IMG/VR virus record: IMGVR_UViG_3300037502_001755
Coordinates: 1-63,210 of that record
DNA: 63,210 nt
Source of the DNA: a virus
Reading direction: 5' to 3' (one strand)
Below, piece after piece: positions 1 to 63,210 of the stretch; position 1 is the first letter of the stretch, and each line of letters opens with the position of its first letter. The translations under genes were made by a program, and so were the position numbers. Below the pieces are notes generated by a model. That model saw nothing but the letters and a program-made list of their open reading frames with translations. It ran no database searches and was not told the origin of the DNA.

Positions 1-2949
1 CACTTTGGCCTGCGCGAAATGCTTGGCGGGGATTACGCCAAGGTCATGAACGACATCTACGACGGCAACGAGGATACCCGCGCCCAAGCCGACGCCAAGA
101 TGGCCGCCGACCCCGCACTGTCTCGTGAAGTCGCTGTGGAAGAAGTTTTGGCAGAGCTTGCAGAGCAAGGCCCCAACGCTAACTCCAAGGCCATGAACGC
201 GCTGCGCCGCATCTTCTACGCTATCAAACGCTGGTTTGCGGACAAGCTGGGCATAAAGAACGTATCGGATTCAGAAATTCGTCAACTCGTGGCGGATGCG
301 CGGCGGTTTGTGAAGAAGGGTGTGGGAGCGCGGGGCGGAGATGTTGACACCAGCACTGCCCTGTACCGCACCCGTGCGACCTACGCCAACCCGGAGATGG
401 CCGAACTTGGTAAATCCACCGACCGCATGGTGGCCCGCCAGAGAACGATGTGGGAGAAGATCAAGGCCAACACGTCCGGGCTGGCGTTTGAGACCCAGCT
501 TGTGGATCGCTTCGCGGGCTTTGAGCGTCTGGCCAAGTACATGGAGCCGCTCAAGGGTTCCCAGATGCTGTACTACCTGCGCATGTATGACCAGCGCATG
601 AACGCCGTGTCGCAGTCGGTCTCCGAAGGCGCTCCGCAACTGATTGAGAAGACCCGCCCCGACGGGCGCAAAGAATACGTGCTGGAGTCCAAGGCTGGGC
701 CGAGCATCAAGGGTGTGGTGGAAACGCTGCGCGGAGCGCAGAAACATGTGGGCAACGCTGAGGCGGTCAACCGCATGTTCACCAAGTATCTGGCAGCCAT
801 CCGTGCCAAGCGCGTCGGACTGGAGGCACTGCACTTTGGCGATGAAGTTACGCAAGAGATGCTCGACGCCACGCTGCGCGCGGTGGACGGCAACCCGGAA
901 CTCAAGAGAATCTTCGAGGCAGCGCGGGGGGAGTACAACTCGTACAACCGCAACTTGATGAAGTTCTTGGCGGACACGGGCGCTATCTCTGCGTCGCTTG
1001 CGGAAAAGCTGTCGTCAACCAACGACTACATCCCGTTCTACCGGGAGCAAAACGGCAACGCCATGCTGATCATCAGCGGCGAAACCCCGATCCGGGTCGG
1101 CAGTATTGCGGAGCAACCGTACCTGAAAGAACTGGTAGGCGGCGACGAAGCCATCCTTGACTTCATGACTTCCAGCGTGCAGAACACCAACATGCTGGTG
1201 GATATGGGGCTGCGCAATCTGGCCACCAAGAACGCCATATTCGAGCTGATCAACCTGAACGCTGCCAAGATCGTCAAAGGCCGCCCGTCCGGCGCAGACG
1301 TGGTGAAGTTCAAGGTCGATGGCGAAGATCGCTACGCGGTTGTGGACACCGAAACGGTGACGGTTGGCGGCAAGAAGTTTGATACTGGCGTGCCTGCCGA
1401 TCTGCTGGTCAAAGGCATGGAAGGTATCCCGGCGCAGATTCCGTTTGTCTTCCGCATGATGGGGGTGCCCGCGCAGTTGCTGCGCAAGGCCGTCACGCTG
1501 TCTCCGCTGTACATGGCCAAGCAGGTGTTCCGCGATTCGTTGGCAGCCCCGATTGTGTCTGGGGCGAACTTCACGCCTGTGCTGGGCGCGCTGCGCCAGA
1601 TCGGCAGCCCCGCTGCTGCCACGCTGGAGAGCCGGTTCGTTACTGGCGGCCAGTACATGACGGGTACATCCGAGGACTTGTCCAAAATTTTGCGGGATAT
1701 TGCGTCGGGTAAGCCCGGCTGGATGAACGCACTGGGTAAGTTTGAGGCGATGGGTATGTCCGCAGATGCGCTGACTCGCCGGGCCCAGTACAACAGCTAC
1801 ATCGCGCAGGGCATGTCGGAGATGGAAGCTACCCTGATGGCGCTGGAGTCGATGAACTTCAACAAGCGCGGCGCGTCGCCCAGCATCCACATCCTGAACT
1901 CGCTGATCCCGTTCCTGAACGCTCAGATTCAAGGCTTGAACGTTCTGTACAAGGCGTTTACCGGTAAGCTGCCGTTCAACGACAAGCTGAAGATTCAGCA
2001 AAAGCTGCTGCTTCGGGGCGGCATGATGGCCGTTGCGTCGATGGTCTACGCCGCCATGATGGAAGAGGACGAGGCGTACAAGAATGCCACGCCTGACCAG
2101 AAGTACGGCAACTGGTTTGTCCGACTGCCGGGCTTTGACGAGCCGGTGCGCTTGCCTGTGCCGTTTGAAATTGGCTACATCTTTAAGGCGCTGCCCGAGG
2201 CTGTCTACAACACCATGACCCAGAAGGACGGCGGGGAGGAGGCGGTCAAGGCGTTCAAGCAAATTCTGCTCCAGACGATCCCGGGCGGCTCCAGCTACGG
2301 CATCCCGCAGGCCCTCAAGCCCGCCATCGAGGCGGGGCTGGGCAAGTCGTTCTACACCGGACGGGACATCCTGTCGGCACGGGAGAAGGAATTGCTGCCG
2401 GAAGAACAGTTCCGCGCCAACACCTCCGAGGTGGCCAAGGCTTTTGGCAAGGCGTTCGACATCTCCCCGGTCATGCTGGAGTATGTGGTGCGTGGCTATA
2501 CCGGCACGCTGGGGCTGGGATTCCTGCACGCGCTCAGTCTGGGCGCGCCTAAGTCGGAGTCTCCCGAGGCTGCGGTCAAGCGTCTGTCCGAATACCCGCT
2601 GGTTGGCGGCGCGTTCCAGCCCAACGACGCGGGCGGCATCATCAACACCGCTTACGAACGCTTCAACGAAGACATCAAGGTGCGCAACACCTACCAGAAG
2701 CTGGTCAAGGAAGGTCAGATGTCGCAGGCGGCAGACCTGCTCCAGCGCCGCAGCAACGAGATCATGGAGGCCGAGATCGGGGATTCGTTCAAGACCAACA
2801 TGAACAAGCTGACGCAGGCTGAGCGGGCGATTGCTGCCTCCAACATGTCGCCCGAAGAAAAGCGCAAACAGCTCGATGAGATTCGTCGAATCAAGACCGG
2901 GCTGGCTAGAACCTACCGCGAAGTGGCAGATAAAACCACACCCCAATAA
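1..2949 (+). CDS. Giant polyvalent virion protein, C-terminal part (continues from 58081-63210)
   Basis: This is the C-terminal ~980 codons of a gene that starts at 58081 and runs over the window ends. Position 1 is a codon start in the same frame as the open frame reaching 63210, so the first ATG at 19 is not the real start. The join rebuilds a zincin-like motif (HEVAGH followed by FGLRE). Downstream, an acidic EEVLAEL segment could supply the third metal ligand. The remainder carries motifs I associate with the large polyvalent protein family (LPD38-like): NDYIPFYRE near residue 340 of this part, and SPLYMAKQVFRD and NSLIPFLNAQ further on. Such proteins are packaged in the virion and thought to be ejected with the DNA. 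The family assignment is from memory. The 3' end overlaps the convergent gene at 2906 by 44 bp. Confidence 0.85.
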   Translation, partial: HFGLREMLGGDYAKVMNDIYDGNEDTRAQADAKMAADPALSREVAVEEVLAELAEQGPNANSKAMNALRRIFYAIKRWFADKLGIKNVSDSEIRQLVADARRFVKKGVGARGGDVDTSTALYRTRATYANPEMAELGKSTDRMVARQRTMWEKIKANTSGLAFETQLVDRFAGFERLAKYMEPLKGSQMLYYLRMYDQRMNAVSQSVSEGAPQLIEKTRPDGRKEYVLESKAGPSIKGVVETLRGAQKHVGNAEAVNRMFTKYLAAIRAKRVGLEALHFGDEVTQEMLDATLRAVDGNPELKRIFEAARGEYNSYNRNLMKFLADTGAISASLAEKLSSTNDYIPFYREQNGNAMLIISGETPIRVGSIAEQPYLKELVGGDEAILDFMTSSVQNTNMLVDMGLRNLATKNAIFELINLNAAKIVKGRPSGADVVKFKVDGEDRYAVVDTETVTVGGKKFDTGVPADLLVKGMEGIPAQIPFVFRMMGVPAQLLRKAVTLSPLYMAKQVFRDSLAAPIVSGANFTPVLGALRQIGSPAAATLESRFVTGGQYMTGTSEDLSKILRDIASGKPGWMNALGKFEAMGMSADALTRRAQYNSYIAQGMSEMEATLMALESMNFNKRGASPSIHILNSLIPFLNAQIQGLNVLYKAFTGKLPFNDKLKIQQKLLLRGGMMAVASMVYAAMMEEDEAYKNATPDQKYGNWFVRLPGFDEPVRLPVPFEIGYIFKALPEAVYNTMTQKDGGEEAVKAFKQILLQTIPGGSSYGIPQALKPAIEAGLGKSFYTGRDILSAREKELLPEEQFRANTSEVAKAFGKAFDISPVMLEYVVRGYTGTLGLGFLHALSLGAPKSESPEAAVKRLSEYPLVGGAFQPNDAGGIINTAYERFNEDIKVRNTYQKLVKEGQMSQAADLLQRRSNEIMEAEIGDSFKTNMNKLTQAERAIAASNMSPEEKRKQLDEIRRIKTGLARTYREVADKTTPQ

Positions 2950-3100
2950 GTCCGTCGCGGATACAAGGCACCGCCTTGATACGGAGCCGCTGCCCTACCG
3001 CAGCGCGTAGCCCAAGCTCCCGGGCTTTCTCCGTATCAAGTGCGGGCACGAAGAACCCGTCACCCGGCTTCAGGCTTGACCAAGGATAGTTGATCTGCAT
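2906..3100 (-). CDS. Small phage protein (PWSSL..GDGFFVP type)
   Basis: A 64-residue protein starting at an ATG inside the end of the primase-helicase gene (about 40-bp overlap) and running convergently into the 3' end of the giant late gene. The N-terminal pattern YPWSSLKPGDGFFVPAL is one I recognise from many small phage proteins of unknown function. A TTG one codon upstream is an alternative start. It is the last gene of the leftward transcript, and no clear terminator is visible between it and the oppositely oriented late gene. Confidence 0.6.
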   Translation of the reverse strand: MQINYPWSSLKPGDGFFVPALDTEKARELGLRAAVGQRLRIKAVPCIRDGLIGVWFYLPLRGRF

Positions 3101-6014
3101 CAATCTCGTCCGTGCGTCGGCTGATGTGCATGACGTTCACACGCATGGCAGGGCCGTTGGTCTTGGCCAGCATGTCTTTCTTGATGTACGCCACTCGGAA
3201 CTGTTTCTCAAGCTGGGTCTTGAAGTCCGCGTAGCCGAAGCTCATGGACACGCAGTGCTGCTTGAGTAGCTGCTCCTCGATGAAGTACTCGGTGTACCCG
3301 TCTTGCAGGGTGTTGTGCTCGATGCGCCCCAGCACCTTGGTGCGTGTGAGCGACCTGTCCACGGTGTTGCCCCCGTCTCCCCACTTTGTCAGCAGTCTGT
3401 TGCCCGGGCCGTCAGCCTTCCACAGCACGACGAAGCCGCCGTAGTTGTCACGGGTGTAGGCGTTGAGCACATCTTCTGCCGTACGCACGCTGCGCCGCAG
3501 AACCCCACGAGCACGAGCGACAAGCTCCTCCAGCGCCCCTATGATGCCCTTGATCGGCACAGTCAGGATGTCTGCGTACTGCGGGCCTAGCAAGACAGCG
3601 GCAGTCACGACCTCGGTGCAGCCCGTGTGCCAGTAGCGCTCGTCGTCGGTGAACTCCATCTTGACCTTCAAGTGCTCATGCACGCGGCGCATCATGTCGG
3701 CGGCGGCATCTTGGTTGCGCACCAGCCACCGTATCCACGCCTCGCCAGCCACGCCGTAGTTGTTCTTGATGGACTTGAGGATGACGCGCTCCTCGTCGCT
3801 CCACTGCAAGGGTTTGCTCGGCGTCCACTCCAGCGTGCGCAGCAGTTCGCCGTTGGACGAGTGCTTGCGGGCACCGGACATGTAGTCCGTAAGGTGTACG
3901 TTCGAGGTCAGCGTACAGGTGGCATTCCAGATCGTGTTGTTGATCCGCTCCTTGTTCGCCCCCGACTCCATGCGCTCCTTGCCTTGGCCCTCGGTAAAGT
4001 CAAAGATGAACGCGGGTGCCCACTCCATGTTGTCCCGCGCCTTGGCCGTGATCTCGTCGATCAGCAGCGGCATCGAGTTGAGCAAGCCCGCTCTTTGCTG
4101 CATTGCAACAGGAGAAGTTGACTTACCCGTGCGGTAGCGGATGGGGTGCCCCCACACGCCCGCCTTGGCCGACAGCGTGAGCGACTTGCCCGTGCCCGAC
4201 TCGGTAGAGCCGATGTGCCAGACGAACCCCTCGTACTCGGTGAACTTCATCAGCGCGCAGCCGAAGCTGTCAAGGCAGAGAGCCAACATCGTGTACATCT
4301 TTCGATGTACCATCAACTCCCAGAAGTGCCGCCAACCCTCCAGCGTGCCCTTGCTCTCGGTGTTCTTGTTGATGTTCTCCAACCCGGGCATCGGCACCGC
4401 AATCTCCCGACCGTCCTTGGTGAAAACCCTATAGTTGTAGACGAAGCTGCCATCCTTCTGCCAGCCGCACTGCAACGGCACATCAATCGCTTTGCGGGTG
4501 AGAGACGCCTCCTCCACGCAAGCCCGCACGTAGTTGAACAGGTTGTTGTCGCTGCCCTTGCCGAAGCTGGCAATCACGTTCTGGCTGGCGAGGAACTTGA
4601 CTGTCTCCTCCCGAGACACCACGCACTTGCTGGGCATGATGATATTTTTCAGGCCATCGGGACGGGTGGCTACGAGGTGTACGCCGTAGTCTTCTTCCTG
4701 CCTGAGCATATCCACCACAAACAGGTCGAAGGCCAGAATCTGAACCGTCTTTTTCGACTTGGTGCCGTCGTCGCCCTCGATCTCCCGCTCCATGTACACG
4801 CCGCCGTTCTGGCCATAGGAGAAGCCGCGAGGCGGGGTTGGGCGCTTGACGACCTGCCGTGGGATTTCTTCGTCGGACAGGTCCGGCTCGTCCGCGTAGC
4901 CAAACTCAGCCTCCTCGTCCCGGTCAGCCATCTCGGTGGGGTTCAGGGAAATGAGTTTCTCAGAAGTGTCGAGCTTGACCTCGCGCCCCAGCGCCAGCGG
5001 GTTGGTGATTTTGCCGAAGTGCGGGCAGCCCGCACACACGCCCGGGTTCTCGCTGTCCATCTTCAGGCACGGGTATGGGCCTTTGATCTGCGCCAGCTTC
5101 TCGTGCATGCGCTGCTCGGGGTACGGATGCAGGGCGCTGACCCACTTTGACCAGTCGTCGCCGTCCTCGCACACCTTCGTCCACGACAGCAGCCCGCGCC
5201 AGATCGGCTCCAGCCCGTCTTCCTGCGGCTGGTCGATGTAAGCCTTAAGTTGTGCACAGCCAGTACCGGCCATGGTCTGGTCGTAGATGTTCTCGAACAG
5301 CGTCACGCTGTTTTGCAGCAGCTTGACCTGCGTGGCCCCGGGCTTGCGGCTGGGGCGTTGGCCTTGGAGCGGTGCTTCGACCTTGGCGTGGAACTCGGGT
5401 TTGAGCTTGCCGCTGATCAGCGCCTCGAAGGCCGCGAACTCGAACGTGTCGCCCGCACCAAGGAACTTCACGTCCCGTGGCGTGCCGTACTTCTTCTTGT
5501 GGTTGCGGGTGCCCGGCACACGCAGAACTCGCGATACGTCTGCCGTCACGTTCATGTCGATGCGCAGGCCCTCCTGCTTGCACAGACGCTTGAAGTTCTC
5601 AGCAACAGGTTTCCAAGTGGCAACCGGAAGCGTATCCGTCAGCGGCCAGTAGACGTGCAGTCCCCCGCCCGAGCCAACGAACCACGGCTTGCCGAGCGTA
5701 TCCATCTCGGTCTTCTCCATGAACTGCGCCAGCGCAGCGGCTGCCTCCTTCTTGGAGGCGTACCCATCCATGTCGATGAACATGGCCTTGATGAACCGCG
5801 CGTTCACGGCTTCGCGGCTATCGACCTCCGCAAAGGTGGACAGGGCAAAGTAGATGTCACGGTCTTTGCCGTTCCATGCGTCGATGACGGGGATCAGGTT
5901 CTCAAGTTTCTCCTCATAGCGGTGCTCCTTTTTGTTTGTACTTAGTTCCGCCGCGCAGTAGTACCCGTGATCCGGGGATGGCAGAACCGCCGCTAAGAAA
6001 TCCAGCGGGTTCAT
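3060..6014 (-). CDS. Bifunctional DNA primase (AEP-type) / helicase
   Basis: A 984-residue replication protein. The N-terminal domain looks like an archaeo-eukaryotic primase: catalytic acidic pair in FIDMDG (residues 79-84), the SGGGLHVYW motif (115-123) and RVPGTRNHKK (166-175). After a cysteine cluster (GVCAGCPHF) comes a DUF927-like helicase/ATPase half, with Walker A in SGTGKS near residue 605-610 and an acidic LLIDEIT segment near 650. It presumably primes and unwinds the phage replication fork. I chose the ATG at 6014 because it has a GAGGAAA Shine-Dalgarno and leads directly into conserved sequence; a start further upstream would overlap the next small gene. The 3' end overlaps the small gene at 2906. 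Confidence 0.85.
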   Translation of the reverse strand: MNPLDFLAAVLPSPDHGYYCAAELSTNKKEHRYEEKLENLIPVIDAWNGKDRDIYFALSTFAEVDSREAVNARFIKAMFIDMDGYASKKEAAAALAQFMEKTEMDTLGKPWFVGSGGGLHVYWPLTDTLPVATWKPVAENFKRLCKQEGLRIDMNVTADVSRVLRVPGTRNHKKKYGTPRDVKFLGAGDTFEFAAFEALISGKLKPEFHAKVEAPLQGQRPSRKPGATQVKLLQNSVTLFENIYDQTMAGTGCAQLKAYIDQPQEDGLEPIWRGLLSWTKVCEDGDDWSKWVSALHPYPEQRMHEKLAQIKGPYPCLKMDSENPGVCAGCPHFGKITNPLALGREVKLDTSEKLISLNPTEMADRDEEAEFGYADEPDLSDEEIPRQVVKRPTPPRGFSYGQNGGVYMEREIEGDDGTKSKKTVQILAFDLFVVDMLRQEEDYGVHLVATRPDGLKNIIMPSKCVVSREETVKFLASQNVIASFGKGSDNNLFNYVRACVEEASLTRKAIDVPLQCGWQKDGSFVYNYRVFTKDGREIAVPMPGLENINKNTESKGTLEGWRHFWELMVHRKMYTMLALCLDSFGCALMKFTEYEGFVWHIGSTESGTGKSLTLSAKAGVWGHPIRYRTGKSTSPVAMQQRAGLLNSMPLLIDEITAKARDNMEWAPAFIFDFTEGQGKERMESGANKERINNTIWNATCTLTSNVHLTDYMSGARKHSSNGELLRTLEWTPSKPLQWSDEERVILKSIKNNYGVAGEAWIRWLVRNQDAAADMMRRVHEHLKVKMEFTDDERYWHTGCTEVVTAAVLLGPQYADILTVPIKGIIGALEELVARARGVLRRSVRTAEDVLNAYTRDNYGGFVVLWKADGPGNRLLTKWGDGGNTVDRSLTRTKVLGRIEHNTLQDGYTEYFIEEQLLKQHCVSMSFGYADFKTQLEKQFRVAYIKKDMLAKTNGPAMRVNVMHISRRTDEIDADQLSLVKPEAG

Positions 6015-6034
6015 TCGTTTCCTCGGGAGAAGGG

Positions 6035-6175
6035 TTATTTGTTGTCGTCGAGCAGATTTACGAAGCGTTCCACCAACTCCTTGATCCACTCCTCGGGCAC
6101 CTTGTCGAAGCCCATGATGTAGATGTAGCGCAGCAGCTCGTTGTCGCTTAGGTTGTGAGGTTGAATGCCTTGCAT
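6035..6175 (-). CDS. 46-residue small protein
   Basis: A short open frame (MQGIQPHNLSDNELLRYIYI...) between the HTH gene and the primase. It overlaps the HTH gene by 28 bp and ends 20 bp before the primase start. It is acidic and predicted helical, with no recognisable domain. Tight packing in the operon and a clean start and stop support it; function is unknown. Confidence 0.5.
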   Translation of the reverse strand: MQGIQPHNLSDNELLRYIYIMGFDKVPEEWIKELVERFVNLLDDNK

Positions 6176-6426
6176 GCTTTTCTCCAAGCGTCGTCGGTTG
6201 TGGCCGAGGACTTCAAAATTGTTAGTAGGTCGGTGACGGCGGGGCGGTAGGCGACGAACACTTCGCCACCCTCAAACCAGTTGTAGACAGTCTGGCGCGA
6301 CGCGCCCGTTATCTGCGCGATCTTGGTCACCGGGAAATTAAGGTACACGGCCCAGCGCCCAAGCTGGTTGCCCAGCGTCTTGGGTGCCTTCTTGACCGTG
6401 TCGGTTACTTGTTGGGAGTAGGCCAT
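6148..6426 (-). CDS. Small helix-turn-helix DNA-binding protein
   Basis: A 92-residue protein with a clear HTH in its middle (VTKIAQITGASRQTVYNWFEGG), where the SRQTVYNWF segment looks like a recognition helix. This is the Cro/CI-like or transposase-like HTH class. It lies between the SSB-like gene and the primase, so it could regulate the early arm or act at replication. It is one of only two compact HTH proteins here, hence a candidate partner for the GCGGAC-N5-GTCCGC dyads; that link is a guess. The start ATG has no obvious Shine-Dalgarno. Confidence 0.65.
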   Translation of the reverse strand: MAYSQQVTDTVKKAPKTLGNQLGRWAVYLNFPVTKIAQITGASRQTVYNWFEGGEVFVAYRPAVTDLLTILKSSATTDDAWRKACKAFNLTT

Positions 6427-6563
6427 GGTGTGTGGGTGGGAGGCAGCGTGGCCGCAAAGCCAGAGGAAACGCTTTCGTGTGCATGCAAGTCTATGTCTAA
6501 CGAGGAAGTCCAAACAAACCCCGGCACACGCAAAGCGACTGCTCCTGCTACCTCCCGAACTCC

Positions 6564-7520
6564 TTACTCGTCGTCCCAGTCGTCAACCATGGAGGCGAGG
6601 TTGGCCTTGGCGGCGGGCACCGCGTTGGGCTTCTTCTCCTCCTTGCGCACGACGGGCTCGTCCGCTTCCTCGACCGGCTCGGGCTTGGCCTTCGCGGTCT
6701 TCTTGGGCGGGGGCGGGGGTGCCTCATCCTCCTCGGCTGCCGCCTTGGCCTTGGCACGCGGCGGGGTTCCCTCAAGGGGGGCTGCGATCTTGGGCACGCC
6801 GTCCATCTTCGCCACCGTCATGGTGATGGCCTTGAGCGCGTCACCGGACTTGGCTTGCTCTTGGCAGGAGCCGTACTCGCCGTCCGACAGGAAGCGCATG
6901 GCTTTGAAGTGCAGCTTGGGGGACTCACTGGAGGTATCGAACTTCAGGCGCGTGACCACGTCGGTCGGGTCAACGTTCTGCGCAGCCAGCCACTGAGCGT
7001 ATGCCTTCAGGGGGCGCTTGTCGCCGTCTTCCTTACCGAAGATGGAGGTTGCCGGGAGCGCCAATTGCAGCACGTCACCACCCATGTCGTTGGCCAGCAC
7101 CACAGCCAGACGCTGTTGGTAGCGGCAAGCGCGGGAGTTTCCGTTGCCCGAGCCAGCGATGTTCTGGGGGCACTCTTCGCAACGCGAAGCCTGTTTGTTC
7201 TCGCTGTCAGCGCTGGGAGTCACGCCGTCGGCAGACCAGCAGTCAGGCGCAGCCACTTCGCTGGGGTCGAACTTCTTCATGTAGAAGACGCGGTTGACGG
7301 TCGGGGCGGCGTTGACAATCACCACGTCCAGATGGCGATCCTCGATGCTGGCAATCTCTTTACCGCCAGCGACCAGACGGAACACCCCGCCTTTGATCGA
7401 GATGCGCTTGCTGCTGCCACCACCGCCACCAGCGAGAGCCTTGGCCACGTCGGACAGACCGCCACGGCGCTTAACGAAATCCGGCACTTCGCCGGGATTG
7501 AACAGAGCCACATTACTCAT
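6564..7520 (-). CDS. Putative single-stranded DNA-binding protein
   Basis: 318 residues. A globular N-terminal ~220 residues contain a cysteine set (DCW..., RCEEC..., RACRYQ, residues ~95-135) that could bind zinc. A long proline/lysine/alanine-rich linker follows, and the protein ends in an acidic tail (MVDDWDDE). An acidic tip after a flexible linker is the hallmark of phage and bacterial SSBs, used to recruit other replication proteins. Its place between DNA metabolism genes fits. The fold itself is not recognised by a motif, so the call rests on tail and context. The Shine-Dalgarno is AAGGAGATAG. Confidence 0.55.
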   Translation of the reverse strand: MSNVALFNPGEVPDFVKRRGGLSDVAKALAGGGGGSSKRISIKGGVFRLVAGGKEIASIEDRHLDVVIVNAAPTVNRVFYMKKFDPSEVAAPDCWSADGVTPSADSENKQASRCEECPQNIAGSGNGNSRACRYQQRLAVVLANDMGGDVLQLALPATSIFGKEDGDKRPLKAYAQWLAAQNVDPTDVVTRLKFDTSSESPKLHFKAMRFLSDGEYGSCQEQAKSGDALKAITMTVAKMDGVPKIAAPLEGTPPRAKAKAAAEEDEAPPPPPKKTAKAKPEPVEEADEPVVRKEEKKPNAVPAAKANLASMVDDWDDE

Positions 7521-7532
7521 GTTTCTATCTCC

Positions 7533-7982
7533 TTACTTGGTAGGTTTACGAACAGAAATTTGGTACTCGGTCACCGAGTTCATGCCGGGAGGCAGCGCGC
7601 CGGGGTTCTCTTCCAAGAACGTAGCCATGTTGCCCTGCGCGATACGCTTCTCCAACAGGTCGAGCGCGTCGTGCTCCTTGATGAACTCCTTGAAAGAGTC
7701 CCAGTCTTGGGTTTGGTAGCGGGTCTTCGTTGACAACACCACCGTGCCGTTATCGGTGCGCACCGAGCTGATGCCCATCACGAGCATCTGATCCTTCAGC
7801 GCGTTCTTCACCGCATCTTGTTGGCGCTTGATGTTCTCAATCTGCCCGTCGTACTCAGCGGTGAGCCGCTGAATCTCCGCTTGCATCTTGCGATACACCT
7901 TCGCCAGTTTGTCCATGGGGATGGCCGCCATGTCGGCGTCTTGTTGTGGAGGCGGTGCCTCCTCGTCGTCCAGTTCAGTCAT
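7533..7982 (-). CDS. Conserved phage protein with coiled coil (Gp157-like?)
   Basis: 149 residues. An acidic N-terminus is followed by a coiled coil (DKLAKVYRKMQAEIQRLTAEY..., residues ~25-65), then a globular end with ISSVRTDNGTVV and a PPGMNSVTEYQISVRKP terminus. This arrangement is common in phage early proteins next to SSB or recombination genes. A Siphovirus Gp157 relationship is possible but not shown. The start ATG has the Shine-Dalgarno ACGGAG, and the stop lies 12 bp before the SSB-like gene. Confidence 0.6.
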   Translation of the reverse strand: MTELDDEEAPPPQQDADMAAIPMDKLAKVYRKMQAEIQRLTAEYDGQIENIKRQQDAVKNALKDQMLVMGISSVRTDNGTVVLSTKTRYQTQDWDSFKEFIKEHDALDLLEKRIAQGNMATFLEENPGALPPGMNSVTEYQISVRKPTK

Positions 7983-8055
7983 TGCAAGCTCCGTTGTGTT
8001 ATTTGTCTAGGGTTTGACATCGTACAATAAAATTCTGTTTGCGCAATACCCTCCT
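7983..8055 (-). promoter_or_regulatory. Candidate minus-strand promoter region
   Basis: A 73-bp AT-rich gap between the SNF2 helicase and the coiled-coil gene. On the minus strand it reads TTGCGC-N16-TACGAT, a moderate sigma70-like match. The -35 sits in a TTGCGCAA palindrome. It would drive the coiled-coil, SSB-like, HTH and primase genes as a separate unit. Only sequence resemblance supports it. Confidence 0.35.
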
Positions 8056-9618
8056 TCACAAATTTTTTACTTCGCTGTCGAACATGCCCACCAGCAGCGC
8101 GTGGTCGCTTACTTTGGTGCTCATCGCCTTGAAAAGTTTTTTCTCGATGGGGCTTGACTCGATGTGGTGAACTGTGACTTTGTCTGAGTCCTGCCCCTTG
8201 CGGTCAGCCCGGGCGATGCACTGGGTGTACATCTCCACCGACATGAGCGGGCCGTAGAACACCACTGTGTCAGCCGCTGTCAGCGTAATGCCGTGCGCCG
8301 TGGCCTGCGGCTGCATCACCAGCACGCGGATCGTCTCCGTGGTTTGGAAGTCGTGGATGATTTTGCCGCGCTTGGTGGCCGTCACATCCCCGTGGATCAC
8401 GTCCACGCCCACGCCTTGTTTTTGCAGGTGCGTCAGTATAGTGTCGATGGAGGAGCGGAACAGGGCGAAGATGATCACCTTGCGCGAAGTCTCCTCAAGG
8501 ATTTCGTCCAGCACGTTCAGGCGCGGCGCGGCATCGAACTCCACCACCTCCTTGTCGTCGGTGTAGGCGGCACCGCAAGAGATTTGCAGCAGCTTGTTTA
8601 CAGCAACTCCGGCATTCACTGCGCTGATCGTCTCGCCCGCTGCCCGCACCAGCATCTGTTCCTTGAGCATTTTGTAATACTTGCTCTGCTGCGCGGTCAT
8701 CGGCACCTCTCGCGTCACCGTCACAACGGGCGGTAGGTCAAGGCACTGCGTCTTGGTAAAGCGGATTGCTGGTTGCAGTGCAGCATAAACGGTAGCGGTA
8801 GCGTCGGTCTTGGGTGCCCACTTGAACATGCTGATCTTGTTCATCACCTTGTCGCGCCATGCCGTGAAGAACTTGGGCACGCCGCCGGGGTTGACCAGCT
8901 TGGCCAAGCCGTAGGCATCGACCGGGGACTGCGAGGCAGGGGTGCCCGTCATCATCCACAGGTACGTCTCGGGCTTGATGATGGAGGCCAGCGCCTTCCA
9001 GCGCCGGGTGCTCGGGTTCTTGTAGGCGTTGGCTTCATCCACGATCACGAGGTCAAACCGCCCGTCGTTGGCAATCTCCTGCGCAATCAGGTTCAGGCCG
9101 TCGTAGTTGGTGATGACAATCTCGTAGTCCTTCTGAATCATCTCGATGCGCCGAGCAGCTTGCGCATGGTGGGCCACGACGGCTGAGCGATGGATGATGC
9201 TCTGATTGATGTCTCCCATCCACGCGCTGTGCATGATGGACAGCGGGCACAGGATCAGCACCCGGCGCACATCACCGCGCTTCATCAGATAGTCGGCTGC
9301 CCACAGGGCCGAGAGCGTCTTGCCCGTGCCGGGGTCGTTGAAGCAGAACGCTCTGCGATACAGCGTGAGGAACGACGCGGTGTCGATCTGGTGCTGCATG
9401 GGCGTGAAGCGCCCGGGCCAGTCGTAGCGTTTGGTGATCGGAGAGGGGGCGTGCTTGACTCCGAGATTGCGCAGCACGCGCACTTCGTCCAGTCCCCAGT
9501 ACACCGCCACGTCGTATATCCCCGTGCTGACCTCCACGATCTTGTGCTTGGGGATGACTTTGTATTTGTGCGGGTTGCGCGTCCTTACGACAAGCGCTTT
9601 GTTTTCAATTATCTGCAA
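8056..9618 (-). CDS. SNF2/DEAD-like superfamily 2 helicase
   Basis: A 520-residue SF2 helicase. Walker A is DPGTGKT (95-101), the Walker B box is VDEAN (194-198), motif III is TGTP (225-228), and the C-terminal RecA-like domain has motif V/VI elements ending in ARADRKGQ. This order is typical of phage SNF2-family translocases involved in replication or recombination. The best start is a TTG at 9618 with the Shine-Dalgarno ACGGAG upstream; no ATG occurs before the conserved core. It is followed after 73 bp by a possible internal promoter. Confidence 0.85.
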   Translation of the reverse strand: MQIIENKALVVRTRNPHKYKVIPKHKIVEVSTGIYDVAVYWGLDEVRVLRNLGVKHAPSPITKRYDWPGRFTPMQHQIDTASFLTLYRRAFCFNDPGTGKTLSALWAADYLMKRGDVRRVLILCPLSIMHSAWMGDINQSIIHRSAVVAHHAQAARRIEMIQKDYEIVITNYDGLNLIAQEIANDGRFDLVIVDEANAYKNPSTRRWKALASIIKPETYLWMMTGTPASQSPVDAYGLAKLVNPGGVPKFFTAWRDKVMNKISMFKWAPKTDATATVYAALQPAIRFTKTQCLDLPPVVTVTREVPMTAQQSKYYKMLKEQMLVRAAGETISAVNAGVAVNKLLQISCGAAYTDDKEVVEFDAAPRLNVLDEILEETSRKVIIFALFRSSIDTILTHLQKQGVGVDVIHGDVTATKRGKIIHDFQTTETIRVLVMQPQATAHGITLTAADTVVFYGPLMSVEMYTQCIARADRKGQDSDKVTVHHIESSPIEKKLFKAMSTKVSDHALLVGMFDSEVKNL

Positions 9619-9631
9619 GGCTAACTCCGTT

Positions 9632-9958
9632 TTATTCTGGCATGCGGCACACGAACCGCGACCTGTCTGTCAGGTAGTGCACCTCCAACTCCCCGAGTGA
9701 GCGCAGCCGCTTGTGCACCAGCGAGTAGAAGGCATCGTCCATCACATCAGTGATGTCCACCCACTCGTGCCCGTAGCGCGTGAGCCACAGGTCTAAGAGG
9801 GTCTCCACCTTGGCGCTGAACACGTCGCTGTTGAGATCGCGTTGTGTCACTTTTTCTGCGTCCGTGATGATGCCGCCGGGGGCGTAGACCGTACTGTTTT
9901 GTCCGGTAACACCGAAGGGGCCACCCGTGCTTGTCTGGGTTGTGTATATCGTCGTCAT
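9632..9958 (-). CDS. Hypothetical protein (108 aa)
   Basis: The threonine/glycine-rich N-terminus (first ~35 residues) looks disordered. The rest is a compact alpha/beta segment with WLTRYGHEWVDITDVMDDAF. I recognise no family. It overlaps the HNH gene by the four-base ATGA and lies 13 bp before the SNF2 gene, so it is translated in the same operon. Confidence 0.6.
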   Translation of the reverse strand: MTTIYTTQTSTGGPFGVTGQNSTVYAPGGIITDAEKVTQRDLNSDVFSAKVETLLDLWLTRYGHEWVDITDVMDDAFYSLVHKRLRSLGELEVHYLTDRSRFVCRMPE

Positions 9959-10215
9959 TTAACCGAGTGGTCTGCGTTGCGCTTGTAGGTGCGGTTGTCG
10001 CTGGCAGTCTTCACCCTGAGGTTGGAGCGCGTCGTCGTGCCACCCTTGGACAGCGGCTTCTTGTGGTCAACGTCTTTGCCGTCGCCCTTGTGCACGAGTC
10101 CTTCGCGCTCCAGCATACGCCGGGCCTTGTTGCTTTGTGCTCGGCGCTTCTTGACCTCGGGCTTCTGCGCGTACGGGGGGTAGGTGTCACGATCAGCGGG
10201 GTTCTTGTAGGGCAT
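9955..10215 (-). CDS. HNH-type endonuclease-like protein
   Basis: An 86-residue basic protein. Its core VDHKKPLSKGGTTTRSNLR, with a following NR, matches the beta-beta-alpha metal HNH fold (DH..PLSKGG...NL). It has no zinc-cysteine pairs. Small phage HNH proteins of this kind nick DNA and sometimes assist packaging; here the neighbours are replication genes. It is coupled to the next gene through an ATGA overlap. Confidence 0.7.
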   Translation of the reverse strand: MPYKNPADRDTYPPYAQKPEVKKRRAQSNKARRMLEREGLVHKGDGKDVDHKKPLSKGGTTTRSNLRVKTASDNRTYKRNADHSVK

Positions 10216-10224
10216 GTTTGCTCC

Positions 10225-10539
10225 TTATCTAAACTGGTTGAGTTTTGCGAGGTCTTTTAGTTCATCGACCACGCGCTTGGGTTGGGTGCTCTCGGTCTTA
10301 ATCTTCATCACGTCAGCAGCGAGTCGCAGCGCCATCACGGTTGCGCACTCCGGGTGAAACCACACCGTTACGTACCCTTCAACAAGGTCGTGCAGTTGCG
10401 CAAGGCGCGGGTCTCTTGATTGTGTTAACTGGCCGTGCCCGCTGTGCTCTATGCCGTTTTGGTCTTCACGTATCTCTCCGTGACAAATATGGCAGAAACA
10501 TGGGTTGAGCATAAACTGCCCGGGGGGGTGTAGGGACAC
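10225..10539 (-). CDS. Hypothetical protein with zinc-binding cysteines
   Basis: 104 residues. CFCHICHGEI near the N-terminus and WFHPECATVM about 45 residues later could form a C2HC/C3H zinc site. The C-terminus is a short helix. The start is GTG with GGAG upstream. The function is unknown; it sits between a RecB-like nuclease and an HNH protein. Confidence 0.55.
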   Translation of the reverse strand: MSLHPPGQFMLNPCFCHICHGEIREDQNGIEHSGHGQLTQSRDPRLAQLHDLVEGYVTVWFHPECATVMALRLAADVMKIKTESTQPKRVVDELKDLAKLNQFR

Positions 10540-10548
10540 GTCTGCTCC

Positions 10549-11214
10549 TTAATGTTTGGGGTTGAACTCGCAGCCAGTGACTTGGCACCAGTTGCATAGG
10601 GGGGTTTGTGTGGGGTTCCATACATCGTTCTCGAAGCACGCCTCAAGTCGAGCCGTGCGTTCACGGTAGCGCCACCAAGCTGCGTCCTTGGCCCCGCGCT
10701 CCATCTGCATCTTCACCATGTCGTTCTTCACGATGAACAGCAGCGCCGAGTTGACCTTGCGGATGTGGGGGAAGTGCTCGAAGACCATGAGCGACATGAG
10801 CACAAGCTGATCCCTGTCGGGGTACTTGTTGCTGCCAGTCTTCCAGTCGCCCACCCACGCCGTGAGGTTCTCGTCGTCAATGATCAGGATGTCCGCAATG
10901 CCCCGCACCCACACGTCGGGGGACTTCCACGCGGTGGGCTTGAGGTCGGCTGTCAGCGCCATCTCATACTCAGCCAGCTTGCGTCCGGACTTGCTTAGCA
11001 TGGCGTCGGCCACGTCCTTGAACTGCGCGTACTCCGGGGGAATCTCCTTGCCGTCTCGGATGTACAGTTCCAACGCCTCGTGCACCTGATTGCCATACCT
11101 TGTTGCCTGCGTTTCCTGAAACGGGTACTTCTTCAAGACCTTGACCTCGTGGTATCTGCGGGCGCAGCCCTCGAAGTCTTTGAGAGAGGAGTGAGACCAA
11201 GCGGGCTTTTTCAT
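10549..11214 (-). CDS. RecB/Cas4-like PD-(D/E)XK nuclease
   Basis: 221 residues. Motifs of the RecB-type nuclease fold appear in order: S..K.FE.C.RRYHE at the N-terminus, GNQVHEALE (~42-50), VRGIADILII with the catalytic Asp (~103-112), GDWKTG (~121-126, the E/DxK element) and a downstream Q in RDQL. The C-terminal cysteines (LCNWCQVTGCEF) resemble the Fe-S or zinc cluster of Cas4/AddB-like nucleases. A role in DNA end processing or recombination is likely. It has an ATGA overlap with the upstream small gene. Confidence 0.8.
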   Translation of the reverse strand: MKKPAWSHSSLKDFEGCARRYHEVKVLKKYPFQETQATRYGNQVHEALELYIRDGKEIPPEYAQFKDVADAMLSKSGRKLAEYEMALTADLKPTAWKSPDVWVRGIADILIIDDENLTAWVGDWKTGSNKYPDRDQLVLMSLMVFEHFPHIRKVNSALLFIVKNDMVKMQMERGAKDAAWWRYRERTARLEACFENDVWNPTQTPLCNWCQVTGCEFNPKH

Positions 11215-11408
11215 GTTAGGAGCCAGTCAATTAGTTGCTTGCGGTTTTCTGCAACGCGTATGTCAACAGTGCTGTCGGTGTCACTGATCTGGCGCGACAG
11301 GTACCACCACTTCTTTTCGCACTGGTACTCCACGTACCAGCCACGCAGCACCGCCAGCGAGTCGATGGCGTCATCATCAAGCTCATAGTTTGGCGGTGTG
11401 GACGACAT
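11211..11408 (-). CDS. Small hypothetical protein (65 aa)
   Basis: An acidic N-terminus followed by an aromatic-rich segment (WYVEYQCEKKWWYLSRQI). It overlaps the HExxH gene by about 26 bp and the RecB-like gene by ATGA. Alternative starts lie one codon (11411) and a few codons (11426) upstream. Function unknown. Confidence 0.5.
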   Translation of the reverse strand: MSSTPPNYELDDDAIDSLAVLRGWYVEYQCEKKWWYLSRQISDTDSTVDIRVAENRKQLIDWLLT

Positions 11409-11691
11409 CATTGAGCCTGCGTGCAAAGTTATCGACGAAGTCCTCGTTGGCTTCGAGCTTGTGGCCCATGTCGTTGAGGATGGCGTGGGTCACCTCGTGC
11501 CAGAAGGTGTGCGCTTGATAGCGGTCAGCGACGAGGCGCTTGGTGCTGGGGTGACGCGAGGCGATGAAGATGTCACGGGTGGTGTAGTTGATGTCGCCAT
11601 ACACGTAGCGTGCACCGCTGCGGATCACGCCCGGTGCGACAGTGACTTTGTACAGCTTGCCGTTGATGCGAAATTGTTTTGGTATCTCCAT
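11383..11691 (-). CDS. Small HExxH zinc metallopeptidase-like protein
   Basis: 102 residues. An N-terminal beta-rich part contains YVYGDINYTTRDIFIA, followed by the helix FWHEVTHAIL (HEVTH at 65-69) and a downstream E/D-rich helix (EANEDFVDNFARRL) that could give the third ligand. It resembles SprT/ImmA-like minimal zincins found beside phage polymerases. Whether it is a true protease is untested. It lies 13 bp downstream of the DNA polymerase gene and has its own ACGGAG Shine-Dalgarno. Confidence 0.65.
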   Translation of the reverse strand: MEIPKQFRINGKLYKVTVAPGVIRSGARYVYGDINYTTRDIFIASRHPSTKRLVADRYQAHTFWHEVTHAILNDMGHKLEANEDFVDNFARRLNDVVHTAKL

Positions 11692-11704
11692 TGTGTTGCT
11701 CCGT

Positions 11705-13675
11705 TTAGTTCTTGGCTAACCCATATCGGCGGTGTGCGCCACCGTCAGCGGCCAGAGGTATCCCCGGCATGTACTTCGGCTCCATGGTCATCTGCGCCAA
11801 GACCCAAGTCTTAGCGTCAGCGACCTCCTCATCGGGCACAACTGCAATCAACTCGTCATGCACTGTGCCCGCCACGGGGTACTTCTTAGCCACCCGCAGC
11901 ATCCCATCCGTCATCACGATCCGCGCTGCCCCCTGCACCACGTTGTTCGTGATCTTGCCCGGGTACAGCTTCGTCTCGTCCTGTCCGTACACCCACTGCA
12001 TCTGACCCGTGTCTTTGTCCTTGACCTGACGCAGATTCGGGTACAGCAAGCTCATGCCGTTGGGCAATACGATCTCCTCCTTTCGGAAGGTGAGACATTT
12101 ATACACGACCTCCTCGCCGCCGACAAGGCTGCGCGTGAGTAGCTGCCCCATCAACTCCCAGAAGGCAACCACTGGCCAAGCCGTTGATCGGTAGATGTCG
12201 ATGATCTTCTTGGCCGCCACGCAGTGTGTAAGAAGTTCTTCCTCAGTACAGATGTGCGGGATGTCCAGCATCTTCTGCACGTTCGCGTCGTCGCTTAGAA
12301 ACTTCTCTACGTACGCCCGGTTCACGCCCAGCTTCTTGGCGAACGCCATCTCGTAGCGCACCGGGGGAGCCCCGAGGAAGCCAACGAGTAGCTGCGCGGC
12401 AAAGCTGGCCCACCCAAGGCCATACCCACAGCCCAGCAGGGCCGACTTCGCGCTCTGGCGCAGGTCTGGGTGGCTGTCTTTGGTCAGCCCGGGGATGTTG
12501 AACATCTGCGCGCCGAAGGCTGCGTAGGGGTCGCCGCCTGACTTGAAGATCAACAGCATGTCCTCGTAGTCAGCCAGCCATGCCAGCACCCGGGGCTCGA
12601 TCTGGGATAAGTCGCCCACCACCAACTGGTGCCCCTCGGGGGCCATGATGGCCTTGCGCAGGAAGCTGCCGCGCTTGAGGTTTTGCATGTTGATGGCGCT
12701 GCCCTTGGCCGCCGCCCACCGCCCCGACTTGGCTCCGTAGTAGCTCAGGGGTACAGGCAGGGGGCCGCGCGTGGAGATGTCTAGGAAACGCTGCGCCCGC
12801 GTGCGCTCCGTCGTTGACTTAACTTTGAGTCGCGCTTCACAGAGCGCTGCAACTTCCTCATTCCCACCATTGAGGAGTGCTTGGAAGAGCGCATCGTTCT
12901 TGGCAAGCGCGAGCGTACGCTTACCAGTCGTCTTGCTAACCTTCGTAGGCGGCTCGACACCAAGCGCTTTGAGCGCTTCTGCAAAACGCGGGTTCGATGC
13001 CAGAACAGCTTCATCCAAGCCGAGCCTGTGTAATAGACCTTCACGTTTGGTTTTCTCCTCTTCAAGTGCTTTCTCTAACATCTGCGAGTCCAACACCAGC
13101 AGCGGGTTGGTGTACATCTTGAGCGTCATGTCAATAAGACGTAGCTCTTTCGCGGGGTAACCATCGCCCAGTCGTGTGAAAATCTCCTCGCACAGATACA
13201 CATCATGTTTGCAGTATTCAGCGAGTTCTTGTTCGATATCTGGAGTAAGTTCGCTAAGCCCGTCAGTCGAGTGAACGGCTTTCCCTTTTGGCGGTAGTGC
13301 GAAGTCTTCGGAAAGCTTTGCAAGGGAATTGCCAACTTCCACACCGCGTAAAGCTCTCGCCATTGATAGGGTGTCGAAGATGAAGGCTGGGCGTACGCCG
13401 TACCGCCATCCCAGTATGGAGATATCGAATTGGGAGTTATGCGCAAGGACGGCGGTTCGTCCCCAGTCGATTCCAGAAAGGAACTGAGGTAGGTCTGCTC
13501 CTCCAACCCATTTAATTGGCTCGTCGCTTCCGTATACATGGAAGCAAGCTCCGAATGCCTTGAAGCGTTCATCACGGATGTACTCCTCGGTTGTCATCTT
13601 TGACAAGGTGTAGTCGCTGCGATCCCAGCGGGTCTCGAAATCCACAGTCAGAATGCGGTCGTAGGGGCGGCTCAA
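11705..13675 (-). CDS. Family A DNA polymerase with 3'-5' exonuclease
   Basis: 656 residues. Proofreading domain: Exo I DFET (12-15), Exo II HNSQFD, Exo III YCKHD. Polymerase domain: motif A GDLSQIEPR (~354-362), motif B RQSAKSALLGCGYG (~405) and motif C VHDEL (~604). All catalytic acids are present. Motif B contains CGYG where many family members have a more canonical fingers sequence. The start appears to be TTG at 13675, overlapping the previous stop (TTGA), because the Exo I motif lies only 11 residues in. It is the phage's own replicative polymerase. Confidence 0.9.
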   Translation of the reverse strand: MSRPYDRILTVDFETRWDRSDYTLSKMTTEEYIRDERFKAFGACFHVYGSDEPIKWVGGADLPQFLSGIDWGRTAVLAHNSQFDISILGWRYGVRPAFIFDTLSMARALRGVEVGNSLAKLSEDFALPPKGKAVHSTDGLSELTPDIEQELAEYCKHDVYLCEEIFTRLGDGYPAKELRLIDMTLKMYTNPLLVLDSQMLEKALEEEKTKREGLLHRLGLDEAVLASNPRFAEALKALGVEPPTKVSKTTGKRTLALAKNDALFQALLNGGNEEVAALCEARLKVKSTTERTRAQRFLDISTRGPLPVPLSYYGAKSGRWAAAKGSAINMQNLKRGSFLRKAIMAPEGHQLVVGDLSQIEPRVLAWLADYEDMLLIFKSGGDPYAAFGAQMFNIPGLTKDSHPDLRQSAKSALLGCGYGLGWASFAAQLLVGFLGAPPVRYEMAFAKKLGVNRAYVEKFLSDDANVQKMLDIPHICTEEELLTHCVAAKKIIDIYRSTAWPVVAFWELMGQLLTRSLVGGEEVVYKCLTFRKEEIVLPNGMSLLYPNLRQVKDKDTGQMQWVYGQDETKLYPGKITNNVVQGAARIVMTDGMLRVAKKYPVAGTVHDELIAVVPDEEVADAKTWVLAQMTMEPKYMPGIPLAADGGAHRRYGLAKN

Positions 13676-13959
13676 TTGAAGGCCCCGCTTTCAGGCGCGT
13701 CACGCATCAGCAGCGCGGTGTGTTTGGGCATGGCTTCGACGATCATTGCGTACGCCTCGAACTCGTCGGCGTTGATGTGGAACACCGCGCTTTGGGTGTC
13801 GTCGGACAGCAGCAGGATGCCCTTGGCCTTGGCATCACGTCGGTACAGCTTGGACAGCACGGGCAGCAGGCGGGCGAAGCTCTCTTGTGCGTCGTCATCC
13901 ATGTGCGCTACGTCCTCGGTCAGGTCGGCCAGACATCGGGCCACAGTTTGTTTATTCAT
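13672..13959 (-). CDS. Hypothetical protein upstream of DNA polymerase
   Basis: 95 residues, mostly helical and acidic, with a central segment ILLLSDDTQSAVFHIN. It overlaps the polymerase start by four bases and the VRR-NUC gene by eight, so it is translationally coupled to both. No family recognised. Confidence 0.6.
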   Translation of the reverse strand: MNKQTVARCLADLTEDVAHMDDDAQESFARLLPVLSKLYRRDAKAKGILLLSDDTQSAVFHINADEFEAYAMIVEAMPKHTALLMRDAPESGAFN

Positions 13960-14263
13960 ATCGCATCATCTCTTTCATCCCAGTGATGTGCTTGTCGAGT
14001 TCGTCGAGGTTGGTCTCGCGCACCACAATCGCGACACCTCCACTCTCAACAATGCGGGTGATGTGGTCTTCCTGCAAGGCGGTGGTCTTACCCGTACCCG
14101 CCTTGGCTTCGATGGCGAAGAAGACGCCGCCCACGCAGCACAAGAAGTCCGGCACTCCGCTGTTGCCGTACCCGGTGCCAATCGGCATGGCGTAGTACAC
14201 GCCGTGCTTTTCGAGGATTGCACGTATTTTTTTCTTGACTAGCGCTTCTGGCGTAGAGGCCAT
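13952..14263 (-). CDS. VRR-NUC domain nuclease
   Basis: 103 residues. This is a minimal VRR-NUC (PD-(D/E)XK) protein: GVPDFLCC supplies the Asp, FFAIEAKAG supplies the ExK, and ALQEDHITRI is the conserved helix after it. Such stand-alone phage nucleases resolve branched DNA or process ends during replication. The start ATG has an AAGGAG Shine-Dalgarno, and this is the first gene of the polymerase block. Confidence 0.8.
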   Translation of the reverse strand: MASTPEALVKKKIRAILEKHGVYYAMPIGTGYGNSGVPDFLCCVGGVFFAIEAKAGTGKTTALQEDHITRIVESGGVAIVVRETNLDELDKHITGMKEMMRYE

Positions 14264-14380
14264 CTTCTTCTCCTTGTTGTTAAAGATCGGGGGATGTGTA
14301 GATTCAGCGCCCCCGGCCGCTGTAATGGAGATAGACAGTGATGCTCACTTTTACAAGTTGCCGACACACCACCACCCACA

Positions 14381-14415
14381 AACGCACGTTTACATCTACA
14401 AGGCTTGCGTGCGTT
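14381..14415. repeat. Inverted repeat AACGCACG-N19-CGTGCGTT
   Basis: Perfect 8-bp arms (14381-14388 and 14408-14415) lie in the 184-bp gap between the 59-residue gene and the VRR-NUC gene. A weak promoter-like TTGTAA-N17-TATCTC lies further downstream on the minus strand. It could be an operator for the polymerase block. Confidence 0.4.
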
Positions 14416-14420
14416 AGACC

Positions 14421-14442
14421 AACCAAAATGTCGGCTTTGGTT
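14421..14442 (-). other. Stem-loop after small gene
   Basis: AACCAAA-N8-TTTGGTT arms five bases after a stop codon on the minus strand. There is no U tract on the minus strand, so this is a weak pause or processing hairpin at most. Confidence 0.3.
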
Positions 14443-14447
14443 GAAGC

Positions 14448-14627
14448 TTAGAACGGCGCGGCTGGCGCGTCGGTCTGTTTATTTGGTTGCGCTTGTTTGT
14501 TCAGGTGTGCCAACACTTTAGCGTCGGCGCGCATAAAAGGCCACCACTTTCGGCTTTGCAGCGCAGCAATCTCTGACGGCTGCGACTTAGTCCAGCGTGG
14601 TGAACTTGGGCGCTTGGGCGTACTCAT
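14448..14627 (-). CDS. 59-residue basic protein
   Basis: MSTPKRPSSPRWTKSQPSEI is followed by a WWPFMRADAKVLAHL helix and a proline/alanine tail. It joins the upstream gene by an ATGA overlap (14624-14627). No family recognised; basic charge and size suggest nucleic-acid or protein binding, but this is unproven. Confidence 0.5.
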   Translation of the reverse strand: MSTPKRPSSPRWTKSQPSEIAALQSRKWWPFMRADAKVLAHLNKQAQPNKQTDAPAAPF

Positions 14628-14869
14628 AGTATCTGCCCCGCCCGCGTGAAGACTGTGAACTGCCTGACGCTGATGATGCGCTCGGACAGGGCCGCCACGT
14701 TACTGATGTCTTTGCCCTTCGCACGTTCGCGCTCGACCACCATCGTCTGGTTGTGCGACAGGGTAGCCGCTGCTTTCAAGTTAGGGTCGGTGGCGAAGAT
14801 TGACGGGCGCGGGTTGTCGCGCCAGTGGAAGGGGCTGTCCGGGGGGCACTTGCATGTGTACGTATTCAT
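14624..14869 (-). CDS. Hypothetical protein (81 aa)
   Basis: I start it at the ATG overlapping the HTH gene's stop (ATGA). A longer frame exists upstream but would lie wholly inside the HTH gene. The N-terminus has CKC; the remainder is helical with VALSERIISVRQFTVF. Function unknown. Confidence 0.5.
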   Translation of the reverse strand: MNTYTCKCPPDSPFHWRDNPRPSIFATDPNLKAAATLSHNQTMVVERERAKGKDISNVAALSERIISVRQFTVFTRAGQIL

Positions 14870-15099
14870 TTCTTTTTCGTCTCCGGTTTGGGGCAGTGGG
14901 GAGGGGGCACGACGACACACCACACAGCAGCGAGGCGTCGGCCCGTCTTTTGCCATCTATCAATATACGCATCAGGGAACTTGTGCAGCATACGGTGAAC
15001 GTGCGTGTTGTCAGTGCCGACGGCCTCCGCGATTTGGGCGACAGTCATCCCGTCGCTGTTTCGCAATAGCTCTCGCACAATGTTTTGTCTATGTCCCAT
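14866..15099 (-). CDS. Small winged/HTH protein
   Basis: 77 residues. An N-terminal HTH (MTVAQIAEAVGTDNTHVHRMLHKF) is preceded by a helix and followed by a basic strand region (WQKTGRRLAAVW), as in MarR/MerR-like minimal winged helices. It is one of two compact HTH candidates to bind the early dyads. It is coupled on both sides: an 11-bp overlap with the upstream membrane gene and ATGA with the downstream gene. Confidence 0.6.
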   Translation of the reverse strand: MGHRQNIVRELLRNSDGMTVAQIAEAVGTDNTHVHRMLHKFPDAYIDRWQKTGRRLAAVWCVVVPPPHCPKPETKKK

Positions 15100-15262
15100 A
15101 GCTCACAGCAAACCAAACGACAGCCCATGCGGCAGCAACAACAGACCAGAACTTGATATTGGGCCACAGGTCTTCAATCTCGGCGATCATCATGACAAAC
15201 GGAATCGTGATCAGCATCAGGACTGCGGTGGCTAACAGGAAGATGATGATGGCGAGGGTCAT
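15089..15262 (-). CDS. Two-pass small membrane protein
   Basis: 57 residues with two hydrophobic stretches (LAIIIFLLATAVLMLITIPFV and WSVVAAAWAVVWFAV) joined by an acidic turn. The position in the early arm, far from endolysin, argues against a holin. It may be an early inner-membrane effector. ATGA overlap with the preceding gene. Confidence 0.55.
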   Translation of the reverse strand: MTLAIIIFLLATAVLMLITIPFVMMIAEIEDLWPNIKFWSVVAAAWAVVWFAVSYGT

Positions 15263-15492
15263 TGAATTCTCCCCCGCATCGCCTCAATCTGCGCCCGTTG
15301 TTGATCCATCAGCGCATCACGTTGTTGGCATGCCTGCTCGTACATTGCGTAAAGCCGGTCAATACGATCTTGCGCCTCAAGTTTTGCCTCGCCGATCATG
15401 CCGATCAGGTGCTTGATCTCGTTGACTAGCGCCACGACAGTCTCTGGAGTAACCGGCACAATAGCACCGGGCATCAGCCATTCTTCTTTCAT
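15259..15492 (-). CDS. Coiled-coil small protein
   Basis: 77 residues beginning MKEEWLMPG. A long amphipathic helix (residues ~20-75) ends in a Q/R-rich tail. An AGGAGG Shine-Dalgarno lies upstream and ATGA overlaps occur at both ends. Function unknown. Confidence 0.5.
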   Translation of the reverse strand: MKEEWLMPGAIVPVTPETVVALVNEIKHLIGMIGEAKLEAQDRIDRLYAMYEQACQQRDALMDQQRAQIEAMRGRIQ

Positions 15493-15653
15493 TCCCAATC
15501 CTCCTCATCGCCTTCCATATGGCTGCGAATCAAGTGGGCCTTGATCACCTCCAGCACCCCGAGCACGGACACAAGGGGTATGGATTCTTCGTAGCGGCCG
15601 ATAACTTCCAATAGCTCGTCGGTTAACCCTTCGGCAAGTTTCAGCGGGGTCAT
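15489..15653 (-). CDS. Small acidic protein (54 aa)
   Basis: Starts MTPLKLAEGLTDELLEV and ends in HMEGDEEDWE. Its acidic EEDWE end is shared with the neighbouring upstream gene (KEEDWE); the end encodes the Shine-Dalgarno of the next gene (GAGGAGGATTGGG), so part of this likeness is dictated by the RBS. ATGA coupled. Confidence 0.45.
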   Translation of the reverse strand: MTPLKLAEGLTDELLEVIGRYEESIPLVSVLGVLEVIKAHLIRSHMEGDEEDWE

Positions 15654-15811
15654 TCCCAATCCTCCTCTTTCAGTTCTTCCAGACATTCGGCCCAGCCCAG
15701 CAGCATGTACCACGAATACACCTCGTTGCCTCGATTAAACGTGAAGTGCGCCATAGCCAAGTAATTAATAGCGGTTGACCACCAGCGGCTTCTTTCGTAG
15801 TCAGGGTGCAT
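15650..15811 (-). CDS. Small protein (53 aa)
   Basis: MHPDYERSRWWSTAINYLAMAHFTFNRGN... ends in EELKEEDWE. An AGAGGAG Shine-Dalgarno precedes the ATG at 15811. The C-terminal EEDWE and the downstream RBS are near-identical to the next gene's end, suggesting a local duplication of the junction. Confidence 0.45.
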   Translation of the reverse strand: MHPDYERSRWWSTAINYLAMAHFTFNRGNEVYSWYMLLGWAECLEELKEEDWE

Positions 15812-16145
15812 TGTTGTCTCCTCTTGCGCGGATGGCAGCGGCGCAGTCCTCGGCAGTCGCCTTCTGTAGTTCCAATTCAGGGCCAAATGGTTTCAGGTTT
15901 TCACACACCCGCGCACACGCCTCGCGCTCGGCGGCTACAGCATCCTCCATCGTCTTGATGTGCGCGTTAATATTCGCAATCTGCGGAGCGTTTAACATAA
16001 TGATGCGCTCGCGCTCGGCTGCGGCGACAAGGGCGGCGAAATGGACAAGCTCAGTTACACCCCAACGCGCTGGCTCCACCCACTTGTCTCCTGTGCGTAC
16101 AAGCCCAGTTTCCCGCGCCATCTTGACGATTTCATCTTGGGTCAT
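15801..16145 (-). CDS. Conserved phage protein (MTQDEIVKMARE type)
   Basis: 114 residues. MTQDEIVKMARETGLV, then an ELVHFAALVAAAERE segment and EREACARVCE: a pattern I have seen in many small early proteins of proteobacterial phages. No function is known. It has an ATGA overlap with the gene upstream and an 11-bp overlap downstream. Confidence 0.6.
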   Translation of the reverse strand: MTQDEIVKMARETGLVRTGDKWVEPARWGVTELVHFAALVAAAERERIIMLNAPQIANINAHIKTMEDAVAAEREACARVCENLKPFGPELELQKATAEDCAAAIRARGDNNAP

Positions 16146-16372
16146 GCCAATCCTCCGTGCATCGTCCACTCCCTCGCTTTCTCTGCCATAAACAATCCCT
16201 CAGCCCGGGTCATCTTGGATGAGCGAACAAATAGCTCGCCATCCTCGTCGTAGCCAAGGATAAAAACATCGGTCAGCCGACCCTCACGGCACATATCCAG
16301 CGCAGACAGCAGCGCCTGCTCCGGGGTGTAGTTCACGCTGGCGGGCAGCGAGATCACATTCTTGTTGTTCAT
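16142..16372 (-). CDS. Small conserved phage protein (76 aa)
   Basis: Begins MNNKNVISLP and contains EQALLSALDMCREGRLTDVF, then IL GYDEDGELFVRSS and a C-terminal helix. The same motif order occurs in small phage proteins of unknown function. Start ATG chosen after a G-rich RBS; the longer frame upstream covers another small gene. Confidence 0.55.
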   Translation of the reverse strand: MNNKNVISLPASVNYTPEQALLSALDMCREGRLTDVFILGYDEDGELFVRSSKMTRAEGLFMAEKAREWTMHGGLA

Positions 16373-16373
16373 C

Positions 16374-16511
16374 TCAGTACCCCCAGCGAATACGAAAGCA
16401 CACCAGATACAGGTGCAGGACAAATTCGCTGCCACTACCGACGAACCCAATAGCGAAGCAGGGCCACTTGCGCGGCAAAAATTCGGTAGTCAGGTGTAGG
16501 CTCTTTCTCAT
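16374..16511 (-). CDS. 45-residue small protein
   Basis: MRKSLHLTTEFLPRKWPCFAIGF, a hydrophobic middle, and the end LVCFRIRWGY. Its start overlaps the previous stop by ATGA and its stop lies one base before the next start. It could be a small membrane-associated peptide. Function unknown. Confidence 0.5.
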   Translation of the reverse strand: MRKSLHLTTEFLPRKWPCFAIGFVGSGSEFVLHLYLVCFRIRWGY

Positions 16512-16993
16512 GCGTTTTTCTCCTTGAGCTTGGCTTCGATGGCGCGGGCAAAATCAAGCGTGCAGTCTTGCCAGTTAAGGTCGCCAAAACAACTCCCTTC
16601 ATTTCCTGTACTAGCGGTGTCCCAGACCTCCTCATCCGTCAGCCCCACCCACGGCTTGCTGATCGTGAAGTCTTTGCCCTCTTTCATGGCTGGCACTACA
16701 CCAATCTTCATCTCACCATCGGTCTTGTATGCGGCGTAGGTCTGGAACTTGTACTCGGCCATGACTGTCTCGGGCTCCTCCCGCTCAGGCTGTAGGCTGC
16801 CCTTTGCAGGCACAACTTCCAACTTGCTTTCCCCAGCCACGCACTGGGCCTCCTCCCGCGCCAGCCGCTCGCGCAGGGCGGTAGATGCCACGCATACCGG
16901 GCAATCGCAGTTGTGCGGCTTTCGAGGCTCAATACAGTCAGCGGCCCAGTCCAGCGCCTCCAGCGCCTGCTGCATTAACTCGCGGTCGTTCAT
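16508..16993 (-). CDS. Hypothetical protein with N-terminal Cys motif (161 aa)
   Basis: The N-terminal ~50 residues (MNDRELMQQALEALDWAADCI, then CDCPVC and TALRERLA) are a module repeated in many phage early proteins. The middle is beta-rich, and a C-terminal WVGLTDEEVWD segment is also commonly seen. It may be a fusion of two small phage modules. Coupled by ATGA on both sides. Confidence 0.6.
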   Translation of the reverse strand: MNDRELMQQALEALDWAADCIEPRKPHNCDCPVCVASTALRERLAREEAQCVAGESKLEVVPAKGSLQPEREEPETVMAEYKFQTYAAYKTDGEMKIGVVPAMKEGKDFTISKPWVGLTDEEVWDTASTGNEGSCFGDLNWQDCTLDFARAIEAKLKEKNA

Positions 16994-17181
16994 TTCACCC
17001 TCCGCATCGGCTCCCAGCGGCCTTCAGGAATCTTCTCGGGGGGTGGCGGGGTCATCGTGGCACTGGGTGGTGTCCACCCGTGCCTGCGCCACGTTGCCTG
17101 TACGTCAGCGCCTCGCGTTGGTTTGAAGCGCTCATTAAACACATGCACGCTCGGTTCTACTCGGGTCTGTTCTCGTTTCAT
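16990..17181 (-). CDS. Small basic protein (63 aa)
   Basis: MKREQTRVEPSVHVFNERFKP... with a central TWRRHGWTPPS and a proline-rich end. ATGA overlaps with both neighbours. No domain recognised. Confidence 0.5.
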   Translation of the reverse strand: MKREQTRVEPSVHVFNERFKPTRGADVQATWRRHGWTPPSATMTPPPPEKIPEGRWEPMRRVK

Positions 17182-18182
17182 TTTGTGTCTCCAAAAAACT
17201 TCTTGAGTTCATCGTAAAGCTGCTTGGCCTGCACCAACGTCAACTGGTTCAGGATGTCGTTGCCCGTGACCTGCGGCCTGACCGCAGGAGCAACCACCAC
17301 AGGCTCCTCCACCATCGTCACGGGGAGCGGCGCAGCCTCAACAGTATCCACCACTTGGGTTCGGCGAGTGTACGTGCGCTTGGGTGCGGCGACAGCCTTC
17401 TTGCGGGGCTTCGGTTTGTCCTCAATCAACATACGCTTGCCGTCGCGCATGACCATCCGAAGATGTGCGCGGGGCATCAACTCAGCCAGCTTCTTCGTCA
17501 CGACTGTCGAATAGGTCTTAAGCGGTGTGTACTCGGGAACCAGTGCACGCAGACAGTTGTAGTTGTCTCGGTGAAACATCTCCTGCTGCACCATCTGGCT
17601 GATCAGGGCGCTGACTGTCTTGCCGCTGAACCCCTTTGCCACAAGGTCGTTGGTGGCCTTTATACGGGAGATGCCGGGGTTGTCCCGCACGTAGTTGAAC
17701 GTCTCGCGGGTGACGTTGTTGGTGGGCTTGAACGCGCTAGAGGGCACGGGGTGGGTGGTCTGCGTAGGTTGCACGGAAGTCTCCTGTGGTTGCGTGGTCT
17801 GCGTGGTTTGGGGGGTGGTCTGATCGGGTTCGTCGTCCCACTCGGAGGGAACCGAGTTTGTGCGCTCAATGGCTTGTTTCAAAGCGTCTTGCAAAGAAGG
17901 CATGATGAATGTTCCTTTTTGGTTGGAGAGTTGCTCTTTGAGTTGCTTAATCCACTGCACGACTTCGCGTTTGTTGTAGTAAGGCGTGCGGTGGTTGTGG
18001 TAAACCCCTTGCACAGGCTTGGGGGCTCCGGGGTACTGCGCCGCCCAGCGACCGAACCATTGCGGCGATACACCCGCCGCTTCGCAGCACTCTTTCAGGG
18101 TGTGCAAAGGTTCGTGCCGCTTGCCTGATGCCTTATCTGCTTTGCGGCGGCGCATCATGTCGGAGAGTGTTTCGTATCTCAC
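17178..18182 (-). CDS. Putative DNA-binding protein with two HTH-like regions
   Basis: 334 residues. An N-terminal HTH (HTLKECCEAAGVSPQWFGRW, ~28-47) resembles MerR/excisionase-type DNA readers. A T/Q/P-rich linker (~120-150) follows, then a winged-helix-like segment (TFNYVRDNPGISRIKATNDL) and a basic KPKPRKKAVA region. The start is GTG at 18182 after AAAGGAAC. It could regulate the early arm and is a third candidate for binding the dyad family; not demonstrated. Confidence 0.5.
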   Translation of the reverse strand: MRYETLSDMMRRRKADKASGKRHEPLHTLKECCEAAGVSPQWFGRWAAQYPGAPKPVQGVYHNHRTPYYNKREVVQWIKQLKEQLSNQKGTFIMPSLQDALKQAIERTNSVPSEWDDEPDQTTPQTTQTTQPQETSVQPTQTTHPVPSSAFKPTNNVTRETFNYVRDNPGISRIKATNDLVAKGFSGKTVSALISQMVQQEMFHRDNYNCLRALVPEYTPLKTYSTVVTKKLAELMPRAHLRMVMRDGKRMLIEDKPKPRKKAVAAPKRTYTRRTQVVDTVEAAPLPVTMVEEPVVVAPAVRPQVTGNDILNQLTLVQAKQLYDELKKFFGDTK

Positions 18183-18197
18183 ATCGCGGTTCCTTTC

Positions 18198-19085
18198 TCA
18201 GAAAGAAAATTTGTCGAGGATGGCGTCCACGTTTTTCTTCACGTCGTCACGCACAGCCGCGTTCTTGCGCAGGTCGGCAGGGGTCACGCCGTTGAGAAGC
18301 TGCGACAGCGTCGAGCGCACGGACTCAAGCGCAGGGTCATTGGTCAGGTTCAACGCCTTGGTCATCTCGCACAACTCCAACGCGCCGTCAACCAGCGAGT
18401 CGAAGAACTTGCGCGGCTTAGCTTCCCCGGCCACGTAGTCGGTGGTCAGGCGGTCGGACATACGTGTGAGGTGGTCACCCAAGCGCTTGCGCACATCGGC
18501 GATGGCGTTCTCAACCCGCTCGTCTGCAAGTTGCTGGAGCTTGGCCTTGATGTCGTCCATGGCTGCGTTGCCCACGTCCACACGGAAGTCGCCAGCGGTG
18601 GGCACAGGCATGTAGTTCACCCGGAATGAGAACTTGGTCATGATCTCGTTCTGCGAGGGGTAGTCGTCGCGCCGGAACATATCGCCCAGTGCCAATGCTT
18701 GCGCCGTGATGAGCGAGGGGTAGATGGTCACGAAGCTGTGCACAAGGGCCTCGAACTCCTCCTCGAACTCGTTCATCTTGGATGCGAACTTCTCGAAGCT
18801 GCTGGTGGGCAACAGGCGCAGACCCGAGTCAGACCACGGCAGGGAGGTGTCGTACACGTATTGGCGTGCACGGGTGACCAGCTTCTGGATGACATCCAGT
18901 TCGTCGCGACCTGCCAGCAGGTGCTTGTTGACACGGGCTGCGTCCTTGGCCCCGGCCTTCTTGGCCGTGACGACCTCCTCGGTGGCGCTCTTGTCGAGTT
19001 TGCGGGCTGTCCAGACGGGAGCGTTGAACTCCACGAGCATGGCGCAGGTGTCGATGTTGTAACGGGCGTGGTTCAGTTGAGTCAT
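18198..19085 (-). CDS. DUF3150-like protein
   Basis: 295 residues, mostly helical, starting MTQLNHARYNIDTCAMLVEF after GGAGAACCAACATG. The LSxSG/WTARKLDK start and long helices resemble DUF3150, a family often encoded beside MoxR-like AAA+ ATPases and VWA proteins in phages. Here it follows exactly such a pair at 19120-21465. It may be the substrate adaptor or client of that ATPase. The family call is from memory. Confidence 0.65.
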   Translation of the reverse strand: MTQLNHARYNIDTCAMLVEFNAPVWTARKLDKSATEEVVTAKKAGAKDAARVNKHLLAGRDELDVIQKLVTRARQYVYDTSLPWSDSGLRLLPTSSFEKFASKMNEFEEEFEALVHSFVTIYPSLITAQALALGDMFRRDDYPSQNEIMTKFSFRVNYMPVPTAGDFRVDVGNAAMDDIKAKLQQLADERVENAIADVRKRLGDHLTRMSDRLTTDYVAGEAKPRKFFDSLVDGALELCEMTKALNLTNDPALESVRSTLSQLLNGVTPADLRKNAAVRDDVKKNVDAILDKFSF

Positions 19086-19119
19086 GTTGGTTCTCCTTGA
19101 ATGACGTTGAGTTGAAAAA

Positions 19120-20322
19120 TTAAGTGCGGATACGCACCACTTTGCCGCGTTGCGGCATGAAGTCGTCGTTGTTGACGACACCCCACAGCACAGGCAACTC
19201 GGGCAGCTTGTAGCTGTCCTCGATGTACCCGTCGGTCAGCATGATGACTGCCTTGGGTTTGTACTGTTTGTCTGCAATGTGCTGGGCAACACACGACACA
19301 GTCGTGCCCCCGCCACCCTTGGGCGACATGAGGTCGGACAGCTTGTCGTAGTCGTCGGGCTGGAACTGCTGGTCACCAGCCACCTCGGTGTCCCACCACA
19401 GCACACGCACGCTCTCGGGCCGAGCGTGCTGGCATACACGAGCGATCTCGCCGAACACCACCGGGTAGTGCGGATGCATGGAGCCAGAGGTGTCGCAAGC
19501 GATGATGATCTCGCCCACGCTTTCGTCGAAGTGCGACGGCATGAGAAAGCCCGATGCCATCAGGCGCTTGTTGGGAGGCGAGAAGCGGGAGTTCTCATCG
19601 CCCCGGCACATGGTGCTGATGAAGTCAATGAGCGGCTCTTTCCAGTTGGTGTCACGATCTTGCATCGTGCCGAAGATGTCGCCGCCATTGCTCTTGTCAC
19701 CGCGCAGCTTCTTGGACAGCAACTCGCCTTGGCGGTTGGCATCGTCGATCATCTTCTCCAGCGCCTCGCGCTCCTCGAAGGGCGTACCCTCGGGAGACAA
19801 CTCGTGCGTGTCCATAGGCTGGCCACGGCCGTCGCCACTGTCGGGCTGCTCGTCATTGTCCTTGGCCTCGTCGAGCAAAGCCTTGAGCACCTGCGGGAAA
19901 GACATCCCCTTGAACTTGTCGTCCACGAGCGGCTTGACCTTGGTCGGGCGCTCGACAAACTTGAAGTCAGGGTCAAGCGCCTCGATGGTGAGGTTGATGA
20001 CGTAGTCCGCAGCCATGTTGGCAAGTGCGCCGTGCTGCTTGAACAGGTCGCAGTAGAAGGGCAAGACGCAATGCTTGAACGCTACGTGGAAGTTCTCGTG
20101 CAGCACGAGGTAGCGCAACTGCTTGCGGTTGAAGTCGGTGGAGATGAACTCCGCGCCGTACAGCTTGTCCTTGCCGTTGGTGCACGCAGTAGGCAAGCCG
20201 GGCACGACCTCGGACTTGCCCATGGGGATCACGCCCGCAAGGCGGGCGAACTGGGGGTGGCGCATACAGTCGATGTTGACCGCTTGGATGCGCTGTGCGA
20301 GTGTGAGTTTGTCAAAGCTCAT
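19120..20322 (-). CDS. VWA-domain protein with N-terminal metallopeptidase-like domain (DUF2201)
   Basis: 400 residues. N-terminal zincin-like helix LHENFHVAFKH (HENFH at 75-79). An acidic hinge (~150-200) leads to a C-terminal von Willebrand A domain with an intact MIDAS: DTSGSM (~275), a GGGGTT threonine, and MLTDGYI. Proteins of this build (putative metallopeptidase + VWA) act with MoxR-type AAA+ ATPases, comparable to CobT/CobS or ViaA/RavA partners. Preceded by the shared RBS cassette GGAGAACCAACCATG, 18 bp after the ATPase gene. Confidence 0.8.
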   Translation of the reverse strand: MSFDKLTLAQRIQAVNIDCMRHPQFARLAGVIPMGKSEVVPGLPTACTNGKDKLYGAEFISTDFNRKQLRYLVLHENFHVAFKHCVLPFYCDLFKQHGALANMAADYVINLTIEALDPDFKFVERPTKVKPLVDDKFKGMSFPQVLKALLDEAKDNDEQPDSGDGRGQPMDTHELSPEGTPFEEREALEKMIDDANRQGELLSKKLRGDKSNGGDIFGTMQDRDTNWKEPLIDFISTMCRGDENSRFSPPNKRLMASGFLMPSHFDESVGEIIIACDTSGSMHPHYPVVFGEIARVCQHARPESVRVLWWDTEVAGDQQFQPDDYDKLSDLMSPKGGGGTTVSCVAQHIADKQYKPKAVIMLTDGYIEDSYKLPELPVLWGVVNNDDFMPQRGKVVRIRT

Positions 20323-20340
20323 GGTTGGTTCTCCTTGGAG

Positions 20341-21465
20341 TTACTTGGTGCTAAAGAAGATTTTGTGGGCCGCCAGCATCTTGCCGAAGTTGCCCAGCGT
20401 CACGTAGATGCCAGTGCGCGAGGACTGCGCCACCGAGTTGCAGAAGATCGACTGCACCTCGGCCTTCATGCGCCACACGTAGTCCACGATCTTCTCTGCG
20501 TCGTCGCGGTTGTCACAGCGAGATACGAACTGGAAGATTTGCACAAGCTGTGCGGTGGGGTTGTCGCTGATAGGTGCGGTGGCAGGGTCATGCAGCACGC
20601 GGTCATAGGCGCAGATGTCACGGCCAAAGCGAATGAACGCGGCAAGGTTGGCCGCAGTCACAGCACCGACAGTGCCGACCAGCGCAGCCTCGATGGTGTC
20701 GTCGTCCAGCACGTTCAAGCTCTCGTGCAGGATGTCAGAGGCGGCCACAAGGGAGCGAGGCGTAGCGTAGGCAAGGGTTGTAGCGCGGGGGCTGAAGATC
20801 ATGCCGTTGTCCTTGGATACGTCCTTGCCCTCGTGCTTGCCGCCCTTCTCGTAGTCAAGGAACGAGTCCATGACAGGCTCGTACTGGTCAACGAAGGCGA
20901 TCACCATCGGGTGCACACCAGCGTCCACGGCCCACGCTTTCCACTCCTGTGCGGTGGGCTTGCGCATCTTGACGAAGACGAGGCGGTTACGCAGGTGGGC
21001 CTGAATGCTGTCGCCCAGACCCTCGACCGCTAGGTTGGTCGCGCAGAACACGACGGAGCCCTCGGGCATATGGTAGTTGCCAACGCGCCGCTCGTAGATG
21101 ATCGGGGCCAGTACGTTCTTGATGAACTGCGGGGCCTTGGCGATCTCGTCGAGGAAGCACATGATCGGCTTGCTGTTGTTGACGCCAAGCTGGTTGTGCT
21201 TGCTGACACCGAAGCGCTCGTTGGGCAACTCGCGGGAGATGCCGTTCTCGCGGTCAAGGTCAGGCATCCACACCGAACCATCGGACAACTGCGTGCAGTC
21301 AATGGGGTCGACAGCGATGTGGTTGGCGAACTGGGGCATCCGCTTCAAGGCATGGAACAGCGCGGTCTTGCCGATGCCGTTCTCACCCTCGACGATGATG
21401 GTGCGCTTGTGCCCGACAGCAGCGATCAGGGACACGACTTGAGAGAAGGAAAGAAGTTTGGACAT
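20341..21465 (-). CDS. MoxR-type AAA+ ATPase
   Basis: 374 residues. Walker A GENGIGKT (27-34), Walker B CFLDEIAKAP (~102-111), sensor 1 FCATN and a second Arg-rich motif HLRNRLVF. This is the MoxR/CobS-like AAA+ layout that remodels partner proteins. It is the first gene of a three-gene set with the VWA-metallopeptidase and the DUF3150 protein. Its RBS (AACAACGGAGA) follows a promoter-like sequence and a dyad in the gap just upstream, so the set may be transcribed on its own. Confidence 0.8.
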   Translation of the reverse strand: MSKLLSFSQVVSLIAAVGHKRTIIVEGENGIGKTALFHALKRMPQFANHIAVDPIDCTQLSDGSVWMPDLDRENGISRELPNERFGVSKHNQLGVNNSKPIMCFLDEIAKAPQFIKNVLAPIIYERRVGNYHMPEGSVVFCATNLAVEGLGDSIQAHLRNRLVFVKMRKPTAQEWKAWAVDAGVHPMVIAFVDQYEPVMDSFLDYEKGGKHEGKDVSKDNGMIFSPRATTLAYATPRSLVAASDILHESLNVLDDDTIEAALVGTVGAVTAANLAAFIRFGRDICAYDRVLHDPATAPISDNPTAQLVQIFQFVSRCDNRDDAEKIVDYVWRMKAEVQSIFCNSVAQSSRTGIYVTLGNFGKMLAAHKIFFSTK

Positions 21466-21506
21466 GGTTGATTTCTCCGTTGTTGAAAAGTGATTTTTGT
21501 TGGAAC

Positions 21507-21527
21507 TCGCGGACGTTTTGTCCGCGA
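21507..21527. promoter_or_regulatory. Dyad copy 1 (GCGGAC-N5-GTCCGC)
   Basis: TCGCGGAC-GTTTT-GTCCGCGA, 8-bp perfect arms. It lies from about +3 to +23 of the predicted minus-strand transcript for the ATPase cassette, where a repressor or an RNA hairpin would act. Member of a six-copy family. Confidence 0.6.
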
Positions 21528-21536
21528 CCTAGATGC

Positions 21537-21565
21537 AGTATAGCAATGTGTCTAGCGTTGGACAA
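21537..21565 (-). promoter_or_regulatory. Minus-strand sigma70-like promoter for the ATPase cassette
   Basis: TTGTCC (21565-21560), 17-bp spacer, TATACT (21542-21537): 4/6 and 5/6 matches with ideal spacing. It lies in the gap after the 324-residue gene and just before dyad copy 1. Confidence 0.5.
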
Positions 21566-21571
21566 CTCCTT

Positions 21572-22546
21572 TCATTTGTTGGGATGTTGGGTGGTGATGT
21601 TGCTGCGCACAATGTCACCATTGCTGGGGAACTGTGGGTATTCGATGTACCCAGAGGTACTACTCAGACGGGTGGAGTTCTTGAGTTTGCTCCACAACGA
21701 GTTGATGAGAGTCTTCTCGTCGATGGGCTCGATGTCGCTGTAGCGGGCGTTGCTTATGTTCCTGTAGCTGATCAGCCCCGCAGCGAATGCGCGGTTGCTG
21801 GCGATCTTGTCAAAGCAAAGCTGGGCCTGCTCCATGAGGGTGTCCAGCGCTGCTTGCGGTGGGGGCAGGTCTTTCTCCAGCGCGTGCACGAGTTCCATGG
21901 AGTGCCTGTGCCACATGGACGCTTCCTCCACAGCGTTGAACACACCGGCCATGTAGAAGTCGAACTTCACGTCGGCTGCGAACTCGGGTATACGCATGGC
22001 AATGAGGGTGAGCATCCCATCGAGCGCGGCCTTGACCTTCTTGCGCGCCGCCTTGTCTGCGTCGCTGCTGACCTTGCGGAAGATGCGCGTGTGCCGTGAG
22101 CGCTCCACTATGAGCTTGCCAGACGGCGCGAACCACAGGTCAGTGGAGAAGTCCTCACCGGGCAGGGGCCGTGTGGACACCGGGGCCACCACTGTGCGCT
22201 CGTCAGTTGTCGTGCGTCGGTTGAGCCACTCGATGTTGGCCACGTCGCGCAGGAAGCCCTGCGAGGTCTGCGAGTAGTGGTTGATGTACTGACGGCGCTC
22301 GTTACCCTCAGCGTCGGGCTTGTGGAGGCGGGCCAGCGTGGTCTGGTACAGCACGAGGTCGTAGTAGGAGTCGTCGCCCGTGACCGAGCGCTCGATGCGG
22401 TAGTGGTGGCTGCGGGTGTCCTTGAGCGGGCGTTGAGACGCGTGCCACTTCTTGCTGCGAGGCGGCAGCTTGGTGCGCTCGAAGTAGTCGTGCGCCTTCT
22501 TGTAGCTGGACAGAAGCGGTAGAAGGTAGGTTTTACCTGAGTACAT
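21572..22546 (-). CDS. Hypothetical phage protein (324 aa)
   Basis: Largely helical. The N-terminus (SSYKKAHDYFERTKLPPRSKKW) is basic, and the middle carries a WFAPSGKLIVERSRHTRIF strand pair. I know of no function. It has the GGAGAACCAACCATG cassette and lies between a small gene and the promoter of the ATPase cassette, so it may belong functionally with that set. Confidence 0.65.
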   Translation of the reverse strand: MYSGKTYLLPLLSSYKKAHDYFERTKLPPRSKKWHASQRPLKDTRSHHYRIERSVTGDDSYYDLVLYQTTLARLHKPDAEGNERRQYINHYSQTSQGFLRDVANIEWLNRRTTTDERTVVAPVSTRPLPGEDFSTDLWFAPSGKLIVERSRHTRIFRKVSSDADKAARKKVKAALDGMLTLIAMRIPEFAADVKFDFYMAGVFNAVEEASMWHRHSMELVHALEKDLPPPQAALDTLMEQAQLCFDKIASNRAFAAGLISYRNISNARYSDIEPIDEKTLINSLWSKLKNSTRLSSTSGYIEYPQFPSNGDIVRSNITTQHPNK

Positions 22547-22584
22547 GGTTGGTTCTCCTTGGGTTGGTGGTTGGTGGTTGTGGA

Positions 22585-22857
22585 TTAGATTTCGGTCTTG
22601 TTGTTACGCATGGCGATGAGCACGCGGTACTTGTCCAGCGCCTCGTCGGGGACAATCTTCACGCCTTGCGTGTGGGTGGCGGCATCGAAGGGCATGAAGC
22701 TGATGTCGTACTCCTGATTGCGCCCGTAAAAGCCATTGTTGTTGCCCCGGTACGTGGTCTCCATGGCCTCGCAGCCCGAGAGGAGTTTGTGCAGCTTTTC
22801 TATCTGCGCGGGGGAGAGCAGCAACTGCGTGCCGCCAATGTCGATCAAAAGTTTCAT
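22585..22857 (-). CDS. Hypothetical protein (90 aa)
   Basis: Starts MKLLIDIGGTQLLLSPAQIEK after a GGAG RBS that lies within the end of the preceding small gene. Mixed alpha/beta, with DISFMPFD and a basic C-terminus. The start at 22857 is chosen over longer readings because those would pass through dyad copy 2 and the small gene upstream. Function unknown. Confidence 0.6.
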   Translation of the reverse strand: MKLLIDIGGTQLLLSPAQIEKLHKLLSGCEAMETTYRGNNNGFYGRNQEYDISFMPFDAATHTQGVKIVPDEALDKYRVLIAMRNNKTEI

Positions 22858-22859
22858 GG

Positions 22860-23021
22860 TCAGGGTCTCCAAACAAAAACGTCCAACAGGACGACGATGA
22901 CAGCGGCTACGCAAACTACAGGGTAGAAACTCGCGGACAAACTGTCCGCAAGCCGTTGCCGCCACGAATACAGCCGAATCGGCTGGGGGAGAGAGGACTG
23001 ATGAATGTTCCTCTTGGGCAT
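22860..23021 (-). CDS. 53-residue membrane protein containing dyad copy 2
   Basis: MPKRNIHQSSLPQPIRLYSW then a transmembrane stretch (VVCVAAVIVVLLDVFVW). A GGAGTAACC RBS precedes the ATG and the stop lies 2 bp before the next gene. Codons of LADSLSAS coincide with the dyad at 22933. A GTCC-N4-GGAC hairpin with a T-rich 3' side near the end of the gene looks terminator-like but is coding. Confidence 0.5.
   Translation of the reverse strand: MPKRNIHQSSLPQPIRLYSWRQRLADSLSASFYPVVCVAAVIVVLLDVFVWRP
22933..22949. repeat. Dyad copy 2 (GCGGAC-N5-GTCCGC)
   Basis: GCGGACAAACTGTCCGC, inside the small membrane-protein gene. Read on the minus strand it encodes LADSLSAS, the same register as copy 6. Confidence 0.55.
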
Positions 23022-23023
23022 GG

Positions 23024-23344
23024 TTACTCCTTCAGTTCGTCAGGCACATCCACCTCAACATCGGGACTATTCAACATGACGTAGTACCGCATCGCCGCAA
23101 CAAGCGGCGTAGGGCCATGCATCTCGACAGGACGCGGGCCAGCGGCCCACCCATTTACTTCGTGATCCCCCAGCGGGTACAGCGCGATACCCTCCCGCTC
23201 AATGATCGGCCCACCCACCAGCCAGTTTGTGGAGTAGCTCGTGATGTATTGCGGGTAGATGGTGAACAGCTTTCGCTCAGCCTCCAACTTCGTCACCACC
23301 CAATCCAGCGCGGCCCCGGTCAGTTCAGATGTTTTCAGTTTCAT
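23024..23344 (-). CDS. DUF2591-like phage protein
   Basis: 106 residues. KTSELTGAALDWVVTKLEAE at the N-terminus, then STNWLVGGPIIEREGI and GPTPLVAAMRYYVM: the motif order I associate with DUF2591, a phage/prophage family of unknown function. RBS GGAGAAAGCAACC precedes the ATG, after the intergenic UUCG hairpin. Confidence 0.7.
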   Translation of the reverse strand: MKLKTSELTGAALDWVVTKLEAERKLFTIYPQYITSYSTNWLVGGPIIEREGIALYPLGDHEVNGWAAGPRPVEMHGPTPLVAAMRYYVMLNSPDVEVDVPDELKE

Positions 23345-23364
23345 GGTTGCTTTCTCCTAGTTGT

Positions 23365-23380
23365 GGGGGCCGAAGCCCCC
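23365..23380 (-). other. Intergenic cUUCGg stem-loop
   Basis: On the minus strand GGGGGC-TTCG-GCCCCC, a six-pair stem closed by the exceptionally stable UUCG tetraloop. It sits between the stop of the 221-residue gene and the RBS of the DUF2591-like gene. No U tract follows, so it is more likely an mRNA stabiliser or processing boundary than a terminator. Confidence 0.5.
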
Positions 23381-23385
23381 GGTTG

Positions 23386-24051
23386 TTAAACGACGTTGTT
23401 GTTCAGCGCCTTCTTGAGGGCAGGCAGCAGGTAATCGCCGAGGTTGTCTTTGTTCAGGAAGTCGTTGGTCTCGGTGAACTGGTCGACGATGTGCTCGATG
23501 TCGCCCTCGTCATGGTGCTCGGTGTCGTTCGTGTGGTTCTCGATGGCGTCGCTGATCATCTCCTCGATGCGGCGCTCGGTCAGGTCGTTCCCACGCAGGG
23601 CCTCGGTCACCTTGTCGTCGATGTAGTCGTCGTTGAAGTGCTCCTCGTTGCGCTCGTGGTTGTATATCTTCTCGTCGGCAACCTCCTCGGCGATCTCCGA
23701 TGCGATCTCCCGCATCTTCTGCTCGATGTCCGAGTCCAGCTTGGTCAGCGTCATGTTGTTGTCCACCATCGCTGCGAACTTGGCCTCCACCATGTGCTCA
23801 AGGTGCGGCTTGATGTACAGCAGCGCAGCGCTGAACAGGCTGTCGAACTTGGACAGCACGTCTGTCCACTCAGGGGTGGGAGCGGGAGCGGGAGCGGGAG
23901 CGGGAGCGGGAGCCGGGGTGGGCGCAGGGCTGGGAATCTCCGGGTTGACCGAGGGTTCGGGCACGATGAAGGCTGCCTCCATCAGGTTGATGATCTGCGC
24001 CGGGTCGGTGATGGCGGTGTAGCCATTGGCGTTTGGGTTGGTGTTTTCCAT
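23386..24051 (-). CDS. Acidic protein with Pro-Ala repeat linker
   Basis: 221 residues. A short N-terminal helix, then a Pro-Ala linker from a tandem hexanucleotide (23878-23913), then a strongly acidic helical C-terminus (EEVADEKIYNHERNEEHFND...). A long H/E/D-rich helix may mimic nucleic acid or bind metal. Uses the GGAGAAACCAACCATG cassette. No family recognised. Confidence 0.6.
   Translation of the reverse strand: MENTNPNANGYTAITDPAQIINLMEAAFIVPEPSVNPEIPSPAPTPAPAPAPAPAPAPTPEWTDVLSKFDSLFSAALLYIKPHLEHMVEAKFAAMVDNNMTLTKLDSDIEQKMREIASEIAEEVADEKIYNHERNEEHFNDDYIDDKVTEALRGNDLTERRIEEMISDAIENHTNDTEHHDEGDIEHIVDQFTETNDFLNKDNLGDYLLPALKKALNNNVV
23878..23913. repeat. Six tandem copies of GGGAGC
   Basis: A hexanucleotide microsatellite that encodes the Pro-Ala linker on the minus strand. 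Copy number could change by slippage without shifting frame. Confidence 0.85.
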
Positions 24052-24075
24052 GGTTGGTTTCTCCTAAACAAGTTG

Positions 24076-24092
24076 CCCCGTGACCGACGGGG
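24076..24092 (-). other. GC hairpin upstream of 23386-24051 gene
   Basis: CCCCG-N7-CGGGG arms next to dyad copy 3, in the leader of the Pro-Ala gene. Only a short weak T run follows on the minus strand, so terminator activity is doubtful. Confidence 0.35.
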
Positions 24093-24101
24093 TGGCGGCT
24101 T

Positions 24102-24118
24102 GCGGACAAGTTGTCCGC
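24102..24118. promoter_or_regulatory. Dyad copy 3 (GCGGAC-N5-GTCCGC)
   Basis: GCGGACAAGTTGTCCGC, an 8-bp dyad about a single central base. Non-coding, 20 bp after the stop of the upstream gene. The flanks (TTGCGGAC..., ...GTCCGCGAGTT) match copies 4 and 5. Confidence 0.6.
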
Positions 24119-24138
24119 GAGTTCTGGTTGTGTGGGTG

Positions 24139-25131
24139 TCAGGGGTTGTCCCACCAGTTGTCCGTGGTCTCGGGCGCTGGCTGTGTGGGTGGTGTGTCGG
24201 GTGGTGTGTCAGGTGGTGTGGGTGTTGTGTCGGGTTCGTCGACCACGAGGAAGAACCCCTTGCGCCCCTTTGTGCCTGACTTCTCCCACAACAAGGGGAT
24301 GCGGCTGCGGTAGCCGGGCTCCATCCACTGGCCTCGGGCGTGCTGGGCCTTGAGTTGCGCCCGCTCGTCGTCCGTGAGGAGGTGATGCCACATGGCCTCG
24401 GCCACAGGTATGTCCTTCATTTTCTGGGCCAGCGTGCCATCCTCGATATACGCATCAAGGCGGCTGCGCGCCTTGTGCAGCAACGCTCGGCGGTCGAGGT
24501 AGTACGCCAGACTATCGTCGTCCATCTTGGATATCCTGTCCCCATCAGCGTCGATGAAGGCGAGGTTCTTCTTGAGCACCTTGGCCACAGTCTCCAGCGA
24601 GGTGGTGATGCTGGCTTTGAGCGCGCTGACCAGCGTGGGGGCCATGCGTTTACCCGCCTTGCGCTTGGTGCGCCGCGCGAGGGAGAGTCGGCACACGTCG
24701 CACAGGTTGCTCGTGACGTAGTGCTGCGCGTCGGGGTTGCGCCCCATGCGTTTCTTCTGGGCGACTGTGGCAAGGGTGCGGAACACGGACAGGTGCTTCT
24801 CCTCGTAGCACGCCTTGCACACCTTGTTGTCAGGGTTCAGGGATTTTGGAAGCGGGCGCTTCTTGCCTGCCGGAGCCAACCAGCCGTGCGTCTGCGCCGC
24901 CTTGACCAGCAGCTTGTGCACTTTGTCGCCACGGAACTCGCGCACATCCCGCTCGTGGGCCAAGAGGTGCACTGCGGCCAGCGTGTCAGCGAAGGATTTG
25001 TAGCGCGGCGTGTCGGGCGAACCTGTCAGTCCTTTCTTAAGTTCCGCTTCTATTCGTATCAACGACCACGCCATGGCAAGCGCCCATGGGCGCGGCTTGA
25101 ATTCGGGATACGTGAGTTTTTGCTCGGTCAT
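24139..25131 (-). CDS. Hypothetical protein with paired CxxC motifs (330 aa)
   Basis: CKACYEEKHLSVF and NLCDVCRLSLARR form a likely zinc-binding pair in the first half. They are followed by a basic segment (RRTKRKAGKR), a helical middle and a Pro/Thr-rich tail ending in NWWDNP. A DNA-binding role is plausible. The ATG at 25131 has an AAGGAG RBS. It is the first gene after the AT-rich island. Confidence 0.55.
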   Translation of the reverse strand: MTEQKLTYPEFKPRPWALAMAWSLIRIEAELKKGLTGSPDTPRYKSFADTLAAVHLLAHERDVREFRGDKVHKLLVKAAQTHGWLAPAGKKRPLPKSLNPDNKVCKACYEEKHLSVFRTLATVAQKKRMGRNPDAQHYVTSNLCDVCRLSLARRTKRKAGKRMAPTLVSALKASITTSLETVAKVLKKNLAFIDADGDRISKMDDDSLAYYLDRRALLHKARSRLDAYIEDGTLAQKMKDIPVAEAMWHHLLTDDERAQLKAQHARGQWMEPGYRSRIPLLWEKSGTKGRKGFFLVVDEPDTTPTPPDTPPDTPPTQPAPETTDNWWDNP

Positions 25132-25194
25132 ACAGGGCTCCTTGGTTGATTCGACACGAATAGTACCCGAACAAGTACCAATGCGTCCAGTTGC

Positions 25195-25255
25195 GTCCAC
25201 ACCATACCCACCAATTCCGAGGCTAGGCGTCGGCTTGGAACCCGCATGGATGCTG
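25195..25255 (+). repeat. Long inverted repeat, left copy
   Basis: Reads GTCC....CATACCCACC AATTCCGAGGCTAGGCGT and ends AACCCGCATGGAT. The copy at 25438-25498 matches its reverse complement at roughly 78% over 49 bp. Differences are scattered single bases, so the repeats are old or under selection. Confidence 0.7.
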
Positions 25256-25380
25256 GGCGCGCAAGGTTTTGACACCAATAAGAGGGCTTTTGCGCAACAA
25301 CACACACGGGAAAGCCGTGTAGGAGAATCGCCCCATCAACCACACGAATATGTGCTCATACAAATATTTACTCCACCATC

Positions 25381-25420
25381 TATATATATAAGTATTTCTA
25401 AAAATATATATATATGTGTG
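25381..25420. other. AT-rich tract
   Basis: About 40 bases composed almost entirely of A and T (alternating TA with short A and T runs). It is centred between the two long inverted repeats and is the most AT-rich stretch I notice in the window. Candidate DNA unwinding element. Confidence 0.6.
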
Positions 25421-25437
25421 TCGAAAGTGGACGGAGC

Positions 25438-25498
25438 GAGGATTCATGCGGGTTGCGGGGCTACGCTTAGCTTCGGAATTAGTGGGTATGCGCAGGAC
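25438..25498 (-). repeat. Long inverted repeat, right copy
   Basis: The inverted partner of 25195-25255. Its reverse complement reads CATACCCACTAATTCCGA then AGCTAAGCGT and AACCCGCATG. Dyad copy 4 follows 24 bp later. Confidence 0.7.
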
Positions 25499-25521
25499 AG
25501 TGAAGTTCTCACAAAGAAGTT

Positions 25522-25538
25522 GCGGACAAGTTGTCCGC
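25522..25538. promoter_or_regulatory. Dyad copy 4 (GCGGAC-N5-GTCCGC)
   Basis: GCGGACAAGTTGTCCGC, identical to copies 3 and 5 over 17 bp. It begins three bases after the stop codon of the 69-residue gene and borders the AT-rich island. Confidence 0.6.
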
Positions 25539-25541
25539 GAG

Positions 25542-25751
25542 TCAGCGAAAGAGTTTGCCCTGCTTGAGAGGGCGCACGGACTGCGTGTAGTCCAGCCACT
25601 CGTTGTCTCGGGCCTTGGCCTCGTCGAGGATGCGGCGCTTGTGGGCGTTGTCTGCTTGGATGCGGACGTAGTCCTCGCGTAGCTCTTTGAGGCGGGCAAG
25701 CGAGGCGCTTTTGATGGTGCTGTGGATGGCGTAGCGGTTGGTCTTGGACAT
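25542..25751 (-). CDS. Small helical protein (69 aa)
   Basis: MSKTNRYAIHSTIKSASLAR then a long amphipathic helix (LKELREDYVRIQADNAHKRR). Likely a coiled-coil dimer. Uses the GGAGAACCAACCATG cassette. Function unknown. Confidence 0.55.
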   Translation of the reverse strand: MSKTNRYAIHSTIKSASLARLKELREDYVRIQADNAHKRRILDEAKARDNEWLDYTQSVRPLKQGKLFR

Positions 25752-25766
25752 GGTTGGTTCTCCGGG

Positions 25767-25835
25767 TTAGATGAAGAAGACGGACAGGGTGAGGACGAGC
25801 CAGATGAGGCAGGCGAAGGCGGCGATGGTTTTCAT
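25767..25835 (-). CDS. 22-residue hydrophobic peptide
   Basis: MKTIAAFACLIWLVLTLSVFFI: a single membrane span. The ATG overlaps the previous stop (ATGA), supporting real translation despite the size. Possibly a membrane peptide acting with the preceding two-pass protein. Confidence 0.4.
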   Translation of the reverse strand: MKTIAAFACLIWLVLTLSVFFI

Positions 25836-25996
25836 GCTGCCCCCTTGAGGCTTGCGAGGGACAGTGTGACTGTCGCCGTGCCCCACACGACAGCGCCGAG
25901 GTAAATCCACATACCCTGTGGGATGAGTGCTGTCAGGCCAAGGATTAGCCCGGCAGTGCCGAGGATTGCGGTGATGCAAAGATACAGGTTACGCAT
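25832..25996 (-). CDS. Two-pass small membrane protein (54 aa)
   Basis: MRNLYLCITAILGTAGLILG and WIYLGAVVWGTATVTLSLA form two hydrophobic helices. RBS GGAGTAACC. An early-arm membrane protein; a superinfection-exclusion role is possible but unproven. Confidence 0.5.
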   Translation of the reverse strand: MRNLYLCITAILGTAGLILGLTALIPQGMWIYLGAVVWGTATVTLSLASLKGAA

Positions 25997-26010
25997 GGTG
26001 GTTACTCCGG

Positions 26011-26181
26011 TTAGAAGGGAAGAAGTTGGGTCTTGGTCAGCACCACGCACCAGCCTTCGGTGGCTGCGGTGGCCCGAGCGTGAGTCTCGGCATCCCTCGG
26101 GGTGAGGGCGTGCACATCGGTGCGGACGACGAACTCACGCCCGTTGTCCCAGACTTGCAGGAAGACGCGATAGGTTTTCAT
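26011..26181 (-). CDS. Small soluble protein (56 aa)
   Basis: MKTYRVFLQVWDNGREFVVR then LTPRDAETHARATAATEGW: a small alpha/beta protein with a strand-strand-helix pattern. GGAGC RBS. Function unknown. Confidence 0.5.
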   Translation of the reverse strand: MKTYRVFLQVWDNGREFVVRTDVHALTPRDAETHARATAATEGWCVVLTKTQLLPF

Positions 26182-26191
26182 GGGTAGCTCC

Positions 26192-26356
26192 TTAGAAGTT
26201 GGGGTTGTAGCGTTGCATGAGGGTTGCGCCGTCCCACATCTCGACAGGGAAGCCGAGCTTGGTTAGGGCGGCGAACAGCACGATGGCATCGCCTTGGCTC
26301 TGGCACTCGTAGGTGCGGTCGGTGAACATATGGCGCAGGATGATGGTGGGTTTCAT
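26192..26356 (-). CDS. Small protein (54 aa)
   Basis: MKPTIILRHMFTDRTYECQS..., with a helix AIVLFAALTKLGFPVEMW. Start chosen at the ATG after AAAGGAG; the longer reading would run through dyad copy 5. Function unknown. Confidence 0.5.
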   Translation of the reverse strand: MKPTIILRHMFTDRTYECQSQGDAIVLFAALTKLGFPVEMWDGATLMQRYNPNF

Positions 26357-26425
26357 GGGTGGCTCCTTTGGACAAGAAACGAAACAGCGGCCGGGCCTCG
26401 CAGCCACGACCGCCGGGGAAAACTC

Positions 26426-26442
26426 GCGGACAAGTTGTCCGC
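26426..26442. promoter_or_regulatory. Dyad copy 5 (GCGGAC-N5-GTCCGC)
   Basis: GCGGACAAGTTGTCCGC between the first and second early genes, about 25 bp after the stop codon. In opposite orientation to copies 3 and 4 as judged by the asymmetric flanks. Confidence 0.6.
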
Positions 26443-26467
26443 AAGTCGTTGGTGAGAAGTACAAGGC

Positions 26468-26866
26468 TTAGGCGATCTTGGCCTTGAACGAGCGCTTCTC
26501 AGCAGCGCTCAGCTTCTCGAATGCAGCCACCAGCTTCTCCACGGCTGACTGCGCGTGCTTGCGACCAGTGGCTTTGGGCAAGTCCGCGCTGGGGTAGCAG
26601 ATAGCCAGCACGCGATTGACGGCACGCTCGGCTGCGCTGTCGCGTCGTGTGTAGGTGAGGCCGCGCTGACCCTGCTTGAGGCCCGTGTCCGCGTACTTGG
26701 CGATAGCCCAGGCCATCGCGTAGGGCCGTGCCTCCGCACGGCTGGCCAGCCCCGCCTTCAGTAAGGCGTCAGCGAAACTGGCGGACGATCCGTCCGCAAG
26801 ATCGAACGTGGGTGCAGAGGCGGCGAGGACGGCAGGGTTGATGCCGAGCAGTTTGTTGATGTGCAT
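26468..26866 (-). CDS. First gene of the leftward early operon (132 aa)
   Basis: Starts MHINKLLGINPAVLAASAPT after GGAGAACCAACCATG. The C-terminal half is lysine/alanine-rich and helical (EKLSAAEKRSFKAKIA), suggesting nucleic-acid binding. As the promoter-proximal early gene it is a good candidate for a host-takeover or regulatory factor, but no family is recognised. Dyad copy 6 lies inside it, coding LADGSSAS. Confidence 0.6.
   Translation of the reverse strand: MHINKLLGINPAVLAASAPTFDLADGSSASFADALLKAGLASRAEARPYAMAWAIAKYADTGLKQGQRGLTYTRRDSAAERAVNRVLAICYPSADLPKATGRKHAQSAVEKLVAAFEKLSAAEKRSFKAKIA
26781..26797. repeat. Dyad copy 6 (GCGGAC-N5-GTCCGC)
   Basis: GCGGACGATCCGTCCGC inside the first early gene. 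The inner 6-bp arms are conserved and the first base pair of the centre changed from A-T to G-C, keeping the dyad. Confidence 0.5.
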
Positions 26867-26877
26867 GGTTGGTTCTC

Positions 26878-26904
26878 CAAAAGAAAACCCGGCAACTGGC
26901 CGGG
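26878..26904 (-). terminator. Leader intrinsic terminator (attenuator candidate)
   Basis: On the minus strand CCCGGC-N5-GCCGGG followed by TTTTCTTTT, ending right at the GGAGAA RBS of the first early gene. A terminator in this place would stop early transcription unless anti-terminated or unless translation starts. Confidence 0.65.
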
Positions 26905-26940
26905 CGACAGATCGGCGAGACAACCCCAACCGATGCCTCT

Positions 26941-26950
26941 AGTATACCAC
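26941..26950 (-). promoter_or_regulatory. Extended -10 promoter near first early gene
   Basis: TGGTATACT on the minus strand (TATACT at 26946-26941). It has a poor -35 but a TGn extension. It is bracketed by ACAACCCC (26920-26927) and its inverted copy GGGGTTGT (26977-26984), which could be an operator pair. Confidence 0.4.
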
Positions 26951-27124
26951 AGTGGCTTTCAGAGAACCCTTGACATGGGGTTGTTTTGGCTAGGCGACGA
27001 CCCCACCGGTGGGTGGGAACCCCTTTTTGGCGGTGGGGCTGCGATACGGCAAGAACACTAATCCTCAACCACACACCACATTTTGTAAAACCCGAGACAT
27101 CGCAGCAAAATCCCAGACAACACT

Positions 27125-27146
27125 GTGTAGCACAAATTAGCTACAC
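27125..27146. promoter_or_regulatory. Operator-like inverted repeat GTGTAGC-N8-GCTACAC
   Basis: Perfect 7-bp arms about 40-60 bp downstream of the main early promoter start on the minus strand. Different in sequence from the GCGGAC dyads. Confidence 0.45.
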
Positions 27147-27184
27147 TTCTATCCGCAGCCCAACACACCGGCCCCCAAAAATTT

Positions 27185-27213
27185 TTTAAAAAATTTGGAA
27201 AAACCCGTGTCAA
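27185..27213 (-). promoter_or_regulatory. Main leftward early promoter
   Basis: On the minus strand TTGACA (27213-27208), 17-bp spacer, TTTAAA (27190-27185), with an A/T-rich spacer and downstream region. A perfect -35 and ideal spacing make it the best sigma70-type promoter I found. It lies just downstream of a minus-strand terminator that would shield it. Confidence 0.6.
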
Positions 27214-27223
27214 ACAGCGCCAA

Positions 27224-27296
27224 GAAAAAAGCCCCCGGGGTGAGCCGGGGGCCAAGAACAACGGAGATAGCAAGACGACCCCTTGCAAGGCCGCCG
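27224..27296 (-). ncRNA. Candidate ~73-nt minus-strand RNA with intrinsic terminator
   Basis: A promoter-like TTGTAA-N17-TACACT (27331-27303) would start a transcript near 27296. It would end at a GCCCCCGG-N6-CCGGGGGC hairpin and T6 (27252-27225). The RNA includes the CCTTGCAAGG palindrome and the segment TCTCCGTTGTT. That segment is an exact 11-nt complement of the ribosome-binding site before the MoxR gene (AACAACGGAGA). No reading frame of note. Inference only. Confidence 0.35.
27225..27252 (-). terminator. Intrinsic terminator in control region
   Basis: Eight-pair GC stem (GCCCCCGG/CCGGGGGC) with a six-base loop and T6 on the minus strand. It would end any leftward transcript that starts in the late-gene side before it reaches the early promoter. 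Confidence 0.7.
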
Positions 27297-27312
27297 TGTA
27301 ACAGTGTACATT
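27283..27312 (+). promoter_or_regulatory. Candidate late promoter before terminase
   Basis: TTGCAA-N18-TACATT on the plus strand, 45 bp before the terminase start. Four-of-six matches in each box. The -35 is inside the CCTTGCAAGG palindrome (27281-27290). Confidence 0.35.
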
Positions 27313-27356
27313 CCGCTCAACGAGGTTACAAGGCATACCGCCTACCTACGCGATAA

Positions 27357-27965
27357 ATGCTGGAACACTTGGTGCACTTTAATCCGGAAGTATCACCGCC
27401 CGGAAACTACACGCCCCTCGACGAAGTGGGGCCGGACGACCTGTTGGCGGCCAAAGTAGCCACCACGAGTTGGCTCGAAGAGATCGGCGCACCGCCGGAC
27501 GACGAAATCGAGGCTGAGGTTGAGAAGGCCCACGCCAGAAAAGCCTTCGGTGCGCTGTCTGTAAATGTGGATTCGTTGGAAGCGAAAGCGGCCATCGCCG
27601 CCCTGAAAACCCCCGAGGCTGTGCGCCACCTGACTGGCATGCTGTCCGCATACGACTGGGAGTTCATCGAGCAGGCCAAGGAACTGCGCGGGTACACGGT
27701 GGCCAAGTTGGTCGAGGAGACGACCAATACCAACGCCAACATCCGCCTCAAAGCGCTGGCCCTGCTGGGCAAAGTCACGGAGGTCGGGCTCTTTACGGAA
27801 AAGATTGAAGTGAAGAACGCCCCGGCATCGGATGCCGAGCTGGACGCCCGGATCAAGGAGAAGTTGGGCAAGTTCATGGGCGTGGTGGATGTCATGGACA
27901 TCAGTAAGCAGGAAGCGCAGGACATCGTCCTCTCGGAAATCCCCGATGAGGGCTCCAAAGAGTGA
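27357..27965 (+). CDS. Terminase small subunit
   Basis: 202 residues, mainly helical. An acidic N-terminus is followed by a helical DNA-recognition-type middle (EFIEQAKELRGYTVAKLVEE, then a KALALLGKV helix) and a C-terminal acidic helix. It is placed directly before the large terminase with a GTG/TGA overlap, the standard arrangement. The start has no clear Shine-Dalgarno, so the N-terminus is uncertain. Confidence 0.75.
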   Translation: MLEHLVHFNPEVSPPGNYTPLDEVGPDDLLAAKVATTSWLEEIGAPPDDEIEAEVEKAHARKAFGALSVNVDSLEAKAAIAALKTPEAVRHLTGMLSAYDWEFIEQAKELRGYTVAKLVEETTNTNANIRLKALALLGKVTEVGLFTEKIEVKNAPASDAELDARIKEKLGKFMGVVDVMDISKQEAQDIVLSEIPDEGSKE

Positions 27966-29497
27966 CCAGCCTGACCAAGCTGGAGCTTGAAGCCTTGCAA
28001 AAGGCCCTGCCGCATATGAATGCGCAGGAGAAGGCTGAACTGCTCCAAGACTTGGAAGAGCGCGAGAGACGAACACGCCTTGCGGCGGCCAACGACAACA
28101 TGCTGGGCTTTGCCAAGGCGGTGTACCCGGGCTTTAAGGTCGGCCCCCACCACAAGAAGCTGGCAAAAATCTTCACGGACGTGATCGAGGGCAAGAAAAA
28201 GCGGGTGATCATCAACATCGCGCCGCGTATGGGCAAGTCCGAATTCAGCTCCTACCTGTTCCCCGCCTATTTTCTAGGTAAATACCCTAATAAGAAGATC
28301 ATCATGGGCACGCACACCGCGAGCCTGTCCGAGGACTTTGGCCGAAGAATACGAAATTTAATTGATAGTGAAGAGTACAGGGAAATCTTCCCTGCCACAG
28401 TCGTGGCGGACGACCAGAAAGCTGCGGGCAAGTGGAGTACTAGTGTAGGCGGGCAGTATTACGCCGCAGGCGTAGGCGGTGCCCTAGCAGGACGCGGTGC
28501 AGACTTGTTCGTCATCGATGACCCCCATTCAGAACAAGATGTGAAGGTCAACTCGCGCCTGTCTTTCGACACCGCATGGTCGTGGTTCCAGACGGGGCCC
28601 TTGCAGCGTCTGATGCCGGGCGGCGCGATCATTATCATCATGACGCGCTGGTCCCTCTTGGACCTCACAGGGCGGCTGATCGACTACCAGATCAAGAATC
28701 CGGAGAGTATTCCGTGGGAGATCGTGGAGCTGCCAGCAATTCTTGAATCTGCAAGCGATGATGGCACCACCATCGAGAAAAGCCTGTGGCCAGAGCAGTG
28801 GCCCATCGAGTCTCTCAAAGCCACCCGCGCATCGCTGGACCCCCGGTACTGGAACGCCCAGTACATGCAGCAGCCGACCTCCGAGAGCAGCGCTTTGGTG
28901 AGCAGGAAGTCGTGGCGCATCTGGGACAGGGAAGACCCGCCGCCGTGCGACTACGTGATCCAGTCATGGGACACGGCGTTCGAAGCCAAAACCAGCGCTG
29001 ACTACAGCGCCTGTACAACGTGGGGCGTTTGGTACAACGAGGAGGAGGGCAACAGCCCCCAGCTAATCCTGTTGGACGCGTTTAAGGCCCGGATGACGTT
29101 CCCGGAGCTTAAAGAGGTGGCGCTTAAGCACTACAAGGAGTGGACGCCAGATGCGTTCATTGTGGAAAAGAAGGCCGCCGGTGCGCCGCTGATCCAAGAG
29201 CTGCGCCAGATGGGCATCCCCGTTCAAGAATTTACGCCCAGTCGGGGAAATGACAAAATGGTGCGCCTGAACGCCGTGGCAGACTTGTTCTCCTCCGGCA
29301 AAGTGTGGGCACCGGACACGCGCTGGGCGCGTGAAGTGATCGAGGAGGTGGCGGCGTTTCCTGTGGGTGAGCACGACGACTACGTGGACACGACAACGCA
29401 GGCGCTGCTGCGCTACCGGCAGGGCGGGTTTATCAGTTTGGATACCGATGAGCCCGAGGATCGTCTCTTTCAGCGCCGCCGGGCGGCGTACTACTGA
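27962..29497 (+). CDS. terL: Terminase large subunit
   Basis: 511 residues. ATPase: Walker A-like APRMGKSE (~87-94) and Walker B LFVIDDPHS (~182-190), coupling motif IIIIMTRWS. RNase H-like nuclease: SWDTAFEAK, VEKKAAG and HDDYVDT carry the acidic metal ligands. Start codon is GTG overlapping the previous stop. Drives headful-type DNA packaging into the prohead through the portal. Confidence 0.93.
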   Translation: MTSLTKLELEALQKALPHMNAQEKAELLQDLEERERRTRLAAANDNMLGFAKAVYPGFKVGPHHKKLAKIFTDVIEGKKKRVIINIAPRMGKSEFSSYLFPAYFLGKYPNKKIIMGTHTASLSEDFGRRIRNLIDSEEYREIFPATVVADDQKAAGKWSTSVGGQYYAAGVGGALAGRGADLFVIDDPHSEQDVKVNSRLSFDTAWSWFQTGPLQRLMPGGAIIIIMTRWSLLDLTGRLIDYQIKNPESIPWEIVELPAILESASDDGTTIEKSLWPEQWPIESLKATRASLDPRYWNAQYMQQPTSESSALVSRKSWRIWDREDPPPCDYVIQSWDTAFEAKTSADYSACTTWGVWYNEEEGNSPQLILLDAFKARMTFPELKEVALKHYKEWTPDAFIVEKKAAGAPLIQELRQMGIPVQEFTPSRGNDKMVRLNAVADLFSSGKVWAPDTRWAREVIEEVAAFPVGEHDDYVDTTTQALLRYRQGGFISLDTDEPEDRLFQRRRAAYY

Positions 29498-29509
29498 GGA
29501 ATTTCAGAT

Positions 29510-31957
29510 ATGGCCACGAATATCGACAAGGCGCTGTTCCAATCCCCCCAAGGCATCGCCGACGCGGCTGAGGCTGAAGAACCGATTGAGATCGAGATCA
29601 TTGATCCCGAACAAGTCAACATCAAAGCCGGTCCGCTGGAGATTGAGATTGAGAAGGCTGAGCCTTCCATCGAGGACTTCGACGCCAACCTCGCGGAGTT
29701 TTTGCCCGAGGGCGAGATTACGACGATGGTCTCCGAGCTTGCCTCGGACATCGACAACGACCGCAGTTCGCGCAAGGAGTGGGAGAAGGCATACGTCACG
29801 GGGCTGAAGCTGCTGGGCCTACAGATAGAAGAGCGCACGGAGCCGTGGGACGGGGCGTCGGGGGTGTTTCACCCGATGCTCACGGAGGCAATCGTCAAGT
29901 TCCAGAGCGAGACGATCACGGAGACATTCCCTGCGCAGGGGCCCGTGCGCACGAAAATCATTGGTAAGCAGACTCCGCAGAAGCAGGATGTGGCCGTCCG
30001 TGTGCAGGACGACATGAACTACCAGTTGACGGAGAAGATGCACGAGTTCCGCCCGGAGCACGAGCGCATGCTGTGGTCGCTGCCAGCCACGGGTAGTGCG
30101 TTCAAGAAGGTGTATTTCGATCCGAACCTCGGGCGTCAGGTCAGTATTTTTATTCCTGCGGAAGACATTCTGCTGCCGTACGGCACTTCGGACATCCAGA
30201 CTTGCTACCGCGTATCGCACCAGATGCGCAAGACCAAGGATGAGATCAAGAAGCTTCAGATGCAGGGCTTTTACTGCGAGGCCGATATTGGTGAGCCGGA
30301 CAAGGCGATTGACGAGATCAACAAAGCCAAGGACAAAGAGACTGGCTTTACGGACATCAACGACGACCGTTTCCACCTAATCGAAACCCACGCCGACCTG
30401 TGCATCAAGAGCGACCCGCTGTGCGTGCGCGATGAAGATGGCGAGCCCGCAGGCATCACACTGCCGTACGTGGTGACGTTCATCCGGGGCACGAACACCG
30501 TGATGGCCATCCGCAGGAACTGGAACGAGGACGACGAGCTACATCTGAAGCGCCAGCACTTCGTTCACTACCAGTACATCCCCGGCTTCGGCGCATACGG
30601 CTTCGGTCTGTTCCATCTGATTGGGGGCTTTGCCAACTCCGCAACCTCTTTGATGAGGCAACTGATTGACGCAGGCACGCTGTCGAACCTGCCGGGTGGA
30701 CTGAAAAGCAGAGGGTTGAGGATTAAAGGCGACGACACGCCGATTGCCCCCGGTGAATTTAGAGATGTCGACATCGGCTCCGGCGCGCTGCGCGACAACA
30801 TCCTGCCCCTGCCGTACAAGGAGCCGTCGGCCACCCTCTATAACCTGCTCAATACGGTCGTTGAAGAGGGTCGTCGGTTCGCAGCAACTGCGGACATGAA
30901 GGTGGCAGACATGTCCGCGCAGGCACCGGTGGGCACGACGCTGGCCCTGCTAGAGCGCCAGCTTAAGGTTCTCACCGCAGTGCAGGCGCGGGTGCACTAC
31001 GCGCTCAAGCAAGAGCTTCAACTGCTCAAGAACATCATCCGTGACTACACGGACGACGAGTACACCTACGAGCCGGACACCACGGACGACGCACCGCGTC
31101 GGGTCAAGAAGTCTGACTACGACATAGTGGAGGTGATCCCGGTCTCCGACCCCAATGCGGCCACGCTCAGCCAGCGACTGGTTCAATACCAAGCCGTAAT
31201 TCAGCTTTCGCAGACCGCGCCGGACATCTACAACCTGCCGCAGTTGCACCGAGGGATGCTGGAGGTGTTGGGGATCAAGAACGCCGACAAACTGGTGCCG
31301 TTGCCCGAGGATCAGAAACCGAAAGACCCCGTGGCCGAGAACATGGCTGCGCTCAAGGGTGAGCCGCTCAAGGCGTTCCAGTATCAGGACCACGAGTCGC
31401 ACATCAAGGTGCACATGTCGGCCATGCAGGACCCGGTCATCATGCAGCTTGTTGGGCAGAACCCCCGCGCTCCGGTGATACAGGCAGCCATGATGGCGCA
31501 CATCGCGGAGCACGTTGGGTTCGCGTATCGCCAGAAGATCGAGCAGCAACTGGGCATGCCCCTGCCGCCCGAGGACGAGAAGCTGCCGCCGCAGATGGAG
31601 TTGGCCCTGTCGCAGATGATGGCTCAGGCCGCGCAGCAGGTGCTCCAGCAAAACCAAGCGCAGGCGGCTCAGCAGCAAGCGCAGCAGCAAGCTCAAGACC
31701 CGGTGTTGCAGATGCAGCTCAAAGAACTTGCTATCCGCGAGCAGGAGGTGGCGCTCAAGGACAAGAAAATTCAGATCGATGCTGCTGCCAAAGCGGACGA
31801 GTTGGACCTCAAGGAGAAACAACTTCAGGTCGACGCCGCGTACAAGGCAGACAAGCTGGAGGCAGATCAGGAACGGGACGGTGTCCGCATGGGCATCGAT
31901 ATTGCAAAGAGTCGGCAACAGGCCGCATCACAAAGAAGGAGCCAACGTAACCAATGA
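29510..31957 (+). CDS. Portal protein (P22-like size class)
   Basis: 815 residues. The acidic N-terminus (SIEDFDANLAEFLPEGEI) leads into a portal core (WDGASGVFHPMLTEA; KVYFDPNLGRQVS; QLIDAGTLSNLPGGLKSRG). The C-terminal ~150 residues form a Q/A-rich coiled-coil barrel. Position after terminase and size support the portal call. P22/SU10-type portals have similar length and barrel tails. Confidence 0.88.
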   Translation: MATNIDKALFQSPQGIADAAEAEEPIEIEIIDPEQVNIKAGPLEIEIEKAEPSIEDFDANLAEFLPEGEITTMVSELASDIDNDRSSRKEWEKAYVTGLKLLGLQIEERTEPWDGASGVFHPMLTEAIVKFQSETITETFPAQGPVRTKIIGKQTPQKQDVAVRVQDDMNYQLTEKMHEFRPEHERMLWSLPATGSAFKKVYFDPNLGRQVSIFIPAEDILLPYGTSDIQTCYRVSHQMRKTKDEIKKLQMQGFYCEADIGEPDKAIDEINKAKDKETGFTDINDDRFHLIETHADLCIKSDPLCVRDEDGEPAGITLPYVVTFIRGTNTVMAIRRNWNEDDELHLKRQHFVHYQYIPGFGAYGFGLFHLIGGFANSATSLMRQLIDAGTLSNLPGGLKSRGLRIKGDDTPIAPGEFRDVDIGSGALRDNILPLPYKEPSATLYNLLNTVVEEGRRFAATADMKVADMSAQAPVGTTLALLERQLKVLTAVQARVHYALKQELQLLKNIIRDYTDDEYTYEPDTTDDAPRRVKKSDYDIVEVIPVSDPNAATLSQRLVQYQAVIQLSQTAPDIYNLPQLHRGMLEVLGIKNADKLVPLPEDQKPKDPVAENMAALKGEPLKAFQYQDHESHIKVHMSAMQDPVIMQLVGQNPRAPVIQAAMMAHIAEHVGFAYRQKIEQQLGMPLPPEDEKLPPQMELALSQMMAQAAQQVLQQNQAQAAQQQAQQQAQDPVLQMQLKELAIREQEVALKDKKIQIDAAAKADELDLKEKQLQVDAAYKADKLEADQERDGVRMGIDIAKSRQQAASQRRSQRNQ

Positions 31958-32148
31958 TCCAAGACTTCGCACGCGTACTGCGCGAGAAGATACGCACCGA
32001 CATGCACAACTACGCCGATGATTTGGCGGGGGGTTCGTGTCGCTCTTTCGATGAATACAAAAAACTCTGCGGTGTGATCCAAGGTCTCGCCATCGCAGAG
32101 CGCCATCTCCTTGACCTTGCAGAGAAAGTTGAGCAATCCGATGAGTGA
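31954..32148 (+). CDS. Small head-region protein (64 aa)
   Basis: Single helical bundle (MIQDFARVLREKIRTDMHNY...) with conserved-looking FDEYKKLCGVIQGL. ATGA overlap with portal and overlap with the GroES-like gene. Similar small proteins accompany portals in podoviruses; function unknown. Confidence 0.6.
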   Translation: MIQDFARVLREKIRTDMHNYADDLAGGSCRSFDEYKKLCGVIQGLAIAERHLLDLAEKVEQSDE

Positions 32149-32575
32149 ATCCGGTCTGATCCTGCCTGCGGGCATTACTTTGCCCAAAACCATTCAGCCC
32201 GTGGAGACGCCCGCCGAGGACGCATCTGCGGAGCAAAAGGCGACAGCACTGCCTGAGCCGACTGGTTGGAAGCTTTTGTGCGTGGTGCCTGACGTAAAAG
32301 ACACGTTTGAGAACTCCAGCATCGTCAAGGCCGAGTCCTTCATGAAATCCGAAGAGCATGCGACGACAGTCCTCTTCGTTTTGAAAGTGGGCCCCGACGC
32401 ATACAAGGACACCACCAAGTTCCCCGCCGGTGCGTGGTGCAAGGCTGGCGACTTCATTCTCGTTCGTACCTACTCGGGTACGCGATTCAAAATCTTTGGT
32501 AAGGAGTTCCGCCTTATCAACGATGACCAAGTGGACGCTGTTGTCCAAGACCCTCGCGGCTTGACCCGCGCTTAA
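32141..32575 (+). CDS. GroES/Cpn10-like co-chaperonin
   Basis: 144 residues beginning MSESGLILPAGITLPK. The core resembles the GroES beta-barrel: LLCVVPDVKD near the start, VLKVGPDAYKD (~86-96), AGAWCKAGDFILV (~102-114) and YSGTRFKIFGKEFRLINDD, the usual strand-turn pattern (GxxV-GD-V-x-G-x-E). Phage GroES homologues (as T4 gp31) reshape the host GroEL cavity for capsid folding. Location between portal and scaffold fits. The mobile loop is not evident by eye. Confidence 0.6.
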   Translation: MSESGLILPAGITLPKTIQPVETPAEDASAEQKATALPEPTGWKLLCVVPDVKDTFENSSIVKAESFMKSEEHATTVLFVLKVGPDAYKDTTKFPAGAWCKAGDFILVRTYSGTRFKIFGKEFRLINDDQVDAVVQDPRGLTRA

Positions 32576-32585
32576 AGGAGCCCCC

Positions 32586-33575
32586 ATGTCAGGATACAAG
32601 TTCCCCGACGAGATGGAAGACGACGATAAGAAAATCGTCCAAGCCGACGAGTCGGGTACCGAAAACGAAGTCAAAGTTACTGCCGATTCGCAGGACGAAG
32701 TCGAAATTGAGATCGTCGACGACACCCCCGCGCAAGACCGTGGCCGCAAGCCGCTGGAGCGAGAAGTAACCGATCCGACTGAAGAAGAGATTGACGGGTA
32801 CTCCGAAGGCGTTAAAAAGCGTATCAAGGAACTGACCCATGCGCGTCATGACGAGCGCCGGGCCAAGGAAGCGCTTTTGCGGGAAAAGCAGGAGCTTGAG
32901 CGTCTTACACAGCACATGGTTGAGGAGAACAAACGCCTCAAACAATACGTACAGACTGGCACTGAGCAGTACGTTGCGTCCCAAGTGCAGGTGGCAGAGT
33001 CTGAGCTTGATAAAGCCAAGCAACAACTGAAGGCAGCCACGGAGTCGTTTGATTCCGACGCCATCATCGCGGCCCAAGAGGCTATGATGGAAGCCAAGCT
33101 AAAGTTGCAGCAGACAAAAACTTTTAAGCCTGCCCCTTTACAAGAAGAACGTCCTGAGGTACAAATTCCTCAGAAATCGGCTCCCGAGCCGGAATTGGAC
33201 CAAAAAACCCTGAACTGGCAGGCAAAAAACCAGTGGTTCGGTTCTCCGGGATACGAGGAACTTACCAGCTTCGCACTGGGGCTGCATCAAAAACTGGTGA
33301 ATTCGGGGGTGGACCCCCGCGCAGATGAGTACTTCGAGAGGATCGACTCTCGCATGAAGGACAAGTTTCCCGAGGTCTTTGGGGAGCAACAGTCCAAGCC
33401 GCAATCCGGCGGTGGCTCCAAGAAGCCTACGACGGTTGTTGCACCGGCGTCTCGTTCGTCTGGTGCAAAGAAAATCCAGCTGACTCCCACGCAAATCGCG
33501 TTGGCGAAGAAGTTTGGGCTGACCCCGCAGCAATACGCTGCACAAGTAGCAAAATTGGAGCAATCGAATGGCTGA
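32586..33575 (+). CDS. Scaffolding protein
   Basis: 329 residues, highly charged. The acidic N-terminus (residues 1-75) precedes a long coiled coil (~75-180: EGVKKRIKELTHARHDERRA...), a P/E-rich hinge and a C-terminal basic helix-turn (TPTQIALAKKFGLTPQQYAAQV), the usual capsid-binding end of scaffolds. Directly upstream of head genes, overlapping the next gene by 8 bp. Confidence 0.8.
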   Translation: MSGYKFPDEMEDDDKKIVQADESGTENEVKVTADSQDEVEIEIVDDTPAQDRGRKPLEREVTDPTEEEIDGYSEGVKKRIKELTHARHDERRAKEALLREKQELERLTQHMVEENKRLKQYVQTGTEQYVASQVQVAESELDKAKQQLKAATESFDSDAIIAAQEAMMEAKLKLQQTKTFKPAPLQEERPEVQIPQKSAPEPELDQKTLNWQAKNQWFGSPGYEELTSFALGLHQKLVNSGVDPRADEYFERIDSRMKDKFPEVFGEQQSKPQSGGGSKKPTTVVAPASRSSGAKKIQLTPTQIALAKKFGLTPQQYAAQVAKLEQSNG

Positions 33576-34026
33576 AACTATCAACCGGACCCCTCGTGAC
33601 CTTGGTTCACGCGATAAAAATGCACGCTCGGTGTACACACCGCCCAGTGCACTTCCCGATCCGACGCCCGAGCCGGGCTACGTATATCGTTGGGTTGCGA
33701 CCCACGTTCTTGGTGAGAGCCAGAATGTGAACGTGTCCAACAAGATGCGTGAAGGCTGGGAGCCGGTGAAGGCGGTAGACCATCCTGAACTGATGCTGCA
33801 AGGCAACGAAAAGACTGGAAACGTGGAGATTGGTGGCCTCATGCTTTGCAAGATGCCTGCCGAACGCGTGCGTTCCCGGGACGAGTACTACGCCAACCAG
33901 AACAGAGCGCAGATGGATTCTGTCGATAACAACTTCATGCGAAACAATGACCCGCGTATGCCGCTGTTTGCCGACCGCAAGTCGTCAGCCAGTCGCGGAG
34001 GCGGGTTCGGTTCTGGTACTAAGTAA
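33568..34026 (+). CDS. Head-associated structural protein (152 aa)
   Basis: Contains YVYRWVATHVLGESQNVN, NKMREGWEPVKAVDH and GGLMLCKMPAERVRSRDEYY. These motifs recur in head operons of related podoviruses. Ends in a G/S-rich tail. Role in the head is inferred from position. Confidence 0.65.
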   Translation: MAETINRTPRDLGSRDKNARSVYTPPSALPDPTPEPGYVYRWVATHVLGESQNVNVSNKMREGWEPVKAVDHPELMLQGNEKTGNVEIGGLMLCKMPAERVRSRDEYYANQNRAQMDSVDNNFMRNNDPRMPLFADRKSSASRGGGFGSGTK

Positions 34027-34040
34027 CTAGGAGTCCTTAA

Positions 34041-34643
34041 ATGGCATCTACCAACACCCCCTACGGCCTACGAGCCGTAAACCGTAACGACGGCATGCCC
34101 TATGCTGGCGCTACGAGTCAGTTCCTGATTGATCCCGCAGGTCTGGCATCCAACATCTTCAACGGCCAAGTCGTTATCATTAACGCCAACGGCTATATCG
34201 CTCTGTCTACCGCTACCGGTGCAGACCTGACCACTAACAACCTCGGCGGCAATACCCTTGGCGCTTGGGGCGTGTTCGTGGGCTGCTCGTACATCAACGC
34301 GCAAGGTCAGCAGATTTACGGCCAGTACTACCCCTCCGGCACCACCGGCGTTGTTACTGCGTATGTCATCACCGACCCCAGCGTGACGTTCCAAGCTCAA
34401 CTGGATGGCCAAGTTACCCAAGCCGCTCTCGGCGCGAACACCTTCTTCGCTGCCGCTCAGAGCACCAGCACGGGTTCTACCACCACCGGTAACTCGACTA
34501 GCGCTTTGGAGTCCACGGTTGTCACCACCGCTGCCGCGTTCAAGATCATCGGTTTCGCTTCCCCGCTGACCGATACCTACACTGAAGTGCTGGTGAAGTT
34601 CAACCCCGGCGCTCATGCCTACACCAACGCCGTCGGCATTTAA
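34041..34643 (+). CDS. Head decoration/structural protein (200 aa)
   Basis: Begins STNTPYGLRAVNRNDGMPYAGA and is rich in small polar residues, with beta-strand periodicity. PYGLRPV-type proteins are common before the major capsid gene and are virion proteins. RBS AGGAG. Confidence 0.7.
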   Translation: MASTNTPYGLRAVNRNDGMPYAGATSQFLIDPAGLASNIFNGQVVIINANGYIALSTATGADLTTNNLGGNTLGAWGVFVGCSYINAQGQQIYGQYYPSGTTGVVTAYVITDPSVTFQAQLDGQVTQAALGANTFFAAAQSTSTGSTTTGNSTSALESTVVTTAAAFKIIGFASPLTDTYTEVLVKFNPGAHAYTNAVGI

Positions 34644-34656
34644 GGAGTAATTAAAA

Positions 34657-35586
34657 ATGGCTATTTCTCGCGCACAGCTACTTAAAGAACTCCTGCCCGG
34701 CCTGAACGCGCTGTTTGGTATGGAATACGCCCGTTACGGCGAAGAGCACAAGGAAATCTACGAGACGGAGAAGTCCGAGCGTAGCTTCGAAGAGGAGACC
34801 AAACTCTCCGGCTTCGGCGCTGCCCCGGTCAAGAACGAAGGCTCGGCGATTGCCTATGACAACGCTCAGGAAGCCTTCACCGCTCGCTACACCCACGAGA
34901 CCATCGCTCTGGGCTTCTCGATCACCGAGGAAGCGGTTGAAGACAACCTGTACGACAGCCTGTCTGCTCGCTACACCAAGGCTCTGGCTCGCGCCATGGC
35001 CTACACCAAGCAGGTTAAAGCCGCTTCCGTTCTGAACAACGGTTTCAACGGCTCCTACCCGGGCGGTGACGGTGTTTCGCTGTTTGGCGTGAACTCCAGT
35101 GCTGCCCGCGTGGGTCACCCGCTGGTTGGCGGTGGTCAGAACTACAACAGCCCCACGGTTGCTGTGGACCTGAACGAGACCGCGCTGGAAAACGCGACCA
35201 TTCAGATCGCTGCTTGGACTGACGAGCGCGGCCTGCTGATCGCTGCTAAACCGGTCAAACTGGTGGTTCCCCCGAGCCTGATGTTCACGGCCAAGCGCCT
35301 GCTGGACACCGAACTGCGTGTTGCTACTGCGGATAACGACATCAACGCTATCAAGCAGATGGGCACCATTCCCGGTGGCTTCACCGTCAACCACTTCCTG
35401 ACCGACGTGAACGCTTGGTTCATTTGCACCGACGTTCCCAACGGCATGAAGATGTTTGAGCGTGTGGCTCTGGCTACTTCCATGGACGGTGATTTCGACA
35501 CCGGCAACGTGCGCTACAAGGCCCGCGAGCGTTATTCGTTCGGCTGGTCCGATCCCCTGGGCATGTGGGGTTCTGCTGGCGCTTAA
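34657..35586 (+). CDS. Major capsid protein
   Basis: 309 residues with an HK97-like layout: N-terminal helix-rich arm (QLLKELLPGLNALFGMEY), the E-loop region, and a P-domain. Conserved-looking KLVVPPSLMFTAKRLLDTE and TNVNAWF/DVPNG elements match Mu gpT/P22-family capsids. An intrinsic terminator follows 19 bp after the stop, as is usual after highly expressed capsid genes. Confidence 0.88.
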   Translation: MAISRAQLLKELLPGLNALFGMEYARYGEEHKEIYETEKSERSFEEETKLSGFGAAPVKNEGSAIAYDNAQEAFTARYTHETIALGFSITEEAVEDNLYDSLSARYTKALARAMAYTKQVKAASVLNNGFNGSYPGGDGVSLFGVNSSAARVGHPLVGGGQNYNSPTVAVDLNETALENATIQIAAWTDERGLLIAAKPVKLVVPPSLMFTAKRLLDTELRVATADNDINAIKQMGTIPGGFTVNHFLTDVNAWFICTDVPNGMKMFERVALATSMDGDFDTGNVRYKARERYSFGWSDPLGMWGSAGA

Positions 35587-35605
35587 TTGCAGCCTGCAAA
35601 AACAG

Positions 35606-35635
35606 AAAAAGGGGCCTTGTGCCCCTTTTTCTTTT
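35606..35635 (+). terminator. Intrinsic terminator after the capsid gene
   Basis: AAAAAGGGGC-CTTGT-GCCCCTTTTT followed by CTTTT. A stem with a 5-base loop and T tract. It would end or trim the capsid transcript. Confidence 0.85.
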
Positions 35636-35645
35636 GCTGTATATT
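35617..35645 (+). promoter_or_regulatory. Promoter-like sequence overlapping the capsid terminator
   Basis: TTGTGC (35617-35622), 17-bp spacer, TATATT (35640-35645). It is 88 bp upstream of the fiber gene at 35733 and would restart transcription after the terminator. The -35 match is weak. Confidence 0.4.
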
Positions 35646-35732
35646 GGTTCTAACTCGGATTTTCCGGGGCGTCAGACTGACCGAGCAGACGACATGCAGA
35701 CGGACGCCCTATAACTCGCATGTGAGGACATC

Positions 35733-36020
35733 ATGGCCCAAACTCGCTTTACTGGTCCCGTTGTTTCCGACAACGGTTTTGTTGGTTCTGTCACTGGCAA
35801 CGTCACGGGTAACGTGGTTGGCACAGTCACCGGCACCATCATTCTCCCCACCGCTACCGCTGCTAACCTTGGCGCGATTGCTAACGCAATCAACACCACT
35901 GGCAAAGTGACTGGCAAGACGGTTGTGGACATCGCTACGGGCGTGATCTATACCGCTTCTGGCGCAACCGCTGGTTCTGTCTGGTACGGCTCGGACGCGA
36001 CCACCGTCACCCCGTCCTGA
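35733..36020 (+). CDS. Small beta-rich head fiber/spike protein (95 aa)
   Basis: MAQTRFTGPVVSDNGFVGSV is followed by repeated VTGNV/VTGT turns and a Gly/Thr-rich end (YTASGATAGSVWYG). Typical of short structural spikes or head fibers. First gene of the unit after the capsid terminator. Confidence 0.6.
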   Translation: MAQTRFTGPVVSDNGFVGSVTGNVTGNVVGTVTGTIILPTATAANLGAIANAINTTGKVTGKTVVDIATGVIYTASGATAGSVWYGSDATTVTPS

Positions 36021-36032
36021 TAGGAGGCCGAC

Positions 36033-36320
36033 ATGGCCATGCAATACGACGTTAAGGCCGCGTATACGGCGTCTGACGCGGCGATGGTTGCGTACCCGGT
36101 GCGTGTGAAGGGGGCGTATGTCTCCGTTACCACTGGCGGCGCTAACCCTGTTGTCTTGTACGACAACGCTTCTGCTGCGTCCGGAAATGTGCTGCTGCGT
36201 ATTGGCGTGACTGCCGCTGGGTGCCACACGGTGGTGATCCCCGGCGAAGGCATTCGTGCTGACAACGGGGTGTTCTGCGACACGGGTGATGCCGCCGCAG
36301 TCACGATCTTCTATGGCTAA
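36033..36320 (+). CDS. Small structural protein (95 aa)
   Basis: Beta-rich (VKGAYVSVTTGGANPVVLYD, then GVTAAGCHTVVIPGEGIRAD). A small virion protein by context. Its last codons overlap the next start by 8 bp. Confidence 0.55.
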   Translation: MAMQYDVKAAYTASDAAMVAYPVRVKGAYVSVTTGGANPVVLYDNASAASGNVLLRIGVTAAGCHTVVIPGEGIRADNGVFCDTGDAAAVTIFYG

Positions 36321-36567
36321 GACACCAGCATGGCAGCGCAAAGAGGGCAAGTCGGAGAAGGGCGGCCTCAACGCGAAGGGCCGTGCGTCTTACAACAAAG
36401 CCAACCCCGGGAAACCCGGGTTGAAAGCTCCGCAACCAGAGGGCGGGTCAAGGCGCGACTCCTTCTGCGCTCGGATGAGTGGCATGAAGAAGAAGCTAAC
36501 CTCGGCGAAGACCGCGAACGACCCAAACTCCCGGATTAACAAGTCGCTGCGTGCGTGGAAGTGTTGA
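36313..36567 (+). CDS. DUF6321-like basic protein (84 aa)
   Basis: MAKTPAWQRKEGKSEKGGLN, then KAPQPEGGSRRDSFCARMSG and RINKSLRAWKC. This is the pattern of DUF6321, small basic phage proteins. The strong positive charge suggests DNA contact inside the head. ATG at 36313 overlaps the previous gene. Confidence 0.65.
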   Translation: MAKTPAWQRKEGKSEKGGLNAKGRASYNKANPGKPGLKAPQPEGGSRRDSFCARMSGMKKKLTSAKTANDPNSRINKSLRAWKC

Positions 36568-36568
36568 C

Positions 36569-36757
36569 ATGGCTGATACGGAATTAACTGACCGCGAGCG
36601 CTTGATTGCCAAAGAAGCAGCAAAGCTTGCGCTTGAGGAACTCTCCGGTGAGTTCTACAAGAAGGTGGGCAAGACTATTGTTGAGAAGCTGCTGATCTGG
36701 GTCGGCATGCTGGTTGTTGGCTTTGTGTTGGGCAAAGGCTGGATCGTTAAGGTCTGA
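36569..36757 (+). CDS. Single-span membrane protein (62 aa)
   Basis: Amphipathic N-terminus (TDRERLIAKEAAKLALEEL) followed by a transmembrane helix (LLIWVGMLVVGFVLGKGW). A small membrane protein within head genes; possibly a virion peptide or a holin-like pinholin. Function unknown. Confidence 0.5.
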   Translation: MADTELTDRERLIAKEAAKLALEELSGEFYKKVGKTIVEKLLIWVGMLVVGFVLGKGWIVKV

Positions 36758-36758
36758 T

Positions 36759-37088
36759 ATGCCCAGCAGCAGTAAGAAGCAGCACAACTTCATGGCGGCG
36801 GTGGCCAAGAACCCCGCGTTTGCCAAAAAGGCCGGAGTTCCCGCGAGTGTGGGACAAGATTTCCTCAACGCGGACAAGGGCCGCAAGTTTAAAGAAGGTG
36901 GCGATATGAAAGAGTCCAAGAAGATGATCGGTCAAGAACTGGCCTTCATGAAAAAGAAGGGCGCTCCCAAGTCCATGATTAAACATGAGAGGGGCGAGAT
37001 GAAGATGGCCAAGGGTGGCGGCATTGAGTCCAAAGGCAAGACCAAGGGCAAGATGATCACCATGAAGCGCGGCGGCAAAGCCTGCTAA
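36759..37088 (+). CDS. Basic Gly-rich structural protein (109 aa)
   Basis: MPSSSKKQHNFMAAVAKNPAFAK..., then FKEGGDMK, MAKGGGI and a terminal MKRGGKAC. Basic, G-G rich; the repeated xxGGx motif also appears in other virion proteins here. A DNA-condensing internal protein is possible. Confidence 0.55.
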   Translation: MPSSSKKQHNFMAAVAKNPAFAKKAGVPASVGQDFLNADKGRKFKEGGDMKESKKMIGQELAFMKKKGAPKSMIKHERGEMKMAKGGGIESKGKTKGKMITMKRGGKAC

Positions 37089-37102
37089 TTTAGGAGGTCG
37101 AC

Positions 37103-37471
37103 ATGGCAAGAAGTGAATTTGGCAACGCGTTTGCCGCAGCTCGTAAATCGGGGCTGAAGACCTTTGAGTTCAAAGGTAAGAAGTACACGACTGAACTGGC
37201 AAAGCCTAAAAGAGCCGCTGCGACTGCTGAATTGGGGTCGGAAATGGGGCAGAAAATGACCCCTGATGAGTCCGCTCGGGCCATGCGTAGGTTTGGTAAC
37301 CCTCCCGGTTCGGAGAGCCGAGTTGGTACAGAAACGCCTCAAGAAGAAACTTCCGACATGACCTACAGGAAGCGTGGCGGCCAAGTCAAGAAGATGGCGT
37401 CTGGCGGTTCGGCTTCTTCTCGTGCGGATGGCTGCATCACCAAAGGCCACACTCGCGGGAAGATGGTGTAA
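37103..37471 (+). CDS. Small basic virion protein with RGGQV motif (122 aa)
   Basis: MARSEFGNAFAAARKSGLKTFEFKGKKYTTEL, helical middle and a tail with YRKRGGQVKKMASGGSASSR, ending in GHTRGKM. The tail repeats the GG motif of its neighbours. Small head or internal protein by context. Confidence 0.55.
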   Translation: MARSEFGNAFAAARKSGLKTFEFKGKKYTTELAKPKRAAATAELGSEMGQKMTPDESARAMRRFGNPPGSESRVGTETPQEETSDMTYRKRGGQVKKMASGGSASSRADGCITKGHTRGKMV

Positions 37472-37473
37472 CC

Positions 37474-37749
37474 ATGCGAGCCAGCCGTGGTATGGGGGCC
37501 ATCAACCCCTCCAAAATGCCGGGGGCTAAGAAAAAGCCCCGGCGGGATGACACCGACTTCACTCAGTACGCTGAGGGAGGGAAGGTAAACGCGGCTGGCA
37601 ATTACACCAAACCCGGTCTGCGCAAGCGGATCGTGTCGCAGGTGAAGGCTGCTGCTACCCACGGCACCGGCGCAGGTCAATGGAGCGCGAGAAAAAGCCA
37701 ATTGGTAGCGAAAAAATATAAAGCTGCCGGTGGTGGGTATCGTGACTGA
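37474..37749 (+). CDS. Small basic protein with AEGGKV motif (91 aa)
   Basis: MRASRGMGAINPSKMPGAKKK then QYAEGGKVNAAGNYTKPGLR and a KAAGGGYRD end. Same type of basic Gly-Gly tail as the two genes before it. Confidence 0.55.
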   Translation: MRASRGMGAINPSKMPGAKKKPRRDDTDFTQYAEGGKVNAAGNYTKPGLRKRIVSQVKAAATHGTGAGQWSARKSQLVAKKYKAAGGGYRD

Positions 37750-38200
37750 AGCGCTAAAGACCTGTACAGATTGCGGCGAAACAAAGCCGCTGTCCGCGTT
37801 TCGAAGCCGTGGTGGGCAGATGGCGCATCTGTACAAAAGTCACTGCAACACGTGCCTGTACAAGAGGCACAAGGCGTGGGCTGAAAGCAACCAGCACCGA
37901 GTGTCGGAGTATCGTGAAAAAGACCCGTGGACTTTAGCTAAGCGGTGTTCTCGTCGTGGCATCACTCCGGAACAGCTTGTAGATTGTTATGAACGGCAGG
38001 AAGGCTGCTGCGCCATCTGCAAATGTGAGGTGGCTTTGATCAACAGCGCTATCGACCACAATCACAATACGGGCGAATTCCGGGGAGTTCTGTGTAAACA
38101 GTGCAATCGTGCGCTTGGAATGTTTAAAGACAGCCCCGCCATCTTGCGTAACGCCGTAGAATATCTTGAGGATTTTGGGAGTTACGGCGATGGCACTTAA
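37730..38200 (+). CDS. Endonuclease VII-type HNH nuclease
   Basis: About 156 residues. Zinc cysteines in TDCGETKPL and CNTCLYKRH, then CCAICKCEVALI and the active-site segment IDHNHNTGEFRGVLCKQCN. This is the recombination endonuclease VII pattern. It may resolve Holliday junctions before packaging, as T4 gp49 does, but could be a homing nuclease inserted between two structural genes. The start is GTG at 37730, or a GTG four codons further in; overlap with the preceding gene is 20 bp. Confidence 0.8.
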   Translation: MVGIVTEALKTCTDCGETKPLSAFRSRGGQMAHLYKSHCNTCLYKRHKAWAESNQHRVSEYREKDPWTLAKRCSRRGITPEQLVDCYERQEGCCAICKCEVALINSAIDHNHNTGEFRGVLCKQCNRALGMFKDSPAILRNAVEYLEDFGSYGDGT

Positions 38201-38429
38201 AGCCCCGCAGCAGTCATTGAAGGCTTGGGGCGACCAGAAGTGGAGGACCAAAAGTGGCAAACCGTCTAGTAAAACTGGTGAGCGATACCTTCCAGAAGCT
38301 GCGATCAAAAGCCTCAGCTCTGCTGAGTACGCTGCAACAACGCGTGCGAAGCGTGCGGGCAAAGCTGCCGGGAAGCAATTCGTAAAGCAACCCAAGGGCA
38401 TAGCTAAGAAAACAGCAGGGTTTCGATAA
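38190..38429 (+). CDS. DUF5872-like basic protein (79 aa)
   Basis: SLKAWGDQKWRTKSGKPSSKTG, then ERYLPEAAIKSLSSAEYAATTRAK and KQFVKQPKGIAKK: the signature of the DUF5872 family known from phages. Basic, likely nucleic-acid binding. Overlaps the nuclease gene by 11 bp and the next gene by one base. Confidence 0.65.
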   Translation: MALKAPQQSLKAWGDQKWRTKSGKPSSKTGERYLPEAAIKSLSSAEYAATTRAKRAGKAAGKQFVKQPKGIAKKTAGFR

Positions 38430-39127
38430 TGGCAACCTCCGGCACCTCCAACTTCAACTTAGACCTCTCCGAGATTGTCGAAGAGGCGTTTGAGCGTTGC
38501 GGCTCGGAGATGCGCACGGGCTACGATTTGCGGACTGCCCGCCGCAGTTTGAATTTGTTGTTCGCCGACTGGGCCAACCGGGGCGTGAACATGTGGACGT
38601 TCGAGCAGGGCTCGATTGCGCTGACCGCTGGCACGGCCACGTATCTGCTGCCTACCGACACGGTCGACCTTCTTGAGCACGTCATTCGCACGGGGGCCGG
38701 AAGCGCGGCCACGCAGGCAGACCTGACCATCACGCGTATTAGTGTTTCTACCTACGCCACGATCCCCAACAAGCTTCAACAAGGCCGCCCCATCCAAGTG
38801 TGGATTGAGCGCCTGAATACCCCACAGATCACGGTCTGGCCTGTGCCGGACGATTCGCAGCCCTACACGTTTGTGTACTGGCGTCTGCGGCGTATTCAGG
38901 ATGCGGGCAACGGCGTCAACACGATGGACATGCCGTTCCGATTCATTCCGTGCATGGTTGCCGGGCTGGCGTACTACCTGTCGATGAAGGTCCCCGGTGC
39001 GGAAAGCCGCATGACTACCCTGAAAGCTCAGTACGACGAAGCGTGGGAGCTTGCTGCCACGGAAGACCGCGAAAAAGCGGCGGTGCGGTTTGTTCCGCGC
39101 AAATACTACTTGGGTAGCGGCACTTAA
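38429..39127 (+). CDS. Head-tail adaptor (gp4/tail tubular A-like)
   Basis: 232 residues: LDLSEIVEEAFERCGSEMRTGYDLRTARRSL is the helical start typical of adaptor/head-completion proteins, then beta region ATYLLPTDTVDLLEHVI and a C-terminal helix. Proteins of this type extend the portal into the tail of short-tailed phages. Paired with the similar gene at 39905. Confidence 0.7.
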   Translation: MATSGTSNFNLDLSEIVEEAFERCGSEMRTGYDLRTARRSLNLLFADWANRGVNMWTFEQGSIALTAGTATYLLPTDTVDLLEHVIRTGAGSAATQADLTITRISVSTYATIPNKLQQGRPIQVWIERLNTPQITVWPVPDDSQPYTFVYWRLRRIQDAGNGVNTMDMPFRFIPCMVAGLAYYLSMKVPGAESRMTTLKAQYDEAWELAATEDREKAAVRFVPRKYYLGSGT

Positions 39128-39517
39128 ATGGCCAATCGGTTTGCCTCCGGTAAAAACGCCATCGCCATGTGCGACCGGTGTGGGCAGCGCTTTAAGCTCA
39201 GCGAACTTAAAACTGAGATTGTTAAAACTAAAAGGTACCAGCTTCTTGTCTGCCCGCCGTGCTGGGACCCCGACCAGCCGCAGTTGCAGTTGGGCATGTA
39301 TCCTGTGGACGACCCGCAGGCGCTGCGCAACCCTCGCCCGGACAGCACGTATCGTGTGGCGGGTACCGGGCCGGACGGCACCCTGACCGGCGGTAGCCGG
39401 ATAATTCAATGGGGATGGAACCCGGTTGGCGGAAGCAGATTTTTTGATGCCACACTGACGCCGAATAACTTGGTTTCGTCAGTACAAATTGGTACAGTAG
39501 TAGTTGTCACGACGTAA
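39128..39517 (+). CDS. Zinc-ribbon head protein (129 aa)
   Basis: CDRCGQRFKLSELK and VCPPCWDPDQPQLQLG provide a CxxC...CxxC zinc ribbon; the rest is beta-rich. Seen in the head-tail region of related phages as a structural component. Starts one base after the previous stop. Confidence 0.65.
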   Translation: MANRFASGKNAIAMCDRCGQRFKLSELKTEIVKTKRYQLLVCPPCWDPDQPQLQLGMYPVDDPQALRNPRPDSTYRVAGTGPDGTLTGGSRIIQWGWNPVGGSRFFDATLTPNNLVSSVQIGTVVVVTT

Positions 39518-39527
39518 GGAGTCGATC

Positions 39528-39698
39528 ATGGACGCGATGAAGAAAGTGGCTAAGGCCGAAGTCAAGGCCCACGAGAAGCGCATGCACGGCGCTAAAGGTA
39601 TGCGCGCTGGCGGTAAGACCAACGCCGACATGCTCAAGTATGGGCGCAACATGGCCAAGGTCATGAACCAGCGCAGCCCCGGTCGTAAAGGAGCCTGA
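39528..39698 (+). CDS. Small basic protein (56 aa)
   Basis: MDAMKKVAKAEVKAHEKRMHGAKG then KYGRNMAKVMNQRS. Basic helix, RBS AAGGAG before the ATG at 39528. Virion-internal or assembly peptide by context. Confidence 0.5.
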   Translation: MDAMKKVAKAEVKAHEKRMHGAKGMRAGGKTNADMLKYGRNMAKVMNQRSPGRKGA

Positions 39699-39699
39699 G

Positions 39700-39897
39700 A
39701 TGGCCACCTATAAAAACCCGAAGTACACCCCGCTGGAACCTGCGGGCACGATGCCGGTTAAAGAAGCTCTGCGGGCAAATCAATCGCTGGCCAACGAGCG
39801 CTCCAACCCCTATCCCGAGACCAAGACCAGCGGTATCAAAATCCGTGGTACCGGTGCGGCTACCAAAGGCGTGATGGCTCGCGGCCCGATGGCTTGA
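39700..39897 (+). CDS. Small structural protein (65 aa)
   Basis: MATYKNPKYTPLEPAGTMPVK..., ends TKGVMARGPMA. Basic, Gly/Pro-rich. Starts two bases after the previous stop. Function unknown. Confidence 0.5.
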   Translation: MATYKNPKYTPLEPAGTMPVKEALRANQSLANERSNPYPETKTSGIKIRGTGAATKGVMARGPMA

Positions 39898-39904
39898 GGA
39901 CGGC

Positions 39905-40612
39905 ATGAACTACACCGCGTTGGTCACTGCGATTCAGGACTACACTGAGAACACGTTTGATTACGGGTCCAACCCGTCAATCATCAACACGTTCATTCAG
40001 CAGGCCGAGCAGCGCATCTACAACACGGTGCAGTTTCCGTCGCTTCGCAAGAACGTGACGGGCATTACCACGGCGTCCAACAAGTACCTCTCGGCTCCCA
40101 CCGACTTCCTGTCGGTGTATTCGCTGGCGGTGATCGACGGCACGGGCAACTACGAGTACCTGCTCAACAAGGACGTGAACTTCATCCGGCAGGCGTACCC
40201 GAACCCCAGCAGTGTGGGCATTCCCAAGTACTACGCGCTGTTTGGCCCCACGACCACGGGCGGAGCCAACCCGGTGCTGACGGACGAGTTGTCGTTCATT
40301 CTGGGGCCGACCCCGGATACGCAGTACACAGTGGAGCTTCACTACTTCTTCTATCCGGAGTCCATCACGGTGGCTGGGGACGGGCAGACTTGGCTGGGCG
40401 ACAACTTTGACTCGGTGCTGCTGTACGGCTCGCTGGTTGAGGCGTACACGTACATGAAGGGTGAGCAGGATATGATGGCCCTGTACGACGGCAAGTACAA
40501 GGAAGCGCTGGCGCTGGCCTCGCGTCTGGGTGATGGTCTGGAGCGCAGCGATGCGTATCGCAGCGGACAGGCGCGTGTTGCACCTCTGCCGCAGAATAAC
40601 GGGGTCCGGTAA
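39905..40612 (+). CDS. Head-tail connector/adaptor-like protein (235 aa)
   Basis: IQDYTENTFDYGSNPSIINTFI opens a helical adaptor fold. QQAEQRIYNTVQFPSLRKN and a C-terminal helix pair (SLVEAYTYMKGEQDMM) follow. Shares the layout of 38429-39127, suggesting two adaptor rings between portal and tail. Confidence 0.65.
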   Translation: MNYTALVTAIQDYTENTFDYGSNPSIINTFIQQAEQRIYNTVQFPSLRKNVTGITTASNKYLSAPTDFLSVYSLAVIDGTGNYEYLLNKDVNFIRQAYPNPSSVGIPKYYALFGPTTTGGANPVLTDELSFILGPTPDTQYTVELHYFFYPESITVAGDGQTWLGDNFDSVLLYGSLVEAYTYMKGEQDMMALYDGKYKEALALASRLGDGLERSDAYRSGQARVAPLPQNNGVR

Positions 40613-41028
40613 TGGCGTTTACGGGCAACGTTACTTGCAACGTTTTCAAGCAAGGCTTGCTAAAAGGCGACTTCGACTTTGACTCGGACACCTTTTATTT
40701 GGCCCTGTACACGAACGCGGCAACGCTGGACGCCAACACCACTGAGTACACAACGACTGGTGAAGTTGTTGCATCCGGGTACACCGCTGGCGGTCTGCCT
40801 TTGACAGTTACAACGACTCCCGCGATTGGGGGCGACGTTGCGTATATTTCGTTTGGGAACGTCTCGTGGTCGTCGTCTTTGACTGCGCGGGGCGCGTTGA
40901 TCTACAAAGCTGGAGCCAACGGTGCTGTCTGCGTTCTGGACTTCGGTTCGGACAAAACCTCAACCAATTCTTTCACTGTGCAGATGCCCGCTAACACCAG
41001 CACGTCTGCTTTAATTCGGCTTGTTTAA
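40612..41028 (+). CDS. Virion beta-protein (138 aa)
   Basis: The LPLTVTTTPAIGGDVAYISF and SSSLTARGALIYKAGANGA segments match small structural proteins of tailed phages, where this fold sits near the fiber cluster. Function in the tail is inferred. Confidence 0.55.
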   Translation: MAFTGNVTCNVFKQGLLKGDFDFDSDTFYLALYTNAATLDANTTEYTTTGEVVASGYTAGGLPLTVTTTPAIGGDVAYISFGNVSWSSSLTARGALIYKAGANGAVCVLDFGSDKTSTNSFTVQMPANTSTSALIRLV

Positions 41029-41037
41029 GGAGCAACC

Positions 41038-41559
41038 ATGTTCAACGAAAAAGTTAAAGCTGGCGGCGTGTTCACTGTGCAGTGTCACGACCAAGACGGC
41101 AACCTCAAGTGGCAAGCTGAGAAGCACAACCTCGTGGTCAACGTCGGCCTCAAGGACATGAACGACAAGTACTTCACCGGCAGTGGTTACACCGCTGCTT
41201 GGTACATCGGTCTGTACGGCGCTGCTTCTTCCAACAACCCGGCTGCTGGCGACACCATGTCTTCTCACGGCGGCTGGACTGAAGTTACCGACTACAGCCA
41301 AGCTACTCGCCCCGCTGCTACGTTCGCTGCGGCTACCACCGCTGACCCGTCTGTGATCACGAACTCGGCTTCCCCGGCTACGTTTAGCATCAACGGCACG
41401 ACCACTGTGGGCGGCGCGTTCTTGACCAGCGATAACACCAAGGGTGGCACGACCGGCATTTTGTTCTCGGCCTCGGACTTCCAGTCTCCCGGCGACCGCT
41501 CGGTGGTCAACGGCGATACGCTGACCGTCACCTACACCTTCAGCCTCGACGCTGCTTAA
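41038..41559 (+). CDS. Virion structural protein (173 aa)
   Basis: MFNEKVKAGGVFTVQCHDQDGNLKWQ opens a beta-rich protein with HNLVVNVGLKDMNDKYFTG. Similar proteins lie near tail genes in related phages. RBS AGGAG. Confidence 0.55.
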   Translation: MFNEKVKAGGVFTVQCHDQDGNLKWQAEKHNLVVNVGLKDMNDKYFTGSGYTAAWYIGLYGAASSNNPAAGDTMSSHGGWTEVTDYSQATRPAATFAAATTADPSVITNSASPATFSINGTTTVGGAFLTSDNTKGGTTGILFSASDFQSPGDRSVVNGDTLTVTYTFSLDAA

Positions 41560-41568
41560 GGAGGCCAC

Positions 41569-41748
41569 ATGGCTACCGCTTTCAAAAAGGGCGACGTTGT
41601 GAAGCTGGCCAGCGTGGTGCCGCAAGGCCCTGTGTTGGCTTTGCGAATGGACGACAGCGGCATCATCCAGTACCTCGTGGAGTGGGTGGATGCCAACGGT
41701 GTCACGCAACAACGCTGGTTCGACGAAGACAAACTGACGGGGGCTTAA
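41569..41748 (+). CDS. YodC/DUF2158-like small protein (59 aa)
   Basis: MATAFKKGDVVKLASVVPQG then VEWVDANGVTQQRWFDEDKL: a small SH3-like barrel pattern (GDVV...W..N....FxxxxL). AAGGAGG RBS. Function unknown. Confidence 0.5.
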   Translation: MATAFKKGDVVKLASVVPQGPVLALRMDDSGIIQYLVEWVDANGVTQQRWFDEDKLTGA

Positions 41749-41749
41749 T

Positions 41750-42208
41750 ATGGCCTTCGTCCTTGCGGACCGCGTCCGCGAGACTACGACAAGTACCGGC
41801 ACCACTGCGGTGACGCTGGCGGGAGCCGTCACGGGGTTTCAGACCTTCGCGGCAATCGGCAACGCCAACATCACCTACTACACCATCGCAGGGCAAGGCA
41901 CCTCCGAATGGGAGGTGGGAATCGGTACGTACACGGCCTCGGGCACTACGCTGTCCCGGGACACGGTGTTGGCGTCGAGTAACTCTGGTTCGCTGGTGAA
42001 CTTCTCCGCCGGTACCAAGGACGTGTTCTGTGACTACCCCGCTGGCCGCGCTGTCATCGGTGGCATGGGCTACATCGAGAACGCCGCCACCATCTCGGTG
42101 TCGTCCACCATCAACACGGGCAATAACGCCATCAGTGGTGGGCCTGTGACTGTGGACTCGGGCGTGACGGTGACTGTGCCCTCCGGGTCTACTTGGACGG
42201 TCGTCTGA
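41750..42208 (+). CDS. Tail fiber/spike N-terminal module (152 aa)
   Basis: ADRVRETTTSTGTTAVTLAGAV is a well-known N-terminal tail-fiber motif. The middle is beta-rich. The end GPVTVDSGVTVTVPSGSTWTVV is shared with 43294-43884 and looks like a terminal beta cap. Confidence 0.7.
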   Translation: MAFVLADRVRETTTSTGTTAVTLAGAVTGFQTFAAIGNANITYYTIAGQGTSEWEVGIGTYTASGTTLSRDTVLASSNSGSLVNFSAGTKDVFCDYPAGRAVIGGMGYIENAATISVSSTINTGNNAISGGPVTVDSGVTVTVPSGSTWTVV

Positions 42209-43293
42209 TGTTTGGCTTTTACGCGTTCTCCACTACCGCCATCTCTGCGCTGGCGGGGAACGTGTTCACGGCTGCGGTTATTGAGTCTGCCACTGCGTCG
42301 GATGCCAACGTCGCCCAGATTTCTGTACCGGCTTCTGTCTCGGAGCTTGCCTCTGGGGTAGATGCGGTTTCGGCGCGCATCACTTTTGGTACGGCGGTCT
42401 CGGAATCTGCCACGGGCAGCGACGCAGTTGCGGCTTTGGCGACGTTCGGTGGGGTGATTGCGGAGTCCGCTACCGGTAGCGAGACCGTGGCTGCTGCCGC
42501 GACGTTTGTGAGCGCGGTGGACGAGACTGCGACGGGTACGGATACGGTTTCTTCTACCCCGAACTACGCGGTGAGCGTAGCGGAGTCCGCCACTGGCAAC
42601 GACTCGGTTCTGGCGGGCGCGGTGCTGACCTCCAACATTTCGGAGACTGCTCAAGGCACGGATTTCACCTTCACCCAGCACGCCGTGTTCAGTGTGGTAG
42701 ACGAGGGGGCGACGGGCACGGATACGGTTGCTGCTGCGGCGACGTTCCCGGTGAGCGTGGCTGAATCTGCCCAAGGCAGCCAGACTAATTCTGCGGCTGC
42801 AAACTTTGCGGTTAGTTTTGTGGCAGGTGTGACGGCGCAGGACACAACTGCTTCGGTGCCCACCTACTCTGCGCAGATTGCGGAGACGGCTACTGGGTCG
42901 GACGCGACGGTTCCGAGCCTTGTCTATTTTGGCTTTGTGGACGAGACCGCAACAGGTACGGACGCTGCGGCGTCGCAGTTGATCCTCGGGGCTTCGGTGA
43001 TTGAAGCAGCTACGGGTAGCGAGACCATGGCGGCAGCGGCTACGTTCCCGGCGGTTATTGACGAGAGCGCCCAAGCGGCGGAAGCCTTTACTGTGATTGC
43101 GGCGTTCGCTGCCCTGATCCAAGAGAACGTAAACGCAGCGGACCAGATCATGGCCCGTCTGAAGTGGGAATTGATTGCGGACGCGCAGTCTGCCGGATGG
43201 ACAGTAATTGATGACACGGGGCCTTCCTCGTGGCAAAATGTTTCAACTTCGGCTGACGCTGGCTGGCGCAATATAGACACCAAGGAGCCTTAA
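42208..43293 (+). CDS. Repeat-rich fiber protein, about fifteen 20-residue repeats
   Basis: 361 residues. Roughly residues 20-320 consist of repeats with an exact 20-residue period: pattern VxESATGxDxVxAxATFxxx (e.g. IAESATGSETVAAAATFVSA). Each copy starts with V/I and E and has a small-residue core, as in a beta-solenoid. The C-terminal ~40 residues (WELIADAQSAGWTVIDD) are non-repetitive. Likely a trimeric fiber shaft. Identical repeat length argues for unit-by-unit duplication of 60 bp. Confidence 0.7.
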   Translation: MFGFYAFSTTAISALAGNVFTAAVIESATASDANVAQISVPASVSELASGVDAVSARITFGTAVSESATGSDAVAALATFGGVIAESATGSETVAAAATFVSAVDETATGTDTVSSTPNYAVSVAESATGNDSVLAGAVLTSNISETAQGTDFTFTQHAVFSVVDEGATGTDTVAAAATFPVSVAESAQGSQTNSAAANFAVSFVAGVTAQDTTASVPTYSAQIAETATGSDATVPSLVYFGFVDETATGTDAAASQLILGASVIEAATGSETMAAAATFPAVIDESAQAAEAFTVIAAFAALIQENVNAADQIMARLKWELIADAQSAGWTVIDDTGPSSWQNVSTSADAGWRNIDTKEP

Positions 43294-43884
43294 ATGCCAT
43301 CCGCATATACCTCGCTGCTCGGGTTCGTGCAGCCCGTCACCGGGGAGTTAAACAACACTTGGGGCAACGCCGTCAACAATCAGTTAACGCAACTGGTTGA
43401 AGATTCGATTGCCGCTACGTCCACTGCGGACGTGACGGCTGGCAACTGGACCCTGTCCACCACTGCTGGCGGTGCGGCCAACGAAGCCCGGACTGCCATT
43501 CTGATTGCTACCGGTACGCCCGGTACGGCTCGGATTGTCTACGCCCCCAAGTCCAGCAAGACCTACGTGGTCATCAACAACAGCGACAGTACCCTGACGC
43601 TCAAGGGTGGCCCGGGGTCTCCGACCACGGGTATCGCGCTTGCCCCTGATAGCTCGGTGTTGGCTGCGTGGGACAGCGATGTGGGCGACTTCGTGAAGGT
43701 TGCCGGAGGCGGTGGCGGTGCCACGGGTGGTGGCGCGAACCAAGTGTTTTTTGAAAACGACCAGACAGTCACCAACGACTACACCATCCCCGGCAACAAG
43801 AACGCCGGTACGTTTGGCCCCATCACGGTGGACAGCGGCATTACGGTGACGGTGTCTTCGGGCGCTGTGTGGACGATTGTTTAA
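43294..43884 (+). CDS. Tail fiber-associated protein (196 aa)
   Basis: N-terminus AYTSLLGFVQPVTGELNNTWG is a common phage tail module; mid GG-rich turn, then the same end motif ITVDSGITVTVSSGAVWTIV as the gene at 41750. Likely a beta-structured fiber element. Confidence 0.65.
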   Translation: MPSAYTSLLGFVQPVTGELNNTWGNAVNNQLTQLVEDSIAATSTADVTAGNWTLSTTAGGAANEARTAILIATGTPGTARIVYAPKSSKTYVVINNSDSTLTLKGGPGSPTTGIALAPDSSVLAAWDSDVGDFVKVAGGGGGATGGGANQVFFENDQTVTNDYTIPGNKNAGTFGPITVDSGITVTVSSGAVWTIV

Positions 43885-43893
43885 GGGGTAACC

Positions 43894-44847
43894 ATGACGA
43901 TAACAATTAACGGAACCACGGGGCTTGCTGGGGTTGACGGCTCCGCATCCACTCCTGCGGTGCAGGGTGGCGACACCAACACGGGCGTTTTCTTCCCCGC
44001 TGCTGACACGATTGCGTTTGCTGAAGGTGGTGCGGAGGTGGCGCGGTTTGATAGCTCGGGGAACTTGGGCATCGGGACGGGGTCGCCGCAACGCAAGTTG
44101 GACGTTACGGTTAGCGACACCACCACCGCTCAGGTCTATTTGCGTAACAATAACGCATCGTATGCCTCTGGTTTGATTGTTTACAACGCTGGTGGCGAAG
44201 CGTCCATGTTCAGGCACAACGGTGGTTCTGACACTTCTTACGCTGGCGCTAACTCCGTCAACATCGGGTCTATCACCAACAACGTGGTTGGGTTTATCCA
44301 AAACAACACCGAACGCGCCCGCATCGACAGCAGCGGGAATCTGCTGGTGGGGACGACTAGCCACTTTGACAGTGCTTATACGATGGCGCTCCAAGTACGG
44401 AGTTCGACTGGCGGTCTTGTCATTCGCCCCGGCGCTGACGGATACACCGCAATTAGTTTTCGCAACGCGGCGAATTCTCAAGTTGGCTCAATTTCCAACA
44501 GTTCGACCAACACTTCGTACAACACTTCCTCTGACTATCGGCTAAAGCATGACACTGCGCCGATGACCGGAGCACTTGCAAAAGTGGCGGCGCTTAAGCC
44601 CTGCACCTACAAGTGGAACGTGGACGACAGCGAAGGAGAGGGCTTCATTGCCCACGAACTGGCCGAGGTGTGCCCTCACGCCGTCACTGGCGAGAAAGAC
44701 GCCGTGGATGCAGATGGCAAGCCTGTCTATCAAGGCATCGACACCAGCTTCCTTGTCGCCACGCTGACCGCAGCCATCCAAGAGCAACAAGCCCTCATCG
44801 CCGCGCTGCAAGCAGATGTCGCCGCGCTGAAAGGAGCACAAGCATGA
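43894..44847 (+). CDS. Tail fiber with self-cleaving S74 chaperone domain
   Basis: 317 residues. N-terminal beta shaft (GLAGVDGSASTPAVQGGDTN, then short strands). The C-terminal ~100 residues form an S74 intramolecular chaperone: SDYRLKH (~213-219) carries the Ser-Lys catalytic pair, followed by LKPCTYKWN and GFIAHELAEVCPHAV. Such domains fold the trimeric fiber and are then autocleaved. Confidence 0.85.
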   Translation: MTITINGTTGLAGVDGSASTPAVQGGDTNTGVFFPAADTIAFAEGGAEVARFDSSGNLGIGTGSPQRKLDVTVSDTTTAQVYLRNNNASYASGLIVYNAGGEASMFRHNGGSDTSYAGANSVNIGSITNNVVGFIQNNTERARIDSSGNLLVGTTSHFDSAYTMALQVRSSTGGLVIRPGADGYTAISFRNAANSQVGSISNSSTNTSYNTSSDYRLKHDTAPMTGALAKVAALKPCTYKWNVDDSEGEGFIAHELAEVCPHAVTGEKDAVDADGKPVYQGIDTSFLVATLTAAIQEQQALIAALQADVAALKGAQA

Positions 44848-45410
44848 GTTCCATCAAATTAACCCCCAACGCCTCCGGCACGGGCATCTTCACGGTGGCC
44901 GCACCGAACAGCAACACGGATCGCACGCTGACGCTGCCGGATAGCACCGGGACATTTTTGACCACGGGCACGGCTGGCGTGCCTGTGAATGGGCCTGCGT
45001 TCAGCGCATATCGCGCCAGCAACCAATCCATCAGCGCCGCAACTTATACCAAAATTCAGTTTGGGTCTGAAGATTTTGACACGGCCAGTTGTTATGACTC
45101 TTCAACAAACTATCGCTTCACGCCAAACGTGGCGGGATATTATCAAATTAGCTCAACTATTAGTATCTCTGCATACAGCAACCGCTATACGGCTTACCTG
45201 TATAAAAATGGCTCTTCTTTTTTAATCGGGCTGTCTAACACTGGAAACGGCACCAATACAGATAGCGTCGGGGTCTACGGGACTATTTATTTAAACGGAT
45301 CGACTGACTACGTTGAAATTTATGTGCAGGGCAACAACGCGGTTACAGTTGAGGGAAGTTCTGGGCGAGAAACTTACTTTCAGGCTTTCCTTGCACGGAG
45401 CGCAACATGA
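44844..45410 (+). CDS. Receptor-binding fiber with C1q-like tip (188 aa)
   Basis: ATG overlaps the previous stop. A short beta adaptor (IKLTPNASGTGIFTVAAP, SNTDRTLTLPDSTG) is followed by a C1q/TNF-like jelly roll (PAFSAYRASNQSISAATYTK, RFTPNVAGYYQIS, LYKNGSSFLIG). Likely the receptor-binding tip. The tip-coding DNA (45020-45400) is visibly richer in A/T than its neighbours. Confidence 0.7.
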   Translation: MSSIKLTPNASGTGIFTVAAPNSNTDRTLTLPDSTGTFLTTGTAGVPVNGPAFSAYRASNQSISAATYTKIQFGSEDFDTASCYDSSTNYRFTPNVAGYYQISSTISISAYSNRYTAYLYKNGSSFLIGLSNTGNGTNTDSVGVYGTIYLNGSTDYVEIYVQGNNAVTVEGSSGRETYFQAFLARSAT

Positions 45411-45568
45411 CCTTGTACGAAAAGATCAAAGCTCTGTACCCGGAACTCACTGACCGGGACTTCATGGACACCATCCGTCTGCAAAACGACAGCGATGGCC
45501 GTGGCGACTACATCGCCAAGTGGGAACACCCGACGCTGGCGCGTCCGACTGAGGAGCAACTGGCATGA
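45407..45568 (+). CDS. Small tail-fiber partner protein (53 aa)
   Basis: MTLYEKIKALYPELTDRDFM then IRLQNDSDGRGDYIAKWEHP and RPTEEQLA. A fiber-assembly chaperone-like peptide by position; overlaps both neighbours by ATGA. Confidence 0.55.
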   Translation: MTLYEKIKALYPELTDRDFMDTIRLQNDSDGRGDYIAKWEHPTLARPTEEQLA

Positions 45569-46587
45569 GTACCGTCCGCGCATCAACCTACCAAGACGCT
45601 ACCGGTGGCAGCAACGCTGTCTTCAGTGGCGTGGCCTCGCCGCCTAATAGCATGGGGTTCAGGAATCGGATTCTGAACGGAGGGATGGTTATTGACCAGA
45701 GGAATGCTGGGGCGAGTGTGACGCCTGCGACAGACACCTACACGCTGGATCGCTGGGGGTACGCAGCCAGCCAAGCAAGCAAATTCACGGTGCAGCAGAA
45801 CGCCGCTTCTGTTACGCCTCCTGCGGGGTTCACCAACTACCTCGGTGCAACGGTTGCATCGGCGGTGACGATTGGCGCAGCAGATTTCTTTTGGATTCAG
45901 CAATTCATTGAAGGCTACAACATTGCCGATCTGGCGTGGGGCACCGCATCGGCGCAGTCGGTCACGCTGTCGTTCTGGGTTCGATCTTCCCTGACCGGCA
46001 CGTTTGGCGGGGCGCTGCAAAACTCTGCAAACAACCGCTCGTATCCGTTTAGCTTCACGATCAGCGCGGCAAACACTTGGGAATACAAGACGGTCACCAT
46101 CGCCGGTGACACGACGGGAACATGGCTGACGACGAACGGTAAAGGCATCCGTCTGAGCTTCGGTCTGGGTGTTGGCTCTGACCGGACTGGAACTGCTGGA
46201 GCATGGGCCGCCGCCAACTATGCTTCTGCAACGGGTGCGACCAGCGTGGTAGGAACAGCAGGCGCAACTTTCTACGTCACCGGCGTCCAGTTTGAAGCTG
46301 GCACTGTGGCCTCGCCGTTTGAGCGCAGGGACTACGGGCGGGAGTTGATTATGTGTCAGCGGTATTATGAAACTTGCACTGCGCTGAACACAAGGAATAC
46401 TGGCGCTTCTTCAGCAGAAATACGCATTCCGTTTGTCTATAAGCAAGAAAAAAGAGCGTCTCCTACTGTTACGCCTACAACCGGATTGGCGACTGAGGTT
46501 GGAGTTAGTGCTGCCAATTTGTATAACACAACAGGAGCTAATGCTGTTTATAACACCGGCACTATCACTGTTTCTGCGGAGCTGTAA
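45565..46587 (+). CDS. Tail fiber/receptor-binding protein with lectin-like fold
   Basis: 340 residues: NRILNGGMVIDQRNAGASVT, TLDRWGY and VTLSFWVRSSLTGTF form a jelly-roll carbohydrate-binding module frequent in phage fibers (mIDQRNxG pattern). C-terminal part ERRDYGRELIMCQRYYETC ends in an A/T-richer segment (46340-46587). Probably contacts host polysaccharide. Confidence 0.7.
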   Translation: MSTVRASTYQDATGGSNAVFSGVASPPNSMGFRNRILNGGMVIDQRNAGASVTPATDTYTLDRWGYAASQASKFTVQQNAASVTPPAGFTNYLGATVASAVTIGAADFFWIQQFIEGYNIADLAWGTASAQSVTLSFWVRSSLTGTFGGALQNSANNRSYPFSFTISAANTWEYKTVTIAGDTTGTWLTTNGKGIRLSFGLGVGSDRTGTAGAWAAANYASATGATSVVGTAGATFYVTGVQFEAGTVASPFERRDYGRELIMCQRYYETCTALNTRNTGASSAEIRIPFVYKQEKRASPTVTPTTGLATEVGVSAANLYNTTGANAVYNTGTITVSAEL

Positions 46588-46731
46588 ATGTACAAACTGA
46601 CGGAATACGGCGATACCATTCAGCGCCTCGCTGACAACGCCTTCATCCCCTTCGACCCCGACAACGCCGACTACCAACAGTACCTCGCGTGGCTGGAGCA
46701 GGGCAACACGCCTCTACCGGCAGATGAGTAA
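46588..46731 (+). CDS. Small fiber-partner protein (47 aa)
   Basis: MYKLTEYGDTIQRLADNAFIP and DYQQYLAWLEQGNTPLPADE: the short module that also ends many tail-fiber assembly proteins. Starts immediately after the previous stop. Probably helps assemble the fiber just upstream. Confidence 0.55.
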   Translation: MYKLTEYGDTIQRLADNAFIPFDPDNADYQQYLAWLEQGNTPLPADE

Positions 46732-46733
46732 AC

Positions 46734-47198
46734 ATGATCGATCCGATTACCGCGTTTGCGACCGCGCAGGCTGCGGTAGCGGGCATCCAAAAAGCCATCA
46801 AATTAGGCAAGGACATCAACGGCCTTGTCGGTGAGTTTGGTAGGTTTTTTGACGCGCGGGACGTGGTCCAAAAAGCTGCGAACGATGCGGGTAAATCGGG
46901 GAAGTCTGACACGGGCCGCGCGATGGAGATCGTGATGCAGGCCAACGCCCTGCGCGAGGCGGAAGAGGCGCTCAAACATCAGTTGGTCTACGGCGGTTAC
47001 CCCGAGTTGTGGGAGATGATGCTCAAGGAGCGCATGAAGATCAAGCAGGCGCGCGAGAAGCAAGAACGCGAAGCCAAGATCGCACGCAAGAAGGTGGTGG
47101 CCGAACGCCTGTTGATGGCTCAAATCGTCGGCGGTGCAATCGCAGTCATCATCATCGGCACCATCATCATCTTCATCGTTAAGCAAGCGCTGTCGTGA
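46734..47198 (+). CDS. Protein with C-terminal membrane anchor (154 aa)
   Basis: Acidic-basic helical body (ALREAEEALKHQLVYGGYPELWEMM), then a charged helix and a C-terminal membrane span (AQIVGGAIAVIIIGTIIIFIV). Sits at the start of the lysis region; possible lysis accessory or virion protein. Not recognised. Confidence 0.5.
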   Translation: MIDPITAFATAQAAVAGIQKAIKLGKDINGLVGEFGRFFDARDVVQKAANDAGKSGKSDTGRAMEIVMQANALREAEEALKHQLVYGGYPELWEMMLKERMKIKQAREKQEREAKIARKKVVAERLLMAQIVGGAIAVIIIGTIIIFIVKQALS

Positions 47199-47812
47199 GC
47201 GAAGAGAAGGTCAACCCCAACAGCCTGATCGAGAAGATTCTTGGTTACGTTGACTCGCCGTTTAAATTGTTTGCCATCATCTTGATGGCCGTGTTTGCCT
47301 TTGTCGGTTACTTTGTCTGGCAGAACCAGGCCTTCCTGATTGGTGCGTACAAGGAGCAGCAAAAGCTGCCCAGCATCGCCGAGGACCGGGTGGAGGATGC
47401 GGCAGCACATTTGTTCCGAAATACCGAGGCGGTGGTGGTCGCCATCTTTAAAGTGAACCCAATGTTTGGCACCCGCGTCTTATACCGGGCCTACACCAAG
47501 GACGGCAGGGATAAAACCCACGAGGGGTTGGATGTGGGCCTCTTCACCGCCAACGTAGCCAATAACCGGGATGTCGTGGCGCTGATGGCCAGCGAGATTC
47601 CCTGCGGCCCGTACAAGACCGCCCAGTCCGAGATTGGGTTATGGTATATGGAGAGGGGTATGACCTTTGGCTGCCGGATTAGCGTGCCGCCAGAGCAGGG
47701 TAAGTTCGTGGGTCAGATCACGGTGGGCTGGAAAGAGGAGCCGCCGGATGTGGATCAGTACCGGGTTCTTTTGCAGATCGCAGCAACTATGTTGGCAAGG
47801 AGTAAAAAGTAA
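47195..47812 (+). CDS. Membrane-anchored protein with GAF-like soluble domain (205 aa)
   Basis: GTG start overlapping the previous stop. One membrane span (FKLFAIILMAVFAFVGYFVW, ~24-43) then a soluble domain (~60-205) with VEDAAAHLFRNTEAVVVAIF resembling a small-molecule/GAF-like core. Precedes the holin candidate. A spanin role cannot be excluded, but no lipobox is seen. Confidence 0.5.
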   Translation: MSEEKVNPNSLIEKILGYVDSPFKLFAIILMAVFAFVGYFVWQNQAFLIGAYKEQQKLPSIAEDRVEDAAAHLFRNTEAVVVAIFKVNPMFGTRVLYRAYTKDGRDKTHEGLDVGLFTANVANNRDVVALMASEIPCGPYKTAQSEIGLWYMERGMTFGCRISVPPEQGKFVGQITVGWKEEPPDVDQYRVLLQIAATMLARSKK

Positions 47813-48309
47813 TGGATTGGCTTAAACAAATAGCTCCAACCATCGCTACGGCGCTGGGCGGACCCTTGGCCGGTATGGCCGTCTCGGCTATCTCCAAAGC
47901 CGTTGGTGTGGACGAGGACAAGGTCCAAGACCTGATCTCCAGCAACAAGATGACGCCCGATCAGATCGCGCAGGTCAAGCTGGCCGAGATCGAGTTAAAG
48001 CGCCAAGAGAATGAACTGGGCCTGAACTTTGAATCGTTGGCCGTGGATGACCGCAAATCCGCTCGTGAGATGCAGGCCACCACCCGCTCCATCGTGCCCC
48101 CCGTGCTGGCTGCAATCGTCACTATCGGGTTCTTCGGCATCATGGTGATGATGCTGCTGGGCAAGGTGGACTCCAACAACCCCGCCATCCTGATGATGCT
48201 GGGCTCCCTCGGTACCGCATGGACCGGGATCATTGCCTATTACTTTGGTTCTAGCGCAGGATCGCAGGCCAAGACTGATCTTCTTTCTAAAGCACCTGCA
48301 ATCAAATGA
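47812..48309 (+). CDS. Holin-like protein (165 aa)
   Basis: N-terminal weak hydrophobic stretch (APTIATALGGPLAGMAVSA), a charged middle (EIELKRQENELGL) and two C-terminal spans (VPPVLAAIVTIGFFGIMVMM; AILMMLGSLGTAWTGIIAYY). A phage holin-type gene directly before the endolysin. Overlaps the endolysin by 4 bp. Confidence 0.7.
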   Translation: MDWLKQIAPTIATALGGPLAGMAVSAISKAVGVDEDKVQDLISSNKMTPDQIAQVKLAEIELKRQENELGLNFESLAVDDRKSAREMQATTRSIVPPVLAAIVTIGFFGIMVMMLLGKVDSNNPAILMMLGSLGTAWTGIIAYYFGSSAGSQAKTDLLSKAPAIK

Positions 48310-48908
48310 TGAGCCTCGCAAACACCCTCGCCAAACTCAAAATCAGCGCCGACTGGATCGAGCCTCTGGAAGAGGTTTTCCACCGCTACGAGATCAACAC
48401 CCCAGCGCGGCAGGCTGCGTTCATCGGGCAGTGCGCCCATGAGAGCATGAACTTCAAGACGCTGGAAGAGAACCTGAACTACAGCGCCGAGGCCCTGATG
48501 AAGACTTGGCCGAGCCGGTTCCCGACGATGGAGATTGCCAAACAATACGCCCGCAACCCCGAGAAGATTGCCAACAAGGTCTACGGCGGGCGCATGGGCA
48601 ACGGCACCGAAGAGACGGGGGATGGCTGGCTGTACCACGGGCGCGGGCTGATCCAGCTCACCGGCAAGGACAACTACACGCTGGCAGGGGATGCCCTGAA
48701 TATGGACTTCATCCATTCGCCGGATTACGTGCTGGTCCCCAAGTACGCTGCCTTGACCGCCGGGTGGTACTGGAACAAGCGCCAGCTCAATAAAGAGGCT
48801 GATGCTAAAGACTACACGGGCATGACAAAAAAGATCAACGGCGGTACCATTGGGCTGGACGACCGGATTGCGCACATCCAGCATGCGCAGGCGGTGCTGA
48901 CTGCATAA
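48306..48908 (+). CDS. Endolysin, GH19 (chitinase-like lysozyme)
   Basis: 200 residues. CAHESMNFKTLEENLNYSAE with catalytic Glu46 and GWLYHGRGLIQLTGKDNY are GH19 signatures. No signal peptide, so export depends on the holin. Cuts cell-wall peptidoglycan glycan strands at the end of infection. Confidence 0.9.
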   Translation: MMSLANTLAKLKISADWIEPLEEVFHRYEINTPARQAAFIGQCAHESMNFKTLEENLNYSAEALMKTWPSRFPTMEIAKQYARNPEKIANKVYGGRMGNGTEETGDGWLYHGRGLIQLTGKDNYTLAGDALNMDFIHSPDYVLVPKYAALTAGWYWNKRQLNKEADAKDYTGMTKKINGGTIGLDDRIAHIQHAQAVLTA

Positions 48909-48917
48909 GGGCCACTC

Positions 48918-51263
48918 ATGCCGCTCCAGAAAATTCTCTTCAAGCCCGGGGTCAACCGGGAGAACACGCGGTACACGACCGAAGGGGGTTGGTACGACTG
49001 CGAGAAGGTGCGCTTTCGTCAAGGCACGCCCGAGAAGATTGGTGGCTGGCAGCAGATTTCTCCGTACACCTTCCAAGGTGTGTGCCGCTCGCTGTGGACT
49101 TGGGGCACCGTAACCAACCCGACAGTGATCACGGGCGTGGGCACCAACAAGAAGTTCTATATCGAAGAAGGCGGTGCGTACAACGACATCACTCCTGCCC
49201 GCGACTACGAGGGGCCGCTGACCAATCCGTTTGCAGCATCGACGGGGTCCACCACAATCACGGTGACTGACACCGCGCACGGCTGCCAGACGGGGGACTT
49301 TGTAACGTTCCTTGGGGCGCAGGGCCTGAGCACGCAGACTTTTACGAGGTCCTCCGCTACGGACTTTGTCTTGTCTACGGCGCTTGCAGACAACACCCCG
49401 GTGCTGCTCTCCGTTTCTGCGGGCGGCGCTTTGCCGACCGGCTTGCTCACGGGGGTGCAGTATTTTGTGCAGGTGGTGGCGGGCACTACGATCAACTTCT
49501 CGAACGTGATTGACGGTGCGGCTATCAGCACCACCACTGCGGGTTCGGGCACGTTCTCGTTAGAAGTGAATCAAGGCATCACCTCGGCGGTGCTCAACCA
49601 GAACTTCGAAGTCACGCTCGTCAACGCCAACAGTTACACGATCCAGAGTCCAGTGGCTGCAACGGCTTACGACGTGGGCGGAGGCGGCACTTCCGTTTAT
49701 GCCGTGTATGAGGTCCCCACGGGTAGCGAGATTGTTACGCCGCTCAGTGGCTGGGGCGCAGGCTCTTGGAGTTCGGGTCCGTGGGGTGTTGGCACTTCAA
49801 CGCTGATCGGTGCGCGGCTTTGGTATCAGAACAATTTTGGTGAAGACCTCGTTTACGGTTACCGGGGCGGCGCGCTGTACTACTGGAACGCCAAGATTGG
49901 CGTCAGCCCCGGGGTCTTCACCGTGACGATTGCCTCTCCCGGGGTGGTGACGTTTTCCAGTTCGGAGTTGGTGGACGGCACAGCAGTGGTGCTGGAGACG
50001 ACGGGCGCGCTGCCCACGGGCCTCACGGTGGGTGTGGTGTATTACGTTGTCAACGCGGTCAGCAACGTATGTAATCTGGCAGCTACGCCGGGCGGCACGC
50101 CCATCACTACTACTGGCACTCAGTCGGGCGTCCACTATGTGTCGCCTCGGGGGCTCCCGGTTGCGAGTCTGGCGGGGGCGTCCGATGTGCCGACGGCGGT
50201 CAACAATATGATCGTCTCGGATGTGAGTCGGTTCGTGATAGCAATGGGCTGCAATCCGCTGGGAGAGACTGAGATCGACCCAATGCTCATTCGCTGGACT
50301 GATCAGGAGTCGGTGGTGAACTGGACCCCGGCAGCAACCAATCAAGCAGGCGGCACGCGGCTGTCTCACGGCTCTGAGATTCGCACGGGTATCCAGTCTC
50401 GACAGGAGATTTTGGTGTACACCGACGCAGCGTTGTATTCGTTGCAATACCTCGGGCCTCCGTATGTCTGGGGTGCACAGCTTCTGGGTGACAACATCTC
50501 TATCGCCGGAGTGAATACGGCCATCGTTGCGTCCGGTATCACGTACTGGATGGGCGTGGACAAGTTTTACATGTACTCGGGGCGCGTGCAGACATTGCGA
50601 TGCGACCTTCGCCAATACATTTATGGCGACATCAACCTCGACCAGCAGGATCAGTTTTTTGCCGGGACCAACGAAGGCTTCAATGAGGTCTGGTGGTTCT
50701 ACTGCTCGTCTGGCTCCACTGTGGTGGACCGCTACGTGGTCTACAACTACGCTGAGGACATCTGGTACTACGGCACGATGGGGCGCACGGCATGGGTGGA
50801 CTCGGGGCTAAACGCTTACCCGATGGCTGCGACCTACTCCAACAATCTCGTGTTTCACGAACTTGGTGTGGATGACAACGTCTCTGGGACACCCGTTGCG
50901 ATTGATTCGTACATCACCTCGTCTCAGTTTGATATTGGCGACGGTCACGCATTTGGTTTTATTTGGCGTTTGATCCCAGACGTGACGTTCCGTGGCTCGA
51001 CTGCGGCCAGTCCGCAAGTGTCGATGACGCTGCTGCCACTACAAAACTCAGGCTCTGGGTACAACAACCCGCCTTCTGTTGGCGGAACTGACAGCGCGGC
51101 TGTAGTGCGTAGCGCCACGGTTCCTGTCGAGCAATTTACGGGGCAGGTCTACATCCGGGTGCGCGGGCGGCAGATGTCGTTCAAAGTGGCGGGCAACCAG
51201 CTTGGCCTTCAGTGGCAGCTTGGCGCACCGCGTATCGACATCAAACCGGATGGCCGGAGGTAA
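48918..51263 (+). CDS. Tail hub / tail tubular B (gp10-like) protein
   Basis: 781 residues. N-terminus ILFKPGVNRENTRYTTEGGW, GVGTNKKFYIEEGGAYND and later VSRFVIAMGCNP, QEILVYTDAALYSLQY and VDKFYMYSGRVQTLRCDLRQ show a beta-propeller-like organisation as in P22 gp10/T7 gp12-type nozzle proteins. An inserted beta domain (residues ~90-250 and ~330-420) carries two similar TGLLTGVQYFV / TGLTVGVVYYV repeats. The largest clearly tail-type gene. Confidence 0.7.
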   Translation: MPLQKILFKPGVNRENTRYTTEGGWYDCEKVRFRQGTPEKIGGWQQISPYTFQGVCRSLWTWGTVTNPTVITGVGTNKKFYIEEGGAYNDITPARDYEGPLTNPFAASTGSTTITVTDTAHGCQTGDFVTFLGAQGLSTQTFTRSSATDFVLSTALADNTPVLLSVSAGGALPTGLLTGVQYFVQVVAGTTINFSNVIDGAAISTTTAGSGTFSLEVNQGITSAVLNQNFEVTLVNANSYTIQSPVAATAYDVGGGGTSVYAVYEVPTGSEIVTPLSGWGAGSWSSGPWGVGTSTLIGARLWYQNNFGEDLVYGYRGGALYYWNAKIGVSPGVFTVTIASPGVVTFSSSELVDGTAVVLETTGALPTGLTVGVVYYVVNAVSNVCNLAATPGGTPITTTGTQSGVHYVSPRGLPVASLAGASDVPTAVNNMIVSDVSRFVIAMGCNPLGETEIDPMLIRWTDQESVVNWTPAATNQAGGTRLSHGSEIRTGIQSRQEILVYTDAALYSLQYLGPPYVWGAQLLGDNISIAGVNTAIVASGITYWMGVDKFYMYSGRVQTLRCDLRQYIYGDINLDQQDQFFAGTNEGFNEVWWFYCSSGSTVVDRYVVYNYAEDIWYYGTMGRTAWVDSGLNAYPMAATYSNNLVFHELGVDDNVSGTPVAIDSYITSSQFDIGDGHAFGFIWRLIPDVTFRGSTAASPQVSMTLLPLQNSGSGYNNPPSVGGTDSAAVVRSATVPVEQFTGQVYIRVRGRQMSFKVAGNQLGLQWQLGAPRIDIKPDGRR

Positions 51264-51269
51264 AGCAGT

Positions 51270-52004
51270 ATGGACAAAAAATACAAAGTTCAAGGCGCGT
51301 ACTTTGTGCCCAACACGCCGCAGTACGAAGCTTTTGCAAAAGCTGTTTCCAAACGTCCCGACGCATGGACTGCCGCCGGTGGGGTGTACCTTCCTTCAGA
51401 AAAGGAAGTTACCGAACAGAACTACATTCGCGCCCGCCGTGCTAACCCCTTAAACAAGTTCGGGGCAAAAGACCGGATGGAGACCCAAGACTACGGGTAC
51501 GACCGCGAGACCATGGCCAATCTTCTTGGAGCCTACAAAAAGGCCTCAGAAAAACACGGCGTGCAGATGCTGCACCCGGACGATCTAACTAACCTTGCGT
51601 TGGTTGAGGGCCGGTCGAACTTTGGCTACAACGAGTACAACGTCAACAACCGCAGAGCAGCCAAGATTGCACAAGACTTGGTAGCGCAGGGAATCGATCC
51701 GTATGCCGCAGGTTTTCCGGCGGCGATTGTTGATAAACAGATGCAGGCCAAGCGTCTGAATGTTCCGTTTTATCAAGTCTGGAACGGTGCAGGGCCCAAA
51801 GCCAAAGAGTACGCCAAGAAGATCGAAGAGCATCGGTACGCCGTGGAGGACCCGCGTAACAAGGATTTGCGGGACTTTATCCGTCAGACGGTCGGATACA
51901 AAGAACCTGCCGCTCAAGTGGCCATGGCAGCGCCCGAATTTAAACGCGGTGGGCCTGTCAGCATGCCTGAAAGTTACAGTTCCGGAAACTGGAAACTGAT
52001 TTAA
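51270..52004 (+). CDS. Virion-associated protein, possible muralytic domain (244 aa)
   Basis: The LTNLALVEGRSNFGYNEYNVNN segment resembles glycan-cleaving or scaffold proteins of virion-internal type. C-terminal EFKRGGPVSMPESY carries the xxGGxV motif common to this phage's virion proteins. I cannot show catalytic residues with certainty. Confidence 0.5.
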   Translation: MDKKYKVQGAYFVPNTPQYEAFAKAVSKRPDAWTAAGGVYLPSEKEVTEQNYIRARRANPLNKFGAKDRMETQDYGYDRETMANLLGAYKKASEKHGVQMLHPDDLTNLALVEGRSNFGYNEYNVNNRRAAKIAQDLVAQGIDPYAAGFPAAIVDKQMQAKRLNVPFYQVWNGAGPKAKEYAKKIEEHRYAVEDPRNKDLRDFIRQTVGYKEPAAQVAMAAPEFKRGGPVSMPESYSSGNWKLI

Positions 52005-52016
52005 CGGAAGCTGCTG

Positions 52017-53405
52017 ATGACCCTGATCGTCACCTCTGAGTTTGAACTTAACCGTGTCACAGCGCCGCGTTTACCAAACGCACCTACTGAGTACGAGCAG
52101 CGCTACCACGATCAGTTCGCTGACGTTCTGCGCCTGTATTTCAACCGGCTGGACAACATTCTGGGGCAACTGGTAGCTTCTATGGAAACAATCCCCGTAT
52201 CAATCGGCGGCACCAATACGGACGCTTTTGGGCGGCTGCGGGTCAGCCAGCCCTATACCCTCTTTGACAGCCAGAACCGCTACGCGGCAGACAACCAGTT
52301 TGATGTCGCAACGACCGGGACGGGCACAACTACGTTCCTCTCCAACGAGGCGGCGGTCAAAATGGAAGTCGCCGGGGCGGGCGTGGGCACCGTAACCCGA
52401 CAGTCCTTCCGTTCGTTTCCGTACCAACCGGGCAAGGGCTTGCTGGTGCTGGCAACCTTTGTCATGGACAGCAGCCAGAGCCTGAACCTGACCCAGCGGG
52501 TGGGCTACTACAACGACAGCAACGGCGTGTTCTTCCAGCGCGTGGACGGGACGTATTCTTTTGTGCTACGTTCTAGCTCAATCCCCACTCCGGGTACGCC
52601 CAGTGATGTTCGCACGGTCAATCAATCCTCGTGGAACGGCGACAAGCTGGACGGCACCGGAGCTTCTGGCCTGACGCTGGACCCCTCCAAGGCGCAGATT
52701 TTGTGGATGGACTTTGAGTGGCTGGGTGTCGGCTCGGTGCGCTGCGGCTTCATTATTGACGGCCAGTACATCGTCTGCCACACCTTTGAGAACGCTAACG
52801 ATATCACTAGTGTGTACATGACGACGGCTATTCTACCCGTTCGTTACGAAATTAACACTACAACTTCGGCAGTGGCTGCGTCCATGAAGGCGATCTGCTG
52901 CTCTGTGGTATCTGAGGGTGGCTTTGAGCAGACCTCCATTGACCATGTGGCGCGGCGCACCACGATCTTGGGCACGATTGGGACGACGTTCTTGCCGCTG
53001 GTGTCTATCCGGCTGGCTGCTGGGCGCACGGGCGCGGTGGTGTTACCTAACCGGGTTCAGGTTTTGCCAACCACCAGCCAGAACTACGAGGTTGTTCTAA
53101 TTAAAAACCCAACCCTGACCGGGGCAACTTTTGCGGCTACGGTACCTTCTGATTCCAACGTGGAGTTTGACGTAGCTGCCACCGCCACAACGGGCGGGAC
53201 GATTGTTCAGTCGGATTATCTTGCGTCCAACACCGCCGGGGGCACCGGGAGCACCAGCTTTGCCAACGCCTACAACTTTGACCTCCAGCTTGGCGCGTCG
53301 ATTGCCGGGGTCAGTGATATTTACACCGTAGCAATTCGCACGGTTTCCGGGGCCACAACCGGCGATGCTCTTGGGTCGCTGTCTTTCTTTGATTTGACGC
53401 AGTAA
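52017..53405 (+). CDS. Large virion structural protein (462 aa)
   Basis: YEQRYHDQFADVLRLYFNRLDNILGQ is a helical start; SIGGTNTDAFGRLRVSQPYTLFDSQ is followed by a long beta-rich part with EWLGVGSVRCGFIIDG and IAVRTVSG. Such proteins form part of the tail/baseplate of phages of this type. Function not recognised. Confidence 0.6.
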   Translation: MTLIVTSEFELNRVTAPRLPNAPTEYEQRYHDQFADVLRLYFNRLDNILGQLVASMETIPVSIGGTNTDAFGRLRVSQPYTLFDSQNRYAADNQFDVATTGTGTTTFLSNEAAVKMEVAGAGVGTVTRQSFRSFPYQPGKGLLVLATFVMDSSQSLNLTQRVGYYNDSNGVFFQRVDGTYSFVLRSSSIPTPGTPSDVRTVNQSSWNGDKLDGTGASGLTLDPSKAQILWMDFEWLGVGSVRCGFIIDGQYIVCHTFENANDITSVYMTTAILPVRYEINTTTSAVAASMKAICCSVVSEGGFEQTSIDHVARRTTILGTIGTTFLPLVSIRLAAGRTGAVVLPNRVQVLPTTSQNYEVVLIKNPTLTGATFAATVPSDSNVEFDVAATATTGGTIVQSDYLASNTAGGTGSTSFANAYNFDLQLGASIAGVSDIYTVAIRTVSGATTGDALGSLSFFDLTQ

Positions 53406-53406
53406 T

Positions 53407-53435
53407 TGCCTCTAAGAACCCCCCATGTTAGACTC
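53407..53435 (+). promoter_or_regulatory. Candidate promoter before the internal virion operon
   Basis: TTGCCT (53407-53412), 17-bp spacer, TAGACT (53430-53435) in a 57-bp gap; 4/6 matches in both boxes and ideal spacing. Would boost transcription of the internal proteins and the giant gene. Confidence 0.4.
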
Positions 53436-53462
53436 AATTAACCCCCATTCCGTGAGGCCCCA

Positions 53463-54881
53463 ATGAGCCTACAAGTTGCCGCTAAACACCTTGCATCCAA
53501 GGGCCGTGGTCCGGACACGATGCTTGTCCACATGGCTCCGAGCGAAGTCGCGGGGCTGCAAGCGTTGGCGCGTGCTCATGGTGGCACGCTGACTACCAAC
53601 CCAGATACCGGCCTGCCTGAAGCTGGGTTTTTAAGAGCAATTCTGCCGATGGTTGCCGGTGCGGGGCTGACGTTTATTTCCGGCGGCGCTATCAACCCGC
53701 TGACAGCGGGCCTTATCACGGGCGGTGTTACTGGTGTGGCTACCGGCAGTCTCAAACAAGGTTTGATGGCGGGCCTTGGCGCTTATGGTGGTGCAGGTAT
53801 TGGCAGTGTGGTGAGCGGTGCTGGCGCTGGCGCTGCTTCCAATATGGCTGCCGCAGAAGCCGCAGCGGCGGGCGAGCTTGCTGCGCAACAAGCGATTATC
53901 CCGTCTGGTATTCCCGCAGCGCCTGTTACTCCAGTGGCTCCGCCTGTTGCCACTGCGCCTGTTGTGCCCGCAGAATACGCTTCGCTTAGTGCGACTCCTG
54001 ATAACTTTGGTGCGTTTGGGGAGCCGCCGATCTCGGCTACCCCCGCTGCACCTGCTGCATCGGTGACTGACCCAGTCACCCGGATGAACATGGAAGTTGC
54101 ACAGGGAGCGCCTACGGTTATGAATAGCCCCGCACCCGCCGCTTCTACTCCGTACTATCCTGAAAATGTTGGTGGCGAGTACATGCGCCCCACTGGTCCA
54201 AGCTACGAGCAGATGCGCTCGGCGGGTTTATCTGACGCACAAATTTCGCAGAGCGCACGAGATTACGCATCCAACATGAAAGGGTTTGCACAAGACCCGT
54301 TCTCTCCGGCCACGCGTGAAGCGATGTCCAGCCCGATTTCGACAGGCATCAAAGCAATCGCTGACAAGCCGTCGCTGCTCTTCAACAAAGAGAACCTCAA
54401 GTACGGTGCCGCTGCTGCTGCGCCGCTGATGTTCCAAGAACCCGAAAAAGGTTCCGGCTATCAAGGCAGCGGCCCCAATCCGTTCCAGTACGAGTACGAC
54501 CCCAACACGCAGACCTACGCCTCCACGTCGTCCTCCAGTGCGGAGCGGCAGTACTTTGATCCGCGCTATCGGCGTTTGGCCTCAGGCGGCATCTCTAACT
54601 TGGGCGACTACTCTGATGGCGGTCGCCTGCTGCGCGGCCCCGGTGATGGCGTCTCGGACTCCATTCCTGCATCTATTGCCGATAAGCGCCCCGCACGCCT
54701 TGCCGATGGTGAGTTCGTGGTCCCCGCGCGTGTTGTGTCTGAACTGGGTAACGGCTCGACTGAGGCAGGCGCGCGTAAGCTGTACGCCATGATGGACCGT
54801 ATTCAGAAAAATCGCGCTAAGACTATTGGTAAAGGCAAGGTAGCTGTAAACAGCCGCTCTGAGAAGCTGCTTCCGGCATGA
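53463..54881 (+). CDS. Ala/Gly-rich internal virion protein (472 aa)
   Basis: N-terminus AAKHLASKGRGPDTMLVHMAP, then a strongly hydrophobic Ala/Gly stretch (residues ~55-130), a Pro/Ala linker and a C-terminus with GPGDGVSDSIPASIADKRPA and RLADGEFVVPARVVSELGNG. The GP-GDGVSDSIPA/DGEFV elements are a recurrent virion-protein motif. Possibly ejected with DNA. Confidence 0.65.
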   Translation: MSLQVAAKHLASKGRGPDTMLVHMAPSEVAGLQALARAHGGTLTTNPDTGLPEAGFLRAILPMVAGAGLTFISGGAINPLTAGLITGGVTGVATGSLKQGLMAGLGAYGGAGIGSVVSGAGAGAASNMAAAEAAAAGELAAQQAIIPSGIPAAPVTPVAPPVATAPVVPAEYASLSATPDNFGAFGEPPISATPAAPAASVTDPVTRMNMEVAQGAPTVMNSPAPAASTPYYPENVGGEYMRPTGPSYEQMRSAGLSDAQISQSARDYASNMKGFAQDPFSPATREAMSSPISTGIKAIADKPSLLFNKENLKYGAAAAAPLMFQEPEKGSGYQGSGPNPFQYEYDPNTQTYASTSSSSAERQYFDPRYRRLASGGISNLGDYSDGGRLLRGPGDGVSDSIPASIADKRPARLADGEFVVPARVVSELGNGSTEAGARKLYAMMDRIQKNRAKTIGKGKVAVNSRSEKLLPA

Positions 54882-55342
54882 GCATTCAATACGCTGTAGA
54901 AGACCCCGCGACCTTCATCGAGGAGTTCAAAGTGCTCGCCCCAGCCCACTACGAAGAGCTGTGTGTGACCAAGGACTTCCCGATGGACCCGGACCTTGAA
55001 GCGTATGGCAAGCTACATATGGCGGGGATGCTCAAGTGTGTGACGGCACGGGATGATGAAGAGCTGGTTGGGTACGCTATTTTTATTGTGCAGCCGCACC
55101 TGCACTACAAGTCATGTAAGACAGCGTTTGAGGATTTGTATTTCCTCAAGAAGACACACCGACTGGGGCGCACGGGTATCCGGCTCTTTCAGTTTGCAGA
55201 AGAGGCGCTTCGCGCAGAAGGGGTGCACCGCATCATCTTCCATACGAAAGTGCATTTAGACAATTCGCGGCTGTTTGAGTACTTGGGCTACAAGCACACG
55301 GACAAGCTGTACACAAAGATACTGAGTACGGAGCAATCATGA
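54878..55342 (+). CDS. GNAT-family acetyltransferase
   Basis: 154 residues: EDLYFLKKTHRLGRTGIRLF holds the acetyl-CoA P-loop (R-x-G-x-x-G, HRLGRTG) followed by a helix and KVHLDNSRLFEYLGY at the end, the GNAT motif B region. It may modify virion or host proteins. ATGA overlaps couple it to both neighbours, so it is made with virion proteins. Confidence 0.75.
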   Translation: MSIQYAVEDPATFIEEFKVLAPAHYEELCVTKDFPMDPDLEAYGKLHMAGMLKCVTARDDEELVGYAIFIVQPHLHYKSCKTAFEDLYFLKKTHRLGRTGIRLFQFAEEALRAEGVHRIIFHTKVHLDNSRLFEYLGYKHTDKLYTKILSTEQS

Positions 55343-56244
55343 GCTACTCTCGCCGACAACTCGAAGCGCTGGGGGAACCCCTTGGCGACTGCGTTACCCG
55401 CAAAGAGGGTGGCCGAATCATTTATGGTGGCGGCGGTAGTAGCAGCCCTCCCGCTACGCAGACGCAGATCTCCGATCTGCCGGACTGGGCCAAACCTACT
55501 GCCCAGAAGCTGCTGGGCAAAGCCGAAGCGTTGGTTGAAGGTTCTCCGTACCAACAATATAAGGGCGAACGTATTGCTGGGTTCTCGCCGCTGCAACAGC
55601 AGGCATTCCAAGGTGCCGCCCAGATGGATGCGGGGCCCCAAGGGTTTGCCCAGCAGGTCGGACAGTACATGTCTCCGTACATGCAGAACGTTGTCGACCG
55701 CGAAAAGATGGAGGCGTATCGCGCCTCCCAGATGTTGGGCCAGCAGCAGCAGGCCCGGGCTACGCAGGCCGGTGCGTTTGGTGGTTATCGCGAAGGAATT
55801 GAACGCGCTGAGCGTGAGCGTGGGTTGCGTTCCCAGTTGGGCGACATTCAAACCCGTGGCCTGCAATCCGCATACGACCGCGCAGCCGATCAGTTCCGTA
55901 CCGGGATTACGCAAGGGCTGGCCGTGGGCCAACAGCAATCGCAGCTTGGCGGCATGCAGCAACAGCGCGAACAGAACGTCATGTCCCAGCAGTATCAGGA
56001 CTTCCTGAACCAGCAGCGGTATCCGTACCAGCAGCTTGAGTACCTGTCCGGCATCCTACGCGGCACGCCCATGGGCACTGTTAATACTTTGTATGGCGGA
56101 CAGCCCAGCGCCGCTTCGCAACTTCTTGGCGCGGGCACGTCGTTGGCTGGCGCGTACATGCTGGGTGGCGGGAAATTTGCCGAAGGTGGCGAAGTTCAAT
56201 CACGCCCCGCCGGTCTTGCTGAACTGGCTATGACCAAGATTTGA
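55339..56244 (+). CDS. Internal virion protein, Gln-rich (301 aa)
   Basis: Contains MSPYMQNVVDREKMEAYRAS and long Gln/Ala-rich helices (MLGQQQQARATQAGA, LAVGQQQSQLGGMQQQREQN). Ends with GGGKFAEGGEVQSRP, the same GGxV tail motif. Likely a structural/ejection protein. Confidence 0.65.
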   Translation: MSYSRRQLEALGEPLGDCVTRKEGGRIIYGGGGSSSPPATQTQISDLPDWAKPTAQKLLGKAEALVEGSPYQQYKGERIAGFSPLQQQAFQGAAQMDAGPQGFAQQVGQYMSPYMQNVVDREKMEAYRASQMLGQQQQARATQAGAFGGYREGIERAERERGLRSQLGDIQTRGLQSAYDRAADQFRTGITQGLAVGQQQSQLGGMQQQREQNVMSQQYQDFLNQQRYPYQQLEYLSGILRGTPMGTVNTLYGGQPSAASQLLGAGTSLAGAYMLGGGKFAEGGEVQSRPAGLAELAMTKI

Positions 56245-56251
56245 GGACGCC

Positions 56252-57994
56252 ATGATTAACGTCGACCAGATTACCGCCCGGCTGGCCAAAATGCCCGACA
56301 CCGCGTTGCAGCAATATGCTGCAATGCACAAAAACGACCCGTACATCATGGCGCTGGCGGTGTCGGAGTCCAATCGCCGCAAGCAAGTTCGCCAAGCCGC
56401 GCAGGGTGCGCAAGGCGAGATGGAGCAGCCCAAAGTTGCCGATCAGGCGCTGGCTGAGATGGCCCCACAGGTGTTGCCGGAGGAGCAGGGGATTGCGCAG
56501 CTACCCGTGGGCGACATGGAGTTTGCCGGTGGCGGCCTCGTGGCGTTTGCTGGTGGTGGGGATGTTGAGCGGTATGCGCCGGGGGGTATGCCCCCCACAT
56601 CGGAAGAGGCTGAGCGTTTGCTTCGAGAAGCTCGTGCCCGTGCAGCGCAACGTGCAGCTATGCGGCCTGTCGGACCGCATTCGGTGTTTCCTCGTGCAGT
56701 TATGCCTGCTGCGGCGGGGCCTTTGTCTGCTGCGCTCATCCCAGCGGCGGTGCCGATTGGGCTGGCAGGGGCCTTGGTGTCTGGGATGGAGGGCATGCGG
56801 GAGGAGGGTTATCCCGTAGATACAACTGCACCGGAGTTTGCGACCGAGGCTACGCCAGAGCAAATCGCTTTTGATGCCCAGCGTGTTGCCAGAGCGCGGG
56901 CACTTGCTGCTCCTTCTGCTCCTTCTACCCCTTCCGCCCCGGCGGCTGCGGCTGCCGGGTCTATCTCACCTGAGGCCATGGCCCAAGCGCGTACGCCAAG
57001 GACGGGTGTGGAATCAACCACATCTACGTACACGCGGTCGGGCCGCCCTGCTCCCGGGGCTCCTAGCGCGCCTGCGGCTCCCGGTACTAAACCTGCTGGT
57101 GGTCCCGGTGCTGCACCTGTGGATGCTGCGGCTACTGCTGCGGCTTCCGGTATTGCCGGGCTGGATGTTGGCAGGATGACTGCTGACGCGCTTAGAGTCG
57201 CTGGACAACAGCCCAATCCGTTTGCGGCGGACGTAGAGCGGGTTGGTAAAGAAAAGGTCAAAGCGGCAGAAGAAAAAGTGAAAGGGTTGGAGGCTATCCA
57301 CAAACAGTTTTCCGACATCTTCAAAGGCCGCAAGGAGCGCTTGGACACCCGCGAAGCCGAAATTGGAAAGATGAAAGACCAGAATATTGGTCTGTCGCTG
57401 TTGCAAGCGGGTGCCACCATGATGTTCACGCCCGGCGGTGTGGGCGCGGCGTTGGGTAAAGGTGTCAAAGTTGGCACGGAGCAGTACGCAGCAGGGTTGG
57501 ACCGGTTGCGCGGTGCGCAGGAAAAACTGCTGGATGCGCGGGATCGACTGGAAGAGATTGAGAATCAACGCAGTGAGATGTCGGCTCGTGAGCTGTTTAC
57601 CGCCCGCAACGAAGTGAAAAACATCGGCATCTCTGTCAAAGAGGACTTGATCAAGTCCAACATGCAGATGTACGGCGTAAATCGCGATACCGCCATGAAG
57701 ATGGTTGAGCAACAAATTAAGCTCGGCATCTCTGTGTACGAGCAACAGCAGCAGACCAAACGCACAGGCATGTCCAACGCTGCGACCCTTGAAGCTGCAA
57801 GAATTGCCGCTGCGTCACGAGCCACTGGACGCGACTCTGAAATGGAAGAGTACACCAAATGGCTTAAAGAGAATCCGCAGTACATGGCCAACCCGCAAGC
57901 CGGTGTTCAAGCGTTCCTCAAAGCCAAGGCAGCGATCTCAGGGTTTACAAACACGACTCTCACCGATAAGCCTGCGGGTAGAGAGCGCGAGTGA
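56252..57994 (+). CDS. Internal virion protein with long coiled coil (580 aa)
   Basis: N-terminal segment (MINVDQITARLAKMPDTALQ) and GG-rich EFAGGGLVAFAGGGDVERYAPGG are followed by Pro/Ala linker (~220-300) and a coiled coil (~325-450). C-terminal helices end in a short acidic tail. It lies before the terminator and giant gene, with the layout of an ejection/core protein. Confidence 0.65.
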   Translation: MINVDQITARLAKMPDTALQQYAAMHKNDPYIMALAVSESNRRKQVRQAAQGAQGEMEQPKVADQALAEMAPQVLPEEQGIAQLPVGDMEFAGGGLVAFAGGGDVERYAPGGMPPTSEEAERLLREARARAAQRAAMRPVGPHSVFPRAVMPAAAGPLSAALIPAAVPIGLAGALVSGMEGMREEGYPVDTTAPEFATEATPEQIAFDAQRVARARALAAPSAPSTPSAPAAAAAGSISPEAMAQARTPRTGVESTTSTYTRSGRPAPGAPSAPAAPGTKPAGGPGAAPVDAAATAAASGIAGLDVGRMTADALRVAGQQPNPFAADVERVGKEKVKAAEEKVKGLEAIHKQFSDIFKGRKERLDTREAEIGKMKDQNIGLSLLQAGATMMFTPGGVGAALGKGVKVGTEQYAAGLDRLRGAQEKLLDARDRLEEIENQRSEMSARELFTARNEVKNIGISVKEDLIKSNMQMYGVNRDTAMKMVEQQIKLGISVYEQQQQTKRTGMSNAATLEAARIAAASRATGRDSEMEEYTKWLKENPQYMANPQAGVQAFLKAKAAISGFTNTTLTDKPAGRERE

Positions 57995-58019
57995 CAAATT
58001 AGAGACACGCCTCTACAAT
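57991..58019 (+). promoter_or_regulatory. Promoter-like sequence just before a terminator
   Basis: GTGACA (57991-57996), 17-bp spacer, TACAAT (58014-58019): 5/6 matches in both boxes with ideal spacing. It overlaps the end of the 580-residue gene. Its predicted start would lie almost inside the terminator at 58023. Confidence 0.5.
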
Positions 58020-58022
58020 TTA

Positions 58023-58057
58023 AGCACCGTCTGTTTTCGGCGCAGGCGGTGCTTTTT
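58023..58057 (+). terminator. Intrinsic terminator upstream of the giant gene
   Basis: AGCACCGTCTG-N9-CAGGCGGTGCT, an 11-pair stem with one G-T pair, followed by TTTTT. Located between the 580-residue gene and the giant gene start (58081). Confidence 0.85.
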
Positions 58058-58080
58058 AATAGCCGACACAATTCGACGCC

Positions 58081-61000
58081 ATGGCAAAGTACCTGAACCT
58101 ACCGGATGGAACCTCTCTTCGACTCAAAGAGGGCGAAACCAAAAATCAGGCGCTTGCCAGAGCGTTTGAAAAATACCCCGAAGCGTTTGGTTTTGGTGCG
58201 GCGGCTGCGGCTCCTGCCGAGCAACCAGAGTCCGGCTTCACCCCCGCGCTGAAGTCCGGGTTTGCTGAACTAAAGTCGGGCCTTGCTGCGCTGGCCGGTA
58301 AGACCGGCGTCATGGATACGGCGGCGGCTGAAAAATACATTGCGGAGCAGGAGGCGTATCAAAAACGCACCTTCAAGCCCACCGCTACCTTTGGCGAAGC
58401 GCCGGTCACCAAGACCCTCGAACTGTTGGGTGGTTCGCTGCCGTACATGGCAGCACCCCTTGTCGTTGGTGGAGCGGCGGCCACTGCCCCGGTCTCTGCC
58501 CCTGTAGCTACGGCCCTCGGTCTTGGTGCCGCAGGCGCTGCATCGGCTACGCAGTTCACAGGTTCGAACCTACGAGCGCAAATGCGGGGTGAGGAGGGTG
58601 TTGCCCCCAGGACGCTTGCCCAGACCGAACTGGCTCCGGCGTTTGGTGCGTCCATCCCACAGGCCGCGATGGATGCGCTGAGCTTCAAGATGATGCCCGG
58701 TATCCGGCAGATTCTTACTGCTGCGGGTAAAGACGTTACTCCGGCTGCCGCCAAGAAGATTGCGGAGCAGGGCGTGCGCGAGACTGTCAAGGACTACACG
58801 CTTGCTACCGGTAAGTCGATGAGCGTCGAAGGTCTGACTGAAGTCGGACAGCAGTTTCTTGAGCGGATGCAGGCGGGTCTTGAACTCACGGACGCCAAAG
58901 CCCGGGACGAATACTTCGACAGTCTGGTTGGCGGTGTGGTTCTTGGCGGTGTGTTGTCCCCTGCAGGCCGCTACGTCGAGCGCCGAGGCGAGGCCAAGAA
59001 AGAGAAAGCGGTAGAGCTTGAGGAAGCCAAAGCGCTGGAGGCACAGCAAGCGGCGCAGCGGGAAGCAGAAGCCGCGCAGCGGCAGACCCCCGAAGGTCGG
59101 CTGGCTTTTGTGCAGGAATACGAGGCCCGGCTTGCGCGGTTCAACGAACTCAAGGCCATCAAAAAGCCCGGCAGTGACGCCAGCCCGTTGCAGCAGGCCG
59201 AGTACAGCGAGATCAAGAAAGAACGCCAAGACCTCGCCAAGCAGTTAACCAAGGACACAAAAGAGTACAAGGCCGCCAAGACGGCTGTGGCCGACCTGTT
59301 GGAGCAGCAGCGCGTAGCGGGCATGACGCCCGAGGACTACATGCTGGAGCAGATGGGGCTTGAGACGCCGGAGGCGCCCGCGCCCAGAATGCGCACGGTC
59401 ATCGACGAGTTTGGCCAGATCACTGAGGTGCCCGAGACCGCGCCTGAAGCTGAACCTGTTGGGGAAGGCGAGCAGTACCTGAACGCTCAGGTGCAGGCGG
59501 CTCGGGAGATGGGTGCACTGGATATTGCTGACATGGCGGACTTCGCCATGCAGGACCCGATCAAGGCGGCGCAGGCCGTTAAAGAAGGCGCGGGTGTTCA
59601 GGGACTGAGCCCCCAAGATAACGGCGCGTTGCTCGGTGGCATCCGGCTGCGTTTGAAAGCGCTGGAGAGACAAGCTGCCGACAGGGCCAAAGCCGAGATG
59701 GCGCAGCGCACCGAAGACCTCAAAGCGCAAAAGCCGGGCGAAGGCGCTAGTGCCGAGCAGCAACAGCTTGCAGACTTGTTTGAAGAGCAAGGCACGACCC
59801 TGCGCGAGGGCGAGCCCAACTTTGATTATCTCGATCCGGTTTTCGAGAAAGCGTTTGGTGGCGAGGAAGTCATCAAGGTCGACCCCAACGTCACCCCCGT
59901 TAAGAACGCCGCCGCTTTGCGTGCGCGGATCACCACGTTGGAGCAGGAGATTGCCAAGGCTCGGGAAGAAGCTGACGCTGCACGGCGCACCCGTAACCCG
60001 CAGGCTGTGGTTGATGCGCGCAGGAACATTGCCAGTCTGAACAATCAGATTGAGACCATGACGCAGGAGAGCGGCGTCTACATCCCCCAGATGATGACCC
60101 TGCGCCAACAGCAGCAGGCATCCCTTGCGGCGCTGGACGACATTGCTGACCAGCTTCGTAGCGGCCAGACGCTTGGCGGCCCCAATAAGGAAATGGCGGC
60201 GTCCACGGAGCAGACCCTGAAGAACCGGGCGGAGAGAGAACGCGCTGCGCTGGTTACGGCGGCTTTGCAAGAGGCGGCGCTGCATCGACGCGCCCAAGGC
60301 GCGCCCGCGTTGACCCGAGACGAAGCGCTCAAGGCGGCCATCAAACTGTCGGACACCGTCAACGACTTTATTGCCCGCGCCGCCACTAAAGCCGCGCCCG
60401 CTGAGACTGAAGAAGTAGTTGTTGAGCCCGCACAGATGCGCGCCAATAAGGTTGTGCGCGGTGCACGCACCGAGATGCGTGAGGTTACGCCTGCGCAGCA
60501 GGCCCTGAGTCTGGCAGAGCGCAAGCACTTTAATCAGCGGCTGCAAACCGTTATTGATAACCTGACCAAGGTGGAGCGCGCACCGGCCACCAAGACAGAC
60601 GAAGGTTTCCTCAAGCAGCAGTTTGCGACCACCGAGGCCAAGAAGGTTGCAGAAGCTCGGGGTGAGACGGCCACAACGGTTGGGGGAGAACTGCGCCGCC
60701 GCACGGAGTTTGTACGCGAGAAGATGTCGCGGATGAACCTGACGCCTGCCAACGTTGGCAGAAGTTGGATGGCTACCCGCAACGCGCTCAACCGCGCGGC
60801 TGACGTACTCGACAGTGGGAAACCCACGACGGCGCTGCTCGATGCCGTCGAGCCTGTGGTTGACTCCGTCCTCATGGGCCGCGAGATTTCTCAGGCCGAC
60901 CTTCGCGCTATTGCAGACGCGCTGGCAGCAGCCAAGCCCACGGCACTCGAACAGAAAGAAGCTGGCCAGAAATCGTTTGACCTTGAGTTTACGGGCCCCG

Positions 61001-63210
61001 AGGTGGAGACGCCCTATGAAGGGAAAGGGCGCGAGAAGCCTGCTGTTGCGTACAAGTTGCGCGGCATCAGCGACGAGTTTGGATACATCCGTGCTACTCC
61101 GGCTAACTTCGCCAAGTCCCCCCGCATCAAGTCGGTGTGGGACGCGCTGGAGAAAGCCCGGGCGCTACAAGCTCAGCAAGCTAAAGCGGCTGCGCAGCGC
61201 AAGGCGCGAGAGACCGCCGGGATTGCCACCATCGAGAAGCTCAAGGATCAGATCGACAACATCGAGCAGAGCACCGAGTTTTTCTGGAAGAACCAGCCTA
61301 AGTGGACTGAAGCGCAGATTGCCAAAGCGTTTGTGCAGTTCCCTGACATTGGACAGACCCCGGAAGAAAAGGCGCTTGTCCGTAAGTATTTGTCACGAAC
61401 CAAGCTGACCCCGCAGGAATCGGCGGCGGTTGACCAGATTCTGCGCGCATTTCGCGAAACGCATATGGCTGAGTATGCGGCCAAGATTAAGCAGTCTCAG
61501 ATTCTGCTTGCGCAAGGCATCCGGCTTGATGCGGTCGAGAACTCGTTGGCGGACTTCGCACAGTCCAGCAACGCCAAGTCTCGCGAAGCTGCCAAGGCTT
61601 TGGCTGCACGTATTGCGCCCCTGCAAACCGCGATCAAACAGATCAAGTCGATGCTGCGCGGCACTCCGGTGCTGACCGAGGCACAGAAACGCCTGATGCA
61701 GGCGGACGAAGCTGTGAAGAAACAGCGCGACGAGTTCCAGCGTGCGGTGGAGCAGGCGCTCATGAAGTCCCGGGCCGAGATCGAGGCCGCCCGCGCAGAA
61801 CTCCTTGACCCCCGGTTGGCTGAGATTGGCAAAGCGCTGGACGAAGCCAAGGCAACGCTGGATAAAGAGCAGGCTGAACTCGACAAAATCAAAAAACGTT
61901 TTGACGAAGTGCTGGCGCAGGAGTCGGGGCGGGATCGTGCGCAACTGGCTACGTATCAGTTGTTCCGGTACGAGGAGAAGAAGGGCATCATTGATGACCT
62001 GAAGGCCAAGATTGCAGAGCAGGAGACGGTGCTCAATAAGCTAGTCGAAGACCGCTTTGGCGAAATCGACGGCAAAACCATTACGGTTCAGGCCATGCTG
62101 GATAAGAACGTCCGCATGGAGCGCGACTACCTTGAGATGATGGAAGCGCAACTCGCCGCCTTGCGCGGAGAGAACGTCATCGACCAGCCGAACAAGTATC
62201 CGTTCGCTGCGCGGCGCGCCCAGCTTAACGTGGATGCGCAAAAGAAACAGGTACAGGCTGCCGAGAAGCGCGCCGACGACTTCAAGAAAGAATCGGCCAA
62301 GGCCAAGGAAGATATTAAGCAGCAGTGGAGTGGTCTGCGTCGGGTCAGCGGTGTTGTGCAGTCGCTGGACGAGATTCGTGAGCAGCAGCGCATGGACAAG
62401 CTGCGCGAAGAGATGATGCGCGACACGATGAACGCGGCGGAGAAAGCCAAGACCGACGCCGAGAAGCAGGCGGTCATCGACGACATCATTGAAGAGCAGA
62501 ATCAACTGGCGCTTGATATTGCCCGCTACCCGGGCCCGATGGACCGTGAAGGTCTGGTCGATTTGTTGGCCAGCAAAAAGCCCACGGATGAAGAGAAAGC
62601 GCTGTATACCATCAAGTTTGACCTGCTGCAAAAATACGGCATCCTCGATGCACAGCTTGACGTTATTAAAGAAGGCAAGCCCAAGCGCCCCCCGCGTCCT
62701 GCCACCGCGCCCAGCACGGCAGTCATGTCTGCGCAGAAACCTCTGCGTACCGGTGCTGTGCTGGAGGAATATACCCGCGAAGAAGTACGCGAAGCCAACC
62801 GTCTGGCAGGACAGATTCGCGGAACCAAAGCTGCGCCCGCGCCCAAGCCTTCGACCAAAGTTCAGCGCGGCAGTGGTGTGTTGGACGAGGACATCGGGCT
62901 GTTTGATGAGCCTGATCTTGACGGTGTGTTCCGCACAACCAACAAGGCGGGGCCCGGCCTCAAAGGCGAGACGATTGCCAAGATTGTGGCAAAACTGACG
63001 GAGGGCTGGTCGCGCATGCCCGAAGTAGTTATTGTGGCGGACGAAAAGGGGTTGCCAGCTCGTATATATGAGCAAGCGGTAGCGCAAGACAAGCTTGGAA
63101 AAATTCCCGGCTTGTACGATCCGAAGACCAAGAAGGTCTACCTGATTGCCGCCAACCTCAAGGACGATGCGGACGTGGCGCTCACGATTGCTCACGAGGT
63201 GGCAGGACAC
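58081..63210 (+). CDS. Giant polyvalent virion protein, N-terminal part (continues at 1-2949)
   Basis: ATG at 58081 opens a frame of 1,710 codons that stays open to the window end and continues in frame at position 1 to the stop at 2947-2949, about 2,690 residues. Early part: LLGGSLPYMAAPLVVGGAA and IPQAAMDALSFKMMPGIRQI, typical of virion polyvalent proteins, followed by long E/K/A-rich coiled coils (residues ~300-1600). The C-terminal end of this part contains AHEVAGH, the first half of a zincin motif. It is presumed packaged and ejected into the host. Confidence 0.85.
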   Translation, partial: MAKYLNLPDGTSLRLKEGETKNQALARAFEKYPEAFGFGAAAAAPAEQPESGFTPALKSGFAELKSGLAALAGKTGVMDTAAAEKYIAEQEAYQKRTFKPTATFGEAPVTKTLELLGGSLPYMAAPLVVGGAAATAPVSAPVATALGLGAAGAASATQFTGSNLRAQMRGEEGVAPRTLAQTELAPAFGASIPQAAMDALSFKMMPGIRQILTAAGKDVTPAAAKKIAEQGVRETVKDYTLATGKSMSVEGLTEVGQQFLERMQAGLELTDAKARDEYFDSLVGGVVLGGVLSPAGRYVERRGEAKKEKAVELEEAKALEAQQAAQREAEAAQRQTPEGRLAFVQEYEARLARFNELKAIKKPGSDASPLQQAEYSEIKKERQDLAKQLTKDTKEYKAAKTAVADLLEQQRVAGMTPEDYMLEQMGLETPEAPAPRMRTVIDEFGQITEVPETAPEAEPVGEGEQYLNAQVQAAREMGALDIADMADFAMQDPIKAAQAVKEGAGVQGLSPQDNGALLGGIRLRLKALERQAADRAKAEMAQRTEDLKAQKPGEGASAEQQQLADLFEEQGTTLREGEPNFDYLDPVFEKAFGGEEVIKVDPNVTPVKNAAALRARITTLEQEIAKAREEADAARRTRNPQAVVDARRNIASLNNQIETMTQESGVYIPQMMTLRQQQQASLAALDDIADQLRSGQTLGGPNKEMAASTEQTLKNRAERERAALVTAALQEAALHRRAQGAPALTRDEALKAAIKLSDTVNDFIARAATKAAPAETEEVVVEPAQMRANKVVRGARTEMREVTPAQQALSLAERKHFNQRLQTVIDNLTKVERAPATKTDEGFLKQQFATTEAKKVAEARGETATTVGGELRRRTEFVREKMSRMNLTPANVGRSWMATRNALNRAADVLDSGKPTTALLDAVEPVVDSVLMGREISQADLRAIADALAAAKPTALEQKEAGQKSFDLEFTGPEVETPYEGKGREKPAVAYKLRGISDEFGYIRATPANFAKSPRIKSVWDALEKARALQAQQAKAAAQRKARETAGIATIEKLKDQIDNIEQSTEFFWKNQPKWTEAQIAKAFVQFPDIGQTPEEKALVRKYLSRTKLTPQESAAVDQILRAFRETHMAEYAAKIKQSQILLAQGIRLDAVENSLADFAQSSNAKSREAAKALAARIAPLQTAIKQIKSMLRGTPVLTEAQKRLMQADEAVKKQRDEFQRAVEQALMKSRAEIEAARAELLDPRLAEIGKALDEAKATLDKEQAELDKIKKRFDEVLAQESGRDRAQLATYQLFRYEEKKGIIDDLKAKIAEQETVLNKLVEDRFGEIDGKTITVQAMLDKNVRMERDYLEMMEAQLAALRGENVIDQPNKYPFAARRAQLNVDAQKKQVQAAEKRADDFKKESAKAKEDIKQQWSGLRRVSGVVQSLDEIREQQRMDKLREEMMRDTMNAAEKAKTDAEKQAVIDDIIEEQNQLALDIARYPGPMDREGLVDLLASKKPTDEEKALYTIKFDLLQKYGILDAQLDVIKEGKPKRPPRPATAPSTAVMSAQKPLRTGAVLEEYTREEVREANRLAGQIRGTKAAPAPKPSTKVQRGSGVLDEDIGLFDEPDLDGVFRTTNKAGPGLKGETIAKIVAKLTEGWSRMPEVVIVADEKGLPARIYEQAVAQDKLGKIPGLYDPKTKKVYLIAANLKDDADVALTIAHEVAGH

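Follow-up and report, generated by a model that had tools for sequence, protein, structure and literature searches.

Six copies of an inverted repeat, GCGGAC-N5-GTCCGC, occupy the early region of the viral DNA studied here (63,210 nt, hereafter the window). Comparison with related phages suggests that these dyads are probably dispersed operators of an autoregulated DNA-binding regulator, encoded by the first early gene, with which they co-diversify. Directly observed were the dyad sites, their constant spacing, the switching of their sequence in place, and a statistical match between dyad class and the N-terminal domain of the first-gene product.

Dyads in the early region of the window

The six exact copies lie between 21509 and 26797, compared with 0.02 expected by chance across the whole window, and none of 100 shuffles of the window sequence gave six. 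The starts at 22933, 24102, 25522, 26426, and 26781 agree with the original prediction, while the first copy begins at 21509 and not at 21507. No further exact copy was found in the window, and the late arm holds only a single copy with one mismatch, at 43177, in keeping with the proposed confinement of the motif to the early arm. Three dyads are identical over 17 bp, as had been reported, with flanks in two orientations. The dyads are symmetric out to about ±13 bp, and the asymmetry of their flanks likewise occurs in both orientations.

The dyad at 26781–26797 (GCGGACGATCCGTCCGC) lies within the first early gene toward the 5' end, with the dyad center about +77 from the ATG, a position that is also occupied in relatives of the GCGGAC class. 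The next one, at 26426–26442 (GCGGACAAGTTGTCCGC), lies 26 nt past the stop codon of the same gene; the homologous site is found 0–26 nt past the first-gene stop in more than 30 relatives belonging to several dyad classes. The same sequence recurs at 25522–25538, 4 nt past the stop of the gene at 25542–25751, where the orthologous site carries a CAGGTGCA-type dyad in relative L061 and a GTGAGACA-type dyad in L081. It is found again at 24102–24118, 21 nt past the stop of the gene at 24139–25131 and directly followed by a terminator-like hairpin (24076–24092, minus strand, a consensus match only). The dyad at 22933–22949 (GCGGACAAACTGTCCGC) falls within a putative 53-codon ORF (22860–23021, minus strand), with a terminator-like hairpin and U tract 40 nt on (22880–22893, minus strand, again a consensus match only). 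Consistent with the earlier description, four of the window dyads are intergenic, each 4–47 nt past a minus-strand stop codon.

The sixth dyad, at 21509–21525 (GCGGACGTTTTGTCCGC), adjoins the predicted minus-strand promoter of a MoxR-like gene (−10 element TATACT, 21537–21542). This association had been anticipated, although the dyad spans about +6 to +22 of the promoter rather than +3 to +23. The same geometry with other cores appeared in L126 and L079, and also in L023. A search for a general association of dyads with promoters revealed it at one conserved position only, and the majority of dyads lie outside recognizable promoters. The first early gene itself has a predicted promoter with a TG-N extended −10 element, TATACT, at 26941–26946 on the minus strand, recognized from its sequence, and this TGTGGTATAATAGAGG-type promoter is conserved in relatives. 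In some classes a dyad is positioned upstream of the first-gene −10 element and is therefore not transcribed from that promoter; in the distant relative L009, two GCGGACA dyad copies sit exactly between TTGCAC and TATAAT.

Replacement of dyad sequence at conserved positions

About 100 related phage contigs, with TerL mostly 69–90% identical, carry the dyad system and form a large freshwater virus family. Nearly every relative has its own dyad, in two to seven copies, in the early region equivalent to that of the window. More than 20 distinct dyad sequences were recognized; they are class-specific, and most are variants of a GGACA-N3-TGTCC theme. A randomization test disclosed one palindrome at 3–7 exact copies in all 11 contigs tested, compared with a maximum of 1–3 in randomized sequence, and this top repeated palindrome falls in the early region. 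The half-site spacing is constant in 271 of 278 dyad copies, and the arms are identical among the copies of one genome and switch together between genomes. Repeated dyads were absent from the stretches examined of HTVC027P, 023Pt_psg01, and DSL-LC04, and megablast returned no close phage records for the window.

The expected conservation of sites in related genomes was seen in their positions, which are kept between orthologous loci while the dyad sequence is replaced. This retention, together with the constant spacing and the lack of shared flanks beyond the dyad, disfavors the proposed alternative of a mobile palindromic repeat spreading within each genome. That reading, which draws on the repeated, mostly intergenic occurrence of the dyads in both orientations, is in our view extremely improbable. 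Neither the sequence difference between relatives nor the first early gene as likely partner featured in the original prediction.

The first early gene and its product

The first early gene (26468–26866, minus strand) encodes a 132-aa candidate dyad-binding regulator, proposed on the basis of its covariation with dyad class. The product is small, basic, and rapidly diversifying, with a variable N-terminal domain (about residues 1–92), a linker, and a C-terminal helical module (108–131) that is swappable among relatives. In nearly all classes dyads bracket this gene.

Searches with this protein returned no Pfam or PHROG match and, using its profile, no sequence relative in the PDB. The window version gave zero tblastn matches in 50,697 phage records; among phage records the version from the relative L050 matched only three, MinM2-like and 65,014 bp long, via the C-terminal module. 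The AF2 model (pLDDT 85) displays the element order helix-helix-helix-hairpin-helix, and no DNA-binding protein matched this predicted fold with confidence. Foldseek ranked MarR/ArsR-type winged-helix repressors first for the window model, but with E about 1, and no such pattern appeared in the list for a second family's model; VIA-align gave a best Z of 3. In an independent profile comparison, the N-domains of classes B and C showed no detectable relation to class A, which takes in the GCGGACA, GCTGACA, CAGGTGCA, and ACAGACA types. This comparison was used in place of that between A1 and A3, which was left out because their alignments have members in common.

Covariation of dyad class with the N-terminal domain

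A partial Mantel test of dyad class against the first-gene N-domain, given TerL and TerS, gave 0.31 (p 0.001, 999 permutations), while TerL given the N-domain was not significant. TerS, the product of the late gene next door, also showed a correlation with dyad class (0.22, p 0.001) once the control was applied, and part of the covariation signal is therefore linkage. The first early gene product is the likely partner of the dyads, judged from these sequence comparisons.

This correlation with the neighboring TerS could also be read as a sign that a host protein or another phage DNA-binding protein recognizes the dyads, with the first-gene covariation due to linkage, and the universal HTH proteins encoded at 6148 and 17178 would be available for such a role. 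We consider this explanation unlikely. The N-domain signal survives the control for TerL and TerS and is larger than that of TerS, and the first early gene is bracketed by dyads even in the cultured cyanophage MinM2. The HTH proteins named in the original prediction as possible binders were rejected as readers on covariation: the recognition helix of 6148 is essentially invariant across dyad classes, 17178 shows no covariation with class, and 14866 had no BLAST match in 20 relatives.

DNA sites or RNA hairpins

Five of the six window dyads fold well as RNA (z about −3 to −6), many dyads lie directly past stop codons, and the mRNA strand has a T tract after the dyad in 62/254 cases, the opposite strand in 28/254. 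These features would suit stem-loops at gene ends, acting as intrinsic terminators or mRNA-processing hairpins. Against this, imperfect pairs on the mRNA strand are A-C in 50 cases and G-U in 21, with agreement from the flanks, which makes an RNA hairpin unlikely. The would-be loop has the same length in 271 of 278 copies while the dyad center varies in sequence, the arms are identical within a genome and switch together between genomes, and some copies are found upstream of a promoter or inside genes. As intrinsic terminators, only the 62/254 dyads noted above have at least five T in the eight positions after the arm, and several classes have none. An Rfam search of 14000–28500 returned no match. 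We therefore rejected the RNA hairpin reading, including the processing hairpin once suggested, on the G-U scarcity, fixed spacing, and loop evidence, and rate it as highly improbable. Operators for a dimeric protein, as originally proposed, are best supported by the relatives, given the spacing, the lack of a G-U preference, the switching in place, and the covariation with a protein.

Terminator-like hairpins and a possible antitermination role

A GC-rich hairpin with a U-rich tail (26387–26407, minus strand) follows the first gene and its dyad in the window. At the counterpart sites of 67 relatives the mean z was −2.5, compared with −0.55 at other dyads (plain base shuffles). Terminator-like hairpins were found within 70 nt downstream of 47/288 dyads versus 14/288 upstream. 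This arrangement raises the possibility that the dyads are where the first-gene product is loaded onto RNA polymerase, enabling the polymerase to read through the hairpins that follow the first gene and some other dyads. Lambda N and Q antiterminate through phage-specific cognate sites, Q on DNA and N on RNA hairpins whose loop is specific. A small and basic first early gene product is in line with both, the hairpin after the first-gene dyad is present in most classes, the downstream side of dyads has three times as many such hairpins as the upstream side, and the swapping of the C-module suits a polymerase-contact module. On the other hand, the hairpins accompany only the 47/288 dyads, and operators near or upstream of a promoter fit autoregulation better. 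An RNA site of the lambda N type is disfavored by the fixed spacing, free center, and A-C excess, and the spacing and center of the dyads indicate double-stranded DNA. An antitermination or polymerase-modification role appears rather doubtful.

Proposed operator model

According to the operator reading, a dimer of the 26468–26866 protein, whose gene opens the leftward early operon, would bind the dyads symmetrically, with the N-terminal domain reading the half-sites. The C-terminal helical module may have a class-independent role such as dimerizing or contacting RNA polymerase. Autoregulation would come from one or two operators that occupy the regulator gene's own promoter, leader, or 5' end. 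At operators past stop codons, the bound protein could act on elongating or initiating polymerase across the first 5–8 kb of the early genes; the simplest such action would be a block, giving a stoperator-like shut-down of early transcription. Physical binding, dimerization, and repression rather than antitermination are elements that we infer.

Regulator and operator set would co-diversify, and each phage type would therefore possess a private code. A change of multi-site specificity is expected to be hard because the protein and all of at least five sites must change together. Over 20 specificity solutions occur in these phages, most of whose TerL proteins share 69–90% identity, some with sites kept and sequence replaced. 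If the model is true, it would describe a family of orthogonal small regulators without known relatives, and stoperator-like control in phages without lysogeny genes. More tentatively, this apparently non-lysogenic clade could have immunity-like types, in which N-domains, several of them without detectable sequence relationship, are exchanged or diverge with a full genome-wide operator set, and co-infecting relatives silence the early genes of phages of their own type but not those of other types; we hold this extension to be possible rather than probable.

Comparison with known systems

The repressor sites of phiC31, a temperate Streptomyces phage, are inverted repeats of about 17 bp dispersed in early intergenic regions. 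To our knowledge, its repressor is unrelated to the first-gene protein, and phiC31 is not known to have a comparable array of at least 20 exchanged specificities.

The system described here is stoperator-like in layout, yet it has symmetric sites and occurs in phages without lysogeny genes. In the Cluster A mycobacteriophages (L5, TipsytheTRex), which have an integrase or parABS, each stoperator is recognized by a monomer and is an asymmetric sequence of 13 bp, with most copies facing the same way (PMC6550527, PMC9283540). Shared with Cluster A are the many sites per genome in short early intergenic stretches, the joint divergence of site motif and binding protein (here a candidate), and an autoregulatory site, predicted in our case, adjoining the regulator gene (PMC6550527, PMC9283540). 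In contrast, the dyads combine symmetry with a fixed distance between half-sites, the candidate regulator comes from the first early gene and lacks a detectable family match, and no lysogeny genes were found.

Dispersed, class-specific sites recall both Cluster A stoperators (PMC6550527) and plasmid centromere types, and the dyads could accordingly be temperate immunity stoperators or centromere sites of a phage-plasmid. We regard this as very improbable. The absence of an integrase noted originally extends to 15 contigs, some partial, in which no match to PF00589, PF00239, or PF13614 (integrase, resolvase, ParA) was detected. A TerL scan of 84,980 species genomes yielded only five contigs, all binned into MAGs, and no clear case of a relative residing in a bacterial chromosome emerged; on this result a host origin or prophage was rejected. 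Of the original stoperator analogy, the dispersed layout and the operators for a dimeric DNA-binding protein remain the best-supported reading; the temperate part is not supported.

The start-associated sequences and extended inverted repeats of Cluster K mycobacteriophages are similarly phage-specific, with inverted 17-bp parts beside a subset of genes (PMC3203893). They differ in their location at translation starts, 13-bp asymmetric sequence, and variable spacers, and they are conserved across the cluster (PMC3203893), whereas the dyads are switched. T7 Gp5.7 offers a likeness in a lytic phage, as a small DNA-binding repressor of early promoters used by the host polymerase (PMC5569994), binding being predicted in our case; it has neither dispersed operators nor type switching (PMC5569994).

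A cultured counterpart

The cyanophage MinM2 (TerL 48%) has a layout like that of the window, with 21 exact GGTTCA-N3-TGAACC sites and a first early gene that is flanked by such sites. The C-module profile selected this gene among 870 ORF segments (E 1.7e-8). MinM2 is an independent recurrence of the dyad layout. The co-evolution of regulator and operators is directly testable with natural intermediates, and a cultured phage that carries the dyad system makes bench work possible.

Dyad Sites in the Early Operon

The early genes of the window, transcribed leftwards from about 27 kb, encode a DNA polymerase A, a SNF2-type helicase, a PD-(D/E)XK nuclease, a MoxR-like ATPase (a label resting on tblastn matches, the gene itself having no Pfam match), a VWA/metallopeptidase protein, and a DUF3150 protein; the terminase, portal, and head genes run rightward from 27.4 kb. 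The block at 18198-21465, comprising the MoxR-like ATPase, VWA/metallopeptidase (DUF2201), and DUF3150 genes, is kept in varying order down to Synechococcus phage MinM2. The 63-kb window has no near relative among 50,697 phage records.

An exact-pattern search of the window placed GCGGAC-N5-GTCCGC dyads at 21509, 22933, 24102, 25522, 26426, and 26781, with 0.02 expected in the whole window and six copies reached in 0 of 100 shuffles. All six copies of the original prediction are present and exact, the first lying at 21509 and not 21507. They span the opening 5.3 kb of the leftward early operon, and the late arm, for which an equal density would have spoken against the prediction, contains no exact copy and a single one-mismatch copy at 43177. 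Four dyads are intergenic, as had been claimed, 4 to 47 nt past minus-strand stop codons; one of the others lies within the first early gene (26468-26866, minus strand, 132 aa) and one within a putative 53-codon ORF. This ORF (22860-23021, minus strand) is membrane-protein-like with a good ribosome-binding site, and its codons across the dyad read LADSLSASF, resembling LADGSSASF across the first-early-gene dyad.

Dyad Classes among Related Phages

About 100 related viral contigs (L numbers) were gathered by one pattern scan and two protein scans. Contigs without the GCGGAC dyad carry, in the corresponding region, a different dyad built the same way, such as CAGGTGCA-N3-TGCACCTG in L061, ACAGACA in L060, and GTGGGACA in L070 and L075; further classes, not exhaustively, are GGGGAG, GGGGAA, GGGTCA, GGGGTA, GTGTCA, and GTTGACA. 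In de novo clustering, 104 loci received a repeated dyad (394 dyads in all, 337 of them distinct), and a GGACA-N3-TGTCC theme is common to most classes. In nearly all of 20 fully read contigs, the early cluster is the most frequent palindrome anywhere on the contig; the 11 contigs checked had 3-7 exact copies, against at most 1-3 in randomised sequence. Near 7477 in L062/L040 (late genes forward), one dyad is of GCTGACA type and matches the L063 dyad exactly, the other four being GCGGACA; this mosaic may be a recombinant between two classes.

Sites are conserved in related genomes at orthologous positions, though the dyad sequence is switched between classes. A dyad lies 4-16 nt downstream of the stop codon of gene 25542 in phages of the GCGGACA, CAGGTGCA, and GTGAGACA types, and 22-23 bp downstream of TATACT before the MoxR block with a GCGGAC core (window, L023) or a GTTGAC core (L126); the layout in L079 is similar. 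Such replacement at kept positions argues against the mobile palindromic repeat offered earlier as an alternative. Upstream of the same block, the box TTGTCAAACANTNGACA (TGTC-N9-GACA; window 21543-21575, minus strand; also L023, L061, L079, and L126) covers the -35 region and hardly varies between dyad classes; a conserved regulator, e.g., the Cro-like 6148 protein, could use it as its operator.

DNA Site or RNA Hairpin

An RNA processing hairpin had also been considered possible. When arm pairs were sought at all gaps of 0 to 15, the class gap was kept in 271 of 278, and the centre sequence is free. A stem in mRNA would favour G-U pairs; one-mismatch copies read on the mRNA strand gave 50 A-C and 21 G-U, and pairs in the dyad flanks lean likewise, counts that show no G-U preference but, related copies being non-independent, not a strong opposite one. 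In phages of the GGGTCA class and some of the GGGGTA class, the putative -10 has the promoter-proximal dyad on its upstream side, so that this dyad would fall outside the transcript, and two GCGGACA dyads of L009 (TerL, the large terminase subunit, ~46%) fall exactly between a -35 TTGCAC and a -10 TATAAT. The dyads thus appear to act as DNA rather than RNA. The L009 promoters, at 3934 and 4495 of this distant phage contig, are each followed by a second palindrome of GCARCA type.

The First Early Gene and Its Product

Across nearly all classes, the stop codon of the first early gene precedes one dyad by 0-26 nt, and a second dyad is found close to the promoter, leader, or 5' end of the gene. 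The product is 120-155 aa long, with a net charge mostly of +2 to +12 and no Pfam or PHROG match. Its N-terminal families map on the dyad classes: a partial Mantel test on 78 non-redundant loci, controlling for both TerL and TerS, gave a correlation of 0.31 between the similarity of dyads and that of N-terminal parts (p 0.001, the lowest value attainable with 999 permutations). For TerL with the N-domain controlled, it was 0.01, and the C-terminal part adds 0.08; TerS retains 0.22, so linkage contributes to the covariation. L061 is 89% identical to the window in TerL, 80% in the MoxR protein, but 37% in the first gene, and its dyads differ; L005 is 83% identical in TerL and 54% in the first gene, and its dyads are the same. 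In L078, L080, and L081 (TerL 86-89%), which carry other dyads, no homologue of the window protein was recognisable. This covariation suggests that the first-gene product is the likely partner of the dyads, which it may bind as a dimer.

The C-terminal modules are exchanged, with 53 pairs sharing the N-terminal part and not the C-terminal one. Profile comparison linked the N-domains of classes A, D, and F and gave no link for B and C. AF2 models from two classes share one order (three helices, beta hairpin, helix, linker, helical pair), with no confident fold match. In the window (~26905-26946) and many relatives, the gene is preceded by a conserved early promoter, TGTGGTATAATAGAGGCATCGGTTNGG, whose leader contains the inverted repeat ATCGG...CCGAT.

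The HTH proteins originally named as candidate binders fared poorly. The Cro-like 6148 cannot be the variable reader because its recognition helix is almost invariant across dyad classes; 17178 is divergent, yet without class signature, and 14866 had no BLAST match in 20 relatives.

Possible Mode of Action

The closest known layout is that of dispersed stoperators (PMC6550527, PMC9283540), beside which the dyads here are symmetric. That resemblance, noted originally, holds for the dispersed arrangement and not for the temperate side: a role in lysogenic immunity is not supported, since integrase, resolvase, and ParA had no matches in 15 contigs (several partial), the integrase result agreeing with the earlier reading of the window, and no clear prophage turned up in 84,980 species genomes.

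Antitermination at the dyads is possible, because in most classes the first early gene and its dyad have a GC hairpin with a U-rich tail behind them, and terminator-like hairpins lie downstream of 47 of 288 dyads versus upstream of 14. We prefer repression by roadblock, in which the bound first-gene product would block polymerase at the dyads, because promoters, leaders, and the 5' end of the regulator itself also carry dyads. Exclusion between phage types may be a further role. The hairpin past the first gene and dyad, followed by TGTTTCNTTTC...TGTC(C/A)AA (window 26387-26407), keeps its structure with varying sequence across ~67 relatives.

Recurrence in Phage MinM2

Exact GGTTCA-N3-TGAACC sites number 21 in MinM2 (TerL 48%), whose genome is annotated as 92% coding; 13 are intergenic, several lie 0-4 nt past stop codons, and some fall within the late operon. 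The phage's first early gene, MM2_92, has such sites on both sides (one flanking copy with one mismatch) and was the best of 870 MinM2 ORF segments against the C-terminal-module profile (E 1.7e-8; runner-up 1.2). This layout is an independent recurrence of the dyad system. Nothing similar was seen in the stretches read of HTVC027P, 023Pt_psg01, and DSL-LC04. The cyanophage records OQ594354, OL906435, and PP438419, from different hosts, are each 65,014 bp long and do not differ in their TerL match statistics; they may be one phage.
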